The notes beneath the pieces are model-generated. The model searched no databases. It saw nothing but the letters and a program-made list of their open reading frames with translations, and was not told where the DNA came from. 64,000 nt of DNA from an uncultured SAR116 cluster alpha proteobacterium (GTDB taxonomy: Bacteria; Pseudomonadota; Alphaproteobacteria; Puniceispirillales; Puniceispirillaceae): NCBI GenBank assembly GCA_902596655.1, contig CACJUX010000006.1, positions 1 to 64,000 on the forward strand, read 5' to 3'. Below, piece by piece: positions 1 to 64,000 of the stretch. The translations under genes were made by a program, and so were the position numbers. Every line of letters starts with the position of its first letter. The first letter of the stretch is position 1.

Positions 1-312
1 CAGCGCGTGGCCCTCCTCGACGCACAAAAACTTGGTGTTGGCATTTCGGTCTTTTTCGCTGTGCGCACTGATCTGCACAATGCCGACTTGCTGTACCAAC
101 TTGCCATGATGGTCTCGGCGATGCCTGAAGTTGTCGAATTCTACCGGATGAGTGATAAGGTAGATTATATGCTGCGCGTTGTAGTCGCCGACATTGCCGC
201 CTATGACGCCCTTTATCGCAAGCTGATTTCCAATGTTGAGCTGACCGATGTCAATTCATCCCTTGCTATGGAGCAGATCAAATTCAACACCGCCCTGCCG
301 CTCTTGGCATAG
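1..312 (+). CDS. Lrp/AsnC-family transcriptional regulator, C-terminal part (5' end outside window)
   Basis: The reading frame is open from the first base, so the N-terminal helix-turn-helix lies upstream of the window. The roughly 104 visible residues match the ligand-binding RAM/AsnC domain of Lrp-type regulators: alternating strands and helices, a segment like MPEVVEFYRMSDKVDYML, and the usual end of the family with NTALPL just before the stop. Such proteins are octameric or dimeric regulators that bind amino acids. The effector cannot be told from this domain. The glycosyltransferase gene begins about 20 bases downstream, so the two may be cotranscribed. Family assignment is firm; the target genes are unknown. 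Confidence 0.85.
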   Translation, partial: QRVALLDAQKLGVGISVFFAVRTDLHNADLLYQLAMMVSAMPEVVEFYRMSDKVDYMLRVVVADIAAYDALYRKLISNVELTDVNSSLAMEQIKFNTALPLLA

Positions 313-331
313 GATGCTGCCGGGGATGGAA

Positions 332-1474
332 ATGCCAGTTGACATGGCAGCGGATTGTTTTGTTTTTCGTGACAAACTGCTTCTGCCCTCTGAGGGGTTC
401 ATCCTCAACCATTACACGGCATTTGATACTTTACGACCGGTCTACCTTGCCAATCAATTTGGTTGGCGAGCGACTGAACTATCTGGGCGGCAGATCGTTA
501 CTGCTCCGTCCGTTCTTGCGCGTTTTGCCTTCAAACAGTTTGGCAAAGGAATTGACCCAGCGCGGTTCTGCGATGTGGCTGGTCGAGCGCCGGGTGTGAT
601 GCATGCTCATTTCGGACGAGGTGGGGCGCTGGCCTTGCCGCTTGCCCGAGCGCTAAATATTCCGCTGTTCGTCACATTTCATGGTGGTGATGCCACCAAG
701 CAGACGCATCAGCGCCGCCGGCTGGTGCCATCCATTTATCAACGCCGTCTGGCCAAAATGCATGATTATGTCGGAGCCTATCTTTGCGTTTCTGATTTTG
801 TTGCAGACCGGCTGCGGGCACAGGGGTTTCCGCAAGCAAAGCTGCGCACCCATTACATCGGTATCCCCCTGACGGAGATAGTAGCGCCTACAGCCCGCCC
901 CGCTAACGCGCCGCTATTATTTGTCGGCCGGTTCGTCGAAAAAAAGGGTATCGATACAGTGCTGAAGGCGATGCGGCTTGTTGACGCCAGTAATCCAGCT
1001 ATCCGCCTTGAGATCGCTGGAAGTGGGCCGCTTGAGCGTAAGCTCCGCGCACAGGCTGCAGGTCTGCCAGCTGTTAAATTTCTCGGATGGCAAACGTCGG
1101 ACCAGCTTGCCGCGCGTCTTGCAATGTGCAGCGCGTTGGTCGTCCCCAGTCAGCAGGCGGCCAATGGTGATTGCGAGGGGCTGCCGACAGTGGTGCTGGA
1201 AGCGCTTCGTGCTGGTGTGCCGGTGGTGGCAACACGCCATGCCGGCATTCCTGAAATCATTACTGATAATGAGACTGGCCTGTTGGTTGATGAGCGCGAT
1301 CCGGCCGCCCTTGCCGCGGCAATTTTGCGGCATTATGGTATGGGTGATAAGGCACAGAGGCTGGTCAGCGCTGGCCAGAAACGGCTTCGAGCCGATTTTG
1401 ATGCGGCGCAGCAATCACAGCGCCTGCAGCAGATCTTTCTTGAAGCTTTACCGGTGGAAATCTCACGGCATTAG
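332..1474 (+). CDS. Glycosyltransferase family 4 (GT-B fold)
   Basis: A protein of about 380 residues with the GT4 layout. The N-terminal half has a substrate-side Rossmann fold with HAHFGRGGALALPLA and FVTFHGGD. The C-terminal half has the sugar-nucleotide part, opening with LLFVGRFVEKKGIDTVLKA and containing EGLPTVVLEALRAGVPVVAT, the E-x7-E motif of retaining GT4 enzymes. Several ATGs lie in frame (314, 326, 332, 344). I chose 332 because GGGG at 322-325 sits at proper distance. The acceptor and donor are unknown. It stands apart from the large glycan locus near 37 kb. Its stop codon overlaps the convergent betB stop (CTAA/TTAG at 1471-1474). Confidence 0.85.
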   Translation: MPVDMAADCFVFRDKLLLPSEGFILNHYTAFDTLRPVYLANQFGWRATELSGRQIVTAPSVLARFAFKQFGKGIDPARFCDVAGRAPGVMHAHFGRGGALALPLARALNIPLFVTFHGGDATKQTHQRRRLVPSIYQRRLAKMHDYVGAYLCVSDFVADRLRAQGFPQAKLRTHYIGIPLTEIVAPTARPANAPLLFVGRFVEKKGIDTVLKAMRLVDASNPAIRLEIAGSGPLERKLRAQAAGLPAVKFLGWQTSDQLAARLAMCSALVVPSQQAANGDCEGLPTVVLEALRAGVPVVATRHAGIPEIITDNETGLLVDERDPAALAAAILRHYGMGDKAQRLVSAGQKRLRADFDAAQQSQRLQQIFLEALPVEISRH

Positions 1475-2901
1475 AGCTGCACATATGTTGTTTTGACCTC
1501 GCTGTAGGCGTCCAGCGAATATTGGCTGTTTTCTCGGCCAAATCCGGAGTGCTTTACCCCGCCAAAAGGAAGGCCGGGTGGCAGCAGATTATAAGTGTTA
1601 ATCCACACATTGCCGCTTTCCAGCTGGGCGGCAACCCGATGGCCACGCGACAGATCCTGCGTCATCAATCCGGCACCAAGGCCAAAGTCGGTAGCATTAG
1701 CCCGACGGATCGCCTCTGCCTCGTCGGCGAATGTTAGCACCGACATCACCGGCCCAAAAATTTCCTCACGAACAACGCGCATATCATCGTGGCACCCAGT
1801 CAGGATAGTTGGTTCCATGAAATATCCATTCTCAAACCCCTGTGGGTGAATCCGGTGTCCGCCTGTTGCAAGCTTTGCGCCCTCGGCAATGCCGATCTGG
1901 ACATAGTCCAAAACCTTGTCCAGATGCGGAGCGGAAATCAGCGCCCCCATATCGACATCTTTGGCCATTGGGTCGCCAACAGTCATCGCCTCGGCCTTGT
2001 CTACCATCGCGGCGATGAAGTCTGTGGCAATGCTGTCCTCGACAAATATACGTGTTGCGTTTGAACATACTTCACCGGCGGTATAGAAATTGGCGTCCAA
2101 TGCCGTCTGCACTGCCATATCAAAATCCGCATCGGCAAAGACAATCAGCGGTGATTTTCCACCCAGTTCCAGAGTTACTTTCTTCAGGCCCTTTGCCGAC
2201 TGCGCCATGATTTGCTTGCCGGTCTCGACGCCACCGGTCAATGATATCTTGGCAATGCCGGGATGTTCGCAGATTGCCTGGCCGATTTGGTGGTCGCCGT
2301 GGATCACCTGGAACAATCCCAACGGTAGGCCAGCCTCGGTGAAAAGCTCGGCAATACGGTTTCCAGAAAGTGGTGTCATTTCCGAAGGTTTGAGAATGAA
2401 CGCGTTTCCCGCGGCCAGTGCCGGAGCGGCTTTCCAACAAGCGATTTGCACCGGATAATTCCATGCGCCGATGCCGGCGCATACACCAAGCGGCACTCGC
2501 TCGCTATATGCAATGGCCTCGCCAAAGCGGTGCATGTCTCCGCTATCGGTCTGTGCTAGCGCGGCAAAGTAGGCCAACGCATCCGACCCGCTTGGCACAT
2601 CGGCGCTTACTGCCTCTCCAAAACATTTACCGACATCCATCACTTCGAGGCGGGCCAGCTCATTATTTTTTGCGCGCATCAGGCTGGCGGCACGCTGCAG
2701 GATTTTACCGCGCTGTCCAGCCTCAAATGCGGCCCAACTGCGTTGTGCCTTGCTAGCGATGGAAACCGCTTCATCGAGCATTTTGTTGGTGGCCGGCTCG
2801 ACCTTTGCGATTACCTCGCCGGTTGCGGCATAGAATTTGTCTATTGGTGGTTGGTTGCTTGACCGACTCCTACCGCCGATATAGGACTGACAGATCTGCA
2901 T
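1471..2901 (-). CDS. betB: Betaine-aldehyde dehydrogenase
   Basis: An aldehyde dehydrogenase of 476 residues that would oxidise betaine aldehyde to glycine betaine with NAD(P)+. Visible family features are the WNYP segment (about 147-150), the general-base glutamate in VTLELGGKSP (E245) and the catalytic cysteine in AGEVCSNATRIFV (C279). The latter environment is typical of BetB. The C-terminal segment LPFGGVKHSGFGREN is also standard. The frame continues upstream, but the ATG at 2901, with GGAG 10 bases before it, gives a normal family length. It is divergent from the class II aldolase gene. The nearby betaine-type ABC importer and carnitine operon support the role. Exact substrate preference cannot be read from sequence alone. 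Confidence 0.88.
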   Translation of the reverse strand: MQICQSYIGGRSRSSNQPPIDKFYAATGEVIAKVEPATNKMLDEAVSIASKAQRSWAAFEAGQRGKILQRAASLMRAKNNELARLEVMDVGKCFGEAVSADVPSGSDALAYFAALAQTDSGDMHRFGEAIAYSERVPLGVCAGIGAWNYPVQIACWKAAPALAAGNAFILKPSEMTPLSGNRIAELFTEAGLPLGLFQVIHGDHQIGQAICEHPGIAKISLTGGVETGKQIMAQSAKGLKKVTLELGGKSPLIVFADADFDMAVQTALDANFYTAGEVCSNATRIFVEDSIATDFIAAMVDKAEAMTVGDPMAKDVDMGALISAPHLDKVLDYVQIGIAEGAKLATGGHRIHPQGFENGYFMEPTILTGCHDDMRVVREEIFGPVMSVLTFADEAEAIRRANATDFGLGAGLMTQDLSRGHRVAAQLESGNVWINTYNLLPPGLPFGGVKHSGFGRENSQYSLDAYSEVKTTYVQL

Positions 2902-3055
2902 GATTAGGTAACTCCAGATTATAGGTTTAGTCACCATACCTATGCTGTCGTCCCTGCGTATAGGGGTAAAAACCAATTGCCAATAAGCGGTCTCCTGCGG
3001 CATTTTCGTTACACCTTTTTCGGAGTTGGAAAACATCAAAGGGAGGAGCTGAAAC

Positions 3056-3790
3056 ATGTCTGAGATCATAATTGACCGTGACGAGGCGCGCCGGGATCTG
3101 GCGGCAATCTTCCGCTGGACTGCGCGTGAGAACATGCATGAGGGCGTTGCCAATCACTTTTCCTATGCGATCTCCGATGATGGACAGAGGTTTCTAATGA
3201 ACCCTTTTGGCCGGCATTTTTCTAAAATGCGGGCAAGCGACCTGATCGAGATTGATGCTGCACAATATCCGTCCGAACTGCGCGGACAAATCGATCCAAC
3301 CGCCTGGGCTATTCACAGTGCCATGCATCGAAATAACCCGCAGGCACGCTGCATTGTCCACCTACACACTCATTACGCGACGGCGCTCAGCGCTCTAAAA
3401 TCACCGACACTGCCAGCCATTGACCAGACTAGTTGCCGGTTTCACAACCGCGTTGCCATTGATCTGGGATTTGACGGTATGGGTCTTGGCGATGAGGCCG
3501 AGCGCTTGTCGAAGCTGCTTGGTAATAAGATGATGATGATGATGGGCAATCATGGTTTTCTGACCGTTGCTGATACACCGGCTCTAGCTTTTGATCTTGC
3601 CTATCATTTTGAGCGTGGTTGCCGAACCTATATGACAGCTCTTGCCACAGGGCAGGAAATGTCTGTGCTGCCTGATGATGTTGCTGAGAAAACGGCGCAG
3701 CAATTCGAGAATTACGAGGGTGGCGCAGCTACGTTCATGCTTGCGATTCGCAGCATTCTGGATGGTGAGGAACCGGATTATCGTCATTGA
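3056..3790 (+). CDS. Class II aldolase/adducin-family protein
   Basis: A 244-residue member of the class II aldolase family, whose enzymes are zinc-dependent aldolases, epimerases or decarboxylases. The zinc site is visible as HLHTHYATAL (H102, H104), with a further histidine in MGNHGFL near residue 164. Adducin-type stretches such as ANHFSYAIS near the N terminus are also present. A strong ribosome site GGGAGGAG precedes the ATG. The natural substrate is not evident. Members near betaine or purine genes are common but not functionally proven. A run of five methionine codons (ATGATGATGATGATG) lies just before the GNHGF motif. It is transcribed divergently from betB across a 154-base region. 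Confidence 0.82.
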   Translation: MSEIIIDRDEARRDLAAIFRWTARENMHEGVANHFSYAISDDGQRFLMNPFGRHFSKMRASDLIEIDAAQYPSELRGQIDPTAWAIHSAMHRNNPQARCIVHLHTHYATALSALKSPTLPAIDQTSCRFHNRVAIDLGFDGMGLGDEAERLSKLLGNKMMMMMGNHGFLTVADTPALAFDLAYHFERGCRTYMTALATGQEMSVLPDDVAEKTAQQFENYEGGAATFMLAIRSILDGEEPDYRH

Positions 3791-4065
3791 GGCATCTGCT
3801 CGGTACGGCGCTGTGAAGTCGTCAGCCGCTATTGGCTGGTTGCTTTAATGTCAGCCAATGGTAGCGTGTCAATACGATTAGTTTGCTTTTTTAAGAACCC
3901 GCGTTAGTAACCAAAGTGAATTGAGACATTCTTGTAATGTCCAACTTGACCCGGCTCAGTTGCTGGGGCAACCTTATAATTAATTTAGAGCGAGCCCCCA
4001 GGCCATTAATTGCGCTGTGGGCCTGTGAAAACGTCAGCTAAAAAATTAATGGGAGGAAAACTCTA
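3791..4065 (+). promoter_or_regulatory. Upstream region of the betaine-type ABC operon
   Basis: A 275-base gene-free stretch before the binding-protein gene. It contains TATAAT at 3975-3980 as a likely -10 box. The only good -35 look-alike, TTGACC at 3946-3951, is 23 bases away, longer than normal, so the promoter may need an activator. Two short inverted repeats are visible: GTTGC/GCAAC (3959-3963 and 3968-3972), next to the -10, and CAGGCC/GGCCTG (3999-4004 and 4020-4025) in the presumed leader. A strong ribosome site GGGAGGA lies about 10 bases before the ATG. Assignment of the exact start site is inference. Confidence 0.35.
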
Positions 4066-5082
4066 ATGAAAAAACTTCTTACCGCGGCGGCCATCGCTGG
4101 CGCAGCTGCCTTTGGAATGGTAGGTCAGGCATCGGCCGATGGTCATGCCTGTGGTTCAATGACAATGGCCGAGATGAATTGGGCGTCTGCTGAACTAATG
4201 GCTAACGTGGATAAAATTATCCTTGAAGAAGGTTATGGCTGTGAAGTCGAGTTGGTTTCAGGTGCCACAATGACAACGTTTGCATCTATGAATGAAAAAG
4301 GTCAACCAGATGTTGCTGGTGAGCTCTGGATAAATGCTGTGCGTGAGCCACTGTTTAAGGCGATGGATGAGGGGCGTCTGATGTCTGCCGTGAAGGGCCC
4401 AATTACTCAGCTGGGTGAAGGTTGGTGGATTCCACCACACACCGCAGAAAAGCACCCAGAAATTGTCAATGATGTAAATGCTCTGCTTTCTAGGCCAGAT
4501 CTCTTTCCACACCCTGAAGATCCATCGAAAGGGGCTTTTGTTGGATGCCCTGCTGGATGGGGATGCCAACTTTCTAATGCTAATCTGTTTCGCGCCTTTG
4601 ATATGGAAGCTAAGGGATGGCTGCTAATTGATCCAGGTTCCGCTGCTGGCCTTGACGGTTCGATGGCTAAAGCTGCCGAGCGAGGCGAAAATTGGCTTGG
4701 CTATTATTGGTCTCCGACAGCGTTGATTGGTAAATATGGAATGGTTCCAGTTTCTATGGGCGAATGGGGTGGACCTGAAAATTGGGATGGCTGTATTGTT
4801 AAGCCTGAACAGGAATGTTCCGATCCAAAACCCTCTTCATGGACAGAATCAGAGGTGCACACCGTAGTAACAACTGATTTCCAAAAGCGTGGAGGTCCCG
4901 CCGTGGAATATTTGAGTAAGCGAATTTTCCCTGGCCCAATTATGAATGGTATGTTGGTTTTCATGGCTGATGAGCAAGCAGGTGGTGGCGATGCTGCTAT
5001 AGAGTTTTTAATCCGACATGAGGACCTCTGGTCAAGCTGGGTCTCGGCAGACGCTGCTGCGAAAATCAAGGCTGCTCTTTAA
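4066..5082 (+). CDS. Periplasmic binding protein of a glycine-betaine/carnitine/choline-type ABC importer (ProX/OpuAC family)
   Basis: A 338-residue secreted protein with a clear signal peptide (KK, hydrophobic stretch, AXA-type cleavage near residue 24, ASA-DGH). The mature part follows the OpuAC/ProX substrate-binding fold (for example MNWASAELMANVDKIILEE near the start and GELWINAVREPL). It has several tryptophans suited to a cation-pi cage for a trimethylammonium group, and several cysteines. It is the first gene of a binding protein-permease-ATPase operon. A strong hairpin follows it, which would let it be made in excess over the membrane parts. Next to betB and the carnitine operon, carnitine, butyrobetaine, choline or betaine are the likely ligands. 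Which one is not determined. Confidence 0.88.
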   Translation: MKKLLTAAAIAGAAAFGMVGQASADGHACGSMTMAEMNWASAELMANVDKIILEEGYGCEVELVSGATMTTFASMNEKGQPDVAGELWINAVREPLFKAMDEGRLMSAVKGPITQLGEGWWIPPHTAEKHPEIVNDVNALLSRPDLFPHPEDPSKGAFVGCPAGWGCQLSNANLFRAFDMEAKGWLLIDPGSAAGLDGSMAKAAERGENWLGYYWSPTALIGKYGMVPVSMGEWGGPENWDGCIVKPEQECSDPKPSSWTESEVHTVVTTDFQKRGGPAVEYLSKRIFPGPIMNGMLVFMADEQAGGGDAAIEFLIRHEDLWSSWVSADAAAKIKAAL

Positions 5083-5105
5083 GGCTTGTATGTAAATCAG
5101 TCTTC

Positions 5106-5133
5106 AGCCTGCCAAACAAATGTTTGGCAGGCT
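5106..5133 (+). terminator. Intra-operon hairpin/attenuator after the binding-protein gene
   Basis: A perfect 12-bp inverted repeat (AGCCTGCCAAAC, loop AAAT, GTTTGGCAGGCT) followed by a T-rich stretch, GTTTATTTGTTATTATTT. It lies 24 bases after the binding-protein stop and 40 bases before the permease ATG. It would work as a partial intrinsic terminator or as an mRNA 3' stabiliser. Both fit the usual need for more binding protein than permease. Confidence 0.8.
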
Positions 5134-5173
5134 GTTTATTTGTTATTATTTCAAGAAGTCCAGCGAGGATATC

Positions 5174-6064
5174 ATGGAGTTTTTTACAGAATTTCCAGAA
5201 ATGGGAAGGCAGGATTTAAGGGATTTCAAAAAGGGAATTGATGCTTCGTTTCGTGAATTTTCTAGAACCTATGGAGAAGGAATAGAGAACTTTTTTGAGC
5301 CTTTATTGTGGTTCCTTGTCTGGTTGGAAAAACTTTTAATAAATGCACCTTGGCCCATTGTAATAATTGTTATTTGTGCTCTAGCCTGGCTTGGCTCCCG
5401 CAGTTGGAAAATCGTCCTTGGAACAGCAGTTGCGTTCTTAGTAATCGGTTATTTTGGGATGTGGGAAGATACGATGTCTACGTTGGCGATTATTTCTGTT
5501 GCCACGTTACTTTGTATTATTTTGGGTATTCCACTTGGCGTTTTAATGGCGCGATCTCTACGTGTGCAGTCAGCTGTCACACCAGTTCTTGATATTATGC
5601 AAACTATCCCAAGTTTTGTATATTTGATACCGGTGGTTATGCTTCTTGGCATTGGCAAAGTGCCTGGACTGATCGCTGTTTGTATCTACGCAATTCCACC
5701 GATTGTCCGTCTGACAAACCTTGGCATTCGCTTGGTTGACAAGGAAGTTTTGGAGGCCGCTGATGCTTTTGGTGCTGATTACAAACAGCGTCTATTTGGC
5801 GTGCAAATTCCTCTGGCATTGCCCAATATCTTTGCTGGCGTGAACCAGACGATTATGATGTCATTGGCGATGGTGGTGATCGCTTCAATGATTGGAGTAA
5901 AAGGCTTGGGACTGCCCGTGTTGCGGGCTATTTCAAATCAATATCTGGCTCTTGGCCTCTTAAATGGACTGGCGATTGTCACTCTAGCAATCATTTTTGA
6001 CCGTGTGTCACAAGAATATGGACGACGTTTGCAAGCCCACAAGCATGGGGGCGATAATGGCTGA
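5174..6064 (+). CDS. ABC permease, glycine-betaine/proline-type (ProW/OpuAB family)
   Basis: An inner-membrane permease of 296 residues. A charged N-terminal region of about 50 residues is followed by some six or seven hydrophobic helices, starting at WFLVWLEKLL and APWPIVIIVICALAWLG. The EAA loop, which docks on the ATPase, reads EAADAFGADYKQRLFGVQIP. The ATG at 5174 is preceded by AGCGAGG and gives a family-like start. Its end overlaps the ATPase gene by 8 bases, indicating translational coupling. It completes an importer with the products of the genes on either side. Confidence 0.9.
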   Translation: MEFFTEFPEMGRQDLRDFKKGIDASFREFSRTYGEGIENFFEPLLWFLVWLEKLLINAPWPIVIIVICALAWLGSRSWKIVLGTAVAFLVIGYFGMWEDTMSTLAIISVATLLCIILGIPLGVLMARSLRVQSAVTPVLDIMQTIPSFVYLIPVVMLLGIGKVPGLIAVCIYAIPPIVRLTNLGIRLVDKEVLEAADAFGADYKQRLFGVQIPLALPNIFAGVNQTIMMSLAMVVIASMIGVKGLGLPVLRAISNQYLALGLLNGLAIVTLAIIFDRVSQEYGRRLQAHKHGGDNG

Positions 6065-7103
6065 AATAAAAATTAGGATCAAAAATCTTTACAAGATTTT
6101 TGGAGACAGTCCAACTACCGCCATGCAGCATGTAAAGGACGGTGCAACCAAGCAAAGTTTACTTGACGACTATGGACATGTTTTGGGTCTCAAAGATATC
6201 AATCTAGATATTCCTGAGAAAAAAATTCAGGTGGTGATGGGATTATCAGGATCTGGTAAGTCAACTTTGATCAGGCATATAAATCGACTGATTGAGCCAA
6301 CTGAGGGCCAAGTCATTGTCGATGGTGAGAATGTGCTTGCAATGTCACAAGATGAATTACGAGATTTTCGTCGCCACAAATCATCGATGGTTTTTCAGAA
6401 ATTTGCCTTATTGCCACACCGAACTGTGGCTCAAAATGCGGCCTATGGACTAACTATCCAAGGTATTTCCGAGGGCGAAGCTCAAGATCGCGCCCAACGC
6501 TGGATTGATAGGGTCGGTTTAGGAGGGTTTGAAAATCATTTTCCTGCACAGCTTTCTGGAGGAATGCAACAGCGTGTCGGTCTTGCAAGAGCTCTAGCAA
6601 CGGATGCCGAAATTTTGTTGATGGATGAGGCCTTTTCGGCGCTTGATCCACTGATCCGTACAGATATGCAGGATATTCTTCTCGATTTGCAATCAGAGCT
6701 TCACAAGACAATTGTTTTCATAACACATGATCTCGATGAAGCTTTGCGAATTGGTGACCAGATTGCAATTCTGAGAGATGGTGAGTCAATTCAGCAAGGC
6801 GACCCTCAGGATATTATTTTACGGCCCGCAGACGATTATATCTCAGATTTTATAAAGGATATAAATCGTGGAAGGGTTTTAAAGGTTCGTTCTGTAATGA
6901 CGAATGCCAAACGGGCTGCTGGGCCAAAACTATCAATGGATACGGCGTTGGAGGATGCATTGCAGGCATTAGCATCATCAAGCAAAGGTTCGGGTGCGGT
7001 TGTTGATGGTAGTGGTAAGACCGTCGGAAAAATTGAGATGAAGGCGGCGATTACAGCCATTGCCCGTCCAGATAGATCTGGCGTTACCCCTCGCTACAAA
7101 TAA
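6057..7103 (+). CDS. ABC importer ATPase, glycine-betaine/proline-type (ProV/OpuAA family)
   Basis: A cytoplasmic ATPase of 348 residues. Visible motifs in order: Walker A GLSGSGKST, Q-loop MVFQKFALLPHRTV, ABC signature LSGGMQQRVGLARAL, Walker B ILLMDEAFSALDP and the H-loop ITHDLDEA. The N terminus carries the family's longer lead-in (YKIFGDSP...) seen in ProV rather than the short start of most importers. After the nucleotide-binding domain there is a C-terminal extension of about 65 residues (from VRSVMTNAKR). It resembles a single reduced CBS-type segment, shorter than the tandem CBS pair of the osmosensing OpuAA. This suggests substrate uptake for catabolism rather than strict osmoregulation (inference). 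It overlaps the permease gene by 8 bases. Confidence 0.9.
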   Translation: MAEIKIRIKNLYKIFGDSPTTAMQHVKDGATKQSLLDDYGHVLGLKDINLDIPEKKIQVVMGLSGSGKSTLIRHINRLIEPTEGQVIVDGENVLAMSQDELRDFRRHKSSMVFQKFALLPHRTVAQNAAYGLTIQGISEGEAQDRAQRWIDRVGLGGFENHFPAQLSGGMQQRVGLARALATDAEILLMDEAFSALDPLIRTDMQDILLDLQSELHKTIVFITHDLDEALRIGDQIAILRDGESIQQGDPQDIILRPADDYISDFIKDINRGRVLKVRSVMTNAKRAAGPKLSMDTALEDALQALASSSKGSGAVVDGSGKTVGKIEMKAAITAIARPDRSGVTPRYK

Positions 7104-7128
7104 TTGAAAAAACATTTTGGGTGGTAAC

Positions 7129-8127
7129 ATGACTGAATTTACCGAATTAACCCTGGAGCAAATTTCAGCTCTTATTAATGAGGTGATGATCGCTAATGGC
7201 TGTGACGATGCGAACGCCGCAGCCCTTGCCGATATTATGACCCGGGCAGAACGTGATGGTTCTCATTCGCATGGCTTGTTCCGAGTGCCAGGCTATGTCA
7301 AGGCATTGCGCTCTGGCAAGGTAGATGGCAAAGCAAAGCCAGTGGTTGCCAAAAAGACGCCCGCTATCATTCATGTCGATGGCAGGGGCTGTTTTGCCCC
7401 TCTGGCCCAGGCGGTTGGGCTACCTGTTCTTGCCGAGGCCACGGCTGAGATCGGGGTCGCAGCGCTATCACTCACAGGGATTCACCATTTTGCGGCGCTC
7501 TGGCCAGAGACCGAATATCTGGCGGATCGTGGCCTCGTCGGCATTGCTTGCACGGCCTATATGCCGATGGTTGCGCCAGCCGGGTCAAAGGCTGCGCTTT
7601 TTGGCACTAACCCTATTTCCTTTGCCTGGCCACGTCCGGGAAAGACGCCGGTCTGCTATGACATGGCAACTGCTGCTATGGCGATGGGTGACGTGCAGAT
7701 TGCGGCGCGTGATGGAAAAAGCGTTCCACTGGGAACAGGCCTTGATGCCGATGGCAATCCAAGCACCGATCCGGCAGCCATCGCTAAAGGCGTGCTTTTA
7801 CCCTTTGGTGGTTACAAGGGTTCGGCAATTGCCATGATGGTTGAGTTGCTGGCGGCTGGCCTGACGAGCGAGCAGTTCAGCTTTGAGGCAAGAGAAAATG
7901 ACAATGGTGACGGTGGCCCGCCGCGTGGTGGCGAGATGGTGATTGGCCTGTCCCCAGATCTGATTGCTGGTGATGGCTGGCAGGAGCATGTCGAGCGCTT
8001 CATGGATCGTCTTAGAGCTCTGGAGGGTGTACGCATTCCGGGTGAACGCCGTCATAAAAACCGCCTTGATACCGGACCGCGCGAGATCAATGCGACCCTG
8101 ATTGAGACCATCACTGCGCTGAAATAG
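7129..8127 (+). CDS. Ldh2-family oxidoreductase, resembling delta1-pyrroline/piperideine-2-carboxylate reductase
   Basis: A 332-residue NAD(P)H-dependent reductase of the malate/L-lactate dehydrogenase (YlbC/Ldh2) family. Family marks are SHSHGLFRVPGYV near residue 45, LFGTNPISFAWP mid-protein and LLPFGGYKGSAIAMMVELL. The segment HHFAALWPETE and the overall pattern recall DpkA-type imine reductases more than malate dehydrogenases. Ureidoglycolate or sulfolactate dehydrogenase roles in the same family remain possible. It begins 25 bases after the importer ATPase gene and is probably cotranscribed. A link to quaternary-amine or proline-betaine breakdown is conceivable but unproven. Confidence 0.75.
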   Translation: MTEFTELTLEQISALINEVMIANGCDDANAAALADIMTRAERDGSHSHGLFRVPGYVKALRSGKVDGKAKPVVAKKTPAIIHVDGRGCFAPLAQAVGLPVLAEATAEIGVAALSLTGIHHFAALWPETEYLADRGLVGIACTAYMPMVAPAGSKAALFGTNPISFAWPRPGKTPVCYDMATAAMAMGDVQIAARDGKSVPLGTGLDADGNPSTDPAAIAKGVLLPFGGYKGSAIAMMVELLAAGLTSEQFSFEARENDNGDGGPPRGGEMVIGLSPDLIAGDGWQEHVERFMDRLRALEGVRIPGERRHKNRLDTGPREINATLIETITALK

Positions 8128-8141
8128 CTGACTGCCCTTGC

Positions 8142-8927
8142 CTACCGGCCTTTCCAGACAGGGTCACGTTTTTCGGCAAAAGCCTTAAAACCCTCAAGCC
8201 CGTCCTCTGAATTATAGAGCCTGTCGACAGTTGGCAGCTGCATTTTTGTGATCCTGTTCAGGATATCCTGAAACTTCATGTTTTCAGCCTCACGGGCAAC
8301 TTCCTTGATCGCGGCAAAGACCAGTGGTGGTCCTGACTCCAGCAATTTTGCCAGTTCCCAAACGCGGTTATAGAGCGATGGTCCGTCAGACAGCACCTCA
8401 TTCACCAGCCCCCAGTTATGCGCCTCGGTACTGTCCATCCAGCGTCCGGTCAGTAATAGGTCCATCGCCACATGATAGGGGATGCGTTTTGGCAGCTTGA
8501 TGGTGGCTGCATCAGCCAGTGTACCGGCGCGGATTTCTGGCAGTGCAAAACTTGCACCCTCATTTGCCAGAATCAGATCACAGGACAGCGCAATCTCGAA
8601 ACCACCACCAACGCACATACCCTCTACCGCAGCAATCACAGGCTTGTTCAGATCGCGAAGCTCCTGCAAGCCACCAAAGCCGCCGACGCCGTAATCGGCA
8701 GTGACGGAGTCACCATCGGCAGCGGCCTTAAGATCCCATCCGGCGGAAAAGAATTTTTCCCCTGCTGTGCGCAGAATACAGACCCGTAATTCATCATTGT
8801 CACGGAAATGCCTAAAGGTCTCACCCATCCTGCGCGAGGTCACCAGATCAATGGCATTGGCTTTCGGCCTGTCGAGCGTAACCTCGAAAACATTACCCTC
8901 CTGCCGCGTTCTGATTACATCATCCAT
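8142..8927 (-). CDS. caiD: Carnitinyl-CoA dehydratase-like enoyl-CoA hydratase (crotonase family)
   Basis: A 261-residue crotonase-fold enzyme. FFSAGWDLKAAADGDS and GGFGGLQELRDLNKPVIAAV closely follow the CaiD pattern, including the FSAGWDLKAA oxyanion segment. GMCVGGGFEIALSCDLILA and SFALPEIRAG supply the second oxyanion half and the catalytic region. CaiD hydrates crotonobetainyl-CoA to carnitinyl-CoA. It is the last gene of the minus-strand operon. Its ATG lies 2 bases past the synthetase stop and its ribosome site GGAG lies at that gene's end. The neighbouring carnitine dehydrogenase makes the carnitine role much more likely than generic fatty-acid oxidation. Confidence 0.82.
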   Translation of the reverse strand: MDDVIRTRQEGNVFEVTLDRPKANAIDLVTSRRMGETFRHFRDNDELRVCILRTAGEKFFSAGWDLKAAADGDSVTADYGVGGFGGLQELRDLNKPVIAAVEGMCVGGGFEIALSCDLILANEGASFALPEIRAGTLADAATIKLPKRIPYHVAMDLLLTGRWMDSTEAHNWGLVNEVLSDGPSLYNRVWELAKLLESGPPLVFAAIKEVAREAENMKFQDILNRITKMQLPTVDRLYNSEDGLEGFKAFAEKRDPVWKGR

Positions 8928-8929
8928 TG

Positions 8930-10960
8930 TTATTCTCCCTGGTCATCATTCATCCATATCACCGCATCGGCGGCAAGGGCACCATTGCCGCGGCTTGCCA
9001 CCATCAGCGGATTAACCTCGATTTCATCCAGTCTGGCATCATTCTGCATTGCATGTGCCATTGCCATGATCGCCGTAACCGCCGCGCCAAGATCGGCTTG
9101 TGGTTTGCCGCGGTAGCCGGTGAGCAGCGGTGCCAGTCGCAAACAGCTGATCGCCGCCAAAACCTCGTCCGCATTCACAGGCAGAATGAGCGTCTGCGTA
9201 TCGCCTAGCAACTCTGCTGTGATGCCTCCAGTGCCGATCGTCAGGCTGACCCCATACACTGGATCGCGGCGAAGACCAACCAACAGCTCACCGACTGGCG
9301 GTTGCACCATTTCCTCCACCAGGAAGCCTTTGGCGCCATCCATCTTGTTTGCGGCGGCGGCAAGCGCGTCCGCCGTCAGATTGAGCTGTACCAGCCCTGC
9401 CTCGCTCTTGTGCAGTTGCCCCAATCCCTTGAGTGCGAGCGGCGCATGAAGCGCCGCGCTCGCGTTTGTCAGCTCTGCCGGTGTGTCTGCCCTCACGCCG
9501 CGAGGACAGGCAACACCCCATTCGGTCAATCGGGACTTGGCGCTATGCTCATCAAGCATCTGTCGTTGCCTGGCCTCTGTCGTTGCTGCTAGCGGTTGCC
9601 AGCCTGCACTGACCGCGATGCTGCTCGTGACCTTTTCAAGGGCACGCAGACCGGTGGCAAATCCGCAGAGCGGCGCGATGCCATTATCTACCAATCTTGT
9701 TGCCCATTCATCTGAGATGCCCTCGGCGATACTGCCAAGCATAATCGCTGGTGTTCCGGTCATCTTAGCTGCCTGTTGCATTGCTGCTACGGCTGGATGC
9801 CAGGCGGCATCACTGCATCTGTCTGCACGCGGAAAATCAATCACCAGAACCGACGCATCGACCCAGGATCCCATCATGCTGGCGAAGGTTTTGGTCATCC
9901 GCAACTTGTCGCCCCAGATAAAGGTGTGATAGTCGAGCGGATTGGAAATCGTCACAAGCGGGCCAAGCGTCTCGGCAAGCGCCGCTTTTTGGGCATCTGG
10001 AATGGCCGGCCAGTCAAGCGCCATGTCGGCACTCAGATCAGCCATCATGCCGGTCTCGCCACCAGAACAGCACATGGCACTGACCCGCTTGCCAGCCAGC
10101 GGCCCAAACAGATGCAGCAGTTTTAGCGTTTCCAGCATTTCCTCCGGCGTGTTGACCTCGATCACCCCACATTGTCGAAGAAAGGCCGACGACGCAGCAG
10201 CATCCCCGGCTAGTGCCGCAGTGTGCGAACTTGCGGTTTCCCGCGACGCTGCTGTCTTGCCGGATTTGATTGCCACTATATGTCTACCGGCGCCGAGCGT
10301 TGCCGCGGCCATTGTGGCGAAATGCTGCGTGTCGACAATGCCCTCGATATACAGCCCGGCGGCCGTGACCCGATCATCGGCCAGCAATGTGCTGGCCATT
10401 TCGGTCAAGCTGGTCTGCGCCTGATTGCCGACACAGGCGATATATGCGATTGGTAGACCGCGCGCCTGCATGCTCATATTGATTACGATGTTGGAGGATT
10501 GGCTGATTAGCGCTACACCACTATCGACCAGACGCCCGCCATGTTGGTCTGGCCACAGCATTGCCCCATCAAGATAGTTCAGCACGCCATAGCAGTTCGG
10601 CCCCAATAGGGGCATGTCGCCTGCCGCAGCAATCAGCGCTGCCTGCAACTCATCATTACCCACCTCGGCAAAGCCCGAGGCAAAACAGACGGCACCACCG
10701 CATCCCCTTGCCGCCAGTGCCGCCGTTATCTCAACCGTCGCATGGCGATTGATTCCCAGAAATGCTGCGTCGGGTCCAGCTGGCAGATCGGCGATATCCC
10801 GGTAGCAGGCGATCCCATTGATGTTATCTCGCGTTGGATGAACCGGCCAGATATCCCCCTCAAACCCGTTCTTCTGGCATTGGGTGACTACATTTTCCGC
10901 CCACCAGCCACCAAAGATGGCGATTGATTTTGGCTGGAATAGGCGCGACAGATCCCGCAC
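8930..10960 (-). CDS. NDP-forming acyl-CoA synthetase (ATP-grasp type), likely for carnitine/butyrobetaine
   Basis: A 676-residue single-chain ADP-forming acyl-CoA synthetase. Domains in order: a CoA-binding Rossmann part (LFQPKSIAIFGG onward, 1-120), succinyl-CoA-ligase-like flavodoxin folds (GPNCYGVLNYLDG; ASSHTAALAGDAA, with the histidine that is phosphorylated in this family), and a C-terminal ATP-grasp domain (LALKGLGQLHKSEAG; DEIEVNPLM). The conserved start VRDLSRLFQP is a GTG codon at 10960, one base after the dehydrogenase stop, implying translational coupling. An upstream in-frame ATG would push it deep into that gene. E. coli uses the AMP-forming CaiC at this step, so this is a different enzyme type in the same place. 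The substrate is inferred from context. Confidence 0.8.
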   Translation of the reverse strand: MRDLSRLFQPKSIAIFGGWWAENVVTQCQKNGFEGDIWPVHPTRDNINGIACYRDIADLPAGPDAAFLGINRHATVEITAALAARGCGGAVCFASGFAEVGNDELQAALIAAAGDMPLLGPNCYGVLNYLDGAMLWPDQHGGRLVDSGVALISQSSNIVINMSMQARGLPIAYIACVGNQAQTSLTEMASTLLADDRVTAAGLYIEGIVDTQHFATMAAATLGAGRHIVAIKSGKTAASRETASSHTAALAGDAAASSAFLRQCGVIEVNTPEEMLETLKLLHLFGPLAGKRVSAMCCSGGETGMMADLSADMALDWPAIPDAQKAALAETLGPLVTISNPLDYHTFIWGDKLRMTKTFASMMGSWVDASVLVIDFPRADRCSDAAWHPAVAAMQQAAKMTGTPAIMLGSIAEGISDEWATRLVDNGIAPLCGFATGLRALEKVTSSIAVSAGWQPLAATTEARQRQMLDEHSAKSRLTEWGVACPRGVRADTPAELTNASAALHAPLALKGLGQLHKSEAGLVQLNLTADALAAAANKMDGAKGFLVEEMVQPPVGELLVGLRRDPVYGVSLTIGTGGITAELLGDTQTLILPVNADEVLAAISCLRLAPLLTGYRGKPQADLGAAVTAIMAMAHAMQNDARLDEIEVNPLMVASRGNGALAADAVIWMNDDQGE

Positions 10961-10961
10961 T

Positions 10962-12122
10962 TCAGCCGCCAAGAGGGCGCAGCAGATCGCGGCTGATGAT
11001 GTGGCGCTGGATTTCAGAGGTGCCATCCCATATCCGCTCGACGCGGGCATCCCGCCAGAAACGTGCCAGCGGCAGATCATCCATCAGCCCCATGCCGCCA
11101 TAGACCTGTATGGCTTCATCCGTCACCCTTGCCAGCATTTCCGAGGCGTAGAGCTTTGCCGAGGCAATCTCACGATTTGCCGGTAGCCCCTGATCAAGCC
11201 GCCATGCTGCGGCAAGGGTCAGCCAGTCAGCCGCATCAATCTCGGTAATCATATCGGCCAGCTTGAAGCTAACTCCCTGAAACTTGCCAATCTGTCTGCC
11301 GAACTGTTTGCGTTCAGCGGCATAGGTGAGCGCATAGTCAAAAGCACGTCTTGCCCGGCCAACACACATGGTGGCAACGGTGATACGGGTCGCGTAGAGC
11401 CAGGTATTCATTACCTCGAAACCGCCATCAACCTCGCCCAGAACCTGTTCATCGGCGAGGCGGCAATCTTCGAACTTTAGGATAACATTGTGATAGCCGG
11501 CATGAGAAACCGAGTCGTAGCCGGGCAGAACCTCGAAGCCGGGATGGCCACGATCGACAAGAAAACAGGTGATCCGTTTTTTTGGACCATGCGGCGTTTC
11601 ATCAACGCCGGTCGCAACAAAAACGATGAAAAAGTCAGCATGGTCACCGCCCGAAATGAAATGTTTTGTACCGTTGAGAATCCAATCGCCGCCGGCACGC
11701 TTTGCTGTTGTATTCATGCCACGCACATCGGAGCCGGCGTTGGGTTCCGTCATCGCCAGTGCGTCCATCCGCTCGCCCTTTACCGCCGGTGTCAGATATG
11801 TCTCGATCTGCTTACCCTTGCAGGCCATGAGGATATTCTGCGGGCGGCCAAAAAAATGAGTTAGCGCCATCGACCCACGGCCAAGCTCCCGTTCCAGCAG
11901 CGCAAATTCCAGATTGTTAAGGCCACCACCACCTACAGAGTCAGGAAAATTTGACGCGTAAAAGCCCATGTCGATGACTTTCTGCTTGATCGCATTTCCC
12001 ATCTCGGGTGGCACATGCCCCAGCTTTTCAACTTCATCCTCAAGCGGATAGATTTCCGTCTCGACAAAGGTGCGCACTGTGGAGACGATCAGCTCCTGTT
12101 CTTCGGTTAGTCCAAACTGCAT
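10962..12122 (-). CDS. Acyl-CoA dehydrogenase, candidate butyrobetainyl-CoA/crotonobetainyl-CoA oxidoreductase
   Basis: A 386-residue flavoprotein with the acyl-CoA dehydrogenase layout: an N-terminal helical part, the FAD-binding AMTEPNAGSD (123-132), a middle beta domain, and the C-terminal helical domain with AIQVYGGMGLM and RIWDGTSEIQRHI. At the place of the usual catalytic glutamate (Y-E-G-T in many members) there is aspartate (D366), a conservative change that may affect rate or chain-length preference. Its position between the carnitine dehydrogenase and the CoA synthetase suggests oxidation of gamma-butyrobetainyl-CoA to crotonobetainyl-CoA, with electrons passed to ETF. A general short-chain substrate cannot be excluded. 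Confidence 0.82.
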   Translation of the reverse strand: MQFGLTEEQELIVSTVRTFVETEIYPLEDEVEKLGHVPPEMGNAIKQKVIDMGFYASNFPDSVGGGGLNNLEFALLERELGRGSMALTHFFGRPQNILMACKGKQIETYLTPAVKGERMDALAMTEPNAGSDVRGMNTTAKRAGGDWILNGTKHFISGGDHADFFIVFVATGVDETPHGPKKRITCFLVDRGHPGFEVLPGYDSVSHAGYHNVILKFEDCRLADEQVLGEVDGGFEVMNTWLYATRITVATMCVGRARRAFDYALTYAAERKQFGRQIGKFQGVSFKLADMITEIDAADWLTLAAAWRLDQGLPANREIASAKLYASEMLARVTDEAIQVYGGMGLMDDLPLARFWRDARVERIWDGTSEIQRHIISRDLLRPLGG

Positions 12123-12156
12123 TGATGCCTCTCCTACTTCTGCACGATTTTGGCCG

Positions 12157-13641
12157 TTATTTTACCCCAATCGCGCGTCCAGCCCCGTCGGGTATCGGCA
12201 GTCCGGCATGGGCGTCTACGAAATCTGCCAGCGCGGAGGCAACAGACTCTCCCGGCAGGCTAGATGCGCGGCTGCTCATATCGACATGCAGCAGCATATG
12301 CTCGCCTGTCGCCAACAGCCTGTTGTCGCCCTCATAGAGGTGATGAAACAGATGCAGCTTCTTGCCAGCGCCTGCCAATACCTGCGTTGTGACGTGGACT
12401 TCGGCATTTGCCCGGACCTCGTCCAGATGTCGGATATGCGTCTCAACGGTAAAATAGCTGCCACCCGCTGCAACATAAGCGGCATCAACACCGCACATGC
12501 GCATAAACACGTCAGTGGCGTGTGAGAAGCAATCCAAATAGCGGGCTTCATTCATATGACCGTTATAATCTGTCCATTCGGCGGGTACGCGCCGGCGCAG
12601 CGTTTCCAGTGGCATTGTGATGTCTGTTTGGGCGGCCGCGGGGATCGCATCATAGAGCGCTGCCTCCCAGTTGGCCAGCGTCTTGCCAGCTCCCCAATCA
12701 TTGGCCTTTAGCGCCTGCATGATGGCGACCAGATTGTCGTCCCGTATACGCTCCAGCTCGCGGATTGAACGGCTGCCCGATTGCGCGTCGGATTGTGAGG
12801 AAATTGTCTCCACAAGCTCATCCGTCAGTTCTGGCACATCCATAAGCTTTGTCCAGGGCCATTTCAGACATGGGCCAAACTGCTTGATGAAATGCGCCAT
12901 TCCAGCCTCACCGCCGGCCACACGATAGGTTTCAAATAGCCCCATCTGTGCCCAACGAAGGCCAAAGCCATACCGGATGGAATCGTCAATCTCAGCGGTG
13001 GTTGCAATACCGTCCTTGACCAACCAAAGCGCCTCTCGCCAGACAGCCTCCAAAAACCGGTCCGCGACAAACGCCTCGATCTCCTTGCGCAGATGCAGCG
13101 GGTGCATGCCTATGGCCCGGTAGATTTCGTCAGCCCGCCTGATTGTCTCATGGCTTGTCTTTTTGCCGCCGACCATTTCCACCAGTGGCAGCAGATAGAC
13201 CGGGTTGAAAGGATGGCCCACCATCAACCGGTCTGGCCAACCCATCTTTGCCTGTAGATCACTTGGCATGATACCTGAGGTTGATGAGCTGATGATCGCA
13301 TCATTGGCGGCCACCAGCTCGATCTCGGCGTAGACAGCCTGCTTCATCTCAAGTCGTTCGGGCACCGCCTCGATAATCAGTTCACCATCGGCCACCGCCT
13401 CGGCAATAGTGCCAGCAAAGTCAAGCCTGCCGCGTGCAGGCGGTGGTGCAATTGTCAAACGGGCAAGCGCGTGATCAGCATTGTCAATGATCGCAGTAAT
13501 CTTGCGTGGCACCTCAGGATCCGGATCAAACACCCGGACATCTACGCCGTTCTGGATCAGTCGTGCAACCCAGCCACCACCGATCACGCCGCCGCCAATT
13601 ACCGCTGCCAAGGCCGGTCTGTGTGTTCCGTTCGCCATCAT
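12157..13641 (-). CDS. L-carnitine dehydrogenase fused to a hotdog (betainyl-CoA) thioesterase
   Basis: A 494-residue two-enzyme protein. Residues 1 to about 330 are a 3-hydroxyacyl-CoA-dehydrogenase-type carnitine dehydrogenase. They have the NAD-binding VIGGGVIGGGWVARLI, the motif SSSTSGIMPSDLQ and the HPFNPVYLLPLVEMVGG stretch typical of this subfamily. From about 345 a hotdog thioesterase follows, with DYNGHMNEARYLDCF carrying the family's catalytic Asp. Carnitine is oxidised to 3-dehydrocarnitine. After the BKACE step the thioesterase would release glycine betaine from betainyl-CoA. This fusion is known from other alphaproteobacteria, whereas pseudomonads carry separate genes (cdhA, cdhB). 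It sits 11 bases after the BKACE gene on the same strand. Confidence 0.88.
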   Translation of the reverse strand: MMANGTHRPALAAVIGGGVIGGGWVARLIQNGVDVRVFDPDPEVPRKITAIIDNADHALARLTIAPPPARGRLDFAGTIAEAVADGELIIEAVPERLEMKQAVYAEIELVAANDAIISSSTSGIMPSDLQAKMGWPDRLMVGHPFNPVYLLPLVEMVGGKKTSHETIRRADEIYRAIGMHPLHLRKEIEAFVADRFLEAVWREALWLVKDGIATTAEIDDSIRYGFGLRWAQMGLFETYRVAGGEAGMAHFIKQFGPCLKWPWTKLMDVPELTDELVETISSQSDAQSGSRSIRELERIRDDNLVAIMQALKANDWGAGKTLANWEAALYDAIPAAAQTDITMPLETLRRRVPAEWTDYNGHMNEARYLDCFSHATDVFMRMCGVDAAYVAAGGSYFTVETHIRHLDEVRANAEVHVTTQVLAGAGKKLHLFHHLYEGDNRLLATGEHMLLHVDMSSRASSLPGESVASALADFVDAHAGLPIPDGAGRAIGVK

Positions 13642-13652
13642 CTCTGTCCCGT

Positions 13653-14564
13653 TTAGCGTGGTGCGCGCTTGGTCAGGCCCAAACGGGTGCGTACCGCATC
13701 CGGGCCAACGATTGACGCGCCCATATTCTCGGCAACACTGGCCGCCTTTTCGACCAACTGTGCATTTGTTGCAAAGACCCCGCGTGAGAGGTAAATATTG
13801 TCCTCAAGCCCGACCCGGATATTGCCCCCAGCCAGTATCGCCGCCGCCGGATAGGCCATTGCGTTGCGGCCAATCGAAAAGGCGGAAAACACCCAGTCGG
13901 CCGGAACATTATTGACCATAGCCATGAGAGTGTTCAGATCATCAGGTGCTCCCCAAGGTATCCCCATACAGAGCTGCACAAGCGCCGGTTTCTCGATATA
14001 GCCCTCATCAACAAGATGTTTGGCAAACCAGAGATGCCCAGTGTCGAACGCCTCGATCTCTGGCTTTACGCCAAGCGCCTTCATCTGTTTTGCCATTTCA
14101 ACTAGCATGGTTGTACTGTTCGTCATCACATAATCGCCATGGCCGAAATTCATTGTCCCGCAATCAAGCGTGCAGATTTCCGGCCGGCAGTCAGCAACAT
14201 GAAGAAGGCGTTCGCTGGCACCTGCCATGTCAGTCCCGTCCGGATTGACTGGCAGCGGTGCCTCTACGCCGCCAAGAACAAGGTCGCCGCCCATCCCGGC
14301 TGTCAGATTCAAAACGACATCGGTCGCCGAGGCCCGGATCCGTTCGGTTACCTCGCGAAACAGCCTTGGATCGCGCGATGCCCTGCCTGTTTCTAGGTCA
14401 CGAATGTGGCAATGAACCACCGCAGCGCCGGCTTTTGCGGCGTCGATGGCGCTGTTTGCAATCTGTTCTGGGGTGATTGGCACCTTGTCCGATTTGCCAG
14501 TTGTATCGCCGGACCCAGTAACCGCGCAGGTGATGAAAACTTCTTTGTTCATTTGCAGTGCCAT
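13653..14564 (-). CDS. cdhC: 3-keto acid cleavage enzyme (BKACE), 3-dehydrocarnitine:acetyl-CoA type
   Basis: A 303-residue TIM-barrel protein of the BKACE (DUF849) family. Visible motifs are FITCAVTGSGDTTGKSDKVP at the N terminus, AAVVHCHIRD with the zinc-binding H-x-H (near residues 51-53), and PEICTLDCGTMNFG. The enzyme class transfers the acyl part of a beta-keto acid to acetyl-CoA. CdhC converts dehydrocarnitine and acetyl-CoA to betainyl-CoA and acetoacetate. Placement as the first gene of the operon, just ahead of the carnitine dehydrogenase-thioesterase, makes this specificity very likely. The ATG at 14564 has GGGGAG about 8 bases upstream. A second ATG four codons later is possible. 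Confidence 0.87.
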   Translation of the reverse strand: MALQMNKEVFITCAVTGSGDTTGKSDKVPITPEQIANSAIDAAKAGAAVVHCHIRDLETGRASRDPRLFREVTERIRASATDVVLNLTAGMGGDLVLGGVEAPLPVNPDGTDMAGASERLLHVADCRPEICTLDCGTMNFGHGDYVMTNSTTMLVEMAKQMKALGVKPEIEAFDTGHLWFAKHLVDEGYIEKPALVQLCMGIPWGAPDDLNTLMAMVNNVPADWVFSAFSIGRNAMAYPAAAILAGGNIRVGLEDNIYLSRGVFATNAQLVEKAASVAENMGASIVGPDAVRTRLGLTKRAPR

Positions 14565-14776
14565 GGACCGGCTCTCCCCTTGTCAAAACTCTATTTGGCT
14601 GCCGGTGACAGCGCTAAGACAATCAAGACAATGATGCCAAATTGTTCCCCTCGTCAAGAAAACTTGCGTCACAAATTGCCGCGAAAACCCAAAAATGGTT
14701 GCACAATGACCCTCCTAAAGAAAGTCAACGAAGAATTTCCATGCATCTATATGAATTTATTGGGTTTCCCTGTCAG

Positions 14777-14836
14777 TTTCTGGCAAAGGTGTAAACTTTA
14801 CGCCGGTGCTGTCTCTGGCTTGCACTTTGCCAGAAA
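14777..14836. promoter_or_regulatory. Long inverted repeat with nested palindrome between the carnitine operon and mmsA
   Basis: The 329-base divergent gap (14565-14893) carries no gene. It contains a perfect 12-bp inverted repeat, TTTCTGGCAAAG at 14777-14788 and CTTTGCCAGAAA at 14825-14836, separated by 36 bases. Between the arms lies a near-perfect palindrome, GGTGTAAACTTTACGCC (14788-14804, one wobble position). The arrangement looks like paired operator half-sites for a dimeric or looping regulator controlling mmsA, the carnitine operon or both. No regulator gene lies next to it. The strong ribosome site of mmsA (GGGAG) follows 50 bases later. Confidence 0.5.
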
Positions 14837-14893
14837 GCAGCTAAGTTGAACGGATCAATTTTGCAGAAATTCTATAGGAATGGCGAGGGAGAA

Positions 14894-16393
14894 ATGACCT
14901 TAACACATTATATTAGAGGCGTGGAAATCGAGGGTACCAGCGGCCGCGTGCAAGATGTTTTCAATCCGGCAACGGGTGCGGTCATTGACCAAGTACCGCT
15001 GGCCAGTACTGTTGAGGTTGAAAGGGTTGTCGCTGTGGCCCGGGAGGCGTTGCCGGGCTGGGCGGCGACACCAGCGGCAAAGCGCGCACAGGTGATGTTC
15101 AACTTTCGCCAACTGATTCTTGACAATGCAAGGGAACTGGCGACGCTGATCTCGTCACAACATGGCAAGACAATTGATGATGCGATGGGTGAGGTTGCCA
15201 GGGGTGTTGAGGTTGTCGAATTTGCTTGTGGCATCCCAAATACCCTCAAGGGCGAGTTTTCGCCACAGGTGGCAGGTGGTGTCGATGTGTTCTCTATGCG
15301 TCAGCCTGTTGGAATTGTTGCCGGGATAACGCCGTTCAATTTTCCCGCAATGGTGCCGATGTGGATGTTCCCGATGGCGCTTGCCACGGGAAATACTTTT
15401 GTTCTCAAACCTTCCGAACGCGATCCAGGTGCACCGATGATGCTAGCGCGGCTGCTCAACCAGGCCGGTCTTCCCGATGGGTGTTTCAACATCGTCCATG
15501 GTAACAAGGAAGCGGTCGATGCGTTGCTCGACAATCCAAACATCGCCGCTATTAGCTTCGTCGGGTCCACCGCGATCGGCAGATATATCTACAGCCGCGG
15601 CTGCGCCAATGGCAAACGTGTCCAGGCGCTGTGTGGGGCGAAGAACCATATGGTCATTATGCCTGACGCCGATATGGGACAGGCTGTCGATGCGGCAATG
15701 GGTGCTGCCTATGGCTCGGCCGGTGAACGCTGCATGGCTATCTCTGCTGTGCTGGCGGTTGGCGATGACACGGCAGACCGTTTCGTCGAGGCACTCGCGC
15801 CCAAGGTGCGGGCGCTAAAGATTGGTCAGTATGATGAGCCAGGAGTTGAGATGGGGCCGTTGATCACCGCCGAGTCAAAAGCCCGGGTCGAAGATTATAT
15901 CGGTCAGGGTGAGGCGGCTGGCGCTACGGTCGTTGTTGATGGCCGCAATCTTAACTTGCAGGGCTATGAGAACGGCTTTTTTGTCGGGGGTACGTTGCTT
16001 GACCATGTGACGCCCGACATGTCGGTCTATCGTGACGAGATTTTCGGTCCGGTTCTCTCGGTTCTGCGCCCGAAAAGCTATGAAGAGGCGCGCCAGCTGG
16101 TGGTCGACCATGAATATGGCAATGGCACGGCTATTTTTACGCGTGACGGCGATGCTGCGCGTGATTTCGCCAGCAATGTCAATATAGGCATGGTTGGCGT
16201 CAATGTGCCAATTCCGGTCCCAGTTGCTTACCATAGCTTTGGTGGCTGGAAAGCGTCAATGTTTGGCGACCACTCGATCCATGGCATGGAAGGCGTGCGC
16301 TTTTATACCAAGCTGAAGACGGTGACCTCGCGCTGGCCATCAGGCATCAAAGAAGGCGCCGTATTCAATTTTCATTCGGGCAGCGATAGCTGA
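14894..16393 (+). CDS. mmsA: CoA-acylating methylmalonate-semialdehyde dehydrogenase
   Basis: A 499-residue aldehyde dehydrogenase of the CoA-acylating MmsA type. The catalytic cysteine is in GSAGERCMAIS (C280). The place of the general-base glutamate reads ALCGAKNH with no acid, as in MmsA, which transfers the acyl group to CoA rather than water. The NAD-binding region ITPFNFPAMVPMWMFP is typical. It would convert methylmalonate or malonate semialdehyde to propionyl-CoA or acetyl-CoA, as in valine, beta-alanine or inositol breakdown. The start at 14894 is supported by GAGGGAG directly upstream. It is divergent from the carnitine operon and has no obvious pathway partners in the window. Confidence 0.9.
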   Translation: MTLTHYIRGVEIEGTSGRVQDVFNPATGAVIDQVPLASTVEVERVVAVAREALPGWAATPAAKRAQVMFNFRQLILDNARELATLISSQHGKTIDDAMGEVARGVEVVEFACGIPNTLKGEFSPQVAGGVDVFSMRQPVGIVAGITPFNFPAMVPMWMFPMALATGNTFVLKPSERDPGAPMMLARLLNQAGLPDGCFNIVHGNKEAVDALLDNPNIAAISFVGSTAIGRYIYSRGCANGKRVQALCGAKNHMVIMPDADMGQAVDAAMGAAYGSAGERCMAISAVLAVGDDTADRFVEALAPKVRALKIGQYDEPGVEMGPLITAESKARVEDYIGQGEAAGATVVVDGRNLNLQGYENGFFVGGTLLDHVTPDMSVYRDEIFGPVLSVLRPKSYEEARQLVVDHEYGNGTAIFTRDGDAARDFASNVNIGMVGVNVPIPVPVAYHSFGGWKASMFGDHSIHGMEGVRFYTKLKTVTSRWPSGIKEGAVFNFHSGSDS

Positions 16394-16422
16394 TGTCTAT
16401 TGCCATTCATAACCCATCAAAA

Positions 16423-16460
16423 AGGCCGCCTGTAACAAGGTAGAAAGCTGCTGGCGGCCT
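16423..16460. terminator. Hairpin between convergent mmsA and the flavoprotein gene
   Basis: The inverted repeat AGGCCGCC (16423-16430) and GGCGGCCT (16453-16460), with a 22-base loop, lies in the short gap between two converging genes. A-rich bases precede it on the plus strand, giving a short T-run on the minus transcript. It could serve both directions. The loop is long, so efficiency is uncertain. Confidence 0.5.
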
Positions 16461-16484
16461 ATTTCATACGGGCGTGTTGCCTTT

Positions 16485-17936
16485 TCACATCAATAGCTTG
16501 CCCGGGTTTAGCAGATTGTCAGGGTCGAGCGCTGCCTTGATCGTTTTCAGCATGTTATAGGCGACGGGATCTTTCAGCTCCCGCATTACCTCCAGTTTGT
16601 CGGTGCCGATTCCATGTTCAGCGCTGATTGAGCCACGCCATTTGACTACGGCATTCTGAAGCGCCTGTTTTATCGCCTCGGCTTCTTCCGGATGGTCCTT
16701 CGGGTCCGCGTCATAGGGCCGGGCGCAGCTATGCAGATTTCCATCACCCATATGCCCAAAGGCGATGCAGAAAGGCCCGGGGGCAATCGCGGCGAAGGCG
16801 GCCTCTAAATCGGCAATCGCCCCTGGCAAATCGGACACCTGAAAGCTCACATCCGAGAGCAGCCAGTTGCCATGCCGCTGCATTGCATCCAGCGTATCCT
16901 CGCGCATCGTCCACAGATTGCGCCGCTGCGCCTCGGAATAGGCGACCACCGCATCCTGGGCGATGCCGGTCTCAAAAGCTTCAGTAAGAATTTCTTCAAG
17001 CTGTTCGGTTAGCGCCAGCTTGCCATCGGCATCGGCCCTTGCATCCTCCGCGGAGCCGGCAGCAATCTCGACAATCACAGACAGCGACGGGCTGTAGGAA
17101 AAGGGAGCGGTGATATGGTCCAGATATTTAACGCAAAGATCATACATCAGCTGGCCGAACAGCTCGAACGCCTCAACGCGGCCAGCTGTCCGTGCCTGTA
17201 AAAAATTCATCAGCTTTAGCGCGGCACTTACATCTGGCACCACCACCATGGCGGTGGCATAGGCCTCTGGCCGCGGTACCAGCTTCAGACTGGCCGCCGT
17301 AATGATGCCAAGCGTACCCTCGGACCCAACCATCAGATTGATTAGATCATAGCCGGTGTTGTTCTTTTTCAGAGCTGGCAACAGATCCATTACCTCGCCC
17401 GATGCCGTCACCACCTCAAGCCCCATGCACAGGTCGCGCACATTGCCATAGCGGATGACATTCAGTCCCCCGGCATTGGTGGCAAGCGCGCCGCCAATAT
17501 GCGCGGTTCCCTTCGCGCCAAATACAAGTGGGAACATCAATCCCGCTTGATCGGCCGCCTTGTTAAGATTTTCGATGATACAGCCTGCCTCGGCAATCAT
17601 TACCTGCCCGTCCGTGTCGATGGTGCGGACATTGTTCATCCGCTCAAGCGACATCAGCAGGATGCCCTCAGCCTCATCGGCAATGGTCGCACCAGTCAGC
17701 CCAGAATTGCCACCAAACGGGATGACCGGCGTCTTCGTCGCGGCGCAGGCCTTCATAATAGCAGTAACGGCACGAGTACTATCAGGCCGAACGACACAGA
17801 GCGGGTGTGACTCATAAAGCCCCAGCCAGTCCCGGCGGTAGCGCGGTTCAATGGCATCGCCTGTCAGCACATGTGATTCCCCGCAGATCTCGATCAAGCG
17901 GTCGGTGAATTTTGTCACTTCGGCACTCCCTGTCAT
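16485..17936 (-). CDS. FAD-binding 2-hydroxyacid dehydrogenase (GlcD/D-lactate dehydrogenase type)
   Basis: A 483-residue flavoprotein of the VAO/PCMH family. The FAD-binding part includes PFGGNSGLTGATIADEA and TNAGGLNVIRYGN. The C-terminal FAD-oxidase domain includes GHMGDGNLHS and the conserved SAEHGIGTDK. Members oxidise glycolate, D-lactate or D-2-hydroxyglutarate and pass electrons to quinone or ETF. The ATG at 17936, with GAGAG upstream, starts a normal-length protein; a slightly longer start at 17954 is less likely. It lies 35 bases behind uraD on the same strand. Glyoxylate is the end product of the purine pathway here, so a glycolate/glyoxylate-linked role is plausible but inferred. 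No glcE/glcF partners are seen. Confidence 0.8.
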   Translation of the reverse strand: MTGSAEVTKFTDRLIEICGESHVLTGDAIEPRYRRDWLGLYESHPLCVVRPDSTRAVTAIMKACAATKTPVIPFGGNSGLTGATIADEAEGILLMSLERMNNVRTIDTDGQVMIAEAGCIIENLNKAADQAGLMFPLVFGAKGTAHIGGALATNAGGLNVIRYGNVRDLCMGLEVVTASGEVMDLLPALKKNNTGYDLINLMVGSEGTLGIITAASLKLVPRPEAYATAMVVVPDVSAALKLMNFLQARTAGRVEAFELFGQLMYDLCVKYLDHITAPFSYSPSLSVIVEIAAGSAEDARADADGKLALTEQLEEILTEAFETGIAQDAVVAYSEAQRRNLWTMREDTLDAMQRHGNWLLSDVSFQVSDLPGAIADLEAAFAAIAPGPFCIAFGHMGDGNLHSCARPYDADPKDHPEEAEAIKQALQNAVVKWRGSISAEHGIGTDKLEVMRELKDPVAYNMLKTIKAALDPDNLLNPGKLLM

Positions 17937-17971
17937 GTTACTCTCACAGTACAAGTCATTTACCCCGCCGT

Positions 17972-18511
17972 TCAGCCAGCGAGCATTTCCAGTCGCAGAC
18001 GGGCAATCTTATGGACCTCGGCAAGCGCCGTGGCAAACTCGGTCCTCTTGTCATTGTAGATTCGGCGGCGGAAGGCGTCCAGAATATCAGCCCGTGTCAG
18101 CCCTCGCACGGCGAGGATGAAGGGATGTCCGAATTTATCCCTATACGTCGTGTTCAGCGCCTGAAAGGCGGCAAATTCCTCCGGGCTGCACCGGTCAAGG
18201 CCTGCGCTGGCCTGTTCTGCTGTGGAATCAGCCGTAAGCCCACCATCAATCGCTAGCTTTCCGGCCAATTCTGGGTGTGCACGAAGCAGCGCAAGCTGAC
18301 GCTTTTTGCCGGCGGTATCAACAATTGCGGCCATACGATCGGCGAGGTGGTTAATCTGATTATCGGCAGGGCCGAGTCCGGCTGCCAGCATTGCAAGCGC
18401 CACCCAGTCGGAATGTTCATAGACGCCGCCAAAGTGCGTCAGGAATTGCAGTCGGCTCAATTGTTGCGGGCTGACCGCAAAAACTGGATTTCCAAAATCG
18501 TCTGCCATCAC
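17972..18511 (-). CDS. uraD: OHCU decarboxylase (2-oxo-4-hydroxy-4-carboxy-5-ureidoimidazoline decarboxylase)
   Basis: A 179-residue helical protein of the UraD family. It carries out the third step from urate to S-allantoin, decarboxylating OHCU. The family signature is visible as LRAHPELAGKL, with the catalytic histidine, then LNTTYRDKFGHPFILAVRG and, near the end, RRIYNDKRTEFATALAEV. The length is normal. It is divergent from uraH across 110 bases, so both steps of the urate branch share a control region. GGGATAAG lies upstream of its ATG. Confidence 0.93.
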   Translation of the reverse strand: MMADDFGNPVFAVSPQQLSRLQFLTHFGGVYEHSDWVALAMLAAGLGPADNQINHLADRMAAIVDTAGKKRQLALLRAHPELAGKLAIDGGLTADSTAEQASAGLDRCSPEEFAAFQALNTTYRDKFGHPFILAVRGLTRADILDAFRRRIYNDKRTEFATALAEVHKIARLRLEMLAG

Positions 18512-18621
18512 TTATCCCAAATTCATGCCCTGCACATGCGAATCTGAGAATGGGGATATTTATTTGCAAGTTCAATAAATAATTGGCATCGTTTTTTGTT
18601 GGGTTATAGGAGTTTGTTCAA

Positions 18622-18975
18622 ATGGGTCGTTTGACCACACATGTTCTGGATACCGCTGCTGGCATGCCGGCGGCCGGCCTTTCAATTGATCTTTATCGCT
18701 GTGATCAGAGGGAACGCCACCTGCTTTTGTCTGTCATCACAAATGGTGATGGTCGGTGTGATGCGCCGCTGCTGGAGGGGACGAATTTTGCTGGGGGGCG
18801 ATACCAGCTGGTCTTTCACGCGGCGGCCTACCTGCGGGCTGCGGGAATATCATTGCCAGAAATGCCGTTTCTCGATGAGATTGTGATTGCCTTTGGCATC
18901 GATAATGCAGACCGGCATTACCATGTGCCGTTGCTATTCTCGCCCTACGGCTATTCGACCTACCGCGGTAGCTAG
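18622..18975 (+). CDS. uraH: 5-hydroxyisourate hydrolase (transthyretin-like)
   Basis: A 117-residue transthyretin-related enzyme that hydrolyses 5-hydroxyisourate to OHCU. It begins with the signature [17 protein letters not shown] and ends with YRGS, the diagnostic C-terminal tetrapeptide of the hydrolase that is absent from true transthyretin. AGGAG lies about 11 bases ahead of the ATG. It is the first gene of a plus-strand run leading through xdhABC, puuD, puuE and allA with short gaps or overlaps, consistent with one purine-degradation transcript. No peroxisomal-type extension or fused UraD domain is present. Confidence 0.95.
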
Positions 18976-18986
18976 CGGAGTTCGCG

Positions 18987-20477
18987 ATGCGCGATTATGT
19001 GACCTTTATCCTGAATAACGAGGTACAGACGCTCTCTGGTTTCGCTGGTGATACCACGCTGCTTGCCTGGTTGCGACGCACGCGCCGTCTGACCGGTTCA
19101 AAGGAAGGCTGTGGCGAGGGGGATTGCGGTGCCTGCACCGTTGTTCTCGCCCGGCCTGACGCCGACGGCAGAATTGTTTGGCGGCCGGTCAATGCTTGCA
19201 TCCTGTTTATGGGTATGCTCGAAGGGGCGTCGGTCACCACAATCGAAGCGCTGTCTGATGGCGCGGGCGGTCTGCACCCCTGCCAGCAGGTGATGGTCGA
19301 TTATCACGCCTCACAATGTGGGTTCTGCACGCCCGGTTTCGTCATGTCACTTTTTGCCGCCTGGTGCAATGGTGATGGTCTGGAGGCGACGGCCATTGAT
19401 GACACGCTGGCTGGCAATCTATGCCGTTGCACCGGTTACCGGCCGATTGTCGATGCCGGACTGTCGCTTGTTGGAAGTGACCTGCCGGCCTTTGAATTGG
19501 CCCGCCGCCAGACTGAGGCCGAGTTGATGGCAGAAATCGCGCATGATGAGACGGTTCGGCTTTCCGATGAAGGAGCAGCAAGAAAGGTTGCCTTTGTGGC
19601 GCCTGCCAGCGCGAAAGACTTCACAGAATTCTATGCCCACAATCCCGATGCGACGATTGTCTCTGGTGCCACCGATGTCGGGCTGTGGGTGACCAAACAA
19701 CAGCGGCATCTACCGGTGATGCTATGGACAGGCCGCGTCGCTGGCTTCAAAGAGACCGTTGAGATCGACGATCACCTTCGGATTGGCCCTGCGGTCACTC
19801 ATCAGCAGGCAATGTCTGACCTCGCGGCGCGCTGGCTGGATTTTGGAGAGGTGATGCGTCGCTTTGGCTCGCTGCAGGTACGCAGCAGCGGTACGATCTG
19901 TGGCAACATTGCTAATGGCTCGCCAATCGGTGATCTGGCGCCGATGCTGATTGCCCTGTCTACCGAGGTAGAACTGACGGCGGGTATAAAAATGCGGCGG
20001 TTGCCGCTAGAGGCGTTTTTCCGTGATTACGGTGTTCAGGATCGGCAGACGGGTGAATTTGTTTCTGCCATCCTGTTGCCGCTGGCACCGGCCAAGCATT
20101 TTCGCTGCTACAAGATTTCAAAACGCTTTGACCAGGACATCTCGGCGGTCATGGGGGCTTTCAAAATTACCGTCGCCGATAATGTGATCATTTCAGCGCG
20201 CCTAGCATTTGGCGGTATGGCGGCAACGCCAAAACGCGCCACACATGCCGAGGTGGCCCTTCAAGGAGCGCCCTTTACCGAATCCAGTTTCCGTGCCGCT
20301 GCGGCCCACGTGGCTGACGATTTCACACCGATCAGCGACATGCGCGCGTCTGCCGCCTATCGGTTACAGGTGGCGCGCAATCTTGTCGTGAAATATGGGC
20401 TTGATCTGACGGGTGCCGGATCGGTGCGTCTTGCCGGCCGTTCGGGGTTATCGCTTACCGGCGTACGGGGGATGTGA
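18987..20477 (+). CDS. xdhA: Xanthine dehydrogenase small subunit (2Fe-2S and FAD)
   Basis: A 496-residue subunit. Residues 1-160 hold two [2Fe-2S] clusters: a plant-ferredoxin-like set in GCGEGDCGACTVV, then SQCGFCTPGFVMSLF and LCRCTGYRPI. The FAD-binding domain follows (VSGATDVGLWV; GTICGNIANGSPIGDLAP), with a CO-dehydrogenase flavoprotein C-terminal domain. It passes electrons from the molybdenum site to NAD+. GGAG precedes the ATG. The stop overlaps the start of the large subunit (TGATG). Confidence 0.95.
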   Translation: MRDYVTFILNNEVQTLSGFAGDTTLLAWLRRTRRLTGSKEGCGEGDCGACTVVLARPDADGRIVWRPVNACILFMGMLEGASVTTIEALSDGAGGLHPCQQVMVDYHASQCGFCTPGFVMSLFAAWCNGDGLEATAIDDTLAGNLCRCTGYRPIVDAGLSLVGSDLPAFELARRQTEAELMAEIAHDETVRLSDEGAARKVAFVAPASAKDFTEFYAHNPDATIVSGATDVGLWVTKQQRHLPVMLWTGRVAGFKETVEIDDHLRIGPAVTHQQAMSDLAARWLDFGEVMRRFGSLQVRSSGTICGNIANGSPIGDLAPMLIALSTEVELTAGIKMRRLPLEAFFRDYGVQDRQTGEFVSAILLPLAPAKHFRCYKISKRFDQDISAVMGAFKITVADNVIISARLAFGGMAATPKRATHAEVALQGAPFTESSFRAAAAHVADDFTPISDMRASAAYRLQVARNLVVKYGLDLTGAGSVRLAGRSGLSLTGVRGM

Positions 20478-22837
20478 TGACACCGCCCGATACTGGCCAA
20501 AGCATGGAAATCCAGACGAAAAGGGGTATTGCCGGTGACATCCGTACCCCGTTGCGCCATGAAAGTGCGCACAAACATGTTGCCGGTACCGCAATCTATG
20601 TCGATGACATCGCCACTCCTGAAAACAGCCTTGTGGTGCTGATTGCGCAGAGCCCACATGCGCATGCACGCATTACTGCGATGGATCTGTCGGCTGTTGC
20701 CGCTGCGCCCGGTATCGTGCGGGTGATGAGCGCCGCAGATATTCCGGGAAAGAATGACTGTGCGCCAGTCTATGGCGATGATCCGGTTTTTGCCGATACT
20801 GAGGTAAATTATGTTGGACAAGCGGTGTTTGCCGTTGCCGCTGAGACGATGGCGGCCGCCCGTGCTGCGATCGGCCTTGCCAAAATCGGCTATGAGGAGC
20901 TGCCGGCGATCATAACCATCGAGGCGGCGATACAGGCAGGCTCGTTTCTGGGGCCGCCGGCGACTATGGCGTGCGGCGATCCTGATGAGGCCATCGCTAC
21001 AGCGCCGCGCACCCTCAGCGGTAGCATCGATATTGGCGGGCAGGAGCATTTCTATCTCGAGGGTCAGGCAGCGCTGGCGTTTCCGGGTGAGGATGGTGAT
21101 ATTTTGGTCCATTCGTCGACCCAGCATCCAAGCGAGATCCAGCACAAGATCGCCGACGTTCTCGGCACGGGCAATCATTCAGTGACCGTAGAAACTCGCC
21201 GTATGGGTGGCGGCTTTGGAGGTAAGGAAAGCCAGGGCAGTTTGCCGGCGATTACGGCGGCCCTGGCAACTCATCTGACTGGCCGGCCGGCGAAAACGGT
21301 CTATGACCGTGATGATGATTTCATGATTACCGGCAAGCGTCACGATTTCCGCATTAATTATCAAATTGGTTTTGACGATGAGGGGCGTATTCATGGCGCG
21401 GTGTTTGACCAGGCCATGCGGTGTGGCATGTCATGGGATCTGTCTGAGGCGATTGCAGCGCGCGCCATGTGCCACGCAGACAATGCCTATCACATTCCGC
21501 ACATGCGTGTCGTCTCGCACCGCTGCAGGACCCATACCCAGTCAAACACCGCCTTTCGCGGCTTTGGTGGGCCACAAGGAATGCTGGGGGTTGAGCGGGC
21601 CATCGACGAGGTGGCGCATCATCTGGGGCTGGACCCGTTGGTTGTCCGGCGGCGCAATTTTTATCCGCATAGATCGGCACCAGCGGCGCAGCATGGGATC
21701 ACCCAATATGGTCAAACAGTGGCTGACTGCATCATCCAGGACATAGTTGACGAAATCGAGTCAACGGCTGACTACACTCGGCGGCGTGCCGAGATCGAGG
21801 CTTTCAACAGCGCTAATGATCTTGTCAAGCGTGGCATTGCCCTGACACCCGTGAAATTTGGTATTTCCTTCAATACGCAGTTTCTCAATCAGGCTGGCGC
21901 TCTTGTCCATGTCTATAGTGACGGGTCGGTGCAGCTTAATCACGGCGGCACTGAAATGGGGCAGGGGCTGAACACCAAGGTGGCGCAGATTGTTGCCAAT
22001 GAATTCCAAATTGATATCAACACTGTCAGAATTACCGCAACAACTACTGGCAAGGTGCCGAACACGTCAGCAACAGCGGCATCGTCTGGTACTGATCTCA
22101 ACGGCATGGCGGCGCAGGCGGCGGCCCGCACCATCCGGCTGCGCATCCGTGATTTTCTGGCGGCGCAGCATGATCTGCCGACTGACGCGGTGCGCTTTTT
22201 CGCTGGTCATGTGCATCTTGGCAAGACCAGCATCAGCTTCGCCGAAGCTGTCAGGGCGGCCTATCTTGGCCGGGTGTCGCTGTCCTCGACCGGCTTTTAC
22301 GCGACGCCAAAAATCCATTGGGATAAAGAGCGCGGCCAGGGTCGACCTTTCTTTTATTATGCCTACGGCGCGGCTGTCAGCGAAGTTGCTATCGACATGC
22401 TGACAGGCGAGAACCGCGTTTTGCGCGCCGACATCATCCATGATGCTGGCAAGTCACTTAATCCGGCGATTGACATTGGCCAGATCGAGGGTGGCTTTGT
22501 CCAGGGGGCTGGTTGGCTCACAACCGAGGAGCTAGTGTGGGATGATGCCGGGCGGTTGCGCACGCATGCGCCCTCAACCTATAAAATTCCGGCCTGTGCT
22601 GACCGGCCAGCAATGTTCAATGTTGCGCTTTTTGGCAATGGTGAGAATCTTGAGGACACTATCCACAAATCCAAGGCTGTTGGTGAGCCGCCGCTGATGC
22701 TTGCCATTAGCGTGCTGATGGCACTGTCGCACGCCCTAACAGCTGTAGGTTCGGCCGACTACCCGGCGCTGGATGCGCCAGCAACGCCTGAGCGGCTATT
22801 GCTTACGGCCATGCGCCTTGGAGCCGATCATGGCTGA
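20477..22837 (+). CDS. xdhB: Xanthine dehydrogenase molybdopterin-binding large subunit
   Basis: A 786-residue molybdenum subunit that oxidises hypoxanthine and xanthine to urate. It has the N-terminal hammerhead (ESAHKHVAGTAIYVDDI), the MoCo-contacting RRMGGGFGGKES and TAFRGFGGPQGM, and the C-terminal KAVGEPPLMLAIS, whose glutamate (near residue 737) is the active-site base of the family. The ATG at 20477 overlaps the xdhA stop; a GTG one codon earlier is less likely. It overlaps xdhC by 8 bases. The subunit split is the usual bacterial XdhAB arrangement. Confidence 0.95.
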   Translation: MTPPDTGQSMEIQTKRGIAGDIRTPLRHESAHKHVAGTAIYVDDIATPENSLVVLIAQSPHAHARITAMDLSAVAAAPGIVRVMSAADIPGKNDCAPVYGDDPVFADTEVNYVGQAVFAVAAETMAAARAAIGLAKIGYEELPAIITIEAAIQAGSFLGPPATMACGDPDEAIATAPRTLSGSIDIGGQEHFYLEGQAALAFPGEDGDILVHSSTQHPSEIQHKIADVLGTGNHSVTVETRRMGGGFGGKESQGSLPAITAALATHLTGRPAKTVYDRDDDFMITGKRHDFRINYQIGFDDEGRIHGAVFDQAMRCGMSWDLSEAIAARAMCHADNAYHIPHMRVVSHRCRTHTQSNTAFRGFGGPQGMLGVERAIDEVAHHLGLDPLVVRRRNFYPHRSAPAAQHGITQYGQTVADCIIQDIVDEIESTADYTRRRAEIEAFNSANDLVKRGIALTPVKFGISFNTQFLNQAGALVHVYSDGSVQLNHGGTEMGQGLNTKVAQIVANEFQIDINTVRITATTTGKVPNTSATAASSGTDLNGMAAQAAARTIRLRIRDFLAAQHDLPTDAVRFFAGHVHLGKTSISFAEAVRAAYLGRVSLSSTGFYATPKIHWDKERGQGRPFFYYAYGAAVSEVAIDMLTGENRVLRADIIHDAGKSLNPAIDIGQIEGGFVQGAGWLTTEELVWDDAGRLRTHAPSTYKIPACADRPAMFNVALFGNGENLEDTIHKSKAVGEPPLMLAISVLMALSHALTAVGSADYPALDAPATPERLLLTAMRLGADHG

Positions 22838-23834
22838 GGTAAACTGGATCACTGAGGCGCTGCAACGCATTGAGGCGCAAGGTGCCGTCGCCAGGGCCAG
22901 CCTGATTGACGTGAAGGGTTCGGCCCCGCGTGAGGTGGGGGCGATGATGCTGATCAGCCCGGACGACATCTGGGAGACCATAGGTGGCGGGACGCTCGAA
23001 TTTGAGGTGATGCAGCAGGCGCGTGAACTCCTTGCTGCTATGCCTTTAGATACTAGCTGGTATCGGCGCGTCATCACGGCGGCGCTTGGTCCCGATATGG
23101 GGCAATGTTGCGGCGGTGTCGTGCGCTTGCTTCTTGAAGTTTTTTCCGCTGCGGAACGTCCTGTACTCGCCGACCTTGCTGCTTTGCCGGCTCCGGTCGT
23201 GCTGGCACATCCGCTTGCAGGTGGGGCGGTGCTTGCCTGCGTTGCATCCTCGGCCAAAACTGGTGCTAATGCGCTTGGCCTCAGCGCTGACAGAAATCTG
23301 TTTCTGGCGCGTCGTGACCTAGCGAGGCGTCCACTCTTTGCTTATGGGGCAGGGCATATTGGCCGCGCGCTTGTCGGGACTCTGGCGTCACTTGACCTGG
23401 ATGTTTATTGGATTGATATAAAACCGACGCGCTTTCCAGAGGCTATCCCTGATGGTGTGCGCCGTGTCATCGCCAGCGATCCGTCGATAATTGCTGGCCA
23501 TGCGCCGCCTGATGCCATTCATCTGGTGATCACCCACAACCATGCACTTGACGAGGTGATTTGCCACACGCTGCTAGCTAGTGAATGCTTTGCGCGGCTT
23601 GGACTTATTGGCTCGGCAACGAAGGCCACACGGTTTCGTCAGCGGCTCGCGAGGGCTGGCATTAGCCAGGACCAGCTTGCCCGTCTGGTCTGTCCGATTG
23701 GTATCCCGGAGATTGATGGAAAGCAGCCAGCGCTCGTGGCGCTCTCAATTGCGGCCCAAGTTGCAATCTGGCAGCAGGAACTGGACATTTCACATAATAG
23801 CCCTGATCAGGTCACGGTGCCGGTCACTGCCTAG
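22830..23834 (+). CDS. xdhC: Xanthine dehydrogenase accessory protein, MoCo sulfuration/insertion factor
   Basis: A 334-residue member of the XdhC/CoxI family, which binds molybdenum cofactor and supports its sulfuration and transfer to XdhB. The N-terminal XdhC domain shows RASLIDVKGSAPREVGAMM and the cysteine-containing DMGQCCGGVVRLLLEV. The C-terminal Rossmann domain starts at LFAYGAGHIGRALVGTL and contains GLIGSATKATRFRQRL. The ATG at 22830 overlaps the end of xdhB by 8 bases. Confidence 0.92.
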   Translation: MAEVNWITEALQRIEAQGAVARASLIDVKGSAPREVGAMMLISPDDIWETIGGGTLEFEVMQQARELLAAMPLDTSWYRRVITAALGPDMGQCCGGVVRLLLEVFSAAERPVLADLAALPAPVVLAHPLAGGAVLACVASSAKTGANALGLSADRNLFLARRDLARRPLFAYGAGHIGRALVGTLASLDLDVYWIDIKPTRFPEAIPDGVRRVIASDPSIIAGHAPPDAIHLVITHNHALDEVICHTLLASECFARLGLIGSATKATRFRQRLARAGISQDQLARLVCPIGIPEIDGKQPALVALSIAAQVAIWQQELDISHNSPDQVTVPVTA

Positions 23835-23843
23835 GGGGAACTG

Positions 23844-25091
23844 ATGCAAGACTATCTTTGGTTGTGGTCAGAATTACTGATCCGGTGGGTGCATGTTATT
23901 GCCGGCATTGCCTGGATTGGCTCATCTTTTTATTTCATCGCGTTGGATCTCAGCCTTAAGCCGGGCCGTGAGCTTCCCGATCAAGCGCATGGCCAGGCCT
24001 GGCAAGTGCATGGCGGAGGCTTTTATAATCTGGTCAAATATCTGGTCGCACCGTCAAAAATGCCGGATGAACTCACCTGGTTCAAATGGGAGGCCTATGC
24101 CACCTGGATTTCCGGCTTTGCCCTTTTGACGGTGGTCTATTATACGGCTGCTGGCCTGTATATGATCGATCTTGAGGTTCTTGATATTGAGCCGTGGCAG
24201 GCGGTCGTGATCAGCCTTGCCGGCATTGCTATCGGCTGGTGTTTCTATGATGGGATCTGCCGCAGTCCCCTTGGCCGCAGAGATGCCGCGCTTGCCACCG
24301 CCGGCTTCGTCTTTCTGGTGGCGCTTGCTTGGAGCTATTCGCAGATTTTCTCGGCCCGTGGTGCCTTTGTCCAGATGGGGGTGACGATTGGAACAATCAT
24401 GGTTGCCAATGTGTTGATGGTGATTATCCCCGGCCAAAAAAAGGTCGTTGCCGCGCTGCGAGTTGGCGATGCGCCCGACCCGCGTCATGGCGCCCGTGGC
24501 AAACAGCGCTCGCTGCACAATAATTACCTGACGCTGCCGGTGATTTTCGTGATGATCGGTGGTCATTATCCGGCGATCTTTGCCACTGACTATGCTTGGG
24601 TCATTCTGGCGCTGGTGCTGGTGATCGGTGCGCTGATCCGGCATTTCTTCAACACCAAACACAGGGGTGATCCGCCGCCCTGGTGGGTCTGGTTTGCCGC
24701 TGGAGCGCTCACCATCTTGGCAATTTTCTTCAGTCATGTGGGCGCGCCTCTCAGACAGGTTGATCAGGCGTCCTATGGGGAATATGAGTTCGGCACCGGT
24801 GCCCAGCTCCATCTGGCAGCGGTCGAGCTTGTCACCGAACGCTGCAGCATCTGCCACGCCCATGAACCGCAATGGGAGGGGCTTGCCTTCGCGCCAAAGG
24901 GCATTGTTCTGGAAAGTGAGGCTGACATTCTCGCCGCTGTGGATGGTATTTTCTGGCAGGCGGCCGCCTCGCATGCAATGCCGCCCGGTAATATCATCTG
25001 GGTCGATGATGAGGAGCGTCTGATGCTTGCCAACTGGCGGGCCATGCTGCGAGGTGGCGCTGTGCAGGCGGGGAGGTCTGGCCATGAGTGA
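23844..25091 (+). CDS. puuD: Membrane urate hydroxylase/oxidase with C-terminal cytochrome c domain
   Basis: A 415-residue membrane protein. The N-terminal part follows the PuuD family (WVHVIAGIAWIGSSFYFIAL) with about eight hydrophobic segments. The C-terminal part is a cytochrome c domain with one haem site CSICH (C334, C337, H338) and a possible axial methionine in AMPPGN. PuuD oxidises urate to 5-hydroxyisourate and hands electrons to the respiratory chain instead of making hydrogen peroxide. No soluble uricase is present, so this is the urate-oxidising step of the cluster. It lies directly after xdhC and overlaps puuE by 8 bases. Confidence 0.93.
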   Translation: MQDYLWLWSELLIRWVHVIAGIAWIGSSFYFIALDLSLKPGRELPDQAHGQAWQVHGGGFYNLVKYLVAPSKMPDELTWFKWEAYATWISGFALLTVVYYTAAGLYMIDLEVLDIEPWQAVVISLAGIAIGWCFYDGICRSPLGRRDAALATAGFVFLVALAWSYSQIFSARGAFVQMGVTIGTIMVANVLMVIIPGQKKVVAALRVGDAPDPRHGARGKQRSLHNNYLTLPVIFVMIGGHYPAIFATDYAWVILALVLVIGALIRHFFNTKHRGDPPPWWVWFAAGALTILAIFFSHVGAPLRQVDQASYGEYEFGTGAQLHLAAVELVTERCSICHAHEPQWEGLAFAPKGIVLESEADILAAVDGIFWQAAASHAMPPGNIIWVDDEERLMLANWRAMLRGGAVQAGRSGHE

Positions 25092-26010
25092 TTATCCGCG
25101 TGATCTCGTCGGTTACGGACAGGCTGTCCCCCATGCTGCCTGGCCGGGTGGTGCGCGTGTTGCCGTGCAGTTCGTCCTGAATTATGAGGAAGGTGGCGAA
25201 AACTCGGTCCTGCATGGTGATCCGGCTTCAGAAATTTTCCTGTCTGAAATCATCGGTGCCACGCCCTTTGAGGGGGCGCGTCACATGTCGATGGAATCGA
25301 TTTATGAATATGGGTCGCGCGCCGGCGTCTGGCGGATTCTTGATCTGTTTCGCGCGCGCGCGCTGCCGATTACGCTATTTGCCGTCGCCATGGCGATGCA
25401 GCGGCATCCGGCGGTGATTGAGCGTGCGCTTGCTGATGGCCATGAGATCGCCTCGCACGGTTATCGCTGGATCAATTACCATGGCATGAGCTGCGATCAG
25501 GAGGCTGAACATATGGCCCGCGCCATCGCCATCCATACCGACATCTGCGGCGCGCGGCCGCTTGGCTGGTATACTGGCAGAACCAGCCAGAACACGCGTG
25601 ATCTCGTCGCCGAAGAGGGCGGCTTTCTCTATGACGCCGATGATTACTCGGATGATCTGCCGTTCTGGTCCACCCAGGTCGCAAAGCCACATCTGATCGT
25701 TCCCTACACGCTGGATACGAATGACATGAGGTTTGCGACGGCACAGGGATTCCACAATGGTAATCAGTTTGCGCAGTATCTGATTGACGCCTTTGATGTG
25801 CTGTATGAGGAGGGGAAAACCGCCCCGAAAATGATGTCTGTCGGCCTGCATTGCCGGCTGATTGGCCGCCCGGCCCGTTTCGCTGGCCTCGTCAGGTTTC
25901 TTGACCATATCATGGCGCATAACTATGTTTGGGTCGCCCGGCGCGCTGATATCGCCCGGCACTGGATCAGCACCCATCCGCATCCAACCTTGGCGGGGGA
26001 TGCTGGATGA
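25084..26010 (+). CDS. puuE: Allantoinase, polysaccharide-deacetylase-fold type
   Basis: A 308-residue enzyme of the PuuE family, a polysaccharide-deacetylase-like fold unrelated to the amidohydrolase allantoinase. Typical stretches are VQFVLNYEEGGENSVLHGD near the start, SIYEYGSRAGVWRILDLF, HEIASHGYRWINYHGM and WYTGRTSQNTRDLV. It opens the allantoin ring to allantoate. Its start overlaps puuD and its stop overlaps allA (ATGA), showing tight coupling. The next enzyme expected, allantoicase or allantoate amidohydrolase, is not in the window. Confidence 0.93.
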   Translation: MSDYPRDLVGYGQAVPHAAWPGGARVAVQFVLNYEEGGENSVLHGDPASEIFLSEIIGATPFEGARHMSMESIYEYGSRAGVWRILDLFRARALPITLFAVAMAMQRHPAVIERALADGHEIASHGYRWINYHGMSCDQEAEHMARAIAIHTDICGARPLGWYTGRTSQNTRDLVAEEGGFLYDADDYSDDLPFWSTQVAKPHLIVPYTLDTNDMRFATAQGFHNGNQFAQYLIDAFDVLYEEGKTAPKMMSVGLHCRLIGRPARFAGLVRFLDHIMAHNYVWVARRADIARHWISTHPHPTLAGDAG

Positions 26011-26546
26011 CGCTGCCCTTCCTGACCATCGAGCCGCTGACCAGACCCGCCTTTGCGCCATTTGGCACCGTGATCGAGACCGTGAGCGCAACACGCCTGC
26101 CGATCAATCAGGGAACGACCATTCGCTTTGATGCACTCACCGCCGTCGATGTCGCGGCTGGAGGCGGCAGCCCCGTTATCTCGCTGTTTCGTGGCACTCG
26201 CCGCCCAGACCCGATCGCCATCCGCCTGCTTGAACGCCATCCGCTTGGCTCACAGGCCTTCTATCCGCTTTTCGATGCTCAATGGCTGGTTGTCGTCTCT
26301 ACCAGCAATGCTAGCGATACGGCGCCTGATTTTACCAGCCTGCGCTGTTTTCTGGCCAGCGGGACACAGGGCGTCAGCTATGCGCGCGGCACCTGGCATC
26401 ATCCGCTTCTGGTGCTGCTGCCGAAGCAGGATTTTCTGGTCGTTGACCGGGCCGCCCCCGCGGATGAGCCGGCGGGCCAGAATCTTGATGAGGTTTGGTT
26501 TGACGGGCCGGATGGCGTTGCCGCGCTGATCCCCAAACTCAAATAA
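26007..26546 (+). CDS. allA: Ureidoglycolate lyase
   Basis: A 179-residue cupin-fold enzyme that splits ureidoglycolate into glyoxylate and urea. The family start (LTRPAFAPFGTVIE) and the motif YARGTWHHPLLVLL with its histidines are clear, as is VVDRAAP towards the end. It overlaps puuE by 4 bases and closes the plus-strand purine operon that begins at uraH. Glyoxylate produced here could feed the glycolate-oxidase-like gene behind uraD. Confidence 0.92.
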   Translation: MTLPFLTIEPLTRPAFAPFGTVIETVSATRLPINQGTTIRFDALTAVDVAAGGGSPVISLFRGTRRPDPIAIRLLERHPLGSQAFYPLFDAQWLVVVSTSNASDTAPDFTSLRCFLASGTQGVSYARGTWHHPLLVLLPKQDFLVVDRAAPADEPAGQNLDEVWFDGPDGVAALIPKLK

Positions 26547-26599
26547 TGAAATTACCTATAGCACGCCGCCAAAATCAGAAAAGACTCACAGCTAACGGC

Positions 26600-26620
26600 T
26601 GGCTTCAAGACATGAAGCCA
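26600..26620. terminator. Hairpin between convergent allA and an exporter gene
   Basis: The 8-bp inverted repeat TGGCTTCA and TGAAGCCA with a 5-base loop lies in the 116-base gap between converging genes. No clear T-run follows in either direction, so intrinsic termination is uncertain. It may serve as a 3' stabilising hairpin. Confidence 0.4.
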
Positions 26621-26662
26621 ATCTGTAACTCACCTCCAAAAGATGCATTGAGCAATGCCGGA

Positions 26663-27538
26663 TCATTTCTGTGGCGCGCGGGGGTGCGTTGGCAAAACGG
26701 TTAGGGCAAGGCCGAGCATCACGAGACTGACAGCACCCAACTTCAGCGGGCCGAAATATTCACCCTGAAACAGCCATGAGCTCAGCATGCCGAATACCGG
26801 AACCAGCAGCGCAAACGGCGCGACTAGCCCCGGCGTGTATCTGACCACCAGCCGTGTCCAGATCCCATAGGCGAGAAGGGTCGAGGCATAGGCGATGAAC
26901 AGCAGACAGGCAATTGTTCTCAAGCTCACGCTGCCAAGGTTGGCGGCGATCACCGCGCCGCCATCAAGCCATAGCGAGACCGCCAGCAAAGGCAGTGGCG
27001 GGATGAGACTGGCCCAGACGACAAAAGACACCATGTTCGGGGTCGCCACCCGTTTGTTGACAAGGTTGGCCGCCGCCCAGCTCAGACCGGCGATCAGCAC
27101 AATCATCACCGCCATTGGATTAGTACTGGTGTCCTGTAGTGATCCGATGATGCCTATTCCAACAAAGGCCAGCAGGATGCCGGCCATGCGGCGTCCAGAA
27201 ATCTTTTCAGCAAACAGCACAAAGCTCAATCCCGCGGTAAAGAAAGCTTGGCTCTGGATGACCACTGAGGCTAGCCCGGCGGAGATGCCGATATCCATGG
27301 CAAAGAACAGCAGGCCAAACTGGATCAGGCCGAAAAATAGCCCGAACAGAATGATGTTCGGCCAACCTGTCGCGGGGCGCGGCAGAAAGAAGATGGCGGG
27401 AATCACTACCAGAGCGAATCTGATGCTGGCAAGCAGATATGGCGACATCGCCTCGAGGCCCCATTCGATGACAACAAAATTGAAGCCCCAGATGGCTGTC
27501 ACCAGAATGACAGCTAGAATGTCGATGAACGGTATCAT
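26663..27538 (-). CDS. EamA/DMT-family membrane transporter
   Basis: A 291-residue protein of the drug/metabolite transporter family with ten predicted hydrophobic helices and the internal duplication of two EamA units (about 5-135 and 145-282). The pattern VTAIWGFNFVVIEWGLE at the start is typical of the O-acetylserine/amino-acid exporter-like branch. It is convergent to allA. The downstream deaminase gene lies upstream of it on the same strand with a 23-base gap, so the two may form one transcript. A purine-related substrate is possible but not shown. Confidence 0.82.
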   Translation of the reverse strand: MIPFIDILAVILVTAIWGFNFVVIEWGLEAMSPYLLASIRFALVVIPAIFFLPRPATGWPNIILFGLFFGLIQFGLLFFAMDIGISAGLASVVIQSQAFFTAGLSFVLFAEKISGRRMAGILLAFVGIGIIGSLQDTSTNPMAVMIVLIAGLSWAAANLVNKRVATPNMVSFVVWASLIPPLPLLAVSLWLDGGAVIAANLGSVSLRTIACLLFIAYASTLLAYGIWTRLVVRYTPGLVAPFALLVPVFGMLSSWLFQGEYFGPLKLGAVSLVMLGLALTVLPTHPRAPQK

Positions 27539-27561
27539 TCACGACGCCAGATCAAACAGGG

Positions 27562-28965
27562 TCATGATGCGTGACCGGTTCTGACCATCAGATCATATGC
27601 CATCTGGCGGTGGTTGCTCAGCAGCATGTCCATATCCATGCTGGTAAGCTGGCCGTCGGCGACAACAACACTACCATTGATGATGGTGTAACTGGCTTTG
27701 GTTGGGCCACAGAACAAGAGCGAGGCAAGTATATCCCAGTCGCTACTGGCAAAATCGACAGTGCGCCTGTCAAAACAGGCTATATCGGCGGCCATACCCG
27801 GGGCCAGCATACCAATGTCATCGCGCCCAAGCACCGCCGCGCCGCCACGTGTTGCGGTCACCAGCGCCTCGCGCGCGCTCATAGCAGTGCTACCCTGATT
27901 GACCCGTTGCAACAGCATTGTCTGGCGCGCCTCATTCAACATATGACCGCTGTCATTCGACGCCGAGCCATCGACGCCAAGCCCGACCTTCATGCCAGCG
28001 TCAAGCATCGCCCTGACCGGAGCAATGCCGCTGGCAAGGCGCATGTTTGAACACGGGCAATGGGCAACGCCGGTGCCGGTGCGGGCAAACAGCTGGATCT
28101 CATCGGCATCCAGCTGCACACAATGGGCATGCCAGACGTCGTCGCCGGTCCATCCCACTGCCTCGATATAGTCGCCTGGACGCATTCCATAGGTGGCAAG
28201 GCTGTAATCAATGTCCTCGCTGTTCTCGGCTAGATGCGTGTGCATGCCGACACCGTAGCTACGCGCCATACGCGCCGTCTCGCGCATCAGATCCATGCTC
28301 ACCGAAAAGGGCGAACAGGGAGCCAGTGCAATGCGTTGCATCGCATATCTGTCGGGGTTGTGATGTGCCTCGATGACGCGCTGGCAGTCGGCCAGTATGT
28401 CGGCTTCTGGCGCGCACAACTGGTCTGGTGGCAGGCCGCCCGCGCTCTCGCCAATGCTCATAGACCCACGGGTGCCGTGAAAGCGCACTCCAACATCTGC
28501 CGCGGCACCCAACGCATCATCAAGCCGTGCGCCATTGGGATAGAGATAGAGATGGTCGGACGAGGTGGTGCAACCGCTTAGCGCCAGCTCGGCAAGGCCA
28601 AGCGCAGTTGACCAGTAGATATGGTCAGGCCCGATATGCGACCAGATCGGATAGAGTGTCTGCAGCCAGGCGAACAGCGGTGCATTCTGCGCTGCCGGGA
28701 CAGCGCGCGTCAAATTCTGAAACAGGTGATGGTGCGTATTGACCATGCCGGGGATCACCACATGACCCTGCATGTCGAGAACGATGTCGGCGTCATGTGG
28801 CAGCTCGTCGCCGGCACCAACTGTCTCGATCACGCCATCACGTGCAAACAGGCCACCGCCTTGGATTTCCCGGCCAACATCGTCACCGGCGCGGCCTGTC
28901 ATGCCCCCGACAGGCTGCATGGTGCAGAGCAGATCGGCATTTCTAAGTAATAATGTTTCAGGCAT
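27562..28965 (-). CDS. 8-oxoguanine/guanine deaminase-like amidohydrolase
   Basis: A 467-residue metal-dependent amidohydrolase of the TrzN/AtzB-8-oxoguanine deaminase branch. Metal ligands are visible in VNTHHHLFQNLTR, MHTHLAENSED and the later GLGVDGSASNDSGH with the conserved aspartate. The tract FAWLQTLYPIWSHI is typical of 8-oxoguanine deaminases. It would yield urate from 8-oxoguanine, or xanthine from guanine, feeding the adjacent xdh/puu pathway. The ATG at 28965 with GAGGA upstream is preferred to a start seven codons earlier. The neighbouring nucleobase permease fits a purine salvage or breakdown role. Confidence 0.83.
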   Translation of the reverse strand: MPETLLLRNADLLCTMQPVGGMTGRAGDDVGREIQGGGLFARDGVIETVGAGDELPHDADIVLDMQGHVVIPGMVNTHHHLFQNLTRAVPAAQNAPLFAWLQTLYPIWSHIGPDHIYWSTALGLAELALSGCTTSSDHLYLYPNGARLDDALGAAADVGVRFHGTRGSMSIGESAGGLPPDQLCAPEADILADCQRVIEAHHNPDRYAMQRIALAPCSPFSVSMDLMRETARMARSYGVGMHTHLAENSEDIDYSLATYGMRPGDYIEAVGWTGDDVWHAHCVQLDADEIQLFARTGTGVAHCPCSNMRLASGIAPVRAMLDAGMKVGLGVDGSASNDSGHMLNEARQTMLLQRVNQGSTAMSAREALVTATRGGAAVLGRDDIGMLAPGMAADIACFDRRTVDFASSDWDILASLLFCGPTKASYTIINGSVVVADGQLTSMDMDMLLSNHRQMAYDLMVRTGHAS

Positions 28966-28989
28966 GAAAGTGGAGTCCTCACGCAAATA

Positions 28990-29016
28990 CCGTCAGCCCC
29001 ATATGGAGACTGACGG
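28990..29016 (-). terminator. Hairpin between the permease remnant and the deaminase gene
   Basis: The inverted repeat CCGTCAG (28990-28996) and CTGACGG (29010-29016) encloses a partly self-complementary CCCATATGG core, giving a compact stem in the 91-base gap between two minus-strand genes. A second, weaker repeat, AAACACC/GGTGTTT (29032-29038 and 29051-29057), overlaps the permease stop. One of these may end the permease transcript. An operator for the deaminase gene is also possible. Confidence 0.4.
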
Positions 29017-29056
29017 CACTATAGGCTGTTTAAACACCGCTGTTAAGCCGGGTGTT

Positions 29057-30328
29057 TCAGTCAGCATCCTCTGGCAGAACGAGGTTCAGAACGACCGCCA
29101 GAACGGCAACTGGCAACAGGCCGGATACGGCCAGCATTTCCAGCCAGTCAGACAGATGCTGCATTGATTTTGGCACCTGCTGGAGGCCGAGACCAACTGA
29201 CATAGATGTTGCCAGGATCATCATGTTGCGCCGAGACCAGTTGACGCTGGACAGCATGCTGACACCTGCGGACAGCACCATGCCGAACATCAGGATGACG
29301 CCGCCGCCCAGTACCGAGATCGGCATGGCGGCAACCACCGCTCCCACCTTCGGGATCAGGCCACAAGCAATCAGGAACAGCGCCGACAATGTCACCACTG
29401 AACGGCTCATCACCCCAGTCATCGAAATCAGAACGACATTCTGGCTGAACGAGGTGTTCGGCAGGCCGCCAAAGACGCCAGCGATTGCCGAACCAATACC
29501 ATCGGCATAGGTGTCGCCGGCAAGCTCCTTGTCGGTGGCCTCACGACCGGCACTACCCTTGGCAATGCCTGAGATGTCACCAACTGTCTCGATCGCGCTG
29601 ACGATTGAAATCAGGCACATGCCGAAGATCGCCACGCCGCTGAACTCGATTCCATATTTGAACGGTGTTGGTACGGTAAACCAGGCGGCGTTTGCCACAC
29701 CACCGAAATTGACTGCGCCCGTTGCGATGCCAACCAGATAGCCGGCGACAAGGCCAAGCAGAATGGCGGCTGACGATGCAATGCCACGGGTGAAAAATTT
29801 GAAACCAAGTGCAACAAGGATCACCACAAGCGCCAGACGTCAGCGGCTGAAATCACCCCAGGCGGGGTTGTTCATCTGAAAATCAGCAGCACCACCAGCA
29901 GCATATTTGATGCCAACAGGCAACAGATACAGACCGATTGCTTTGATCACCATACCGGTCACCAGCGGTGGAAACCAATTGCGGATCCGGCCGATAATGG
30001 CACCTAGAGCTGCGTGAAACACCCCGGCAACCAAAACTGCGCCAAACAGGGCGGCAATGCCGCTTGATTTCACAATGCTGATCATGATCGGAACGAAGGC
30101 AAAGCTGGTTCCCTGCATTACAGGAAGCCGCGTGCCAACAGGGCCACAGCCAATTGTTTGAAATAATGTCGCCACACCGGCAAACAGCATCGCCATCTGG
30201 ATGAGGAACACCATGTCAGCGCCGCCAAAAGCAAATCCGGCAGCACCCGCAATGATAATCGATGGGGTCACATTACTGGCAAACATCGCCAGAACATGCT
30301 GCAAGCCAAGCGCCACGCGTGGCCCCAT
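29057..30328 (-). pseudogene. Nucleobase:cation symporter-2 (xanthine/urate permease type) interrupted by an in-frame TGA
   Basis: Two adjacent pieces in the same frame together match one NCS2 permease. The N-terminal piece (LGLQHVLAMFASNVTPSIII, then PVMQGTSFAFVPIM) ends at TGA 29840-29842. Reading continues without shift into LALVVILVALGFKFFTRG and later FGGLPNTSFSQNVVLI and VLGGGVILMFGMV. No bases seem missing, so a single nonsense change splits the protein after about 160 residues. The conserved reading also runs upstream of the only ATG (30328) through DPDFDLP without another usual start codon before a stop at 30383-30385. The 5' end may therefore be damaged too. Many neighbouring genes stop at TGA, so recoding is unlikely; sequencing error is the main alternative. 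Confidence 0.75.
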
Positions 30329-30523
30329 CGGTAGGTCAAAATCCGGATCCTGAAGTTGAGCCGGAGTCGCTGTAAAGCAAAATCAAACCGAAGACTACAA
30401 CATGTAGAATTTTTGGTGACAAAAAATCAATATATTGTGTTTTTAATCCTCAAAATGGGTGACAAAATCACGCTGTTTTCGCATCTGGGCGTGCTTTTTT
30501 ACCCTGTGTCGCTCCAATTTGGA

Positions 30524-31462
30524 TCAGCCGTGGCGCCACTGGTCATAGAATTGTGACAGGGCGAGACCCGCAAGGATGACCATGAGGGCTATCAGGAAAT
30601 GCCCGGGCAGGGGTTCGAGCAAGACCACCGCCCCAATGATCACCGCCCAGAGGGGCACCTGATAATTGACCAGCGAGAGGAAGGGAGGTCCTGCGCGTTT
30701 GATCAGGACTGTCAACAGGATTGTCGCTGCGGCTGTAGGGAACAGGGCCAGATAGATGACGCCGGCAAATGCTGGCAGGCTAGCCGTCTGTGGCAATCCC
30801 TCAAACAGCAATGCCGTTGGGATCAGAATCGCTGCGCCCAAAAGCAGGCCGGTAGTAGCAAAAGACTGAGTTGGGATTGGCGGACATAATCGGGTCACGA
30901 TGCTGCCGATGGCATAGCAGCAGCTGGCCCCAACGCAGGCGATCTGGGCCAGAAACAGTGATGGCTCTGTTTCACCATCACCAAGAAGGCTGTCACCACC
31001 GACCAGCAGAAAGACACCGGCAAAGCCGATGACAAATCCGGCGACCTTTGCCCGTGTCATCCGCTCACCCGGCACCAGGAAGTGGCTGAGTGGCAGGACC
31101 AGCAGCGGCACCACCGCCATACAGACACCGGCAAAACTCGAGGTAACCTGTTGTTGCCCCCAGGCCAGCAGCGAGAATGGCAGCGCATTGGTGAACAGGC
31201 CCATGCCAAAACAATGCAGCCAGATCCGTTTTTCAGTGGGGTTTGCAAAGCCTGGCAGCCTGTGCCCTGTTCCCAGCGCAACGGCCAGAAGCAGGACTGC
31301 TGCCAGCGATACCCGTATGGCGGCGTTAGTGATCGGTTTGAAATCGATCAGCGACATCTCGACACCCAGGAAGCTGCTGCCCCAGATCAGGCCTAGCAGA
31401 CCAAGCAGCGCCCAGCTGCCTGCTGTCGGTTCGTGTCGCGCCAATGGGGATTGCAGAGTCAT
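30524..31462 (-). CDS. EamA/DMT-family membrane transporter
   Basis: A 312-residue protein with about ten hydrophobic helices in two EamA repeats (starting near WALLGLLGLIWGSSFLGVE and near ASCCYAIGSIVTRLCPP). AAGG precedes the ATG at good distance. It lies 26 bases downstream of the kynureninase gene on the same strand, suggesting cotranscription and perhaps export of an anthranilate- or alanine-like product. No sequence motif proves the substrate. It differs clearly from the two other DMT proteins in the window, so these are not recent duplicates. Confidence 0.82.
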   Translation of the reverse strand: MTLQSPLARHEPTAGSWALLGLLGLIWGSSFLGVEMSLIDFKPITNAAIRVSLAAVLLLAVALGTGHRLPGFANPTEKRIWLHCFGMGLFTNALPFSLLAWGQQQVTSSFAGVCMAVVPLLVLPLSHFLVPGERMTRAKVAGFVIGFAGVFLLVGGDSLLGDGETEPSLFLAQIACVGASCCYAIGSIVTRLCPPIPTQSFATTGLLLGAAILIPTALLFEGLPQTASLPAFAGVIYLALFPTAAATILLTVLIKRAGPPFLSLVNYQVPLWAVIIGAVVLLEPLPGHFLIALMVILAGLALSQFYDQWRHG

Positions 31463-31488
31463 TTTGCCACCTTGGTCAACCTATAGTG

Positions 31489-32748
31489 TTAAGTTACCGT
31501 TTTGCGGGCGTGGAATTGTGGGGCGTCCCACTGCCGCGTGTCCAGAATATGCGCAAATTTGTCGGCCGCATGCCACACATCGGCAAAGCCAACATAAAGC
31601 GGAGCAAAGCCAAAGCGCAGAATGTCGGGACTGCGAAAATCACCAATCACTCCGGCGGCGATCAACGCACTCATCATCGCATAACCACCATCGGGGTGGC
31701 TGAATGACACTTGAGATCCGCGCTGTTGCCGCTCGCGTGGGGTGATCAGCGTCAGATCATGGCCAGCGCATTTGTGGTCAATCAAGTTGATGAAGTAATC
31801 TGCCAGATCGAGTGATTTTTCCCGCAATGCCGATAGGTCAACATCCGCCCAGACATTGAGCGCCTGATCGAGTGCAACCATGCTCAACACTGGCGGTGTG
31901 CCACACAAGAACTGCTTTATATCGCGGGCTGGCTCATAGTCTGGGGAATAGGCGAAGGGTGTTGCATGGGCAAACCAGCCTGAAAGCGGCTGCTGGCAGT
32001 GGCCAAGATGCTGCGGTGCGACATAGAGATAGCCGGGCGCGCCCGGCCCGCCATTCAAATATTTATAGGTGCAGCCAACGGCAAAATCGACTCTTGCCGC
32101 GGCAACCTCCACTGGCATGGCGCCAGCTGAATGCGCAAGGTCCCATATCACCAGTGCGCCAACGGCATGCGCCGCAGCTGTCAGCGCCGCCATATCATGG
32201 CGAAAGCCATTGCGGTAATTGACATGGGTGAGCATGAGAACAGCAACATTCTCATCCAGTGCCGACAGCACCGCCTGCGGTGTGTCAACCCTGACCAGCT
32301 CATGGGTTTCGCCCGTCAGCCGGATCAGGCCGTTGGCGATATAATTGTCGGTCGGAAAATTGTCGCGTTCGGTCAGAATTCTGCGGCGTTTGCCACCATT
32401 CATGGCTGTCGCCCTATCAAGTGCTGCGGCAAGCAATTTGAAAAGATTGACCGAGGTGGAATCGGCGATGACAACACTGCCTGGTTCAGCGCCGATGACT
32501 GTCTCCAGCTTGGCCGCAACGCTCAGCGGCAGGTCAACCCAGCCAGCGCTGTTCCAGCTGCGGATCAGATCAACACCCCATTCGCTGGCAAGCGTGTCTG
32601 CAACGCGTTGATCAACACCTTTTGGTAGCGCGCCAAGCGAGTTGCCATCAAGATAGATGATCCCTTCAGGCAGAGTGAATCGGTCTGCCATTCCAGCCAG
32701 CGGGTCGGCGGCATCGAGCACCGCGGCAGCGGCAATGGAGAGATCCAT
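31489..32748 (-). CDS. kynU: Kynureninase
   Basis: A 419-residue PLP enzyme of fold type I that cleaves kynurenine to anthranilate and alanine. Marks of the family are IYLDGNSLGALPKG near the start, VVIADSTSVNLFKLL, the aspartate-containing IWDLAHSAGAMPVE, the PLP lysine in VGCTYKYLNGGPGAPGY, and QFLCGTPPVLSMVALDQAL. The ATG at 32748 gives the usual length, with GAGG about 12 bases upstream. The partner tryptophan 2,3-dioxygenase and formamidase genes are not here. It is followed on the same strand by an EamA exporter gene. Confidence 0.93.
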   Translation of the reverse strand: MDLSIAAAAVLDAADPLAGMADRFTLPEGIIYLDGNSLGALPKGVDQRVADTLASEWGVDLIRSWNSAGWVDLPLSVAAKLETVIGAEPGSVVIADSTSVNLFKLLAAALDRATAMNGGKRRRILTERDNFPTDNYIANGLIRLTGETHELVRVDTPQAVLSALDENVAVLMLTHVNYRNGFRHDMAALTAAAHAVGALVIWDLAHSAGAMPVEVAAARVDFAVGCTYKYLNGGPGAPGYLYVAPQHLGHCQQPLSGWFAHATPFAYSPDYEPARDIKQFLCGTPPVLSMVALDQALNVWADVDLSALREKSLDLADYFINLIDHKCAGHDLTLITPRERQQRGSQVSFSHPDGGYAMMSALIAAGVIGDFRSPDILRFGFAPLYVGFADVWHAADKFAHILDTRQWDAPQFHARKTVT

Positions 32749-32925
32749 GATCGTAAGAAACCTCATAAACAAAGAGCACATGGCTGGACAAAACGCGGCG
32801 TGCTCCCATATCTACAGCTGCGGTGGTCTGGCAACATCCTATTTATCTTTGCCGGTTTTGTCTATTCTCGCCATTGACAATTCGCCACCAACTGAACGCT
32901 GAAAAAACCTGCAGGAGTAAGTGAA

Positions 32926-33900
32926 ATGCCATTCGCAATGGTCGCAAAGACAAAGGGCGGTGCCGATGTGCTGGCCCGCATGGATATAGACGTGCCGCAG
33001 GCGGGAGAAGACGAGGTTCTGGTCCGCCATGAGGCGATTGGCGTCAATTTCATTGATATCTATATTCGCGAGGGAGCCTATCCCTGGCCGGTTGAGGAAA
33101 ATCTCATCCTTGGCAGTGAGGGATGCGGCATTGTCGAGGCGGTTGGTGAAGGCGTTGACGGGATTGCCGTTGGTGATCGGGTTGCCTATGCCCAGCCGAA
33201 CGGTGCCTATGCGACGCACCGTGTCATTGCTGCGGCAATGGTGGTCAGGGTATCGGATGCAATCGCCTCTGATGTTGCCGCGGCCACCATGCTCAAGGGG
33301 CTGACCGTCGCCTATCTGGTTAACCGCAGCTATCAGGTAAAACCGGGTAATGTGGTGCTGTTTCATGCGGCAGCTGGCGGTGTCGGCCTGTTGGCTGGTC
33401 AATGGCTGAAATCGTTGGGAGCAACGGTAATTGGCACGGCCGGTGGAGCAGAAAAATGCGCCCTTGCGGCCGCCAATGGCTATGATCATGTGATTGATTA
33501 CCGGACGCAGGATTTTGCCGTAGAAATTGACCAGATTACCGATGGTGTCGGCGTCGATGTCGTCTATGATTCGGTTGGCAAAGACACAATGGCAAAAAGC
33601 CTGACAGCAACTCGTCGCCATGGAACTGTGGTCAATTTTGGCCAATCATCCGGTCCCTACACTGATTTTCAGATCAAGGATCTGGCTATTGGTTCACTCT
33701 ATCTGACGCGCCCGACGCTGTTCCATTTCACCGCTGAACGTGCCTGGCTGGAAGCAGCCAGCGCTGAAATGTTCGAGCGCATTGCCAATGGTGGCCTGTC
33801 GGTTGTAATCAACCAGCATGTTCCTCTGGAAGACGTTGCCGATGCGCACCGTGCACTTGCTGGCCGGCAGACAACGGGATGCACGGTCCTGACCGTCTAG
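32926..33900 (+). CDS. qor: NADPH:quinone oxidoreductase (zeta-crystallin-like MDR)
   Basis: A 324-residue medium-chain reductase without structural zinc. It has the quinone-reductase signature with GVNFIDIYIREGAYP (about 38-52), the NADPH-binding VLFHAAAGGVGLLAGQWLK and YDSVGKDTMAKSL. It matches the Qor1 type, reducing quinones or enones by NADPH. GCAGGAG precedes the ATG. It is divergent from kynU and ends at a strong bidirectional terminator shared with xsc. Confidence 0.9.
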   Translation: MPFAMVAKTKGGADVLARMDIDVPQAGEDEVLVRHEAIGVNFIDIYIREGAYPWPVEENLILGSEGCGIVEAVGEGVDGIAVGDRVAYAQPNGAYATHRVIAAAMVVRVSDAIASDVAAATMLKGLTVAYLVNRSYQVKPGNVVLFHAAAGGVGLLAGQWLKSLGATVIGTAGGAEKCALAAANGYDHVIDYRTQDFAVEIDQITDGVGVDVVYDSVGKDTMAKSLTATRRHGTVVNFGQSSGPYTDFQIKDLAIGSLYLTRPTLFHFTAERAWLEAASAEMFERIANGGLSVVINQHVPLEDVADAHRALAGRQTTGCTVLTV

Positions 33901-33942
33901 GTGGCAATGTTCTGAACGCCGGCCCTGCAGAGATCAAAAAAA

Positions 33943-33966
33943 CCGCGCAGGACTAATCCTGCGCGG
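33943..33966. terminator. Strong bidirectional intrinsic terminator between qor and xsc
   Basis: A perfect 10-bp GC-rich stem, CCGCGCAGGA and TCCTGCGCGG, with loop CTAA. It is followed by a CTTTTT run on the plus strand and preceded by a run of seven A on the plus strand, which becomes T on the minus strand. It lies in the gap between two converging genes and fits termination in both directions. Confidence 0.88.
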
Positions 33967-34012
33967 CTGCCTTTTTACGGAATGGCGATGCCGTGCCAAA
34001 TTTTTGTAATAG

Positions 34013-35791
34013 TTATGCCAGCGCCTGCTTGCGCATGTCACCTTTGCTGATGCCAGCCACTGAAACGGGCTTTTTCATCGCATCGCGGCGGAATGGCTCG
34101 CCAAGTTCCTGGTTGAGCATCACCTCGATGAAGGTTGTCTTGCCGTCCTTCATCTGGGCACCTACAGCCTTGTCTAGTGCGTCGGTCAACTCGTCCATCG
34201 AATAGACAGCGACGCCTTCAACGCCGCACGCTTTTGCAATACCGGCATAGGAAACCTGCTGGTCAAGTTCAGTGCCGACGAAATTGTCATCAAACCACAA
34301 GGTGGTGTTGCGCTTTTCCGCGCCCCACTGATAGTTGCGGAAGATGATCATGGTGATTGGCGGCCATTCGTCTCTGCCGATCGCGGACATTTCATTCATT
34401 GAAATGCCAAAGGCACCATCGCCGGCAAAACCAACGACTGGCACATCTGGCCGGCCGATCTTTGCGCCCATGATTGACGGCAGACCATAGCCGCACGGGC
34501 CGAACAGGCCGGGTGCTAGATATTTGCGTCCGTTCTCAAAGGTAGGGTAGGCATTGCCAATGGCGCAGTTGTTGCCGATATCGGACGAGATAATAGCGTC
34601 TTTTGGCAAGGCGCTCTGGATAGCACGCCACGCCATGCGGGGTGACATTTTTGCTGGCTCACGGCCGCGAGCCCGCTCGTTCCATGTTGTTCCCGGATCA
34701 TCATCTTCATGATCAAGCGAGGTCAGTTCCTGTGCCCAAGCTGATTTTATCGTGGCAATGATTTCTTTGCGTGCGGCGCGACACTTATCGCCTGCCTTGC
34801 TTCCAAGCTTTTCTAAAAGACTTTCGGCCACCTGTTTTGCATCGCCAACGATGCCGATAGTCACTGGCTTGGTTAGACCAATACGGTCAGGTTTAATGTC
34901 GACTTGAATGATTTTGGCGTCCTTTGGCCAGTAATCAATGCCATAGCTAGGCAGTGTTGAAAACGGGTTTAGGCGGGTGCCAAGGGCGAGAACAACATCG
35001 GCTTTGGCAATCAATTCCATGCCCGCCTTTGATCCGTTATAGCCAAGTGGCCCAGCGTGCAGTGGGTGTGAACCTGGAAATGCGTCATTATGCTGATAGC
35101 CGCAGCAGACCGGGGCATCCAGACGTTCAGCAAGTTTCATCGAGGCGTCAATGGCGCCACCAATGACTACACCAGCGCCGTTCAGCATGACTGGGAATTC
35201 GGCCTCTGACAGCATCTGTGCGGCCTCACTCAGGGCAGAATCCCCACCTGCTGGGCGCTCGAACTCGACGATGGCCGGTAATTCGATGTCTATGACTTGC
35301 GTCCAGAAATCACGTGGCACATTGATCTGCGCCGGTGCTGAGGCGCGTTTTGCTTGCAGAATCACCCGGTTAAGAGTTTCAGCGATACGTGATGGATCCC
35401 GCACCTCTTCCTGGTAGGCAACCATATCCTCGAACAGCGCCATTTGTTCAACTTCTTGAAAGCCACCCTGACCAAGCGTTTTGTTAGCCGCTTGCGGTGT
35501 CACCAGCAAAAGCGGTGTGTGGTTCCAATAGGCGGTTTTGACGGGTGTAACAAAATTTGTGATACCGGGGCCGTTCTGGGCAACCATCATCGACATCTGG
35601 CCGGTAGCTCGGGTGAAACCATCTGCCATCATGCCAGCGTTACATTCATGCGCCGCATCCCAGAAGGTGATGCCGGCTTCTGGAAATAAGTCGGAAATTG
35701 GCATCATTGCTGAGCCAATGATACCAAAGGCGTGTTCAATACCATGCATCTGTAAAACTTTTACAAATGCTTCTTCGGTTGTCATCTTCAT
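34013..35791 (-). CDS. xsc: Sulfoacetaldehyde acetyltransferase
   Basis: A 592-residue thiamine-diphosphate enzyme that converts sulfoacetaldehyde and phosphate to acetyl phosphate and sulfite. It matches Xsc rather than acetolactate synthase by the N-terminal block (HGIEHAFGIIGSAMMPISD; FWDAAHECNAGMMADGF) and by length. The ThDP-binding GFAGDGAFGISMNEM with a later asparagine (FRNYQWG) is visible near residue 460. The frame runs further upstream, but the ATG at 35791 gives the typical start. It points to use of taurine, isethionate or another C2 sulfonate. The genes that make sulfoacetaldehyde, an acetate kinase/phosphotransacetylase and a sulfite exporter are not next to it. Confidence 0.95.
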   Translation of the reverse strand: MKMTTEEAFVKVLQMHGIEHAFGIIGSAMMPISDLFPEAGITFWDAAHECNAGMMADGFTRATGQMSMMVAQNGPGITNFVTPVKTAYWNHTPLLLVTPQAANKTLGQGGFQEVEQMALFEDMVAYQEEVRDPSRIAETLNRVILQAKRASAPAQINVPRDFWTQVIDIELPAIVEFERPAGGDSALSEAAQMLSEAEFPVMLNGAGVVIGGAIDASMKLAERLDAPVCCGYQHNDAFPGSHPLHAGPLGYNGSKAGMELIAKADVVLALGTRLNPFSTLPSYGIDYWPKDAKIIQVDIKPDRIGLTKPVTIGIVGDAKQVAESLLEKLGSKAGDKCRAARKEIIATIKSAWAQELTSLDHEDDDPGTTWNERARGREPAKMSPRMAWRAIQSALPKDAIISSDIGNNCAIGNAYPTFENGRKYLAPGLFGPCGYGLPSIMGAKIGRPDVPVVGFAGDGAFGISMNEMSAIGRDEWPPITMIIFRNYQWGAEKRNTTLWFDDNFVGTELDQQVSYAGIAKACGVEGVAVYSMDELTDALDKAVGAQMKDGKTTFIEVMLNQELGEPFRRDAMKKPVSVAGISKGDMRKQALA

Positions 35792-36154
35792 GATGTGGTC
35801 CCCTATTGTTTTTGCGGTTTTAAAACGTAAAGTTGTGATGCGTTCGTCTGTAAATGTCCGAGTTGTCCAATTAAACCCTCCCCTCGCAGTGAACACGGGG
35901 CCGGAAACGCGGACAGGGATTCAACAGCGCTGGTTTTCCGCGTTTTCTATTACTATCAATCGCAGGCTGTGCCAACTGGGATTAGAGCCAGATTTTGCTA
36001 AATTTGGGTCCAAATTCCTAAACTGGGCGCTTTTGGCGCACTAGTATGGTTTTTTGGCTTCCCATGACTTTACAATAGCAGCAAAAAGTTGCCCGGCTGT
36101 TGGCTTGGGTATAGCGTGTGCGCTAGCATTATGGTGCGATTGAGTGGCAGTGAT
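35792..36154. promoter_or_regulatory. Divergent region between xsc and an EamA gene, with palindrome
   Basis: A 363-base stretch with no convincing gene. It holds the palindrome AATTTGGGTCCAAATT at 36001-36016 (7-bp arms, 2-base centre), a likely binding site for a dimeric regulator. A ribosome-like GAGTGG sits before the EamA ATG. The part near xsc is C- and G-rich, with CCCTCCCCTCGCAGTG. Exact promoters could not be fixed. Confidence 0.4.
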
Positions 36155-37057
36155 ATGGCAGTTTGGGTGTGGGTGACATTAGCGGCGGCGGCGGCGCAGA
36201 CAATTCGTGGTGCAGGCCAGCGGGGATTAAAACCGAAGCTAGGTGATTTTGGGGCAAGCCTGATCCGCTTTTCCTATGCTATTCCGTTTGCCTGGGCATG
36301 GATCTACCTCTATAGCGACCTCGCTGGCCAGACGATTCCCGTCTGGAACCAGCCCTTTTTGTTTTGGGTGACGATCGCGGCGGTGATGCAGATCATCTTT
36401 ACCGTGACGCTGGTGATACTGTTCTCGCACCGGTCCTTTGCTGCGGGGACGGCCTTTTCCAAGACCGAGGTGGTCCAGGCAGCCATTTTTGAGGCATTGA
36501 TCGTAGGTTTTGTCGTTAGCTTTCAAGTTGGTCTTGCGATTGTAATTGGTGTCATTGCCGTGTTTTTCCTGTCGCTAGCAAAGAGCAGCCTGACTTTTGG
36601 TAATCTTTTGCGCTCGTTGGTGACCCGGCAAACCGCAATCGGTCTTGCCAGCGGTGCAAGCCTTGGGTTCTGCACGGTTGCCTACCGGGTAGCCACGGAT
36701 TCGCTGGAAGGTGCGGATCTGATGATGCGGGCCAGCCTGTCAGGCGGTGTTTCAGTGCTGATGCAGACGGTGCTTTTGGGCGGTTTTATGTGGTTGCGGG
36801 CACGGGATCAGCTGATTGCCACATTTGTGGAATGGCGGGTCAGTTTGATTGTTGGGCTTTCTGGTGCGGTTGCAACCGTTTGTTGGTTCTACGCATTTTC
36901 AGCGCATGCGGTGGCACCGGTGCGGGCTGTCGGCCAGATCGAACTGCTATTCGTTCTTGGAATTTCCTTTTTCTATTTCCGCGAGACGCCGAGCTGGAAA
37001 GAGCTCGTGGCAATGGTTTTGCTGGTGATTTCGATCGTTATGGTTTTGTTGGGGTAG
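36155..37057 (+). CDS. EamA/DMT-family membrane transporter
   Basis: A 300-residue membrane protein with about ten hydrophobic helices beginning VWVWVTLAAAAAQTIRGAGQ. The first half contains FSHRSFAAGTAFSKTEVVQA and the second half the usual EamA end FFYFRETPSWKELVAMVLLV. The start at 36155 is supported by GAGTGG upstream; a start at 36089 would lengthen it by 22 atypical residues. It is divergent from xsc and lies at the boundary with the glycan locus. The substrate is unknown. Confidence 0.8.
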   Translation: MAVWVWVTLAAAAAQTIRGAGQRGLKPKLGDFGASLIRFSYAIPFAWAWIYLYSDLAGQTIPVWNQPFLFWVTIAAVMQIIFTVTLVILFSHRSFAAGTAFSKTEVVQAAIFEALIVGFVVSFQVGLAIVIGVIAVFFLSLAKSSLTFGNLLRSLVTRQTAIGLASGASLGFCTVAYRVATDSLEGADLMMRASLSGGVSVLMQTVLLGGFMWLRARDQLIATFVEWRVSLIVGLSGAVATVCWFYAFSAHAVAPVRAVGQIELLFVLGISFFYFRETPSWKELVAMVLLVISIVMVLLG

Positions 37058-37063
37058 TGTTTT

Positions 37064-37105
37064 CATTCATATGGTGAACGAACTCTTGCATTCATTTTAT
37101 GAATG
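37064..37105. repeat. Three copies of CATTCAT/ATGAATG before the glycan locus
   Basis: The heptamer CATTCAT occurs at 37064-37070 and 37089-37095, and inverted as ATGAATG at 37099-37105. The last two form a stem with a 3-base loop followed by a T-rich tract. It may be the terminator of the exporter gene, or an operator for the winged-helix protein encoded 44 bases further on. Both readings are inference. Confidence 0.45.
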
Positions 37106-37148
37106 AATTACGTTTTGTTTTTTTTCAAAGCGTGTAAGAACTTTTGGA

Positions 37149-37826
37149 ATGCCAAAACAAAATAAAAAGGTAGAACTCGCTCTGCTGACTGCGGTTGATG
37201 ATGAGATGATAATAAGCCAAGCCGCGCTCAGCGAAAGGCTTGGAGTAGCCACCGGTCTTGTCAATTTTATAATGAGGCGCGCTATCGGTAAAGGCCTTGT
37301 CACGGTCAAAAAAGTTCCGGCGCGTCGTTATGCCTATTTGCTGACACCAAAAGGATTTGTCGAAAAGGCAAGGCTCGTTGCCGATTACATTAACACATCA
37401 ATGGGGATGTTCCGTAAGGTTAGGACTGATTTTGCTGATATTTTTAGCAACAGTGTCTCGTCAGGTTCAGGTGCAACAGAATTCGTTATTGTTGGTGATC
37501 TTGAAATGGCAGAGGTTGCTCTGTTGGAGGCGCTCCGCTGCGAAATTAAACTAGCGGCGGTAATTTGCAGTAAGACTAACCGCGGTAATCTCGGTGCTGT
37601 AAAAATTTTCAGCACTGTTGAGCAGTTGCCTAAGGCGCTTGCTGACAATGCGGTCTTCATTATTGCCGATATTTATGATGCGCAAGCGAAATATGACGTG
37701 CTGGTTGAGCGCTTTAATCGTAAGCGAGTGGTCGCGCTGCAATCACTTTATGTGCGTACACCCAAGAGTGGCGGAGAGGGCAATGCGGCTGGAGCTGTCA
37801 AGGCTGCCAAGTCAGGGGGTAATTGA
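37149..37826 (+). CDS. Winged-helix DNA-binding protein at the head of the glycan locus
   Basis: A 225-residue protein. The first 70 residues form a MarR-like winged helix (SQAALSERLGVATGLVNFIM as helix-turn-helix, then KGLVTVKKVPARRYAYLLTP as the wing). A middle domain of about 100 residues looks like a small Rossmann-type fold (TEFVIVGDLEMAEVALLEAL; AVFIIADIYDAQAKYD), perhaps a sugar-nucleotide or PglD-N-like sensor. The C-terminal 20 residues are Ala/Gly/Lys-rich and probably disordered. Such proteins often head polysaccharide loci next to NusG-like genes. It overlaps that gene by one base (TGATG). The regulatory target is inferred from position. Confidence 0.7.
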   Translation: MPKQNKKVELALLTAVDDEMIISQAALSERLGVATGLVNFIMRRAIGKGLVTVKKVPARRYAYLLTPKGFVEKARLVADYINTSMGMFRKVRTDFADIFSNSVSSGSGATEFVIVGDLEMAEVALLEALRCEIKLAAVICSKTNRGNLGAVKIFSTVEQLPKALADNAVFIIADIYDAQAKYDVLVERFNRKRVVALQSLYVRTPKSGGEGNAAGAVKAAKSGGN

Positions 37827-38320
37827 TGAAATGGTATGTGGTGGCGACAAAGCCGAATTGCGAATACAAGGCCCTTACTAATTTACAGCGTCAGGACTTT
37901 GAATCCTACTTGCCTCGTATTCTTGTGCGACGGAGTCACGCGCGCCGGTTGAACATTGTGCAGCGTCCCTTGTTCTCAGGTTACGTGTTTGTCCAGCTTG
38001 ACCCTGAGGTTGCAAGATGGCGGTCAATCAACGGCACTATAGGTGTGACGCATATCTTGACAAGTAACGGCCGCCCGCAACCGCTAAGGAACGGTTTCAT
38101 TGATGCGCTCAGGGAGCGTGAGGCTGATGGTGTTATTGCCGTACCGCCGGCACATTATGAGATTGGTGAAACGGTTGAGGTGCAGGAAGGCCCCTTTACC
38201 AACCAAATTGGCACGATCCTAACGGCAGACAGGTCTGGGCGCGTACGGTTGCTGATGGAATTGCTTGGTGGTGAGGTCTTGACAACCGTGCCGCACGATA
38301 TGGTGCGCAAGGTCGGCTAG
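37826..38320 (+). CDS. NusG-like transcription antitermination protein (RfaH type)
   Basis: A 164-residue NusG paralogue. The NGN domain (1 to about 105) begins MKWYVVATKPNCEYKAL and contains RRLNIVQRPLFSGYVFVQLD, the usual NGN core. A KOW domain follows from about 118 (GETVEVQEGPFTNQIGTIL). It is short and locus-bound, unlike housekeeping NusG, which normally sits beside secE and rplK. Such specialised paralogues (RfaH, UpxY, LoaP) bind RNA polymerase and prevent early termination in long polysaccharide operons. A near-perfect ops element lies 58 bases past its stop, which supports RfaH-like recruitment. It is translationally coupled to the winged-helix gene. Confidence 0.88.
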   Translation: MKWYVVATKPNCEYKALTNLQRQDFESYLPRILVRRSHARRLNIVQRPLFSGYVFVQLDPEVARWRSINGTIGVTHILTSNGRPQPLRNGFIDALREREADGVIAVPPAHYEIGETVEVQEGPFTNQIGTILTADRSGRVRLLMELLGGEVLTTVPHDMVRKVG

Positions 38321-38377
38321 CCGATTTTGTGTGTGAATTTATGATTATGTGGTCTGGTGAGAGGATTTCACCCGGAC

Positions 38378-38389
38378 TGCGGTAGCGTG
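38378..38389 (+). promoter_or_regulatory. ops-like RfaH recruitment element
   Basis: TGCGGTAGCGTG matches 11 of 12 bases of the enterobacterial ops element GGCGGTAGCGTG; only the first base differs. It lies in the leader between the NusG/RfaH-like gene and legB, in the sense direction, 10 bases before the legB ATG, so the GGGA directly after it doubles as ribosome site. A weak inverted repeat, GGTGA/TCACC, stands about 20 bases upstream. In E. coli RfaH loads onto paused polymerase at ops and couples transcription to translation. Position, orientation and the adjacent gene all fit the same role. Confidence 0.65.
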
Positions 38390-38399
38390 GGAAATGTTT

Positions 38400-39395
38400 A
38401 TGAAGGTATTCGTGACAGGAGCTGATGGGTTTATTGGCTCGCATCTTGCGGAGGCATTAGCGCACTCTGGTCATGATGTGCGAGCTCTCGTTCAATATAA
38501 TTCGTTTAATAGTATGGGTTGGCTTGAAAGCTTGGCCCCTGAAATGAGATGCCAAATCGAGGTTGTTGCGGGCGATGTGCGTGATCGATCGCAGATGATC
38601 AAATGTGTTCAGGGCTGTGACGTGGTGTTCCATTTGGCGGCGTTGATCGCCATACCTTATTCCTATGTGGCCCCACAATCTTATGTAGACACAAACATCA
38701 CGGGGACTCTAAATATTCTAGAGGCAGTGCGTGCGAACCACAATACGCGCATGATCCATACTTCGACGAGTGAGGTATATGGCTCTGCACAATTCGTTCC
38801 AATTACTGAGGAGCACCCCCTTCAGGGGCAAAGCCCATACTCAGCTAGCAAGATTGCGGCAGACCAACTTGTATTTGCCTATTATTCTTCTTTCGATTTG
38901 CCCGTATCGATTATTCGCCCCTTCAATACATATGGCCCACGGCAGTCGCAAAGAGCGGTAATACCAACTATCATTGCCCAATTGTTGGCTGGAGCAGAGA
39001 CCATCGAATTAGGCTCAGTGACACCGACAAGAGACTTCAATTTTATCGAAGATACTGTCCATGGATTTCTTAAGGCCATTATGAAAGAAAAAATACTTGG
39101 ACAGGTGATTAACCTTGGCAGCGGTTTTGAGGTGTCTGTTGGTCAAACTGCCCGGCTTATTGCCAAGATCATGAACAAGAATGTTGAGATAAACACCAGT
39201 CAGGAGCGCATCCGCCCGGATGCTAGTGAAGTTCAAAGGTTGCTTGCCGCCAATGACCGAGCCAGAGAGTTGCTCGATTGGTCCCCAAAATATGCCGGTT
39301 TAGATGGGTTTGAGCGTGGACTTGAAAAGACTATCAACTGGTTTTCAGATCCTGATAACATTCGGCACCATTCTACTCAGACGTTCGTTATTTAA
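38400..39395 (+). CDS. legB: NAD-dependent 4,6-dehydratase, LegB type
   Basis: A 331-residue extended short-chain dehydrogenase. The N terminus has the NAD-binding GADGFIGSHLAEAL, followed by YNSFNSMGWLESL, a stretch typical of LegB. The catalytic region is HTSTSEVYGSAQ with YSASKIAADQL. LegB converts UDP- or GDP-GlcNAc to the 4-keto-6-deoxy sugar, the first committed step to legionaminic acid. Of two ATGs, 38400 is better spaced from GGGA than 38394. It is the first enzyme gene after the ops-like site and is followed by legC. Confidence 0.88.
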   Translation: MKVFVTGADGFIGSHLAEALAHSGHDVRALVQYNSFNSMGWLESLAPEMRCQIEVVAGDVRDRSQMIKCVQGCDVVFHLAALIAIPYSYVAPQSYVDTNITGTLNILEAVRANHNTRMIHTSTSEVYGSAQFVPITEEHPLQGQSPYSASKIAADQLVFAYYSSFDLPVSIIRPFNTYGPRQSQRAVIPTIIAQLLAGAETIELGSVTPTRDFNFIEDTVHGFLKAIMKEKILGQVINLGSGFEVSVGQTARLIAKIMNKNVEINTSQERIRPDASEVQRLLAANDRARELLDWSPKYAGLDGFERGLEKTINWFSDPDNIRHHSTQTFVI

Positions 39396-39434
39396 TTGGC
39401 AACTTTCGGAACAAGATCAACCCCCTGATACCCC

Positions 39435-40631
39435 ATGGCGAAAGTGCAAAATAATTTAGTCATCGAGGCAGTTGATGAAATAGCTGGTGCAATTCGATTA
39501 GTAACCGGTGTTGATGGAGCCGTGCTTCATGAACCAATGATTGGTCAGGTTGAATTGGACGCAGTGCATCACTGTATTTCTGGTGGGTTTGTCTCCTCTG
39601 TGGGTCCCGCGATAACACAGTTTGAGAACATGATTTGTGACTACACAGCGGCTGAACATGCGATTGCTGTTGTGAATGGTACGGCGGCCTTGCATCTTAT
39701 GCTGGTGGCCAATGACATCAGTTCAAATAGCGAGGTTCTGGTGCCGGCGCTGACCTTTGTTGCATCTGGAAATGCGATTTTGCAGGCTAATGCTATGCCT
39801 CATTTTGTGGACAGTTCGCCTGCCGACCTTGGCATTGATGTCTCAAAACTTGATGGTTACCTCGCCGATATTACGGAAATGCGCGACGGTTGCTGTTGGA
39901 ATGTAAAAACAGGTCGGATCATTTCGCATGTCATGCCTGTTCATGTGTTTGGCCATATCGGCAATGTCGAGGGCCTGAACGCGTTGGCTGAGCGTTATAA
40001 CATCAAAATTGTGGAGGATGCAGCGGAGGCTCTTGGCAGTTGGAAAGGTGGCTGCCACGCAGGCTTATTCGGAACATGTGGTGCGTTGAGTTTCAATGGT
40101 AATAAAATTGTTACGACCGGTGGAGGCGGCGCAATACTTACAAATGATGCCAAACTTGCCAAGCGCATTCGTGCCCTCGCGACAACAGCAAAACGTGATC
40201 ACCCATTTCTTTATTGGCATGAGGCTCGCGGTTTCAATTATAGAATGCCGGCATTGAATGCGGCATTTGGTGTCGCTCAAATGGCGCGCCTTGATGCAAT
40301 GTTGGAGGCCAAACTGCGCCTAAGGATGACATATCAGGATGCTTATTTGACATCTATTTATGCGACTTTCTTCGCTGGGCCGGATGATTGTCAGGGCAAC
40401 CACTGGCTAAATGCAATTCAGTTGGACGAGTCTTTATCGCAACATCGTGACGCCATTCTGCATGGTTTGAATGAGCGTGGCTATGGCTGCCGCCCTGTTT
40501 GGAATTTACTGTTTGAATTGCCACATTTTAAAGACTGCCCTTCCATGCCATTGGATCAAGCGGCCGATCTCGTAAACCGCTTGATCAACATTCCTAGTAG
40601 CGCCATGTTGGCTTCAGATTTGGTAAGCTGA
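39435..40631 (+). CDS. legC: PLP-dependent aminotransferase, LegC type
   Basis: A 398-residue DegT/DnrJ/EryC1-family enzyme. It has the LegC-like VSSVGPAITQFENMICDYT, the substrate/PLP region AIAVVNGTAALHL, the aspartate in KIVEDAAEALGSW and the PLP lysine in LSFNGNKIVTTGGGGAIL. It would put an amino group on the 4-keto sugar made by LegB. The inserted block around residues 145-165 (ITEMRDGCCWNVKTGRII) is also seen in this subgroup. It overlaps the acetyltransferase gene by one base. Confidence 0.88.
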   Translation: MAKVQNNLVIEAVDEIAGAIRLVTGVDGAVLHEPMIGQVELDAVHHCISGGFVSSVGPAITQFENMICDYTAAEHAIAVVNGTAALHLMLVANDISSNSEVLVPALTFVASGNAILQANAMPHFVDSSPADLGIDVSKLDGYLADITEMRDGCCWNVKTGRIISHVMPVHVFGHIGNVEGLNALAERYNIKIVEDAAEALGSWKGGCHAGLFGTCGALSFNGNKIVTTGGGGAILTNDAKLAKRIRALATTAKRDHPFLYWHEARGFNYRMPALNAAFGVAQMARLDAMLEAKLRLRMTYQDAYLTSIYATFFAGPDDCQGNHWLNAIQLDESLSQHRDAILHGLNERGYGCRPVWNLLFELPHFKDCPSMPLDQAADLVNRLINIPSSAMLASDLVS

Positions 40632-41239
40632 TGGTTAATCAAATTGCTCTTGTTGGCGGCGGTGGGCATGCGAGTTCGTGCGTTGAACTTATTAGCCAAT
40701 CAGAGCGGTTTGAGTTGCTCGGCTATGTAGCACCTGAAAAGAGTTCGCTCATGGAAGATATAGACGTGGAGTTTTTGGGTAGCGATCAGGTGTTGCAAAG
40801 ACTGGTGGCGAATAACACTTGCCTTCATGTTGCTGTCGGACAGATTAAGAGCTCGGATAAACGGTGTGCGCTATATTCAGCAATAAGAAGCATGGGAGGG
40901 GATTTACCTAATCTTGTGGCCGCTAATGCTGTGGTTACGAAGACAGCCAGCCTGGGATGTGGGAATTTTGTGGGACTGTTGGCTGTGATAAATGCCACGG
41001 TTCAGGTTGGCGATAATTGCATTATCAATACAGCTGCTATTTTAGAGCACGGCGTTCTCATTGGTGATCACTGTCACATTGCCCCAGGCGCTGTTGTTCT
41101 TGGTGATGCCGTTATCGAAAGCCATAGCTTTGTTGGATCGGGCGCCATAATAAGAGAGGGAGTGCGTATTGCCCGAGGGAGTGTTGTTCCAGCTGGTGCC
41201 CGCATAATGTCAGATAATGAAAAACGCAACTTCAAATAA
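40631..41239 (+). CDS. legH: Sugar N-acetyltransferase, NeuD/PglD/LegH type
   Basis: A 202-residue left-handed beta-helix acetyltransferase. Residues 1-90 form the small Rossmann-like PglD_N domain (ALVGGGGHASSCVELI). The rest is hexapeptide repeats (VVTKTASLGCGNFV, IINTAAILEHGVLIGDHCHI) with the catalytic histidine in the LEHG context. In the legionaminic pathway the enzyme acetylates the C4 amino group using acetyl-CoA. It overlaps legC by one base and legI by 23 bases. Confidence 0.87.
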   Translation: MVNQIALVGGGGHASSCVELISQSERFELLGYVAPEKSSLMEDIDVEFLGSDQVLQRLVANNTCLHVAVGQIKSSDKRCALYSAIRSMGGDLPNLVAANAVVTKTASLGCGNFVGLLAVINATVQVGDNCIINTAAILEHGVLIGDHCHIAPGAVVLGDAVIESHSFVGSGAIIREGVRIARGSVVPAGARIMSDNEKRNFK

Positions 41240-42236
41240 CATTATGATCATTGCAGAAGTGGGCGTTAACCATAATGGCGATTTCGATCTTGGTCGAAAG
41301 CTTATAGATGTTGCTGTGGAATGTGGTGCTGATATAGTCAAATTTCAGACTTTTGTTGCTAATCGATTGGCAACTAAGCATGCGCCCCAGGCCTCTTATC
41401 AAAAACAGAATCTTGGCGCGGAACAAAGCCAAATTGATATGCTGGCAAAACTCGAGTTAACCCAGGAAATGCATGTTGTTTTGCTGGAGTATTGTCGGTC
41501 AAAGAATATCGAATTTTTGTCAACGGCTTTTGATGCTGTAAGCTTGGACTATCTTGTTGACTTGGGTATCAAGCGCATAAAGGTGCCCTCTGGGGAGTTA
41601 ACAAATCTTCCCTACCTAGAAGATGTAGCATCCAAGGGATTACCTGTGATTTTGTCCACTGGCATGGCTGATCTTGATGAGGTGCGAGACGGTGTTGCTA
41701 TCTTGATAGCTGGGGGTGTTGCGCTCAGTGATCTCACAATACTTCACTGCACCAGCAATTATCCAGCGCAACCCGGTGAATTGAATATGTTGGCTGTCAG
41801 GACTTTGTATGAAGAGTTTGGTTGCGATATCGGTTATTCTGACCACTCATCTGGTTGTGAGGCCGCTATGCTGGCGGTTGCGTTAGGTGCAACAGTGCTG
41901 GAAAAACATATCACATTAAATCAAACCATGTCCGGGCCCGACCACTTAGCAAGCATGGAACCAGATGAGTTCAAAAACTATGTGAAAACTGCTCGCATGG
42001 CTGCTTCAGCTTTGGGTGATGGGATAAAAAAGCCCTCTAAAGCAGAGGCTGAAACCGCTTTGACAGTTCGAAAATCAATAGTTGCTTTAAGGCCGATTTC
42101 AATTGGTGAGATATTTTCGACAGAGAATTTAACAACAAAGAGGCCTGGTGCAGGTATTTCCCCCATGCGGTGGCATGATGTAATTGGTAAGCGAGCAACA
42201 CGCAACTTTGCTGCTGATGAAATGATCGAGGTGTAG
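41217..42236 (+). CDS. legI: Legionaminic acid synthase (NeuB family)
   Basis: A 339-residue PEP-condensing synthase. The TIM barrel begins IMIIAEVGVNHNGDFDLGRK and shows IKRIKVPSGELTNLPYL, ILSTGMADLDEV, ILHCTSNYPAQP and GYSDHSSGCEAAMLAVALGA followed by EKHITLNQTMSGPDH. A C-terminal SAF antifreeze-like domain follows (from about 278, VRKSIVALRPISIGEIFS). It would join PEP and a 2,4-diacetamido-trideoxy-mannose to give legionaminic acid. The start at 41217 overlaps legH; 41244 is an alternative. A second NeuB-type synthase lies in the fusion gene at 50387. Confidence 0.88.
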   Translation: MKNATSNNIMIIAEVGVNHNGDFDLGRKLIDVAVECGADIVKFQTFVANRLATKHAPQASYQKQNLGAEQSQIDMLAKLELTQEMHVVLLEYCRSKNIEFLSTAFDAVSLDYLVDLGIKRIKVPSGELTNLPYLEDVASKGLPVILSTGMADLDEVRDGVAILIAGGVALSDLTILHCTSNYPAQPGELNMLAVRTLYEEFGCDIGYSDHSSGCEAAMLAVALGATVLEKHITLNQTMSGPDHLASMEPDEFKNYVKTARMAASALGDGIKKPSKAEAETALTVRKSIVALRPISIGEIFSTENLTTKRPGAGISPMRWHDVIGKRATRNFAADEMIEV

Positions 42237-42240
42237 CCCC

Positions 42241-43374
42241 ATGAAAATAATGGCAATAACCACGACACGGGCAGATTATGGGATCATGTCAGGTTTACTC
42301 AGGGAACTACAGGACTCGACGAAATTGGATCTGAAATTAGTTGTAAGTGGCACGCATATTTCAAAGAAATTTGGCACTACAATAAATGAAATAATTAACG
42401 ACGGCATTGAGGTTGCACATGTCTTGGACTTCGCACTTGAAAATGAGACCGAGGCGGGATTATGTGCTTCTACCGGTGGTTTTTTGAGAGATTTTGGAGA
42501 ACTTCTTTGTAAAGAAAAGCCTGATTTAATAATGGTGCTTGGTGATCGATTTGAAATTATAGCACCTGTTACTTGCGCAGTGATCAAGCGCATCCCCATA
42601 GCGCATATTCACGGTGGGGAGGTTACTTTAGGCGCAATCGATAATAAAATCAGAGATGCTATTACACAAATGGCAGATATTCATTTTGTTGCGACCGCCC
42701 GAGCCGCTAAGCGAGTTAACACAATCAAACCAAACGATGAAGATGTTTACCACGTTGGTAGTCTTAGCGTTGATAAGCTATCCTGCATGCGTCTACTGAA
42801 TCGATCAGAGCTTGCCAAGCATTATGGATGGGACGTCAATTGCAAGATTGCCATTATCACCTATCATCCGGAGTCTATGTCTTCAACTTCGCCTTTAGAG
42901 CAAGTAGAGGAGTTGATAAAGGTGTTAGATGAATATCCAGAGCTTTTCATGGTCATTACTTTGTCCAATGCCGATGTTGGTGGTGGTGAAATTTCGAGAA
43001 CATTGAATGAATTTGCGTTAGAGAGAAAAAATGTAGCTGCCTATGCCAGCCTTGGACAATTGGCATATCTCTCTTGTTTAGCTAATTTTGACCTCGTAAT
43101 TGGGAATTCATCGAGTGCAATCATTGAAGCGCCAATCTTTGGGCTGCCAACGGTCAATATTGGCAGTCGCCAGTCGGGTCGGGAGATGGCACCGAATATT
43201 ATTAATGTGGATTGTAAATATGAGTCAATAAAAGCTGGTGTTGAAGATGCTTTGAGCAGACCTAAATCTTCGAAGCATAACATTCACGATTTGCCATATG
43301 GTAAATTGGGCGCAACGGCTAATATTTTGGCTGTCTTGGAACAGTTTTCTTCCGAACAGGTCAGGAGTGTTTGA
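42241..43374 (+). CDS. legG: Hydrolysing UDP-sugar 2-epimerase, NeuC/LegG type
   Basis: A 377-residue GT-B-like epimerase that removes the nucleotide and inverts C2. It has the NeuC start MKIMAITTTRADYGIMSGLL, the segment PDLIMVLGDRFEIIAPVT, the histidine-rich IPIAHIHGGEVTLGAIDN, and the later GNSSSAIIEAPIFGLPTVNIG typical of this family. It supplies the substrate for LegI. It sits 4 bases after legI and overlaps the amidotransferase gene by one base. The order B-C-H-I-G is a full set from nucleotide-GlcNAc to free legionaminate. Confidence 0.9.
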   Translation: MKIMAITTTRADYGIMSGLLRELQDSTKLDLKLVVSGTHISKKFGTTINEIINDGIEVAHVLDFALENETEAGLCASTGGFLRDFGELLCKEKPDLIMVLGDRFEIIAPVTCAVIKRIPIAHIHGGEVTLGAIDNKIRDAITQMADIHFVATARAAKRVNTIKPNDEDVYHVGSLSVDKLSCMRLLNRSELAKHYGWDVNCKIAIITYHPESMSSTSPLEQVEELIKVLDEYPELFMVITLSNADVGGGEISRTLNEFALERKNVAAYASLGQLAYLSCLANFDLVIGNSSSAIIEAPIFGLPTVNIGSRQSGREMAPNIINVDCKYESIKAGVEDALSRPKSSKHNIHDLPYGKLGATANILAVLEQFSSEQVRSV

Positions 43375-44594
43375 TGGTCATGAAGCCCCTTGAAAAACAG
43401 ATGCCACTAATTCCAACAAATGTGGAATGGTGCCAGAAATGTGTGGTCTCCAACCAAAGGCCACGGATTACTTTTGACGAAAACGGGGTTTGTGCGGCAT
43501 GTAACAACCGTGCTTCACGCAAAAGTATCGACTGGCAGGAGAGAGAAAGGCAACTTACTGAATTACTTGATCGGCATCGAGATGTAACTGGTTCCTGGGA
43601 TGTTGTGGTGCCAAGCAGCGGTGGTAAAGATTCTTGTTATGTTGCGCACCAATTGAAAAATGAATATGGAATGAACCCGATTCTGATTACTTGGAGTCCA
43701 TTAAAATATACCGATATAGGTTTGCAGAATTTTGATGCTCTGAGTGATTCTGGTTTTACTGCAATACGGTGCACACCAGACGGACAAATTCACCGTAAGT
43801 TGGCACGGCTTTGTTTCGAAGAGTTTGGCGATGCATTCCATGTATTTGTTTTGGGCCAAGTTTATTTTCCAATTCATATGGCACTAAAATTTGGTATCGA
43901 TTTGATATTTTATGGGGAAAATGGCGAGGTGGAATACGCTGGTGATCCGACCTTCGTCGACCAGCCTTATCGAGATCTTCTAAATGATGAAGCTTGGCTT
44001 AAAGGCTACATGAAAGGCACCACTATTGACGAGTTGATCGCCTACGGTGTGGAGACCAAGGACTACATGAAAGATATAAACTGGTCCAAATGTGATCTCA
44101 GTTTCTATCGTCCGCCCAAAGTTGAAGAAATGAGGACAAAAAATACTTCAAAACTTCATTTTTTTGGCTATTTCAAGGAATGGATACCTCAGGAGAACTT
44201 CTACTACGCAGCCGAGCACACAGGCTTTAAGCCAAACCCGGAACGTACTGAAGGAACCTATTCTAAATACGCCAGTCTCGATGATAAAATGGACGGCTTT
44301 CATTACTATATGCGATACATCAAATTTGGGCTAGGGCGGTGTATGGAGGATGCGGCACACGAGATAAGAGATGGCCACATAACCCGCGAGGAAGGCATTG
44401 CCCTAATGGATAGGTTCGAAGGTGAGTTTCCAGCGAGGTATTTTTCAGAGTTTATCGAATATCTTGATATTACTGTAGATCATTTCTGGAGTGTCGTAGA
44501 CGAATGGCGCCCCCCACACTTATGGCAAAAAGATGGAAATAATTGGGTGTTAAAAACACCTCTGAATGAAATCACGCCAGACAGCAACAATTAA
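43374..44594 (+). CDS. N-acetyl sugar amidotransferase (PseA/WbpG type)
   Basis: A 406-residue PP-loop ATP-dependent enzyme. An N-terminal zinc-type cysteine set CQKC ... CAAC (near residues 20 and 45) is followed by the pyrophosphatase loop VVVPSSGGKDSCYVAHQL and the family block VYFPIHMALKFGIDLIFYGE. Members turn an N-acetyl group into an acetamidino group on pseudaminic/legionaminic or uronic sugars, with ammonia supplied by HisH/HisF-like partners. No such partners are visible here. This suggests an acetamidino derivative of the locus's nonulosonic acid. The ATG at 43374 is fused to the legG stop (TGATG). Confidence 0.85.
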   Translation: MVMKPLEKQMPLIPTNVEWCQKCVVSNQRPRITFDENGVCAACNNRASRKSIDWQERERQLTELLDRHRDVTGSWDVVVPSSGGKDSCYVAHQLKNEYGMNPILITWSPLKYTDIGLQNFDALSDSGFTAIRCTPDGQIHRKLARLCFEEFGDAFHVFVLGQVYFPIHMALKFGIDLIFYGENGEVEYAGDPTFVDQPYRDLLNDEAWLKGYMKGTTIDELIAYGVETKDYMKDINWSKCDLSFYRPPKVEEMRTKNTSKLHFFGYFKEWIPQENFYYAAEHTGFKPNPERTEGTYSKYASLDDKMDGFHYYMRYIKFGLGRCMEDAAHEIRDGHITREEGIALMDRFEGEFPARYFSEFIEYLDITVDHFWSVVDEWRPPHLWQKDGNNWVLKTPLNEITPDSNN

Positions 44595-44597
44595 GTG

Positions 44598-45599
44598 ATG
44601 TCTAAAAAGGATTTGCACATTCCGTTCGTCTCGCGAAATCGGAATGTGCTACTCGTAGGGTGTGGAAACATTGGGCGTTGGCATATAAAAGGCTTAGAGG
44701 AGTCCAAACATAACGTGACAGTTTTTGTCGCTGATCAGAATCCAAATGCAATACAGGCTCTCGGGACCTTTCAGAAAGTCGAAATGCGTGATCCAAGCAA
44801 TTGCAGTATTAATGCAATAGGGTTGTCAGATGTTGAATTATCTAAATTACCCCAGCTTGACCTAGTTATTTGCGCAACAACTGCAAAAAATCGAGAGGCA
44901 TTAATTTCCTACTTAAATGCCAGAGTCGAAAGCGATTTCTGGTTGATTGAAAAGCCCTTGGAACAATCACAAGTTGCCATGGTTAAACTAAAAAATACTA
45001 TGAACGACCAAAAATGCTTTGTTAATCATCCGAGGCGTTTGGCACCCCTCCACATAAATTTGCGGTCTGAACTCAAAAATAAAGGTGTGGTTGATTTAAC
45101 TTATAGTTCACCTGGACTTGGTATAGCTTGTAATGCCTCACACTTCATTGATCTTGTGACGTGGTTCACTTCTGCTCAGCCATCACATATTGAGACTGCT
45201 GGTCTTTCACGCGCTTGGCGCGAGACAGTTCGTGAGGGGTTCTTTGATGTTAGCGGCATTCTTAAAATTTTATTTACTGATGGGTCGAGCGTTTTGTTAG
45301 ACTCCTGCCCCTTAAGAGGGCAGAGCAAATTCCAAGTTAATCTCAATAGAGAATTATTTTGTCTTGTTAGCGAACAAAATGGAGTTATAACCTACAGCGA
45401 TGGTAGCCAGAAGAATGTTGAAATTCTTGCGCAGAGTGCATTGACTGGGATTGTATTAGATGAGCTATGTGAACGCGGGTTTGTTGATCTTCCCAGTTTA
45501 GCTTTGTCTGTCGAGTGTAATAGGTTGTTGGTAAATTGTTTGCTAACTCATTGGAACGATTTCTCAAATGCAAGCCATACTTCGATTCCGTTTACCTAG
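44598..45599 (+). CDS. Gfo/Idh/MocA-like NAD(P)-dependent oxidoreductase
   Basis: A 333-residue protein. The N-terminal Rossmann fold begins NVLLVGCGNIGRWHIKGLEE. A family-type block, DFWLIEKPLEQSQ (equivalent to the EKP motif of Gfo/Idh enzymes), follows near residue 116. The C-terminal half has a beta-sheet-rich substrate domain with NASHFIDLVTWFTS. Similar genes occur in nonulosonate and flagellin-glycan clusters, where their exact step is not settled. It starts at ATG 44598 (a GTG is adjacent) directly after the amidotransferase gene. Oxidation or reduction of a sugar nucleotide or free sugar is likely. Confidence 0.72.
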   Translation: MSKKDLHIPFVSRNRNVLLVGCGNIGRWHIKGLEESKHNVTVFVADQNPNAIQALGTFQKVEMRDPSNCSINAIGLSDVELSKLPQLDLVICATTAKNREALISYLNARVESDFWLIEKPLEQSQVAMVKLKNTMNDQKCFVNHPRRLAPLHINLRSELKNKGVVDLTYSSPGLGIACNASHFIDLVTWFTSAQPSHIETAGLSRAWRETVREGFFDVSGILKILFTDGSSVLLDSCPLRGQSKFQVNLNRELFCLVSEQNGVITYSDGSQKNVEILAQSALTGIVLDELCERGFVDLPSLALSVECNRLLVNCLLTHWNDFSNASHTSIPFT

Positions 45600-45639
45600 A
45601 TAGCCTAAATTATGCAAGAAGGATTAGGGTGCCTCGATT

Positions 45640-46404
45640 ATGAATGTAGTCGGTATTGTTCAGGCGCGAATGGGTTCTACTCGGTTGCCTGGAAAAACAC
45701 TGGTGGGCATTGAAGGCCGGCCGATGCTTGAGTGGATGCTAATGCGTGTCCAACAGTCCTCATTGCTGGATAGATTAATTGTTGCAACAACTGATCAGCC
45801 TTCAGACGACCAACTAGAAAGTTGGCTAAAAAAAAATACTAGTATCGAGTGTTTCAGGGGAAGTGAAAATAATCTGGTTTCCCGGTTTTACCATTGTGCA
45901 CAAAATGCAAATGCAGATGTAATTGTAAGACTGACCGCAGACGATCCCCTCAAAGATCCAGAGATAATTGATCATGCTGTAAAACTTTTCTTAATGCATG
46001 ATGATGTTGATTATTGTTCAAATTGCCTTGAGCCCACCTACCCAGAGGGTTTGGACGTTGAAGTATTTTCCATGCAAGCCCTCCAAAAAACATACAACGA
46101 AGCCAGATTATCTTCAGAAACTGAGCATTTGACGCCATTCATGACAAATAACCCTGGAAAGTTTCGTACGTTAAATTTTGAGTGTTACGAGGATCTTAGC
46201 TCATGGCGATGGACCGTTGATAAACCAGCAGATTTGACATTTATGACAGAAATTTTTGCCCATTTTAAAAATGAACCTTTAGCAGGGTACAGACAAATAG
46301 TTGAATTTATAAAGGCTAATCCAGACTTATTAAAAATAAACGCAGGGACTGTAAGGTTCGAGGGATATCTGAAGTCAGTCAAGATGGAGACGAAGCCATG
46401 CTGA
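45640..46404 (+). CDS. SpsF-type cytidylyltransferase-like protein (candidate CMP-sugar synthetase)
   Basis: A 254-residue nucleotidyltransferase-fold protein. It opens with VVGIVQARMGSTRLPGKTL, the SpsF form of the CMP-sugar synthetase P-loop-like motif, and contains VRLTADDPLKDPEIIDHA and YPEGLDVEVFS. The family is related to NeuA/KdsB but distinct. No standard NeuA/LegF gene lies in the window, so this protein is the best candidate to make the CMP-activated nonulosonic acid, or its analogue made by the fusion enzyme. It overlaps the following aminotransferase gene by 7 bases. Function is inferred. Confidence 0.75.
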   Translation: MNVVGIVQARMGSTRLPGKTLVGIEGRPMLEWMLMRVQQSSLLDRLIVATTDQPSDDQLESWLKKNTSIECFRGSENNLVSRFYHCAQNANADVIVRLTADDPLKDPEIIDHAVKLFLMHDDVDYCSNCLEPTYPEGLDVEVFSMQALQKTYNEARLSSETEHLTPFMTNNPGKFRTLNFECYEDLSSWRWTVDKPADLTFMTEIFAHFKNEPLAGYRQIVEFIKANPDLLKINAGTVRFEGYLKSVKMETKPC

Positions 46405-47594
46405 CCAATCGCATTTTTGGTAACGAGCTAAAATACCTTGAAGAGGTTTTAGAAAGTGGTTTTCGTGCATCTAGTGGTGCAAGTATGATGCAGCGTTTTG
46501 AGAAAGCATTTGCTTCCAAGTTTGATGTATCGCATGGCGTTGCATTTGTTAATGGCACTGCAACTATGCACGCCGCACTTGAAGCATGGGGTATTGGTTC
46601 TGGAGACGAAGTTATCGTCCCGCCTATGACTATGGCATCTACTACATTTGCTGTTTTGCAGTGTAATGCGACGCCAATCTTCGCAGATATCGACCCAAAA
46701 ACTTTTCAAATTTGTTCTAACTCTATCGCGGAAAATATTACAAATAAAACCAAGGCAATTATAACAGTGGCATTGTTTGGGCTAAGTCCTGACATGGATC
46801 CAATAATGGCTCTAGCGAGGAAACATGGTCTAAAAGTGTTAGAAGACAACGCTGAGTGTTTTCTCGGTGAATATAAGGGAAGGCTTGCAGGTACTATCGG
46901 AGATTGCGCTAGTTATAGCCTTCAAAATTCTAAACACCTTACAAGTGGGGAGGGCGGTATTGTTATCACAAATGATGAGGAGTTTGCAGTAAAGCTGAGG
47001 AAGATAGCATCGCTTGGATATTCAGGTGTATCAGCCACTAGTGGTAAAGTAACCCGCCAGGAAATCCAGAGTCCAGATTATTTTCGACATGTTTCTCTCG
47101 GTTGGAATTATAGAATGCCAGAGTTGTGTTGCGCGGTTGCGCTCGCTCAAGTGGAGAATATCGATACTCTTGTAAAGCGCCGAAAAGACGTAGGAGAGTT
47201 GTTCAGTGAAGTTGTGAGGCCATTTAGACAGTGGTTTGTACCGCAATCTACCCCATCTTATGCCGTCCATTCGTATTGGACATTTGCTGCTTATCTAGCT
47301 CGTGATGATATTACTTGGTATGAACTCAGAGAAAAATTTGCCTCGTTGGGTGGTGATGGTGTCTATGCTTGTTGGAAATTAACTTACAAGGAACCTTTTT
47401 TGGCAAACATGGAAGTGCTTGGGCGGGAGCAATTTATCTCGCAAAGAAATATTGACAAGTACCAAACTGGAATTTGCCCAGTCGCTGAATCTCTTCAGCC
47501 CAGAATGTTTATGTTCAAAACCAACTACTGGGATTGGCAAAAAGCTCTGTCTCAGGCTGAAATTTTGAGCGAAACGCTCAGTCATTTTGCATAG
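46398..47594 (+). CDS. DegT/DnrJ/EryC1/StrS sugar aminotransferase
   Basis: A 398-residue PLP-dependent enzyme. The family regions are GVAFVNGTATMHAALEA, DEVIVPPMTMASTTFAVLQC, LKVLEDNAECFLGEYKG and CASYSLQNSKHLTSGEGG, where the lysine binds PLP. It differs from the LegC-type gene upstream and from the third aminotransferase at 56699. Next to an SpsF-like gene and rmlB, it resembles the SpsC position of spore-coat-type clusters and could aminate a dTDP-4-keto-6-deoxy sugar. The exact position and stereochemistry are unknown. Confidence 0.83.
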   Translation: MLTNRIFGNELKYLEEVLESGFRASSGASMMQRFEKAFASKFDVSHGVAFVNGTATMHAALEAWGIGSGDEVIVPPMTMASTTFAVLQCNATPIFADIDPKTFQICSNSIAENITNKTKAIITVALFGLSPDMDPIMALARKHGLKVLEDNAECFLGEYKGRLAGTIGDCASYSLQNSKHLTSGEGGIVITNDEEFAVKLRKIASLGYSGVSATSGKVTRQEIQSPDYFRHVSLGWNYRMPELCCAVALAQVENIDTLVKRRKDVGELFSEVVRPFRQWFVPQSTPSYAVHSYWTFAAYLARDDITWYELREKFASLGGDGVYACWKLTYKEPFLANMEVLGREQFISQRNIDKYQTGICPVAESLQPRMFMFKTNYWDWQKALSQAEILSETLSHFA

Positions 47595-47611
47595 GCCCTG
47601 AATTTGCTTCA

Positions 47612-48685
47612 ATGACCCGTTCATCAAAAACAAAAAAATATATGGTCACTGGGGGATGTGGATTTATTGGCTCTACCTTTGTTCGTAAAGCTGCCCACCT
47701 CGGAACAAAACTACTCGTTGTTGACAAAATTACTTACGCTGCAAATGAGGCGAGCATCGCCTCCGAACTTAAATCTGACAAAGTAAATATGTTGCGTGAA
47801 GACATCTGCGACCAGAGTAAAATGTATGATGTTATGAAGCAGTTTTGCCCAGACGCAGTGGTCCATTTTGCGGCAGAATCGCATGTTGATAATTCAATTG
47901 ACGCTCCCGAAAATTTCATTCAGAGCAATATTGTCGGCACTTACTCTCTTCTGATGGCGGCACTTACCTATTGGAAATTGGACTGCCGGCTTGGCCAGAA
48001 CCAATTTAAATTTCATCACGTATCCACAGACGAGGTATATGGAGATCTTCCCCTCGAAGATCCTGACGATATCCAACTAAAGAGTGTTCAAAAATTCAGC
48101 GAAATAACGCCTTATATGCCAAGCTCGCCGTATTCCGCGTCAAAGGCTGCATCGGACCATTTGGTACGTGCTTGGCATAGGACATATGGATTACCTGTTA
48201 CAATATCCAATTGTTCCAACAATTATGGGCCGTTTCAAAATATTGAAAAATTAATACCAAAGACGATTTCAAACGCCATAAATATGCAAAAAATTGGAAT
48301 TTATGGTGATGGTGGCAATGTTAGAGATTGGTTGTTCGTGGAGGATCATATTGAAGCTCTGATGCTCATTTTAGAAAAAGGACAAATTGGAGAAACTTAT
48401 AATGTTGGATCACGGTCAGAGTTCCGCAATATCGATCTAGCGCGCTTGGTATGTGAGAAATTAGAGCAATTCTATCCGATTGCGCACAATCCAAAAAACC
48501 TCGCTGGATTAGTGTCATACATTGACTTGATTGAATTGGTGCCGGATCGGCCTGGGCATGATAGGCGTTATGCAATTGACCCATCTAAGATTGAACGTGA
48601 ATTGGGATGGCGACCCGTCACAGGGATAGAGGAAGGCGTTGAAATGACTATTGAACATTTCATGTCTGAAATATGTATAACCTAA
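47612..48685 (+). CDS. rmlB: dTDP-glucose 4,6-dehydratase
   Basis: A 357-residue extended SDR enzyme. It has the NAD site VTGGCGFIGSTFVRKA, the conserved VHFAAESHVDNSID, the catalytic STDEVYGDLP and YSASKAASDHLVRAW, and NCSNNYGPFQNIEKLIPK, all typical of RmlB. It makes dTDP-4-keto-6-deoxyglucose. The RmlA-type gene is 4 kb downstream. rmlC and rmlD are absent, so the product is probably an amino sugar made with one of the aminotransferases rather than rhamnose. Its end is followed by a decayed stretch of about 1 kb. Confidence 0.9.
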   Translation: MTRSSKTKKYMVTGGCGFIGSTFVRKAAHLGTKLLVVDKITYAANEASIASELKSDKVNMLREDICDQSKMYDVMKQFCPDAVVHFAAESHVDNSIDAPENFIQSNIVGTYSLLMAALTYWKLDCRLGQNQFKFHHVSTDEVYGDLPLEDPDDIQLKSVQKFSEITPYMPSSPYSASKAASDHLVRAWHRTYGLPVTISNCSNNYGPFQNIEKLIPKTISNAINMQKIGIYGDGGNVRDWLFVEDHIEALMLILEKGQIGETYNVGSRSEFRNIDLARLVCEKLEQFYPIAHNPKNLAGLVSYIDLIELVPDRPGHDRRYAIDPSKIERELGWRPVTGIEEGVEMTIEHFMSEICIT

Positions 48686-48851
48686 ATCAAGCCGCCAATA
48701 TTTTGGACTTTGTCAACAGATTTGTGTCTGATTTAACTACTGACGACAGCAATCATAACTGTGTCGGGTTATGCAAGACTGCACGCCTAAACAAAACTTT
48801 GAATTATTATTCACATCCAGGACAGTCACAAACGGTGTTAAATACTAGCAC

Positions 48852-49617
48852 TTGATAATAAATCCTACACTCGACGCATTGTCTGCAATCGGCAGAGTTG
48901 AGCGTTTGGTTTTAAACTGGTTTGTTGATTTTGAGCAGAAAACCCTCGACTTGATTATTGCCTTTGCTACGCAGGCGGACTGGACAAAAATATTATGCAA
49001 TCAAACCAAATGCTATGACAATCGATAGTGTGATGGAGCACATACTGAAACGTCCAAGTGAAAATGTACTTATCATTGGAACAGGGTGCATTGTATTTCT
49101 ATTGGCGCAGCGTTTGGAAATTGTTGGTAGGAACTACAGGTGGTTCGGCGAAAAAATCGACCCAACGGATCAAGTAGAAAAATGCATAGGGAGTTTAATG
49201 AAAGCATTTTCAATTCGAGTGAAAATTGGCAAGGTGGGTTAATTGTCAACGCTGTACCTGAGTAAATTGATTTACCAGACGTTTTTTTCGAGTCATTTAA
49301 GACTATTTATTCAAGTATGTGGAGCATGACTCGAATATGTAAGAAAGTTTGAATGCGATCTAATCCGATTAGATGCCACAGACCTGTTAACAAGACATGT
49401 TGCCTACAAATCGAACAACACACGGTCTAACCAAACCTGTCACAGTTCAATTAAAAATCTTATAGATAGACCTTCTAACTTACTAGGGAATTGGAGCGAC
49501 ATTGTGGTTGATGATTATTTGGACCCAAAATATGTTATTGGAATAGCCGATGTGTGTGGAGTGGTAAAAGAGCGTCTTAGCCGTGCATTTAATATTTCAG
49601 ATTGGATTGAGACCTAG
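48852..49617 (+). pseudogene. Decayed coding stretch between rmlB and the SDR gene
   Basis: The interval 48686-49655 (970 bases) has no intact gene but keeps coding-like reading. From 48852 a TTG-started frame runs 58 codons (INPTLDALSAIGRVERLVLN...). A second frame, open from 48955 and containing an ATG at 49015, continues to 49617 with only two in-frame stops (49240-49242 and 49327-49329). It ends in a protein-like tail (KYVIGIADVCGVVKERLSRA). So few stops in AT-rich DNA suggests a gene lost by a frameshift and nonsense changes. I could not identify the family. A short possible peptide also starts at 48673 inside the rmlB end. Confidence 0.45.
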
Positions 49618-49655
49618 AGTGATCATATATTTATGGGCCAGTCGAGAAGGAATAG

Positions 49656-50390
49656 ATGAACAAAATTATTGTTACCGGAGTATGGGGTCAACTCGGCTCA
49701 GCTATTGTTGATTTGCTCTTAGAGGCTGGTAATTACGTAATAGGCTTAGACGTCAAAAATGATGGTAAGAAGTCTCATAATGACTTGTTTGAATTTCATC
49801 AAATTGACATTACTGATCAGCTTAGAGTTCGTGAATTTTACTCGCAAATGATGTCACAGCATCCACAAATTGATGGTTTAGTGAACAATGCCGGCACTGC
49901 AGTCTTCACTAAATTTGAAAATCGTAGCGAAGAAGAAATTATGAATGTAATCAGACTGAATATGATGGCTCCAATATTTATGTCACAACAATTTCTTAAC
50001 GTTGCCAAGAGCAATTACAAGTCATCCATTGTCAACATCGGCTCCATTTATGGTGTTACTGCACCTGATCAAAGTATTTATTCGGATACGCCGAGAAATT
50101 CTTCTGAAATTTACGGCATGACCAAGGCAGCAATAATAAATCTAACGCAATATTTAGCTGTTTATCTGTCAGACAGAAGGATCCGCTGTAATTGTGTCTC
50201 GCCCGGAGGAATATTGTTCAAGCAAGGAGAAAGGTTTATCGAAGCTTATTCTAACAAAGTTCCAATTGGAAGAATGGGTTCTGAGAGAGAGGTTGCCGCT
50301 GCTGTTTGTTTTTTGCTAGACGCAGAAAAATCGTCCTATGTAAATGGAGCTAATTTGATGGTCGATGGTGGATTTACAGCGTGGCGATGA
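49656..50390 (+). CDS. Short-chain dehydrogenase/reductase
   Basis: A 244-residue classical SDR. The NAD(P) site reads VTGVWGQLGSAIVDLLLEAG, with a tryptophan in place of the usual small residue of the glycine motif. VNNAGTAVFTKF follows. The catalytic serine is in NIGSIYGV, then Y-x3-K in YGMTKAAIINL, and the end has VNGANLMVDGGF. Related proteins (PtmA-like) accompany legionaminic-type clusters, where they may act on the sugar or its precursor. AGAAGGAATAG is a good ribosome site. It overlaps the fusion gene by four bases (ATGA), so the two products probably act together. Confidence 0.8.
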   Translation: MNKIIVTGVWGQLGSAIVDLLLEAGNYVIGLDVKNDGKKSHNDLFEFHQIDITDQLRVREFYSQMMSQHPQIDGLVNNAGTAVFTKFENRSEEEIMNVIRLNMMAPIFMSQQFLNVAKSNYKSSIVNIGSIYGVTAPDQSIYSDTPRNSSEIYGMTKAAIINLTQYLAVYLSDRRIRCNCVSPGGILFKQGERFIEAYSNKVPIGRMGSEREVAAAVCFLLDAEKSSYVNGANLMVDGGFTAWR

Positions 50391-52780
50391 AAAATTTTGT
50401 AATTTTTGGAGCTGGCGTCACGGGTCTCACTCTTGCCAATGAGTTGTTGAAAGCTGGTTCAAGTGTGACGGTTTTGGAAGCAACCAATAATGTTGGGGGG
50501 CTTGCTCGAACTGACGTTGTGGATGATGTTCCGTTTGATGCCGGCCCTCACCTTTTTCATTCTGCACATTCTGAAATAATTGATTATTGGCGTGAACTTG
50601 TGGGCGATGCTCTTGTGGAAAAATCTTTTCATGCGGGAAACTACCAAGCGGGTAAGATATATGACTATCCCATAAACAAACAAACAATGCCTGACCAGTA
50701 TGAGCCAAGAGAAATAGAATTGATCATGGATCAACTAAATAGTTGTGACCCATCGGAGTTAGCCTCCGCAAAAAATTACAACGAATATGTTAGTGCCCTC
50801 GCCGGCCCTTTTTTATGTGACAAGTTTTTCACAAAATATCCGCAAAAATTATGGGGCCTGAATACAGAGAATCTGTCGGCGCGGTTTGCCCCGAGGCGCA
50901 TTGAAATTCGAGATACTAGGAGATCATTTCATTCTGGGCCAGGTCGATTTGCAGGTGTTATTGAGGGTGGTTGTGGAAGATTAGCGCGGATGCTTTCCCA
51001 AAACATAGAGGCTATGGGCGGAGAGATAGTTCTTACTGCTGAGGTAGTGGCAATCAATTACGACACTCAGGCTGGCAAGATAAAAAAAGCTCATATAAAA
51101 AATGGCCGGACGATGGATTTAGAAGGATCAATAGTAGTTTCTACTCTTCCGGTGACCAAAAACGCAAAATTGCTTGGGATTGATACAAAACTTTACTTTA
51201 GATCGGTGCTAACGGTTAACATACTCTATCATGGCGATGAAAAATTCCCCACTGAGTATGATTGGCTATACTTCGACGATTTTGGTGTTCCTTTTCACCG
51301 AATTGGGATGCAAACGCGCTTTAGTAAGCAGAATGTATTAGAAAATCACCATATCTTGTGTTGTGAAGTCGTCTACCAAGATTTTTTGTCTGTTAAAGAG
51401 ATTGATAATATACAAAACTCCTGTGTTGAGTTGCTTCATCAAATGGATTTTGTTGATAAGTCAAGGATTGTAAAGGTCTACTCCAATGATCTTGGCCCAG
51501 TATACCCTGGATACTACTTGGGACATGAACGCGAATTAGCCTCGGTGACCAGTCAACTGGCAGCATATCAAAATCTTTACTCTTTGGGCTCTCTCGCAGA
51601 ATACTCTTACTCTGATCTGCAAGTTTTGACGGCAAAGTCAATCGACTTGGCAAAGGATTTAACAGCGGAAAATACCCTATCGGGAAATGATTTGGCAAAA
51701 CGAAAGACACGTCTTGAACCTGCTAAAATGATTGATTTTGGACCCGCAAAAATATCGCAAGATACATCTGAGCCTGTTTTCCTTATAGGCGAGATAGGTT
51801 TGGCACATAATGGTGATATTGCGCTTTGTAAACAAATGATCAAAAAAGTGCATGAAGCTGGCTTTAACGCGGCCAAGATACAGACTTACTCAAAAGGACG
51901 AATTTCAAACAAAACCCGGACAGCAAAATATTTTGAGGAAAGCGTTGACCAAGAAGAGTCCATTTCAAGCTATCTGGACAAAATTATGTTTGACTTTAAC
52001 GACCTCCAAGACCTTAAGGCTTATGCGGATAGTCTTGGATTGATATTTTTTTCCACACCTTTTGACGTTCCATCGTTAAACCAACTCGATGAAGTTGGTT
52101 GTGCTGGATTTAAAATTTCTTCTATGGACATCGTCAATTTACCGCTAATTAGATCGGCTGCTAAAACAGGAAAGCCTGTGATTTTATCGACTGGTATGGC
52201 TAATCTAGGTGACATTGAAACTGCGGTGGAAGTGATGCTAGAGCATAACAACTCGCAGGTAATTCTTCTTCATTGTGTGTCGTCTTATCCATGCGATATG
52301 CGCTTTGCAAATCTCTCAAGAATAAAAAAACTTGCTGACACATTTGGAATTGTGGCTGGGTATTCCGACCACACAGCTGAAGTGGAAACGCCAGCCTTAG
52401 CGGCTGTGCTTGGAGCGCGCGTTATTGAAAAACATGTAACGATGGATAAAGGGTTAGACGGGCCGGATCATAGCTTTTCATTGAACCCAAATGAGATGCT
52501 TCAAATGGTGAATCTTGTTCGCAAATCAGAGATGTCAATTGAGGCTAAAGAGAGTGATATCGCAGCTGCTGAGTTGAAAACACGACAACAACTTCGAAGG
52601 AGTATATACGCAGCCACTGATCTTGGTCCTGGTGATATTCTAACTGCTGATACAATAGTCATAAAATCTCCGGGAGATGGTCTTTCTGCAAAGCTATTTG
52701 ACACTGTTGTAGGGTGTCGCCTTGTGAAGGGGATTAGCGCTGACAGTCCCTTGTCTTGGGATAATCTTATTAATCGATGA
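50387..52780 (+). CDS. Fusion of an FAD-dependent oxidoreductase with a NeuB-type sialate/legionaminate synthase
   Basis: A single 797-residue frame. Residues 1 to about 430 are an amine-oxidase/UDP-galactopyranose-mutase-like flavoprotein: dinucleotide site FVIFGAGVTGLTLANELL, GGLARTDVVDDVPFDAGPHL, and a late SLGSLAEYSYSDLQV where such proteins bind FAD. After a linker of about 30 residues, a NeuB barrel runs from about 463 (VFLIGEIGLAHNGDIAL) with ISSMDIVNLPLI, ILSTGMANLGDIETAV, LLHCVSSYPCDMRF, GYSDHTAEVETPALAAV and EKHVTMDKGLDGPDH. A SAF domain follows from about 734. All NeuB motifs are intact. I chose ATG 50387. It is clearly distinct from the LegI at 41217. The flavoprotein's sugar step is unknown. 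Confidence 0.85.
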   Translation: MKNFVIFGAGVTGLTLANELLKAGSSVTVLEATNNVGGLARTDVVDDVPFDAGPHLFHSAHSEIIDYWRELVGDALVEKSFHAGNYQAGKIYDYPINKQTMPDQYEPREIELIMDQLNSCDPSELASAKNYNEYVSALAGPFLCDKFFTKYPQKLWGLNTENLSARFAPRRIEIRDTRRSFHSGPGRFAGVIEGGCGRLARMLSQNIEAMGGEIVLTAEVVAINYDTQAGKIKKAHIKNGRTMDLEGSIVVSTLPVTKNAKLLGIDTKLYFRSVLTVNILYHGDEKFPTEYDWLYFDDFGVPFHRIGMQTRFSKQNVLENHHILCCEVVYQDFLSVKEIDNIQNSCVELLHQMDFVDKSRIVKVYSNDLGPVYPGYYLGHERELASVTSQLAAYQNLYSLGSLAEYSYSDLQVLTAKSIDLAKDLTAENTLSGNDLAKRKTRLEPAKMIDFGPAKISQDTSEPVFLIGEIGLAHNGDIALCKQMIKKVHEAGFNAAKIQTYSKGRISNKTRTAKYFEESVDQEESISSYLDKIMFDFNDLQDLKAYADSLGLIFFSTPFDVPSLNQLDEVGCAGFKISSMDIVNLPLIRSAAKTGKPVILSTGMANLGDIETAVEVMLEHNNSQVILLHCVSSYPCDMRFANLSRIKKLADTFGIVAGYSDHTAEVETPALAAVLGARVIEKHVTMDKGLDGPDHSFSLNPNEMLQMVNLVRKSEMSIEAKESDIAAAELKTRQQLRRSIYAATDLGPGDILTADTIVIKSPGDGLSAKLFDTVVGCRLVKGISADSPLSWDNLINR

Positions 52781-53562
52781 GTCCGATTGTGATCAAAAAA
52801 GCCATTCTTTTGGCGGGCGGTGAGGGGACACGTCTTCACCCATTCACTCTCTATACGTCAAAACACCTTCTTCCAGTTTTTGACAAACCAATGATTGTGT
52901 ATCCGCTCACAAATTTGATTTTACTGGGTGTTGAAACTGTTTATCTAGTAATAAACGCCGTCCATCGTGCACAGTGGGAGGCACTTTTCAAATCTTTGGA
53001 TCTGAGCGTGGACATTTTGCTTATTGAGCAAGAAAGGCCAGATGGTATACCTCAAGCAATTTCATTGTGTGAAAGTTATCTTGATGGTGATCCTTTCTTT
53101 TTAGCTTTGGGTGATAATATTCTGCTCGGCTCTGGGTTGTTGAATAGGTTCTGTTCACAAATTTCGGATAATCCGGGAGACTCGATAATAATTTCATACA
53201 AGGTTAGCAATCCAAGATTTTTCGGAGTCGCAGAATTAGACGATAATGGTGAGTTAATAAAAATTGTCGAAAAGCCGACTGATATAGTATCCAACCTCGC
53301 TATTGTTGGGCTCTACAAATTTAATTCAGATGCGCCATCTCTGGTAAGGAATCTCAAGAAAAGTGCAAGAGGTGAGTATGAAATTTCAGATCTGATAAAC
53401 CAATACATAGCAATGCAAAAATGCCAAATGCTAGCCTGCAATGAAGCTAGTGATTACTGGCTTGACACGGGGACAATCGAGTCGATCACATCTGCCACAA
53501 TATTTCTTAGGGAGCTCAATTTAAGTGGCATAAAAGTAATTGGAAATTTAACGAAAGATTAG
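52777..53562 (+). CDS. rmlA: Glucose-1-phosphate thymidylyltransferase-like nucleotidyltransferase
   Basis: A 261-residue enzyme with the RmlA signature AILLAGGEGTRLHPFTLYTS followed by KHLLPVFDKPMIVYPL. ALGDNILLGSGL carries the metal-binding aspartate, and RFFGVAELDDNGELIKIVEKP is also typical. It is a little shorter than classical RmlA (about 290). It would make dTDP-glucose for RmlB. It overlaps the fusion gene by 4 bases (ATGA), so in this operon order the nucleotide sugar gene follows the NeuB fusion directly. Confidence 0.87.
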   Translation: MSPIVIKKAILLAGGEGTRLHPFTLYTSKHLLPVFDKPMIVYPLTNLILLGVETVYLVINAVHRAQWEALFKSLDLSVDILLIEQERPDGIPQAISLCESYLDGDPFFLALGDNILLGSGLLNRFCSQISDNPGDSIIISYKVSNPRFFGVAELDDNGELIKIVEKPTDIVSNLAIVGLYKFNSDAPSLVRNLKKSARGEYEISDLINQYIAMQKCQMLACNEASDYWLDTGTIESITSATIFLRELNLSGIKVIGNLTKD

Positions 53563-53579
53563 ATAACAAAGTCGTTTAG

Positions 53580-55334
53580 ATGTTCCAAGTTTTGAAGAAA
53601 ATGAGCGTTCTGCTTGGTAACGAGAAGAAAAAACTGCCTATTATGGTACTTCTTTTTCTGCTGCTCTCGTCTATGGACATCATCGGTGTCGGTCTCATGG
53701 TCCCTTTGACACATTTTTTGTTATTTGGTGAGTTTGACGTTGAATTACCAGAACCGCTTCAGTCGTCTCCATTGTTTGACTCAGGGGTTGAAATTTCGTT
53801 GCCTCTTATGGCCGCTCTTGTTTTTTGCGTATTTTTAGCACGATTTGGGCTGGTAATTTTTACAACCATGGCAATTTCCAAATTTGCTCAAAGACAGCGT
53901 GTAATTCTAGCCACAAAGCTCCTTTCCTCTTATCTCAAACAAGATTTTCCATCGTACTTACAGCGGAACGAAGGCGACCGAATTAATCGCCTAAATGTAA
54001 TGGTTACACACTATGTAAGTTTAACGCAGGCTTTGCTAAAGTTTGTGAGTGACACTTGCATTACTGGCGTTATCTTAGCTCTCTTAATTTTCATAAACCC
54101 ATTGGTGTTTTGCTTTTCAGCGTTTGGATTTTTAATTTTTTTAGGGTCATATTCTATTGCTTTCCGAGACACAATTGTGGAACTAGGAAAAAAAGCGAAC
54201 CAAAGTATTTCCAAATCAATGCAAATTTCGCAGGAAGCTCTTAGGGGCTATAAGGAAATTAATTTACTCAAAAAAGTTGAATTTTTTATTTCTCAATATC
54301 AACGTCAATTGATTGATCTGATGCATTTTAGTGTATCGATTGATGTTCATCGCATAATGCCAAAAAACATGATCGAGATACTTATTATCTCTTTTTTGAT
54401 GGCTTCTATTTTGTTCATTGAATTCGGAATAGCCTCTAAGGAAGAAGCAGTTATCACTTTAACTGTTTTTGCATTTGCAGCGTTACGTTTACTACCACTT
54501 TTTTCTTCATTGGCGCAGACTTCTGTTCAACTACGATCGAGTAGCAATAGTATAGAACAATTATACGATGATCTTTTATCATCCCCTAAAGAACCAGTTC
54601 ACAGAGCCGAAAGCCAAAAAAATCAAGAAAACTTTCATTCTCTAACTCTCAGGGGCATCAGATTTTCATATTCGAATAGCAATATAGATTTGCTGTCAAA
54701 TTTTTCCCTGGATTTGAAAAAGGGTGATTTTCTTGGCGTATACGGACCGTCAGGGGTTGGTAAGACGACTCTAATTAACATTATTGTTGGTCTATTACGT
54801 CCCAGTGCAGGGCAAATCTTAGTTAATGGAAAGAGAATTGGTGGGCAAAGTATAAGTTCACTTCTTAAAATTGCTTATTTGCCGCAAGAAACCTTCACTT
54901 TGAATGGCACGCTCGCCGAAAATGTGGTTTTGGGTGACGAATGTGATCCAAAAACACTGGTTGAAGTAGAGGATGCTCTAGCCCTAGCAAATTTGGGCGA
55001 ACTTTACAAAAATTTGCCAAGAGGGATGAAATCTCAAATAGGGGAGTTGGGAGGATGGTTGTCGGGCGGCCAAAAGCAACGCCTTTCAATAGCTCGAGCA
55101 GTCTACCGTGATTTAGATTTTTTTATTTTTGATGAAGCCACAAATGCACTTGATGTTGATGTCGAAGAAAACGTTATCAAAAATTTAATAAACTCTGGGA
55201 AAATGAAATCTGGCATAATTGTTTCACACAGACGCAGTACTTTGAAATTTTGCAATCGGATTTTGGTAATAGATGGAAAAAAATATGAAATGGTCAAAAA
55301 TATAGATGCATTTGTTGGACGTGGATTGAATTAG
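53580..55334 (+). CDS. ABC transporter with fused permease and ATPase, lipid-linked glycan flippase type (PglK/MsbA-like)
   Basis: A 584-residue half-transporter. The first ~310 residues form a six-helix transmembrane domain beginning LPIMVLLFLLLSSMDIIGVG. The ATPase has Walker A VYGPSGVGKTTLIN, signature WLSGGQKQRLSIARAV, Walker B FFIFDEATNALDVD and H-loop VSHRRSTL. It looks like PglK-type flippases that turn lipid-linked oligosaccharides, and no Wzx or Wzy protein is seen in the window. That makes it a candidate exporter for the locus's glycan. It precedes the unidentified protein at 55335 with no gap. Confidence 0.85.
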   Translation: MFQVLKKMSVLLGNEKKKLPIMVLLFLLLSSMDIIGVGLMVPLTHFLLFGEFDVELPEPLQSSPLFDSGVEISLPLMAALVFCVFLARFGLVIFTTMAISKFAQRQRVILATKLLSSYLKQDFPSYLQRNEGDRINRLNVMVTHYVSLTQALLKFVSDTCITGVILALLIFINPLVFCFSAFGFLIFLGSYSIAFRDTIVELGKKANQSISKSMQISQEALRGYKEINLLKKVEFFISQYQRQLIDLMHFSVSIDVHRIMPKNMIEILIISFLMASILFIEFGIASKEEAVITLTVFAFAALRLLPLFSSLAQTSVQLRSSSNSIEQLYDDLLSSPKEPVHRAESQKNQENFHSLTLRGIRFSYSNSNIDLLSNFSLDLKKGDFLGVYGPSGVGKTTLINIIVGLLRPSAGQILVNGKRIGGQSISSLLKIAYLPQETFTLNGTLAENVVLGDECDPKTLVEVEDALALANLGELYKNLPRGMKSQIGELGGWLSGGQKQRLSIARAVYRDLDFFIFDEATNALDVDVEENVIKNLINSGKMKSGIIVSHRRSTLKFCNRILVIDGKKYEMVKNIDAFVGRGLN

Positions 55335-56654
55335 ATGTCGCATAAAGACAATGCAAAGCAGTCCGCTGACTCGTCAAAAACTCGCATAATGATCCAAATC
55401 CAAGCTCCTTATTTTTTTGAAGAATTTTTTATACCTCTGATTAAGAATTTTCCCATACACTTTGAGATAATTATACTTGTTGATGCCGCCCCAGATCCCA
55501 AAATTCGTCAATGTTTGGAGAAATGGTGCCATGCCTTGGACCTCAAGTATTCCCTTGTTTTTTTGCAGATAAATTCGTCCCATAAGGTGAGAAATTTTAT
55601 CAATATTAGAAAGATATGTCGCAATTTTGGCAAATTGGACTTGTTTGTTGCGGCTGACCTTAGCACGCCAGAAGTGAGGTTTCTACGCCATGAACTTGAA
55701 ATGATTGGGACACCGGTGGTTTTTGTTCAGGCTTCTGGCTTGCACCATGACTTCTGGTTATCTTATTCTAACAATCAAGACTATTTTGGTGCTGGAAAAG
55801 TAAGAAAGTCATTTTTGCAAAGGCTTTTAAGTTTTCATAAGTACCCTCGATACCTTAGATATGTTTATAGGAATTTCTTCCAACGCTTGTCCCAACTCCC
55901 ATTTCGTTATGTATTGGCGTACGTCTCCCACCGGCGTTTTTACCCCGCCACACGCTTTGAACGCTTTCCTTACATTGCTAATGAAGGGGAAAGAATGTTT
56001 GTTATCTATGATGCTGATTGTACATTGCTAAATACCGTTTTTTCTCCCAATACAGCCACCTTGGTAAATCCACCTTATTTTCAGATAGGTGACAAAGAAT
56101 TAGAGCGCGATTTGTTATTCTGCTTGCCCGGACCTCTTTTAGAGAAAGAGCAACAAGAAAACCTCGGTAGTTTAATCGAGGTGGTTAACGAAATTATCAA
56201 AAAATATACTGTTGAAAATTTGTTGATACGGTTGCACCCAAGGGAAACAGAACAGAGTAGCGAAATGATACTCGATGCTGTGAGGCGAGGTATTTCCTCC
56301 AAAAATGCGAAAAACGTCTCCAATCGAGATCTGTGGCCAGTTTTGAGGAGATGTAGTGTTGTAGTTGGCGGAGTATCAAATCTTCTTAGTGTTGCTCGCG
56401 CATCATCTCGGACAAGAAAGGTTATTGGAGTACTGAACTCTGGGCTACTTGGAGTAATGGGTTCAAATATTCAGTATCAAGACAAAACAGGGATACAGTG
56501 GGTTTCTTCAAAAGACGATATTGATTGGTCATATTTTGATCTCATTTCACACACACAAATTTTGGGAAAGCGTTCAGATTTGATCGAGGAATTTCAAAAC
56601 TTAATCAACAGGTCGGGTGATCAATGTCGATTAATTGCTCGTGACGTGGATTAG
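55335..56654 (+). CDS. Unidentified protein with an HP motif, possibly a glycosyl- or sialyltransferase
   Basis: A 439-residue protein without a family I can name. There is no signal peptide or clear membrane helix. It has two alpha/beta halves suggesting a GT-B fold. The first half contains FFIPLIKNFPIHFEIIIL and VFVQASGLHHDFWLSY. The second half contains NLLIRLHPRETEQSSEMI, resembling the HP motif of bacterial sialyl- and polysialyltransferases, then VVVGGVSNLLSVARASS, like the loop binding the nucleotide in such enzymes. Lying between the flippase and sugar genes of a nonulosonic acid locus, a CMP-sugar transferase role is attractive but inferred. Confidence 0.6.
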   Translation: MSHKDNAKQSADSSKTRIMIQIQAPYFFEEFFIPLIKNFPIHFEIIILVDAAPDPKIRQCLEKWCHALDLKYSLVFLQINSSHKVRNFINIRKICRNFGKLDLFVAADLSTPEVRFLRHELEMIGTPVVFVQASGLHHDFWLSYSNNQDYFGAGKVRKSFLQRLLSFHKYPRYLRYVYRNFFQRLSQLPFRYVLAYVSHRRFYPATRFERFPYIANEGERMFVIYDADCTLLNTVFSPNTATLVNPPYFQIGDKELERDLLFCLPGPLLEKEQQENLGSLIEVVNEIIKKYTVENLLIRLHPRETEQSSEMILDAVRRGISSKNAKNVSNRDLWPVLRRCSVVVGGVSNLLSVARASSRTRKVIGVLNSGLLGVMGSNIQYQDKTGIQWVSSKDDIDWSYFDLISHTQILGKRSDLIEEFQNLINRSGDQCRLIARDVD

Positions 56655-56698
56655 CAACTGTCGTGGACTACTTTTTAGATTAGAAGAGTAAAATAAAA

Positions 56699-57871
56699 GT
56701 GAAATACCCTCTCATGAGAAATAATTTTACGCGTTATGATCTCGATAACGTTATTGAACTTTTACAAAGTGACGACCCACGCCTGACTAACGGTGTTAAG
56801 GTTCGAGAATTTGAGGCAGAATGGAGCAATTGGCTTGGGGTCAAATATTCAGTCTTTGTTAATTCAGGATCGTCTGCAAACCTCTTGTCAATGGCCGTGC
56901 TCAAACTTAAGCATCCTGAAGGTGGACAAGTCATTGTGCCGCCTCTGACCTGGGTGTCCGATATTGCCTCAGTATTGCAAAGTGGGTTTGATCCAGTTTT
57001 TGTGGATATAGATCTGCGCACCCTCGGGATGGAAACGCAGGCAATCATCGATGCAATTACCCCGTCAACACGTGCAGTTTTTCTATCCCATATTCAGGGG
57101 TTTAATGCCTTAACCGATCGGCTTTTAGAGGAATTAGAACAAAGAGATATTCTATTGATTGAGGATGTTTGCGAGTCACATGGCGCATTACATAATTCTC
57201 AAAAGGTAGGTAGTTTTGGCTGGATTTCCAATTTCTCTTTCTATTACGCTCACCACATGAGCACTATTGAAGGCGGTATGATTTGCACAAATGATACGGA
57301 AACTTATCGTCTGTTGCGAATGCTTCGTTCGCACGGGATGGTTAGGGAGATTGATGATGAAAAAGAACAGCAGAGTTGGTTGTCAGCTAATCCAGATTTA
57401 AATCCAAAATTTATTTTTGCTCTTCCAGCCTATAATGTGCGAAATACCGAAATTGGTGCAACTCTCGGTCTATCACAATTGAAGCGTCTTGATGCAAACA
57501 ACGCTGTCAGAACCAGTAATCTGATGCGCTTCCTTGCAAACTTAGATCCTGAGAAATTTCAGACAAATTTTAAAACTGAGGGATCGAGCAACTACGCCTT
57601 TAATCTTGTTCAGTTGGAAGCTGATGACGATCTCGCTGCAAGGTTAATGTCAGCAATGGACTTCAATGAAATTGAATATCGCCGAGGAAGCGCTGGCGGT
57701 GGCAATCAACTTCGTCAACCTTATTTGCGGCCGTATGTGTCTGACCCAAAGGCCCATAAGAAATTTCCAATCACTGATCACATCCATTTTTATGGTTACT
57801 ATATCGGAAATTTTCCTGACCTCAAGCACGAGGACGTGGACTTTATTTGTGACGTGCTGAATAACGCATGA
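56699..57871 (+). CDS. DegT/DnrJ/EryC1/StrS sugar aminotransferase (third in the locus)
   Basis: A 390-residue PLP enzyme. The start MKYPLMRNNFTRYDLDNVIE fits the known beginning of its subgroup and uses a GTG at 56699; an ATG five codons later is possible. Family regions are KYSVFVNSGSSANLLSMAV, QVIVPPLTWVSDIASVLQ, LIEDVCESHGALH and a PLP pocket that reads FSFYYAHHMSTIEGGM. In that pocket the usual lysine position carries histidine (HH), which in this superfamily points to dehydratase-like or reduced-aminotransferase members (as in ColD). So dehydration or deamination of a sugar is an alternative. It overlaps hddC by 4 bases. Confidence 0.78.
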   Translation: MKYPLMRNNFTRYDLDNVIELLQSDDPRLTNGVKVREFEAEWSNWLGVKYSVFVNSGSSANLLSMAVLKLKHPEGGQVIVPPLTWVSDIASVLQSGFDPVFVDIDLRTLGMETQAIIDAITPSTRAVFLSHIQGFNALTDRLLEELEQRDILLIEDVCESHGALHNSQKVGSFGWISNFSFYYAHHMSTIEGGMICTNDTETYRLLRMLRSHGMVREIDDEKEQQSWLSANPDLNPKFIFALPAYNVRNTEIGATLGLSQLKRLDANNAVRTSNLMRFLANLDPEKFQTNFKTEGSSNYAFNLVQLEADDDLAARLMSAMDFNEIEYRRGSAGGGNQLRQPYLRPYVSDPKAHKKFPITDHIHFYGYYIGNFPDLKHEDVDFICDVLNNA

Positions 57872-58590
57872 CGAATCAAATAGAGTGTTTATCGGCAGTT
57901 GTTTTAGCTGGGGGACTTGGAACCCGTCTCAAGAAAGTTGTTAAGGATGTTCCAAAATCAATGGCTCCAATTAACGGGAGACCGTTTTTGGAATACCAAC
58001 TGACTTTTCTTGAGCAGTCAGGCATTCGAAATGTTATACTTGCCACCGGTTACAAGTCTGAAGTAATTTTTGAGTACTTTGGTTATCAATTTCGTTCATT
58101 ATCACTATGTTACAGCAATGAAGATGAACCCCTCGGCACAGGTGGAGGGTTAATCAAAGCGGCAAATCTAGCGGACCCCACTCAGCATCTCTTCGTTATG
58201 AACGGAGATACATACTTTCCGATTTCATTGACCAAGATGATGGAATTCCATCAGACAAGCTACGCCGATTTTACCATGGCAATTATCAAGAACACAGACT
58301 TTGACCGCTATTCAGCCTTTGACATTACATCTGGTGGTCGGCTATTGCCTGCTTCTGATAGTGCTTCGATAAACAAAAGTGGCGGCATTTACCTTCTCTC
58401 TCCAGAGATGGTTTCTGACCTTCAGTCCAGAGTGGTGGAAAGATCGTCGTTTGAAGATGACCTTACTCCCTCTTATCTCAATTCAGACCTAAAGCTTTTT
58501 GCTTACGTTGGAGATGCTCCATTTGTTGATATTGGTATCCCAGAAGATTACTACAAAGCGGGCCAACTGATTGATGAATATGAAAATTGA
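57868..58590 (+). CDS. hddC: Sugar-1-phosphate nucleotidyltransferase, HddC type
   Basis: A 240-residue guanylyl/uridylyltransferase-fold enzyme. It has AVVLAGGLGTRLKKVVKDVP then KSMAPINGRPFLEYQL (the HddC form), GTGGGLIKAANL and the metal-binding VMNGDTYF. HddC attaches GMP to D-glycero-alpha-D-manno-heptose 1-phosphate. The matching kinase HddA is 1 kb downstream, which supports heptose activation. GmhA and GmhB are not in the window. It lacks the CBS pair of PtmE-type guanylyltransferases, so it is less likely to make GDP-GlcNAc for LegB. Confidence 0.82.
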   Translation: MTNQIECLSAVVLAGGLGTRLKKVVKDVPKSMAPINGRPFLEYQLTFLEQSGIRNVILATGYKSEVIFEYFGYQFRSLSLCYSNEDEPLGTGGGLIKAANLADPTQHLFVMNGDTYFPISLTKMMEFHQTSYADFTMAIIKNTDFDRYSAFDITSGGRLLPASDSASINKSGGIYLLSPEMVSDLQSRVVERSSFEDDLTPSYLNSDLKLFAYVGDAPFVDIGIPEDYYKAGQLIDEYEN

Positions 58591-58626
58591 AAAACCCGAC
58601 TTAAAAGGAAAGCAAGGAGCCTCAAA

Positions 58627-59565
58627 ATGACGGTAAAGATTTTGGTTACTGGTGGTTGTGGCTATCTGGGCTCCATACTTGTTCCACGTCTTTTGGATGC
58701 CGGTCATAGTGTATTGGTTTCTGATAATTTGATGTTTGGTCAGATCAGCCTCAACCACGTATGTCACCACCCTAACTTTGATTTTATAAGAGCAGATGTA
58801 CGGCTTAAGGACGAAATGAAACCCCTTTTTGCAAAGGCTGATATTATTATACCCCTTGCTGCCTACGTTGGCGCGCCACTGTGTAAGAGAGACCCGATTG
58901 GCGCGCATACGGTCAATAATGAAGCAATTAAGATGATGCTGGCTAATCTTTCATCTGAACAGTTGGTGCTTATGCCAACGACGAATAGCGCCTATGGTAG
59001 CGGTGATGAAAACAATTATTGTGATGAAAATTCACCACTTAATCCCATCTCAAAATATGCGTTGGACAAGGTGGAAATAGAGCAGGAATTGATGAACCAT
59101 GAAAGTGCTATCAGTTTCCGTCTTGCGACCGTCTTTGGGATGTCACCAAGAATGAGGCTGGATCTTCTGGTCAATGATTTCACTTATCGTGCAGTAAATG
59201 ACGGCTTTGTGGTGTTGTTTGAAAGCCACTTTAAACGCAATTATATCCATGTCATCGATGTTGCGCGTGTATTTCTTCATGGGATTGGAAATCACAAATC
59301 CATGGTCGGCGAGATATATAATGTTGGGCTGTCTGATGCGAACGTGTCGAAATGGGAATTGTGCGAGACAATAGCGCGTCATGTTGAAAACTTCTACTTT
59401 GTCGAAGCTGAAGTTGGTGTAGATCCTGATCAAAGGAATTACATCGTTTCTAATGCGAAGATAGAAGCATGTTGCTTCAAGCCGAAAGTGTCACTTGATG
59501 CAGGCATAGCTGAACTGGTCAAGGGCTATCGGATGATTAACAATCGGAAATATGGAAATATTTAG
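58627..59565 (+). CDS. NAD-dependent epimerase/dehydratase (extended SDR)
   Basis: A 312-residue extended SDR. The NAD site is KILVTGGCGYLGSILVPRLL. The catalytic serine/threonine region reads MPTTNSAYGSGDENNY, with YALDKVEIEQEL as the Y-x3-K pair. The C-terminal region YNVGLSDANVSKWEL is typical of nucleotide-sugar epimerases. A strong ribosome site AGCAAGGAG precedes it. Between hddC and hddA it may modify GDP-heptose, but dehydratase and epimerase roles cannot be told apart by eye. Confidence 0.8.
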   Translation: MTVKILVTGGCGYLGSILVPRLLDAGHSVLVSDNLMFGQISLNHVCHHPNFDFIRADVRLKDEMKPLFAKADIIIPLAAYVGAPLCKRDPIGAHTVNNEAIKMMLANLSSEQLVLMPTTNSAYGSGDENNYCDENSPLNPISKYALDKVEIEQELMNHESAISFRLATVFGMSPRMRLDLLVNDFTYRAVNDGFVVLFESHFKRNYIHVIDVARVFLHGIGNHKSMVGEIYNVGLSDANVSKWELCETIARHVENFYFVEAEVGVDPDQRNYIVSNAKIEACCFKPKVSLDAGIAELVKGYRMINNRKYGNI

Positions 59566-59601
59566 TGCTGCGACAACATTTGCCGCGATGAGGTCGAGTT
59601 T

Positions 59602-60597
59602 TTGATTATTTCTAAGACACCGTATCGGATATCTTTCTTTGGTGGTGGAACTGATTTCCCCGCTTGGTATCGCGAAAATGGGGGTGCAGTTCTCTCAACT
59701 ACTATCGACAAATATTGCTATATTAGCTGTCGTAACCTGCCACCATTTTTTGAGCACAAGCATCGATTTGTATATTCTATTATTGAAGATGTTGTAAATG
59801 TTTCAGACATAAAGCATCCGGCGATCAGGGGTGTCTTTCAGTGGCTAAATATCCAGGTCGGATTGGAAATCCACCATGATGGTGACTTGCCTGCGCGTTC
59901 AGGCTTGGGTTCCAGTTCTTCATTTACAGTTGGCTTACTCAACACTTTGCGTGCTCATGCGAATAAGTATTATTCCAAAGCAAGCCTTGCAAAAGATGCC
60001 ATTTTCGTAGAGCAAGAGGTAATTGGAGAGACTGTTGGTTCCCAAGACCAAGTGGCTGCAGCTTATGGTGGTTTTAACCAAATTACTTTTGGGGGTGGTG
60101 CTGAATTCATTGTAAAACCTGTGATAATGCAACCAAAAATGCAGAGGACGTTAAACAATCATTTACTTCTTTTCTTTACGGGCGTTCAGAGGTCTGCAAG
60201 CCAAATTGAGGATGCCAAATTGAAAAGGCTTGGTCCCAATGCGCATATAATGAGGCGGATCAGCCAAATGGTTGACGAGGGGCTTGCGATGTTGACCTCC
60301 GACAACGTGGATTTTGATGGTTTTGGTAGATTGCTACATGAGGGTTGGATGGCAAAGAGTGGCCTTTCCCCAGAAGTAAGCTCTTCTCCGATTGATGAGG
60401 CTTACCAGGCGGCGCGTGAAGAGGGTGCTCTAGGGGGCAAATTACTTGGAGCTGGCGGCGGCGGATTTATGTTGATATTTGCGGACCCCAGATATCATCA
60501 AGGCATAACTCAACGACTGGCAAAATTTGTGCATGTGCCGTTTGAATTCGAAAATTCAGGGTCAACAATAGCGCTCTATCAACCATCCGGACTTTGA
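59602..60597 (+). CDS. hddA: GHMP kinase, D-glycero-D-manno-heptose 7-phosphate kinase type
   Basis: A 331-residue GHMP-family kinase. The opening ISKTPYRISFFGGGTDFPAW is typical of HddA-type kinases. The ATP loop is LPARSGLGSSSSFTVGLLN and the C-terminal glycine motif is GGKLLGAGGGGFMLIF. No ATG is in place; translation probably starts at TTG 59602, with GAGG about 10 bases upstream. With hddC it would make GDP-heptose from sedoheptulose-derived heptose 7-phosphate. The TTG start may lower its expression relative to its neighbours. Confidence 0.85.
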   Translation: MIISKTPYRISFFGGGTDFPAWYRENGGAVLSTTIDKYCYISCRNLPPFFEHKHRFVYSIIEDVVNVSDIKHPAIRGVFQWLNIQVGLEIHHDGDLPARSGLGSSSSFTVGLLNTLRAHANKYYSKASLAKDAIFVEQEVIGETVGSQDQVAAAYGGFNQITFGGGAEFIVKPVIMQPKMQRTLNNHLLLFFTGVQRSASQIEDAKLKRLGPNAHIMRRISQMVDEGLAMLTSDNVDFDGFGRLLHEGWMAKSGLSPEVSSSPIDEAYQAAREEGALGGKLLGAGGGGFMLIFADPRYHQGITQRLAKFVHVPFEFENSGSTIALYQPSGL

Positions 60598-60599
60598 TT

Positions 60600-61562
60600 A
60601 TGAAATCAACAGATAGATTGATGATCGTAGGAGCGTCTGGCCTCATTGGTAGCGCATGCGTTCGCCACTTTTCGGCTCTGGATAATGTTGAATTGTTTAG
60701 CCCAACTAGGAAAGAGCTGGAACTAACTGACAGAGGGGCTATCTTTGAGTATGTCATTACAAATAAGATCAGTTCAATTATTTTTGCGGCTGGTAGAGTT
60801 GGCGGTATTGTTGAAAATAATGATTACCCTGCGACACTTCTCGATGAAAATATAGTCGTTGGCCTGAACGGACTATGGGCTGCGCATAAAGCAGGCATTG
60901 ATAAGATGATTGTTTTTGGTTCCTCCTGCATGTACCCAACTGATGCGCCGCAGCCTATGCGAGAAGCGGCTTTGATGACAGGCAAGGTTGAACAAACCAG
61001 CGTTGCATATGCCACTGCAAAATTGGCATTGGTTCAGGCGGCTCTAGCGTATAATCGACAATATCCAAAGGGCACATTTTTCGTTCCGGTGATTCCCAAC
61101 AGCACTTATGGACCATGTGATAACTTTGATTATAAATCATCACATGTCATGGCAGCATTGATCAGAAAGATCCACTTCGCAAAGAAAATGGATTTGAATG
61201 AGATCAAGATATGGGGAACTGGTAAACCGAGGCGAGAATTTGTTTATAGTGATGATGTTGCTTCAGCTTGTGCTGTCTTGCTTAATGCTGACTTGCCGAA
61301 TTTAGATGAGCCAATCAACATCACTTCTGTTGACGAGTTCAGTATTTCAGATCTGGCTCACACTATTGCAGAGGTTATCGGCTATAGCGGGCGCTTTGTC
61401 TTTGACACATCTATGCCTGATGGTGCGTCGCGGAAAGCGCTTTGCGGTGAAAAAATGTCTGCGCTTGGCTGGCTTCCAAGCTGTTCGATTGTGGACGGCA
61501 TTTCCCAGACCTATGAGTGGTTTCAACAGAATTTCTCAAGCGATGACTGTTCGTATGCATAG
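60600..61562 (+). CDS. GDP-fucose-synthase-like epimerase/reductase
   Basis: A 320-residue SDR of the Fcl/WcaG family. The NADPH site is MIVGASGLIGSACVRHF. IIFAAGRVGGIVENNDYPA and FGSSCMYPTDAPQPM are typical of Fcl, as are VAYATAKLALVQAALAYN (Y-x3-K) and PNSTYGPCDNFD. In this setting it could reduce a GDP-4-keto-6-deoxy-heptose, or act as a GDP-fucose or colitose synthase. The start at ATG 60600 follows the hddA stop. The 3' end overlaps the next gene. Confidence 0.82.
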   Translation: MKSTDRLMIVGASGLIGSACVRHFSALDNVELFSPTRKELELTDRGAIFEYVITNKISSIIFAAGRVGGIVENNDYPATLLDENIVVGLNGLWAAHKAGIDKMIVFGSSCMYPTDAPQPMREAALMTGKVEQTSVAYATAKLALVQAALAYNRQYPKGTFFVPVIPNSTYGPCDNFDYKSSHVMAALIRKIHFAKKMDLNEIKIWGTGKPRREFVYSDDVASACAVLLNADLPNLDEPINITSVDEFSISDLAHTIAEVIGYSGRFVFDTSMPDGASRKALCGEKMSALGWLPSCSIVDGISQTYEWFQQNFSSDDCSYA

Positions 61563-62562
61563 AAACGCAAGCGATTCTGCGTTAAGTGATCTGAGTTTTG
61601 TTGTGCCCTCAATCAATGGTGAAGAGCGGCTTTTGTTAATTTGCAAGTGGCTTCAAGCATCGAATTTTACTGGTAAATACATTATTGTTGATGCAACGAG
61701 CGAAGATAGGACAGCTTGTTTTGAAGACTTTCCTTTTGTAAAATATCTTCATCGTCCGAAGAGCGATGCTATCGCAGCTGCTGTTATTGGCATGCAAATC
61801 GTAGAAACAGAATTTTCTGCATTTATTGGCGATGATGATGTGCCATTGCTTTCGGGTTATGAAAAGTGCGTTGTAGCCCTCTCTCGCAACACAGATTATG
61901 ATAGTAGTCATGGCTATGCGAGTTATTTTGATGTTAAAGATTCTCTAGAATTTTCGCGTTTGTCACTTGGTAGTAAACTGGCGTACGCTATAAAGCTTGT
62001 TGCGTCACCCCGCTACGATATCGGCATAGACCTCAGCGATGCTAATTTCGACAAACGGCTTGCAGTCATTGCAATGAATTACTGTGTGACCCAGTTCTTT
62101 GTCACAAGAACATCCCTTACACAGCAACTATATAATGAGGTAATTGCCAACATAGGTGACATACATATATCTGAATATTTGCTCTGTTATGCACAAGCCG
62201 CCATTGCAAGGTCACTTTTTGTATCATCTCATTATCTCATGCGTGGTCTTGGCAAACACAGGCCTAACAGCCGCGTCGAAGAGGCGAGACATGTGTTGGA
62301 CGCGTCTAGTAGTGTTGAGAAAAAAGCAAGATTTTTTGTCGACTCATTGTCTGTGACGTCTGAAACCGCAAACCTCATTTATTGGTTATCTTTGTCGCAA
62401 CGCTATCGATCAGCGATTATAAATGGACTCAATATCAAATATAGTGGCAACGCCAAAAAGTATGTTCTCCACCAGATAAAAAGGTTATGGTTTTGCTCAT
62501 GTTTTCAATCCATTGAGCGTTTGAAATTTATATGGTGGTTGCGTGGGGAATCTACCGGATGA
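61543..62562 (+). CDS. Glycosyltransferase, TIGR00180-like
   Basis: A protein of about 340 residues. The N-terminal GT-A-like part has LSFVVPSINGEERLLLICKW, KYIIVDATSED, HRPKSDAIAAAVIGMQIVET and FSAFIGDDDVP, where the D-D-D cluster probably binds metal and donor. The C-terminal half is helical and ends in a basic, aromatic segment. The pattern recalls a small glycosyltransferase family often found in flagellin or capsule loci. Starts at 61543 and 61555 are both possible, overlapping the previous gene by about 20 or 8 bases. Donor and acceptor are unknown. Confidence 0.7.
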   Translation: MTVRMHRNASDSALSDLSFVVPSINGEERLLLICKWLQASNFTGKYIIVDATSEDRTACFEDFPFVKYLHRPKSDAIAAAVIGMQIVETEFSAFIGDDDVPLLSGYEKCVVALSRNTDYDSSHGYASYFDVKDSLEFSRLSLGSKLAYAIKLVASPRYDIGIDLSDANFDKRLAVIAMNYCVTQFFVTRTSLTQQLYNEVIANIGDIHISEYLLCYAQAAIARSLFVSSHYLMRGLGKHRPNSRVEEARHVLDASSSVEKKARFFVDSLSVTSETANLIYWLSLSQRYRSAIINGLNIKYSGNAKKYVLHQIKRLWFCSCFQSIERLKFIWWLRGESTG

Positions 62563-62673
62563 CTATAACGCTTCAGGGTGCAAAATCGAAATTTGCTCAA
62601 CAGTATTTGGGAAAAGTTGAATGTCCACTTGTTGGGAACTCTGCTAATTTTCTGAGATGAATGGATTTATTCA

Positions 62674-64000
62674 ATGACAGATGTTGTGCTCATCGCACCG
62701 GCCAACGCCACCATCACATATCAATCACTTGCGACACGTTATTCCGCAATTGAACCGCCAACTTGGGCATTGATACTTGCTGAAAGTTGCCGCAAGGCAG
62801 GATTTGAACCACAAATTTTGGATTGTCTTGCCGAAAACCTTTCGGACGAGGCCGCCATCGATCGTATCCGGAGCATCAATCCTCGATTTATCTGCTTTGT
62901 TGTTTACGGGCAGAATGTTAATGCAGGCACAACTAATATGAGTGGCGCTGTCAGGCTTTCGGAGGCAATCAAAGCAGACGGTATTGAAACGCCAATTGGT
63001 ATTATTGGTTCCCACGTCCAGGCTTTACCCAGAGAGACTTTAGAAAATGAGAAAGCCATCGATGTAGCTTTCCAAAATGAGGGAGTATATGCGTTACGAG
63101 ACGTACTCGGTGCTGGTGAACTTACGATCGGCCACTTAAGAGCTGTCCCAGGTCTTGCTGTACGTGATGGTAATGAAATCTTCTTTACAGGTCCGCCTGC
63201 TTTAGTTCCACAAGATAGGATGGATATAGACATGCCTGGTTATGCTTGGGACCTGTTGCCATTCAATGAAAAGCCACTTGATCTTTACAGAGCACCTTAC
63301 TGGCATGCGGAATATCAGGAGGAATTTCGTTCACCATATGCCGCGATCCAGACATCGATTGGATGCCGCTTTAAATGCAGCTTTTGTATGATCAACCTGA
63401 TCAACAAAAATGATGAACAGCAAGAGAGCATAGCAAGTGATTATAGTGGGATGCGACACTGGTCACCGGAATTTGTGGAAAGTGAGCTCACTAAATTGGT
63501 GGCAAAGGGCGTGAAGACCATCCGTATCACCGATGAGATGTTCCTTTTGAACAAAAAATACTACAAGCCCATAGTTGAATCTTTAGTGCGCCTGAATAGT
63601 GACGATAGTTTAAAGCTATGGGCTTATTCTCGTATTGACACAGTGCCAGATCCGGACACTTTAGCTATGGTGCGCAAGGCGGGAATTCGTTGGCTTTGCC
63701 TTGGTATCGAGAGTGGTGACAAAGCAATTCGTCTTGAGGTGGCCAAGGGGAAGTTTGAGGAGGTGGATGTAGAGCGTATAGTCAAACAAGTTGAAGCTGC
63801 AGGGATCAATGTGATGGCAAACTACATTTATGGGTTGCCCGGTGATACACCCGATACCATACAACAGACCTATGATTTAAGTGCAAGGCTCAACACACTT
63901 GGATGGAATACATACGCAGCGATGGCACTACCTGGCAGTCCGCTCTATATCGCAGCAAAAAAAGCAGGTCACCGCTTGCCACAAAAATATGAGGAATTTG
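62674..64000 (+). CDS. B12-binding-domain radical SAM protein (3' end outside window)
   Basis: At least 442 residues, open to the window end. The N-terminal ~160 residues look like a cobalamin-binding Rossmann domain (TDVVLIAPANATITYQSL; PIGIIGSHVQALPRETLE). The radical SAM core follows with the iron-sulfur motif C-x3-C-x2-C in SIGCRFKCSFCM, and later WLCLGIESGDKAIRLEVAKG and MANYIYGLPGDT. Such enzymes methylate or rearrange carbon centres of sugars or peptides. At the end of a glycan locus, C-methylation or another radical change of a sugar is conceivable. The start ATG has only a weak ribosome site. The target is unknown. Confidence 0.82.
   Translation, partial: MTDVVLIAPANATITYQSLATRYSAIEPPTWALILAESCRKAGFEPQILDCLAENLSDEAAIDRIRSINPRFICFVVYGQNVNAGTTNMSGAVRLSEAIKADGIETPIGIIGSHVQALPRETLENEKAIDVAFQNEGVYALRDVLGAGELTIGHLRAVPGLAVRDGNEIFFTGPPALVPQDRMDIDMPGYAWDLLPFNEKPLDLYRAPYWHAEYQEEFRSPYAAIQTSIGCRFKCSFCMINLINKNDEQQESIASDYSGMRHWSPEFVESELTKLVAKGVKTIRITDEMFLLNKKYYKPIVESLVRLNSDDSLKLWAYSRIDTVPDPDTLAMVRKAGIRWLCLGIESGDKAIRLEVAKGKFEEVDVERIVKQVEAAGINVMANYIYGLPGDTPDTIQQTYDLSARLNTLGWNTYAAMALPGSPLYIAAKKAGHRLPQKYEEF

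Follow-up and report, generated by a model that had tools for sequence, protein, structure and literature searches.

The window analysed here is a stretch of 64,000 nucleotides from a contig of a SAR116 cluster alphaproteobacterium, whose assembly is a MAG with a completeness of 73% and a contamination of 2%. On its plus strand, a gene at positions 50387 to 52780 encodes a protein of 797 residues, in which an FAD domain resembling UDP-galactopyranose mutase (UGM) is joined via a flexible linker to a NeuB domain and a SAF domain. The reading frame starts with the ATG at 50387 (the in-frame GTG at 50381 is a possible alternative), ends with the stop at 52780 and has zero interruptions; it is the only full-length copy of the fusion in the assembly. 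The Pfam domains NAD_binding_8 (residues 6-71), Amino_oxidase (12-260), NeuB (484-719, E-value 2e-76) and SAF (737-794) were all found above their gathering scores. Thus, the earlier note was right in describing one continuous frame which joins a flavoprotein of about 430 residues to a NeuB barrel plus SAF domain. The FAD domain comprises approximately residues 1-430 (50387 to 51676) and is followed by the linker (about residues 430-463; 51674 to 51775), by the (βα)8-barrel of NeuB (51776 to 52543) and by the SAF domain (52595 to 52768). An AlphaFold2 model of the fusion gave a mean pLDDT of 85; the linker is partly of low confidence, and the placement of the domains relative to each other is unreliable.

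All neighbouring genes named in the following lie on the plus strand as well. The start of the fusion gene overlaps a gene for an SDR-family oxidoreductase (49656 to 50390); in 11 of 23 loci, a member of the same family lies at most four genes away from the fusion. Its end overlaps the gene of an RmlA-like sugar-1-phosphate nucleotidylyltransferase (52777 to 53562), which scores below the RmlA equivalog cut-off and is a neighbour common to the window and locus L044. Upstream are located RmlB, a dTDP-glucose 4,6-dehydratase scoring above the equivalog cut-off (47612 to 48685), a DegT-family aminotransferase (46398 to 47594), which shares 48% identity with an aminotransferase of fusion locus L058, and a CTP_transf_3 cytidylyltransferase (45640 to 46404). 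The latter is a candidate CMP-nonulosonate synthetase and has relatives in the fusion loci L047, L058, and L061. Outside this module, a separate NeuB/LegI-type synthase (41217 to 42236) scores 448.8 against the NeuB equivalog cut-off of 399.65 and adjoins a NeuC-type hydrolysing UDP-GlcNAc 2-epimerase (42241 to 43374). That the locus has a separate LegI had been recognized before, and its place in a LegB-LegC-NeuB-NeuC cluster distinct from the fusion corroborates this. With LegB, LegC, NeuB, NeuC, and an amidotransferase of the WbuX type, the legionaminic-type set at 38394 to 44594 is complete, so that the fusion is part of another, second synthase system. Farther downstream, at 56699 to 60597, an aminotransferase, an HddC-like guanylyltransferase, an epimerase, and an HddA-like kinase, all with scores below the equivalog cut-offs, suggest that this surface-sugar island also has a branch for GDP-heptose.

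The same architecture occurs in 21 further loci and in one phage. In a set of 151 genomes, made up of that of the window and 150 relatives, a full-length, stop-free fusion was found in six relatives; two of these are 52-62% and four are about 32% identical to the window fusion, and the closest fusion-bearing relatives are recorded as SAR116 cluster bacteria. A contig scan with the single window protein as query gave zero matches; an alignment of seven sequences was needed. Profile scans of the collections, which were driven by FAD-domain peptide patterns only, yielded the full-length, stop-free architecture in about 20 genome contigs. The carriers belong to SAR116, SAR11 (Pelagibacteraceae), Prochlorococcus, Synechococcaceae, Magnetococcales (a MAG whose fusion is cut off at the contig end), and two other MAGs. 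The loci L048 and L049 stem from MAGs labelled Nitrososphaerales and Elusimicrobia, for which mis-binning is possible. A NeuB tree with 93 rows placed the 23 fusions in one group with a single label change (SH-aLRT 63), which is consistent with a single origin of the fusion without proving one. As the carriers span mixed phyla, their distribution suggests horizontal transfer. No plasmid record covers 80% of the fusion; the rows listed match its NeuB half.

The earlier note had asked whether the junction might be an artefact or hide a missing stop. The stop-free relatives speak against this, and no two-gene version split at the domain junction turned up among the fetched loci. A single relative (L058) has an interruption, which lies within the FAD domain, at about residue 157, and not at the junction. 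In close pairs, dN/dS values are 0.05-0.09 for FAD and NeuB domains alike, and in most of them the linker is less constrained. Strong purifying selection acts on both domains, and the bifunctional layout is real.

Further NeuB proteins with unusual architecture were observed. In five fusion loci, a fusion of NeuB with a CTP_transf_3 cytidylyltransferase of about 580-590 residues lies next to a radical SAM/SPASM gene (L051:11463-13205, L048:5742-7514, L050:7253-8995, L062:263-2029 on the minus strand, and L064; the domains were confirmed for L051). This is another unusual nonulosonate architecture, and a candidate NeuB frame of 521 residues in the window's own genome (G000:C1:49670-50452) is a possible further case. 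Directly upstream of the Prochlorococcus fusion, a protein of 758 residues (L059:5716-7992) combines CBS, NeuB, and a xylose-isomerase-like TIM barrel; NeuB frames of similar length (749-784 residues) occur in SAR116 relatives.

With respect to the FAD domain, the solved relatives detected by sequence search are chiefly UGMs, and Foldseek matched the fusion model to the UGMs of Trypanosoma, Aspergillus, and bacteria as well as to NeuB/PseI. According to a sequence alignment, the residues H55 (50549), R171 (50897), Y295 (51269), and R305 (51299) correspond to H63, R182, Y317, and R327 of the Aspergillus enzyme, whose numbering was anchored on the mutant entries H63A, R182K, Y317A, R327K, and N207A. 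Y408 (51608) was paired with Y453 of the Aspergillus UGM by means of the C-terminal motif and not by an alignment to that enzyme. These five residues are invariant in 22 of 22 fusions and in the phage copy; Y373 (51503) is likewise invariant in all 22 and is aligned to an asparagine in the phage copy. The best full-length NCBIfam matches are NF005547 and NF005548 (PRK07208-type), which all 22 members match. The score for the UGM family TIGR00031 is 67.7 bits and lies below the cut-off of 303.75 bits. Judged by the active-site residues and the predicted fold, the FAD domain is UGM-like and not oxidase-like, which bears out the UGM half of its initial description as UGM/amine-oxidase-like. The invariance of the UGM active-site residues favours reduced-flavin nucleotide-sugar chemistry over an oxidation of the amine-oxidase type. 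For the same reason, of the two roles proposed before, namely that a precursor or product is oxidised or isomerised, a redox-neutral UGM-type isomerisation is favoured.

The NeuB half belongs to its family by virtue of the Pfam NeuB barrel and the SAF domain. It scores below the equivalog cut-offs of both TIGR03569 (NeuB; 313.8 versus 399.65 bits) and TIGR03586 (PseI; 275.1 versus 340.25 bits). Conserved barrel residues are E469, K497, Q499, K576, D581, H662, and H683, and the fusions have kept the equivalents of E25, K53, Q55, K129, S132, Y186, H215, E234, H236, and D247 of the Neisseria (Nme) enzyme. The earlier statement that all NeuB landmarks are intact holds for this core; it fails for the SAF domain, where the equivalent of Nme Arg314 is lost in every fusion with data (glycine in 14, serine in four, alanine in two, and proline in one of 21). 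In the window, S761 (52667 to 52669) occupies this position. Among 70 other NeuBs, which include with L164 (glycine) a fusion cut off at its contig end, 63 have an arginine or lysine. This SAF-domain arginine is reported to hold the N-acetyl group of ManNAc in place, and the mutant R314A is inactive (PMC6795526). Its loss points specifically to an acceptor sugar that differs, or is held in another way, in the fusions.

In 19 of 23 loci, the fusion is adjoined on the same strand by the gene of an NAD(P)-binding protein of 309-395 residues, which we call C2. It is located upstream in ten and downstream in nine cases, with a gap of -16 to +58 bp; the exception is L058 (509 bp), where the fusion frame is split. 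The four loci lacking an adjoining C2 are L044 and L052, whose contigs start at or just before the fusion, L060, whose contig ends inside it, and the window, which contains a decayed remnant with two in-frame stops (48985 to 49584, plus strand). Full-length C2 was found in five of 151 SAR116-centred and in two of 197 SAR11 genomes, each time together with the fusion; the zero matches in 385 class-level genomes at 1e-15 are uninformative alone. No Pfam or NCBIfam family convincingly claims C2. Its model (pLDDT 91) predicts a two-domain, dehydrogenase-like fold. The fold search matched mainly the Rossmann half (dipicolinate synthase A, AHCY, 2-hydroxyacid dehydrogenases); therefore, no function follows. 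Invariant residues are R47, D82, E84, K86, and N119 (numbered as in the L048 protein). C2 is a previously undescribed orphan family, tightly linked to the fusion. It is not strictly required, as it has decayed to a pseudogene in the window and no copy was detected on the phage contig. An apparent match in the SAR11 genome G709 turned out to be the C-terminal tail of an HMGL-like protein and was rejected. In a SAR11 genome, such a protein (L199:5156-7072, minus strand), which ends in a tail similar to the C-terminal motif of C2, adjoins a stand-alone NeuB.

The phage copy resides on an IMG/VR contig of 64.5 kb, which also encodes baseplate wedge and PhoH proteins; there, a fusion of 792 residues is followed by a cytidylyltransferase. 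On this contig (IMGVR_UViG_3300025141_014484; L224-L226), a large sugar-modification block surrounds the fusion and contains genes for a methyltransferase, a nucleotide-sugar epimerase/dehydratase, a DegT-like protein, and a glycosyltransferase.

Taken together, we consider it quite possible, if short of probable, that the fusion is a bifunctional enzyme of an unusual CMP-nonulosonic acid pathway, in which a UGM-type opening of a nucleotide sugar feeds NeuB. As in UGM, N5 of the reduced FAD would attack C1 of a nucleotide-activated hexose; the nucleotide would be expelled and the sugar ring opened to give a flavin iminium. Once set free, the open-chain or furanose sugar would provide the aldehyde which the attached NeuB condenses with PEP, and the product would be an unusual nonulosonic acid. 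By supplying the aldehyde, the FAD domain would stand in for NeuC, LegG, or PseG, which are used elsewhere. The substrate probably lacks the normal 2-acetamido group; the first candidate is a dTDP-6-deoxyhexose in those SAR116 loci where RmlA-like and RmlB genes flank the fusion. C2 probably oxidises or reduces the sugar; that it keeps the flavin reduced is less likely. We infer this mechanism from the conserved active sites, the loss of Arg314, the gene context, and the missing hydrolases; substrate, product, and channelling are likewise putative. More doubtful is the full scheme of a new nonulosonic acid pathway, in which an NDP-hexose would be cleaved from its nucleotide by the UGM-type reduced flavin, kept as a ring-opened adduct, and then delivered to the attached NeuB as an open-chain aldose; this would replace NeuC/LegG or PseG, and a partner enzyme that depends on NAD(P) and has not been described before would take part.

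As support for the opening mechanism we count the invariant UGM residues, the Foldseek matches, the loss of Arg314, the linkage to C2, the tree, the dN/dS values, and the operon of L045 (rmlB-C2-fusion-rmlA-like), as well as the existence of UGM-type mutases which use CDP-6-deoxyhexoses via FADH2 (PMC12369002). In addition, the NeuC family (PF02350) exceeded its cut-off in only six of 21 fusion genomes and in none of the other 15; among the six, only G519 has it on the fusion contig, beside a separate NeuB. PseG was found above the cut-off in none of the 21. The absence of NeuC is weak evidence, as many genomes are incomplete single-cell assemblies. On the opposite side, UGMs return the sugar to the nucleotide, and net sugar release by an enzyme of this family is not established in the literature covered. 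Moreover, RmlA and RmlB flank only some of the fusion loci, and the DegT aminotransferase of the window hints at an amino sugar substrate.

Alternatively, the FAD domain could be a true mutase which makes an NDP-furanose, while NeuB uses a separate free hexose of the same pathway and the fusion serves co-expression or scaffolding. The fully conserved UGM active site, the variable linker, and the known mutases acting on CDP-6-deoxyhexoses (PMC12369002) would fit. Yet the domain order is kept across phyla, and a mere scaffold would be expected to split somewhere, whereas no junction split was found among the fetched loci; we regard this as unlikely. Less probable is an amine-oxidase-like oxidase or desaturase acting on the NeuB precursor or product. 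The FAD domain exceeds the gathering score of Pfam Amino_oxidase (72.6 versus 19.8 bits), a broad family which covers only residues 12-260, and additional redox steps might be indicated by the NAD(P)-binding partner, but the closest solved relatives by sequence are UGMs, whose active-site residues are invariant in the fusions. Marginally less probable again is a later role of the FAD domain, in which it would convert, as a mutase or isomerase, the nonulosonic acid made by NeuB or its CMP form, giving for example a furanose nonulosonic acid. Many fusion loci indeed contain a cytidylyltransferase (PF02348) directly next to the fusion or close to it; the window gene at 45640 is one example, and the phage has such a neighbour as well. 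However, CMP-nonulosonates contain one phosphate, and both conserved arginines seen in UGM structures serve diphosphate sugars. An artefact of assembly or annotation, a missing stop, or a recent accidental read-through of two genes, which the 73% completeness and 2% contamination of the MAG might suggest, is refuted for practical purposes, because conserved relatives in independent single-cell genomes, MAGs, and a phage contig share the architecture and both halves are under purifying selection.

An unnamed enzyme architecture and an undescribed partner family are thus present in abundant ocean bacteria (SAR11, SAR116, picocyanobacteria) and in one phage. The partner gene, which has decayed in the window, the spread among marine plankton, and the phage copy had escaped the earlier note. 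The architecture and its partner point to a way of making nonulosonic acids that follows none of the neuraminic, legionaminic, and pseudaminic schemes; phages could plausibly use surface sugars of the nonulosonic type as receptors. UGM chemistry would be put to a new use if the flavin domain feeds NeuB. The UGM of T. cruzi is reduced by NADPH, and the reductant of prokaryotic UGMs has been called undetermined (PMC3308961); the persistent NAD(P)-binding C2 bears on this question.

As the earlier note had surmised, no named family covers the layout, and a NeuB-flavin fusion was absent from the open-access literature searched, so that a description elsewhere is possible. The UGMs (Glf, TIGR00031), especially those of the eukaryotic type (Aspergillus, Trypanosoma), share with the fusion the FAD fold and invariant equivalents of H63, R182, Y317, R327, and the C-terminal tyrosines; the fusion differs in being only about 18-20% identical, in its connection to NeuB, and in its genomic setting. 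The FAD domain scores well below the cut-offs of the PRK07208-type families NF005547 and NF005548, whose proteins are not fused; a stand-alone relative of this type with 464 residues is encoded in L196 without an adjoining NeuB. With NeuB/PseI/LegI (TIGR03569, TIGR03586) and SpsE the fusion has in common the barrel, the SAF domain, and the catalytic and metal residues, but it lies below both equivalog cut-offs, contains an N-terminal FAD domain, and has replaced Arg314. The position of Nme Glu134 is always an aspartate in the fusions, as in some stand-alone NeuBs. HS41.17 of Campylobacter, a CDP pyranose-furanose mutase (PMC12369002), is similar as an FADH2-dependent mutase of nucleotide 6-deoxyhexoses from a capsule locus; unlike the fusion, it stands alone, and its furanoses are destined for glycosyltransfer and not for nonulosonic acid precursors.
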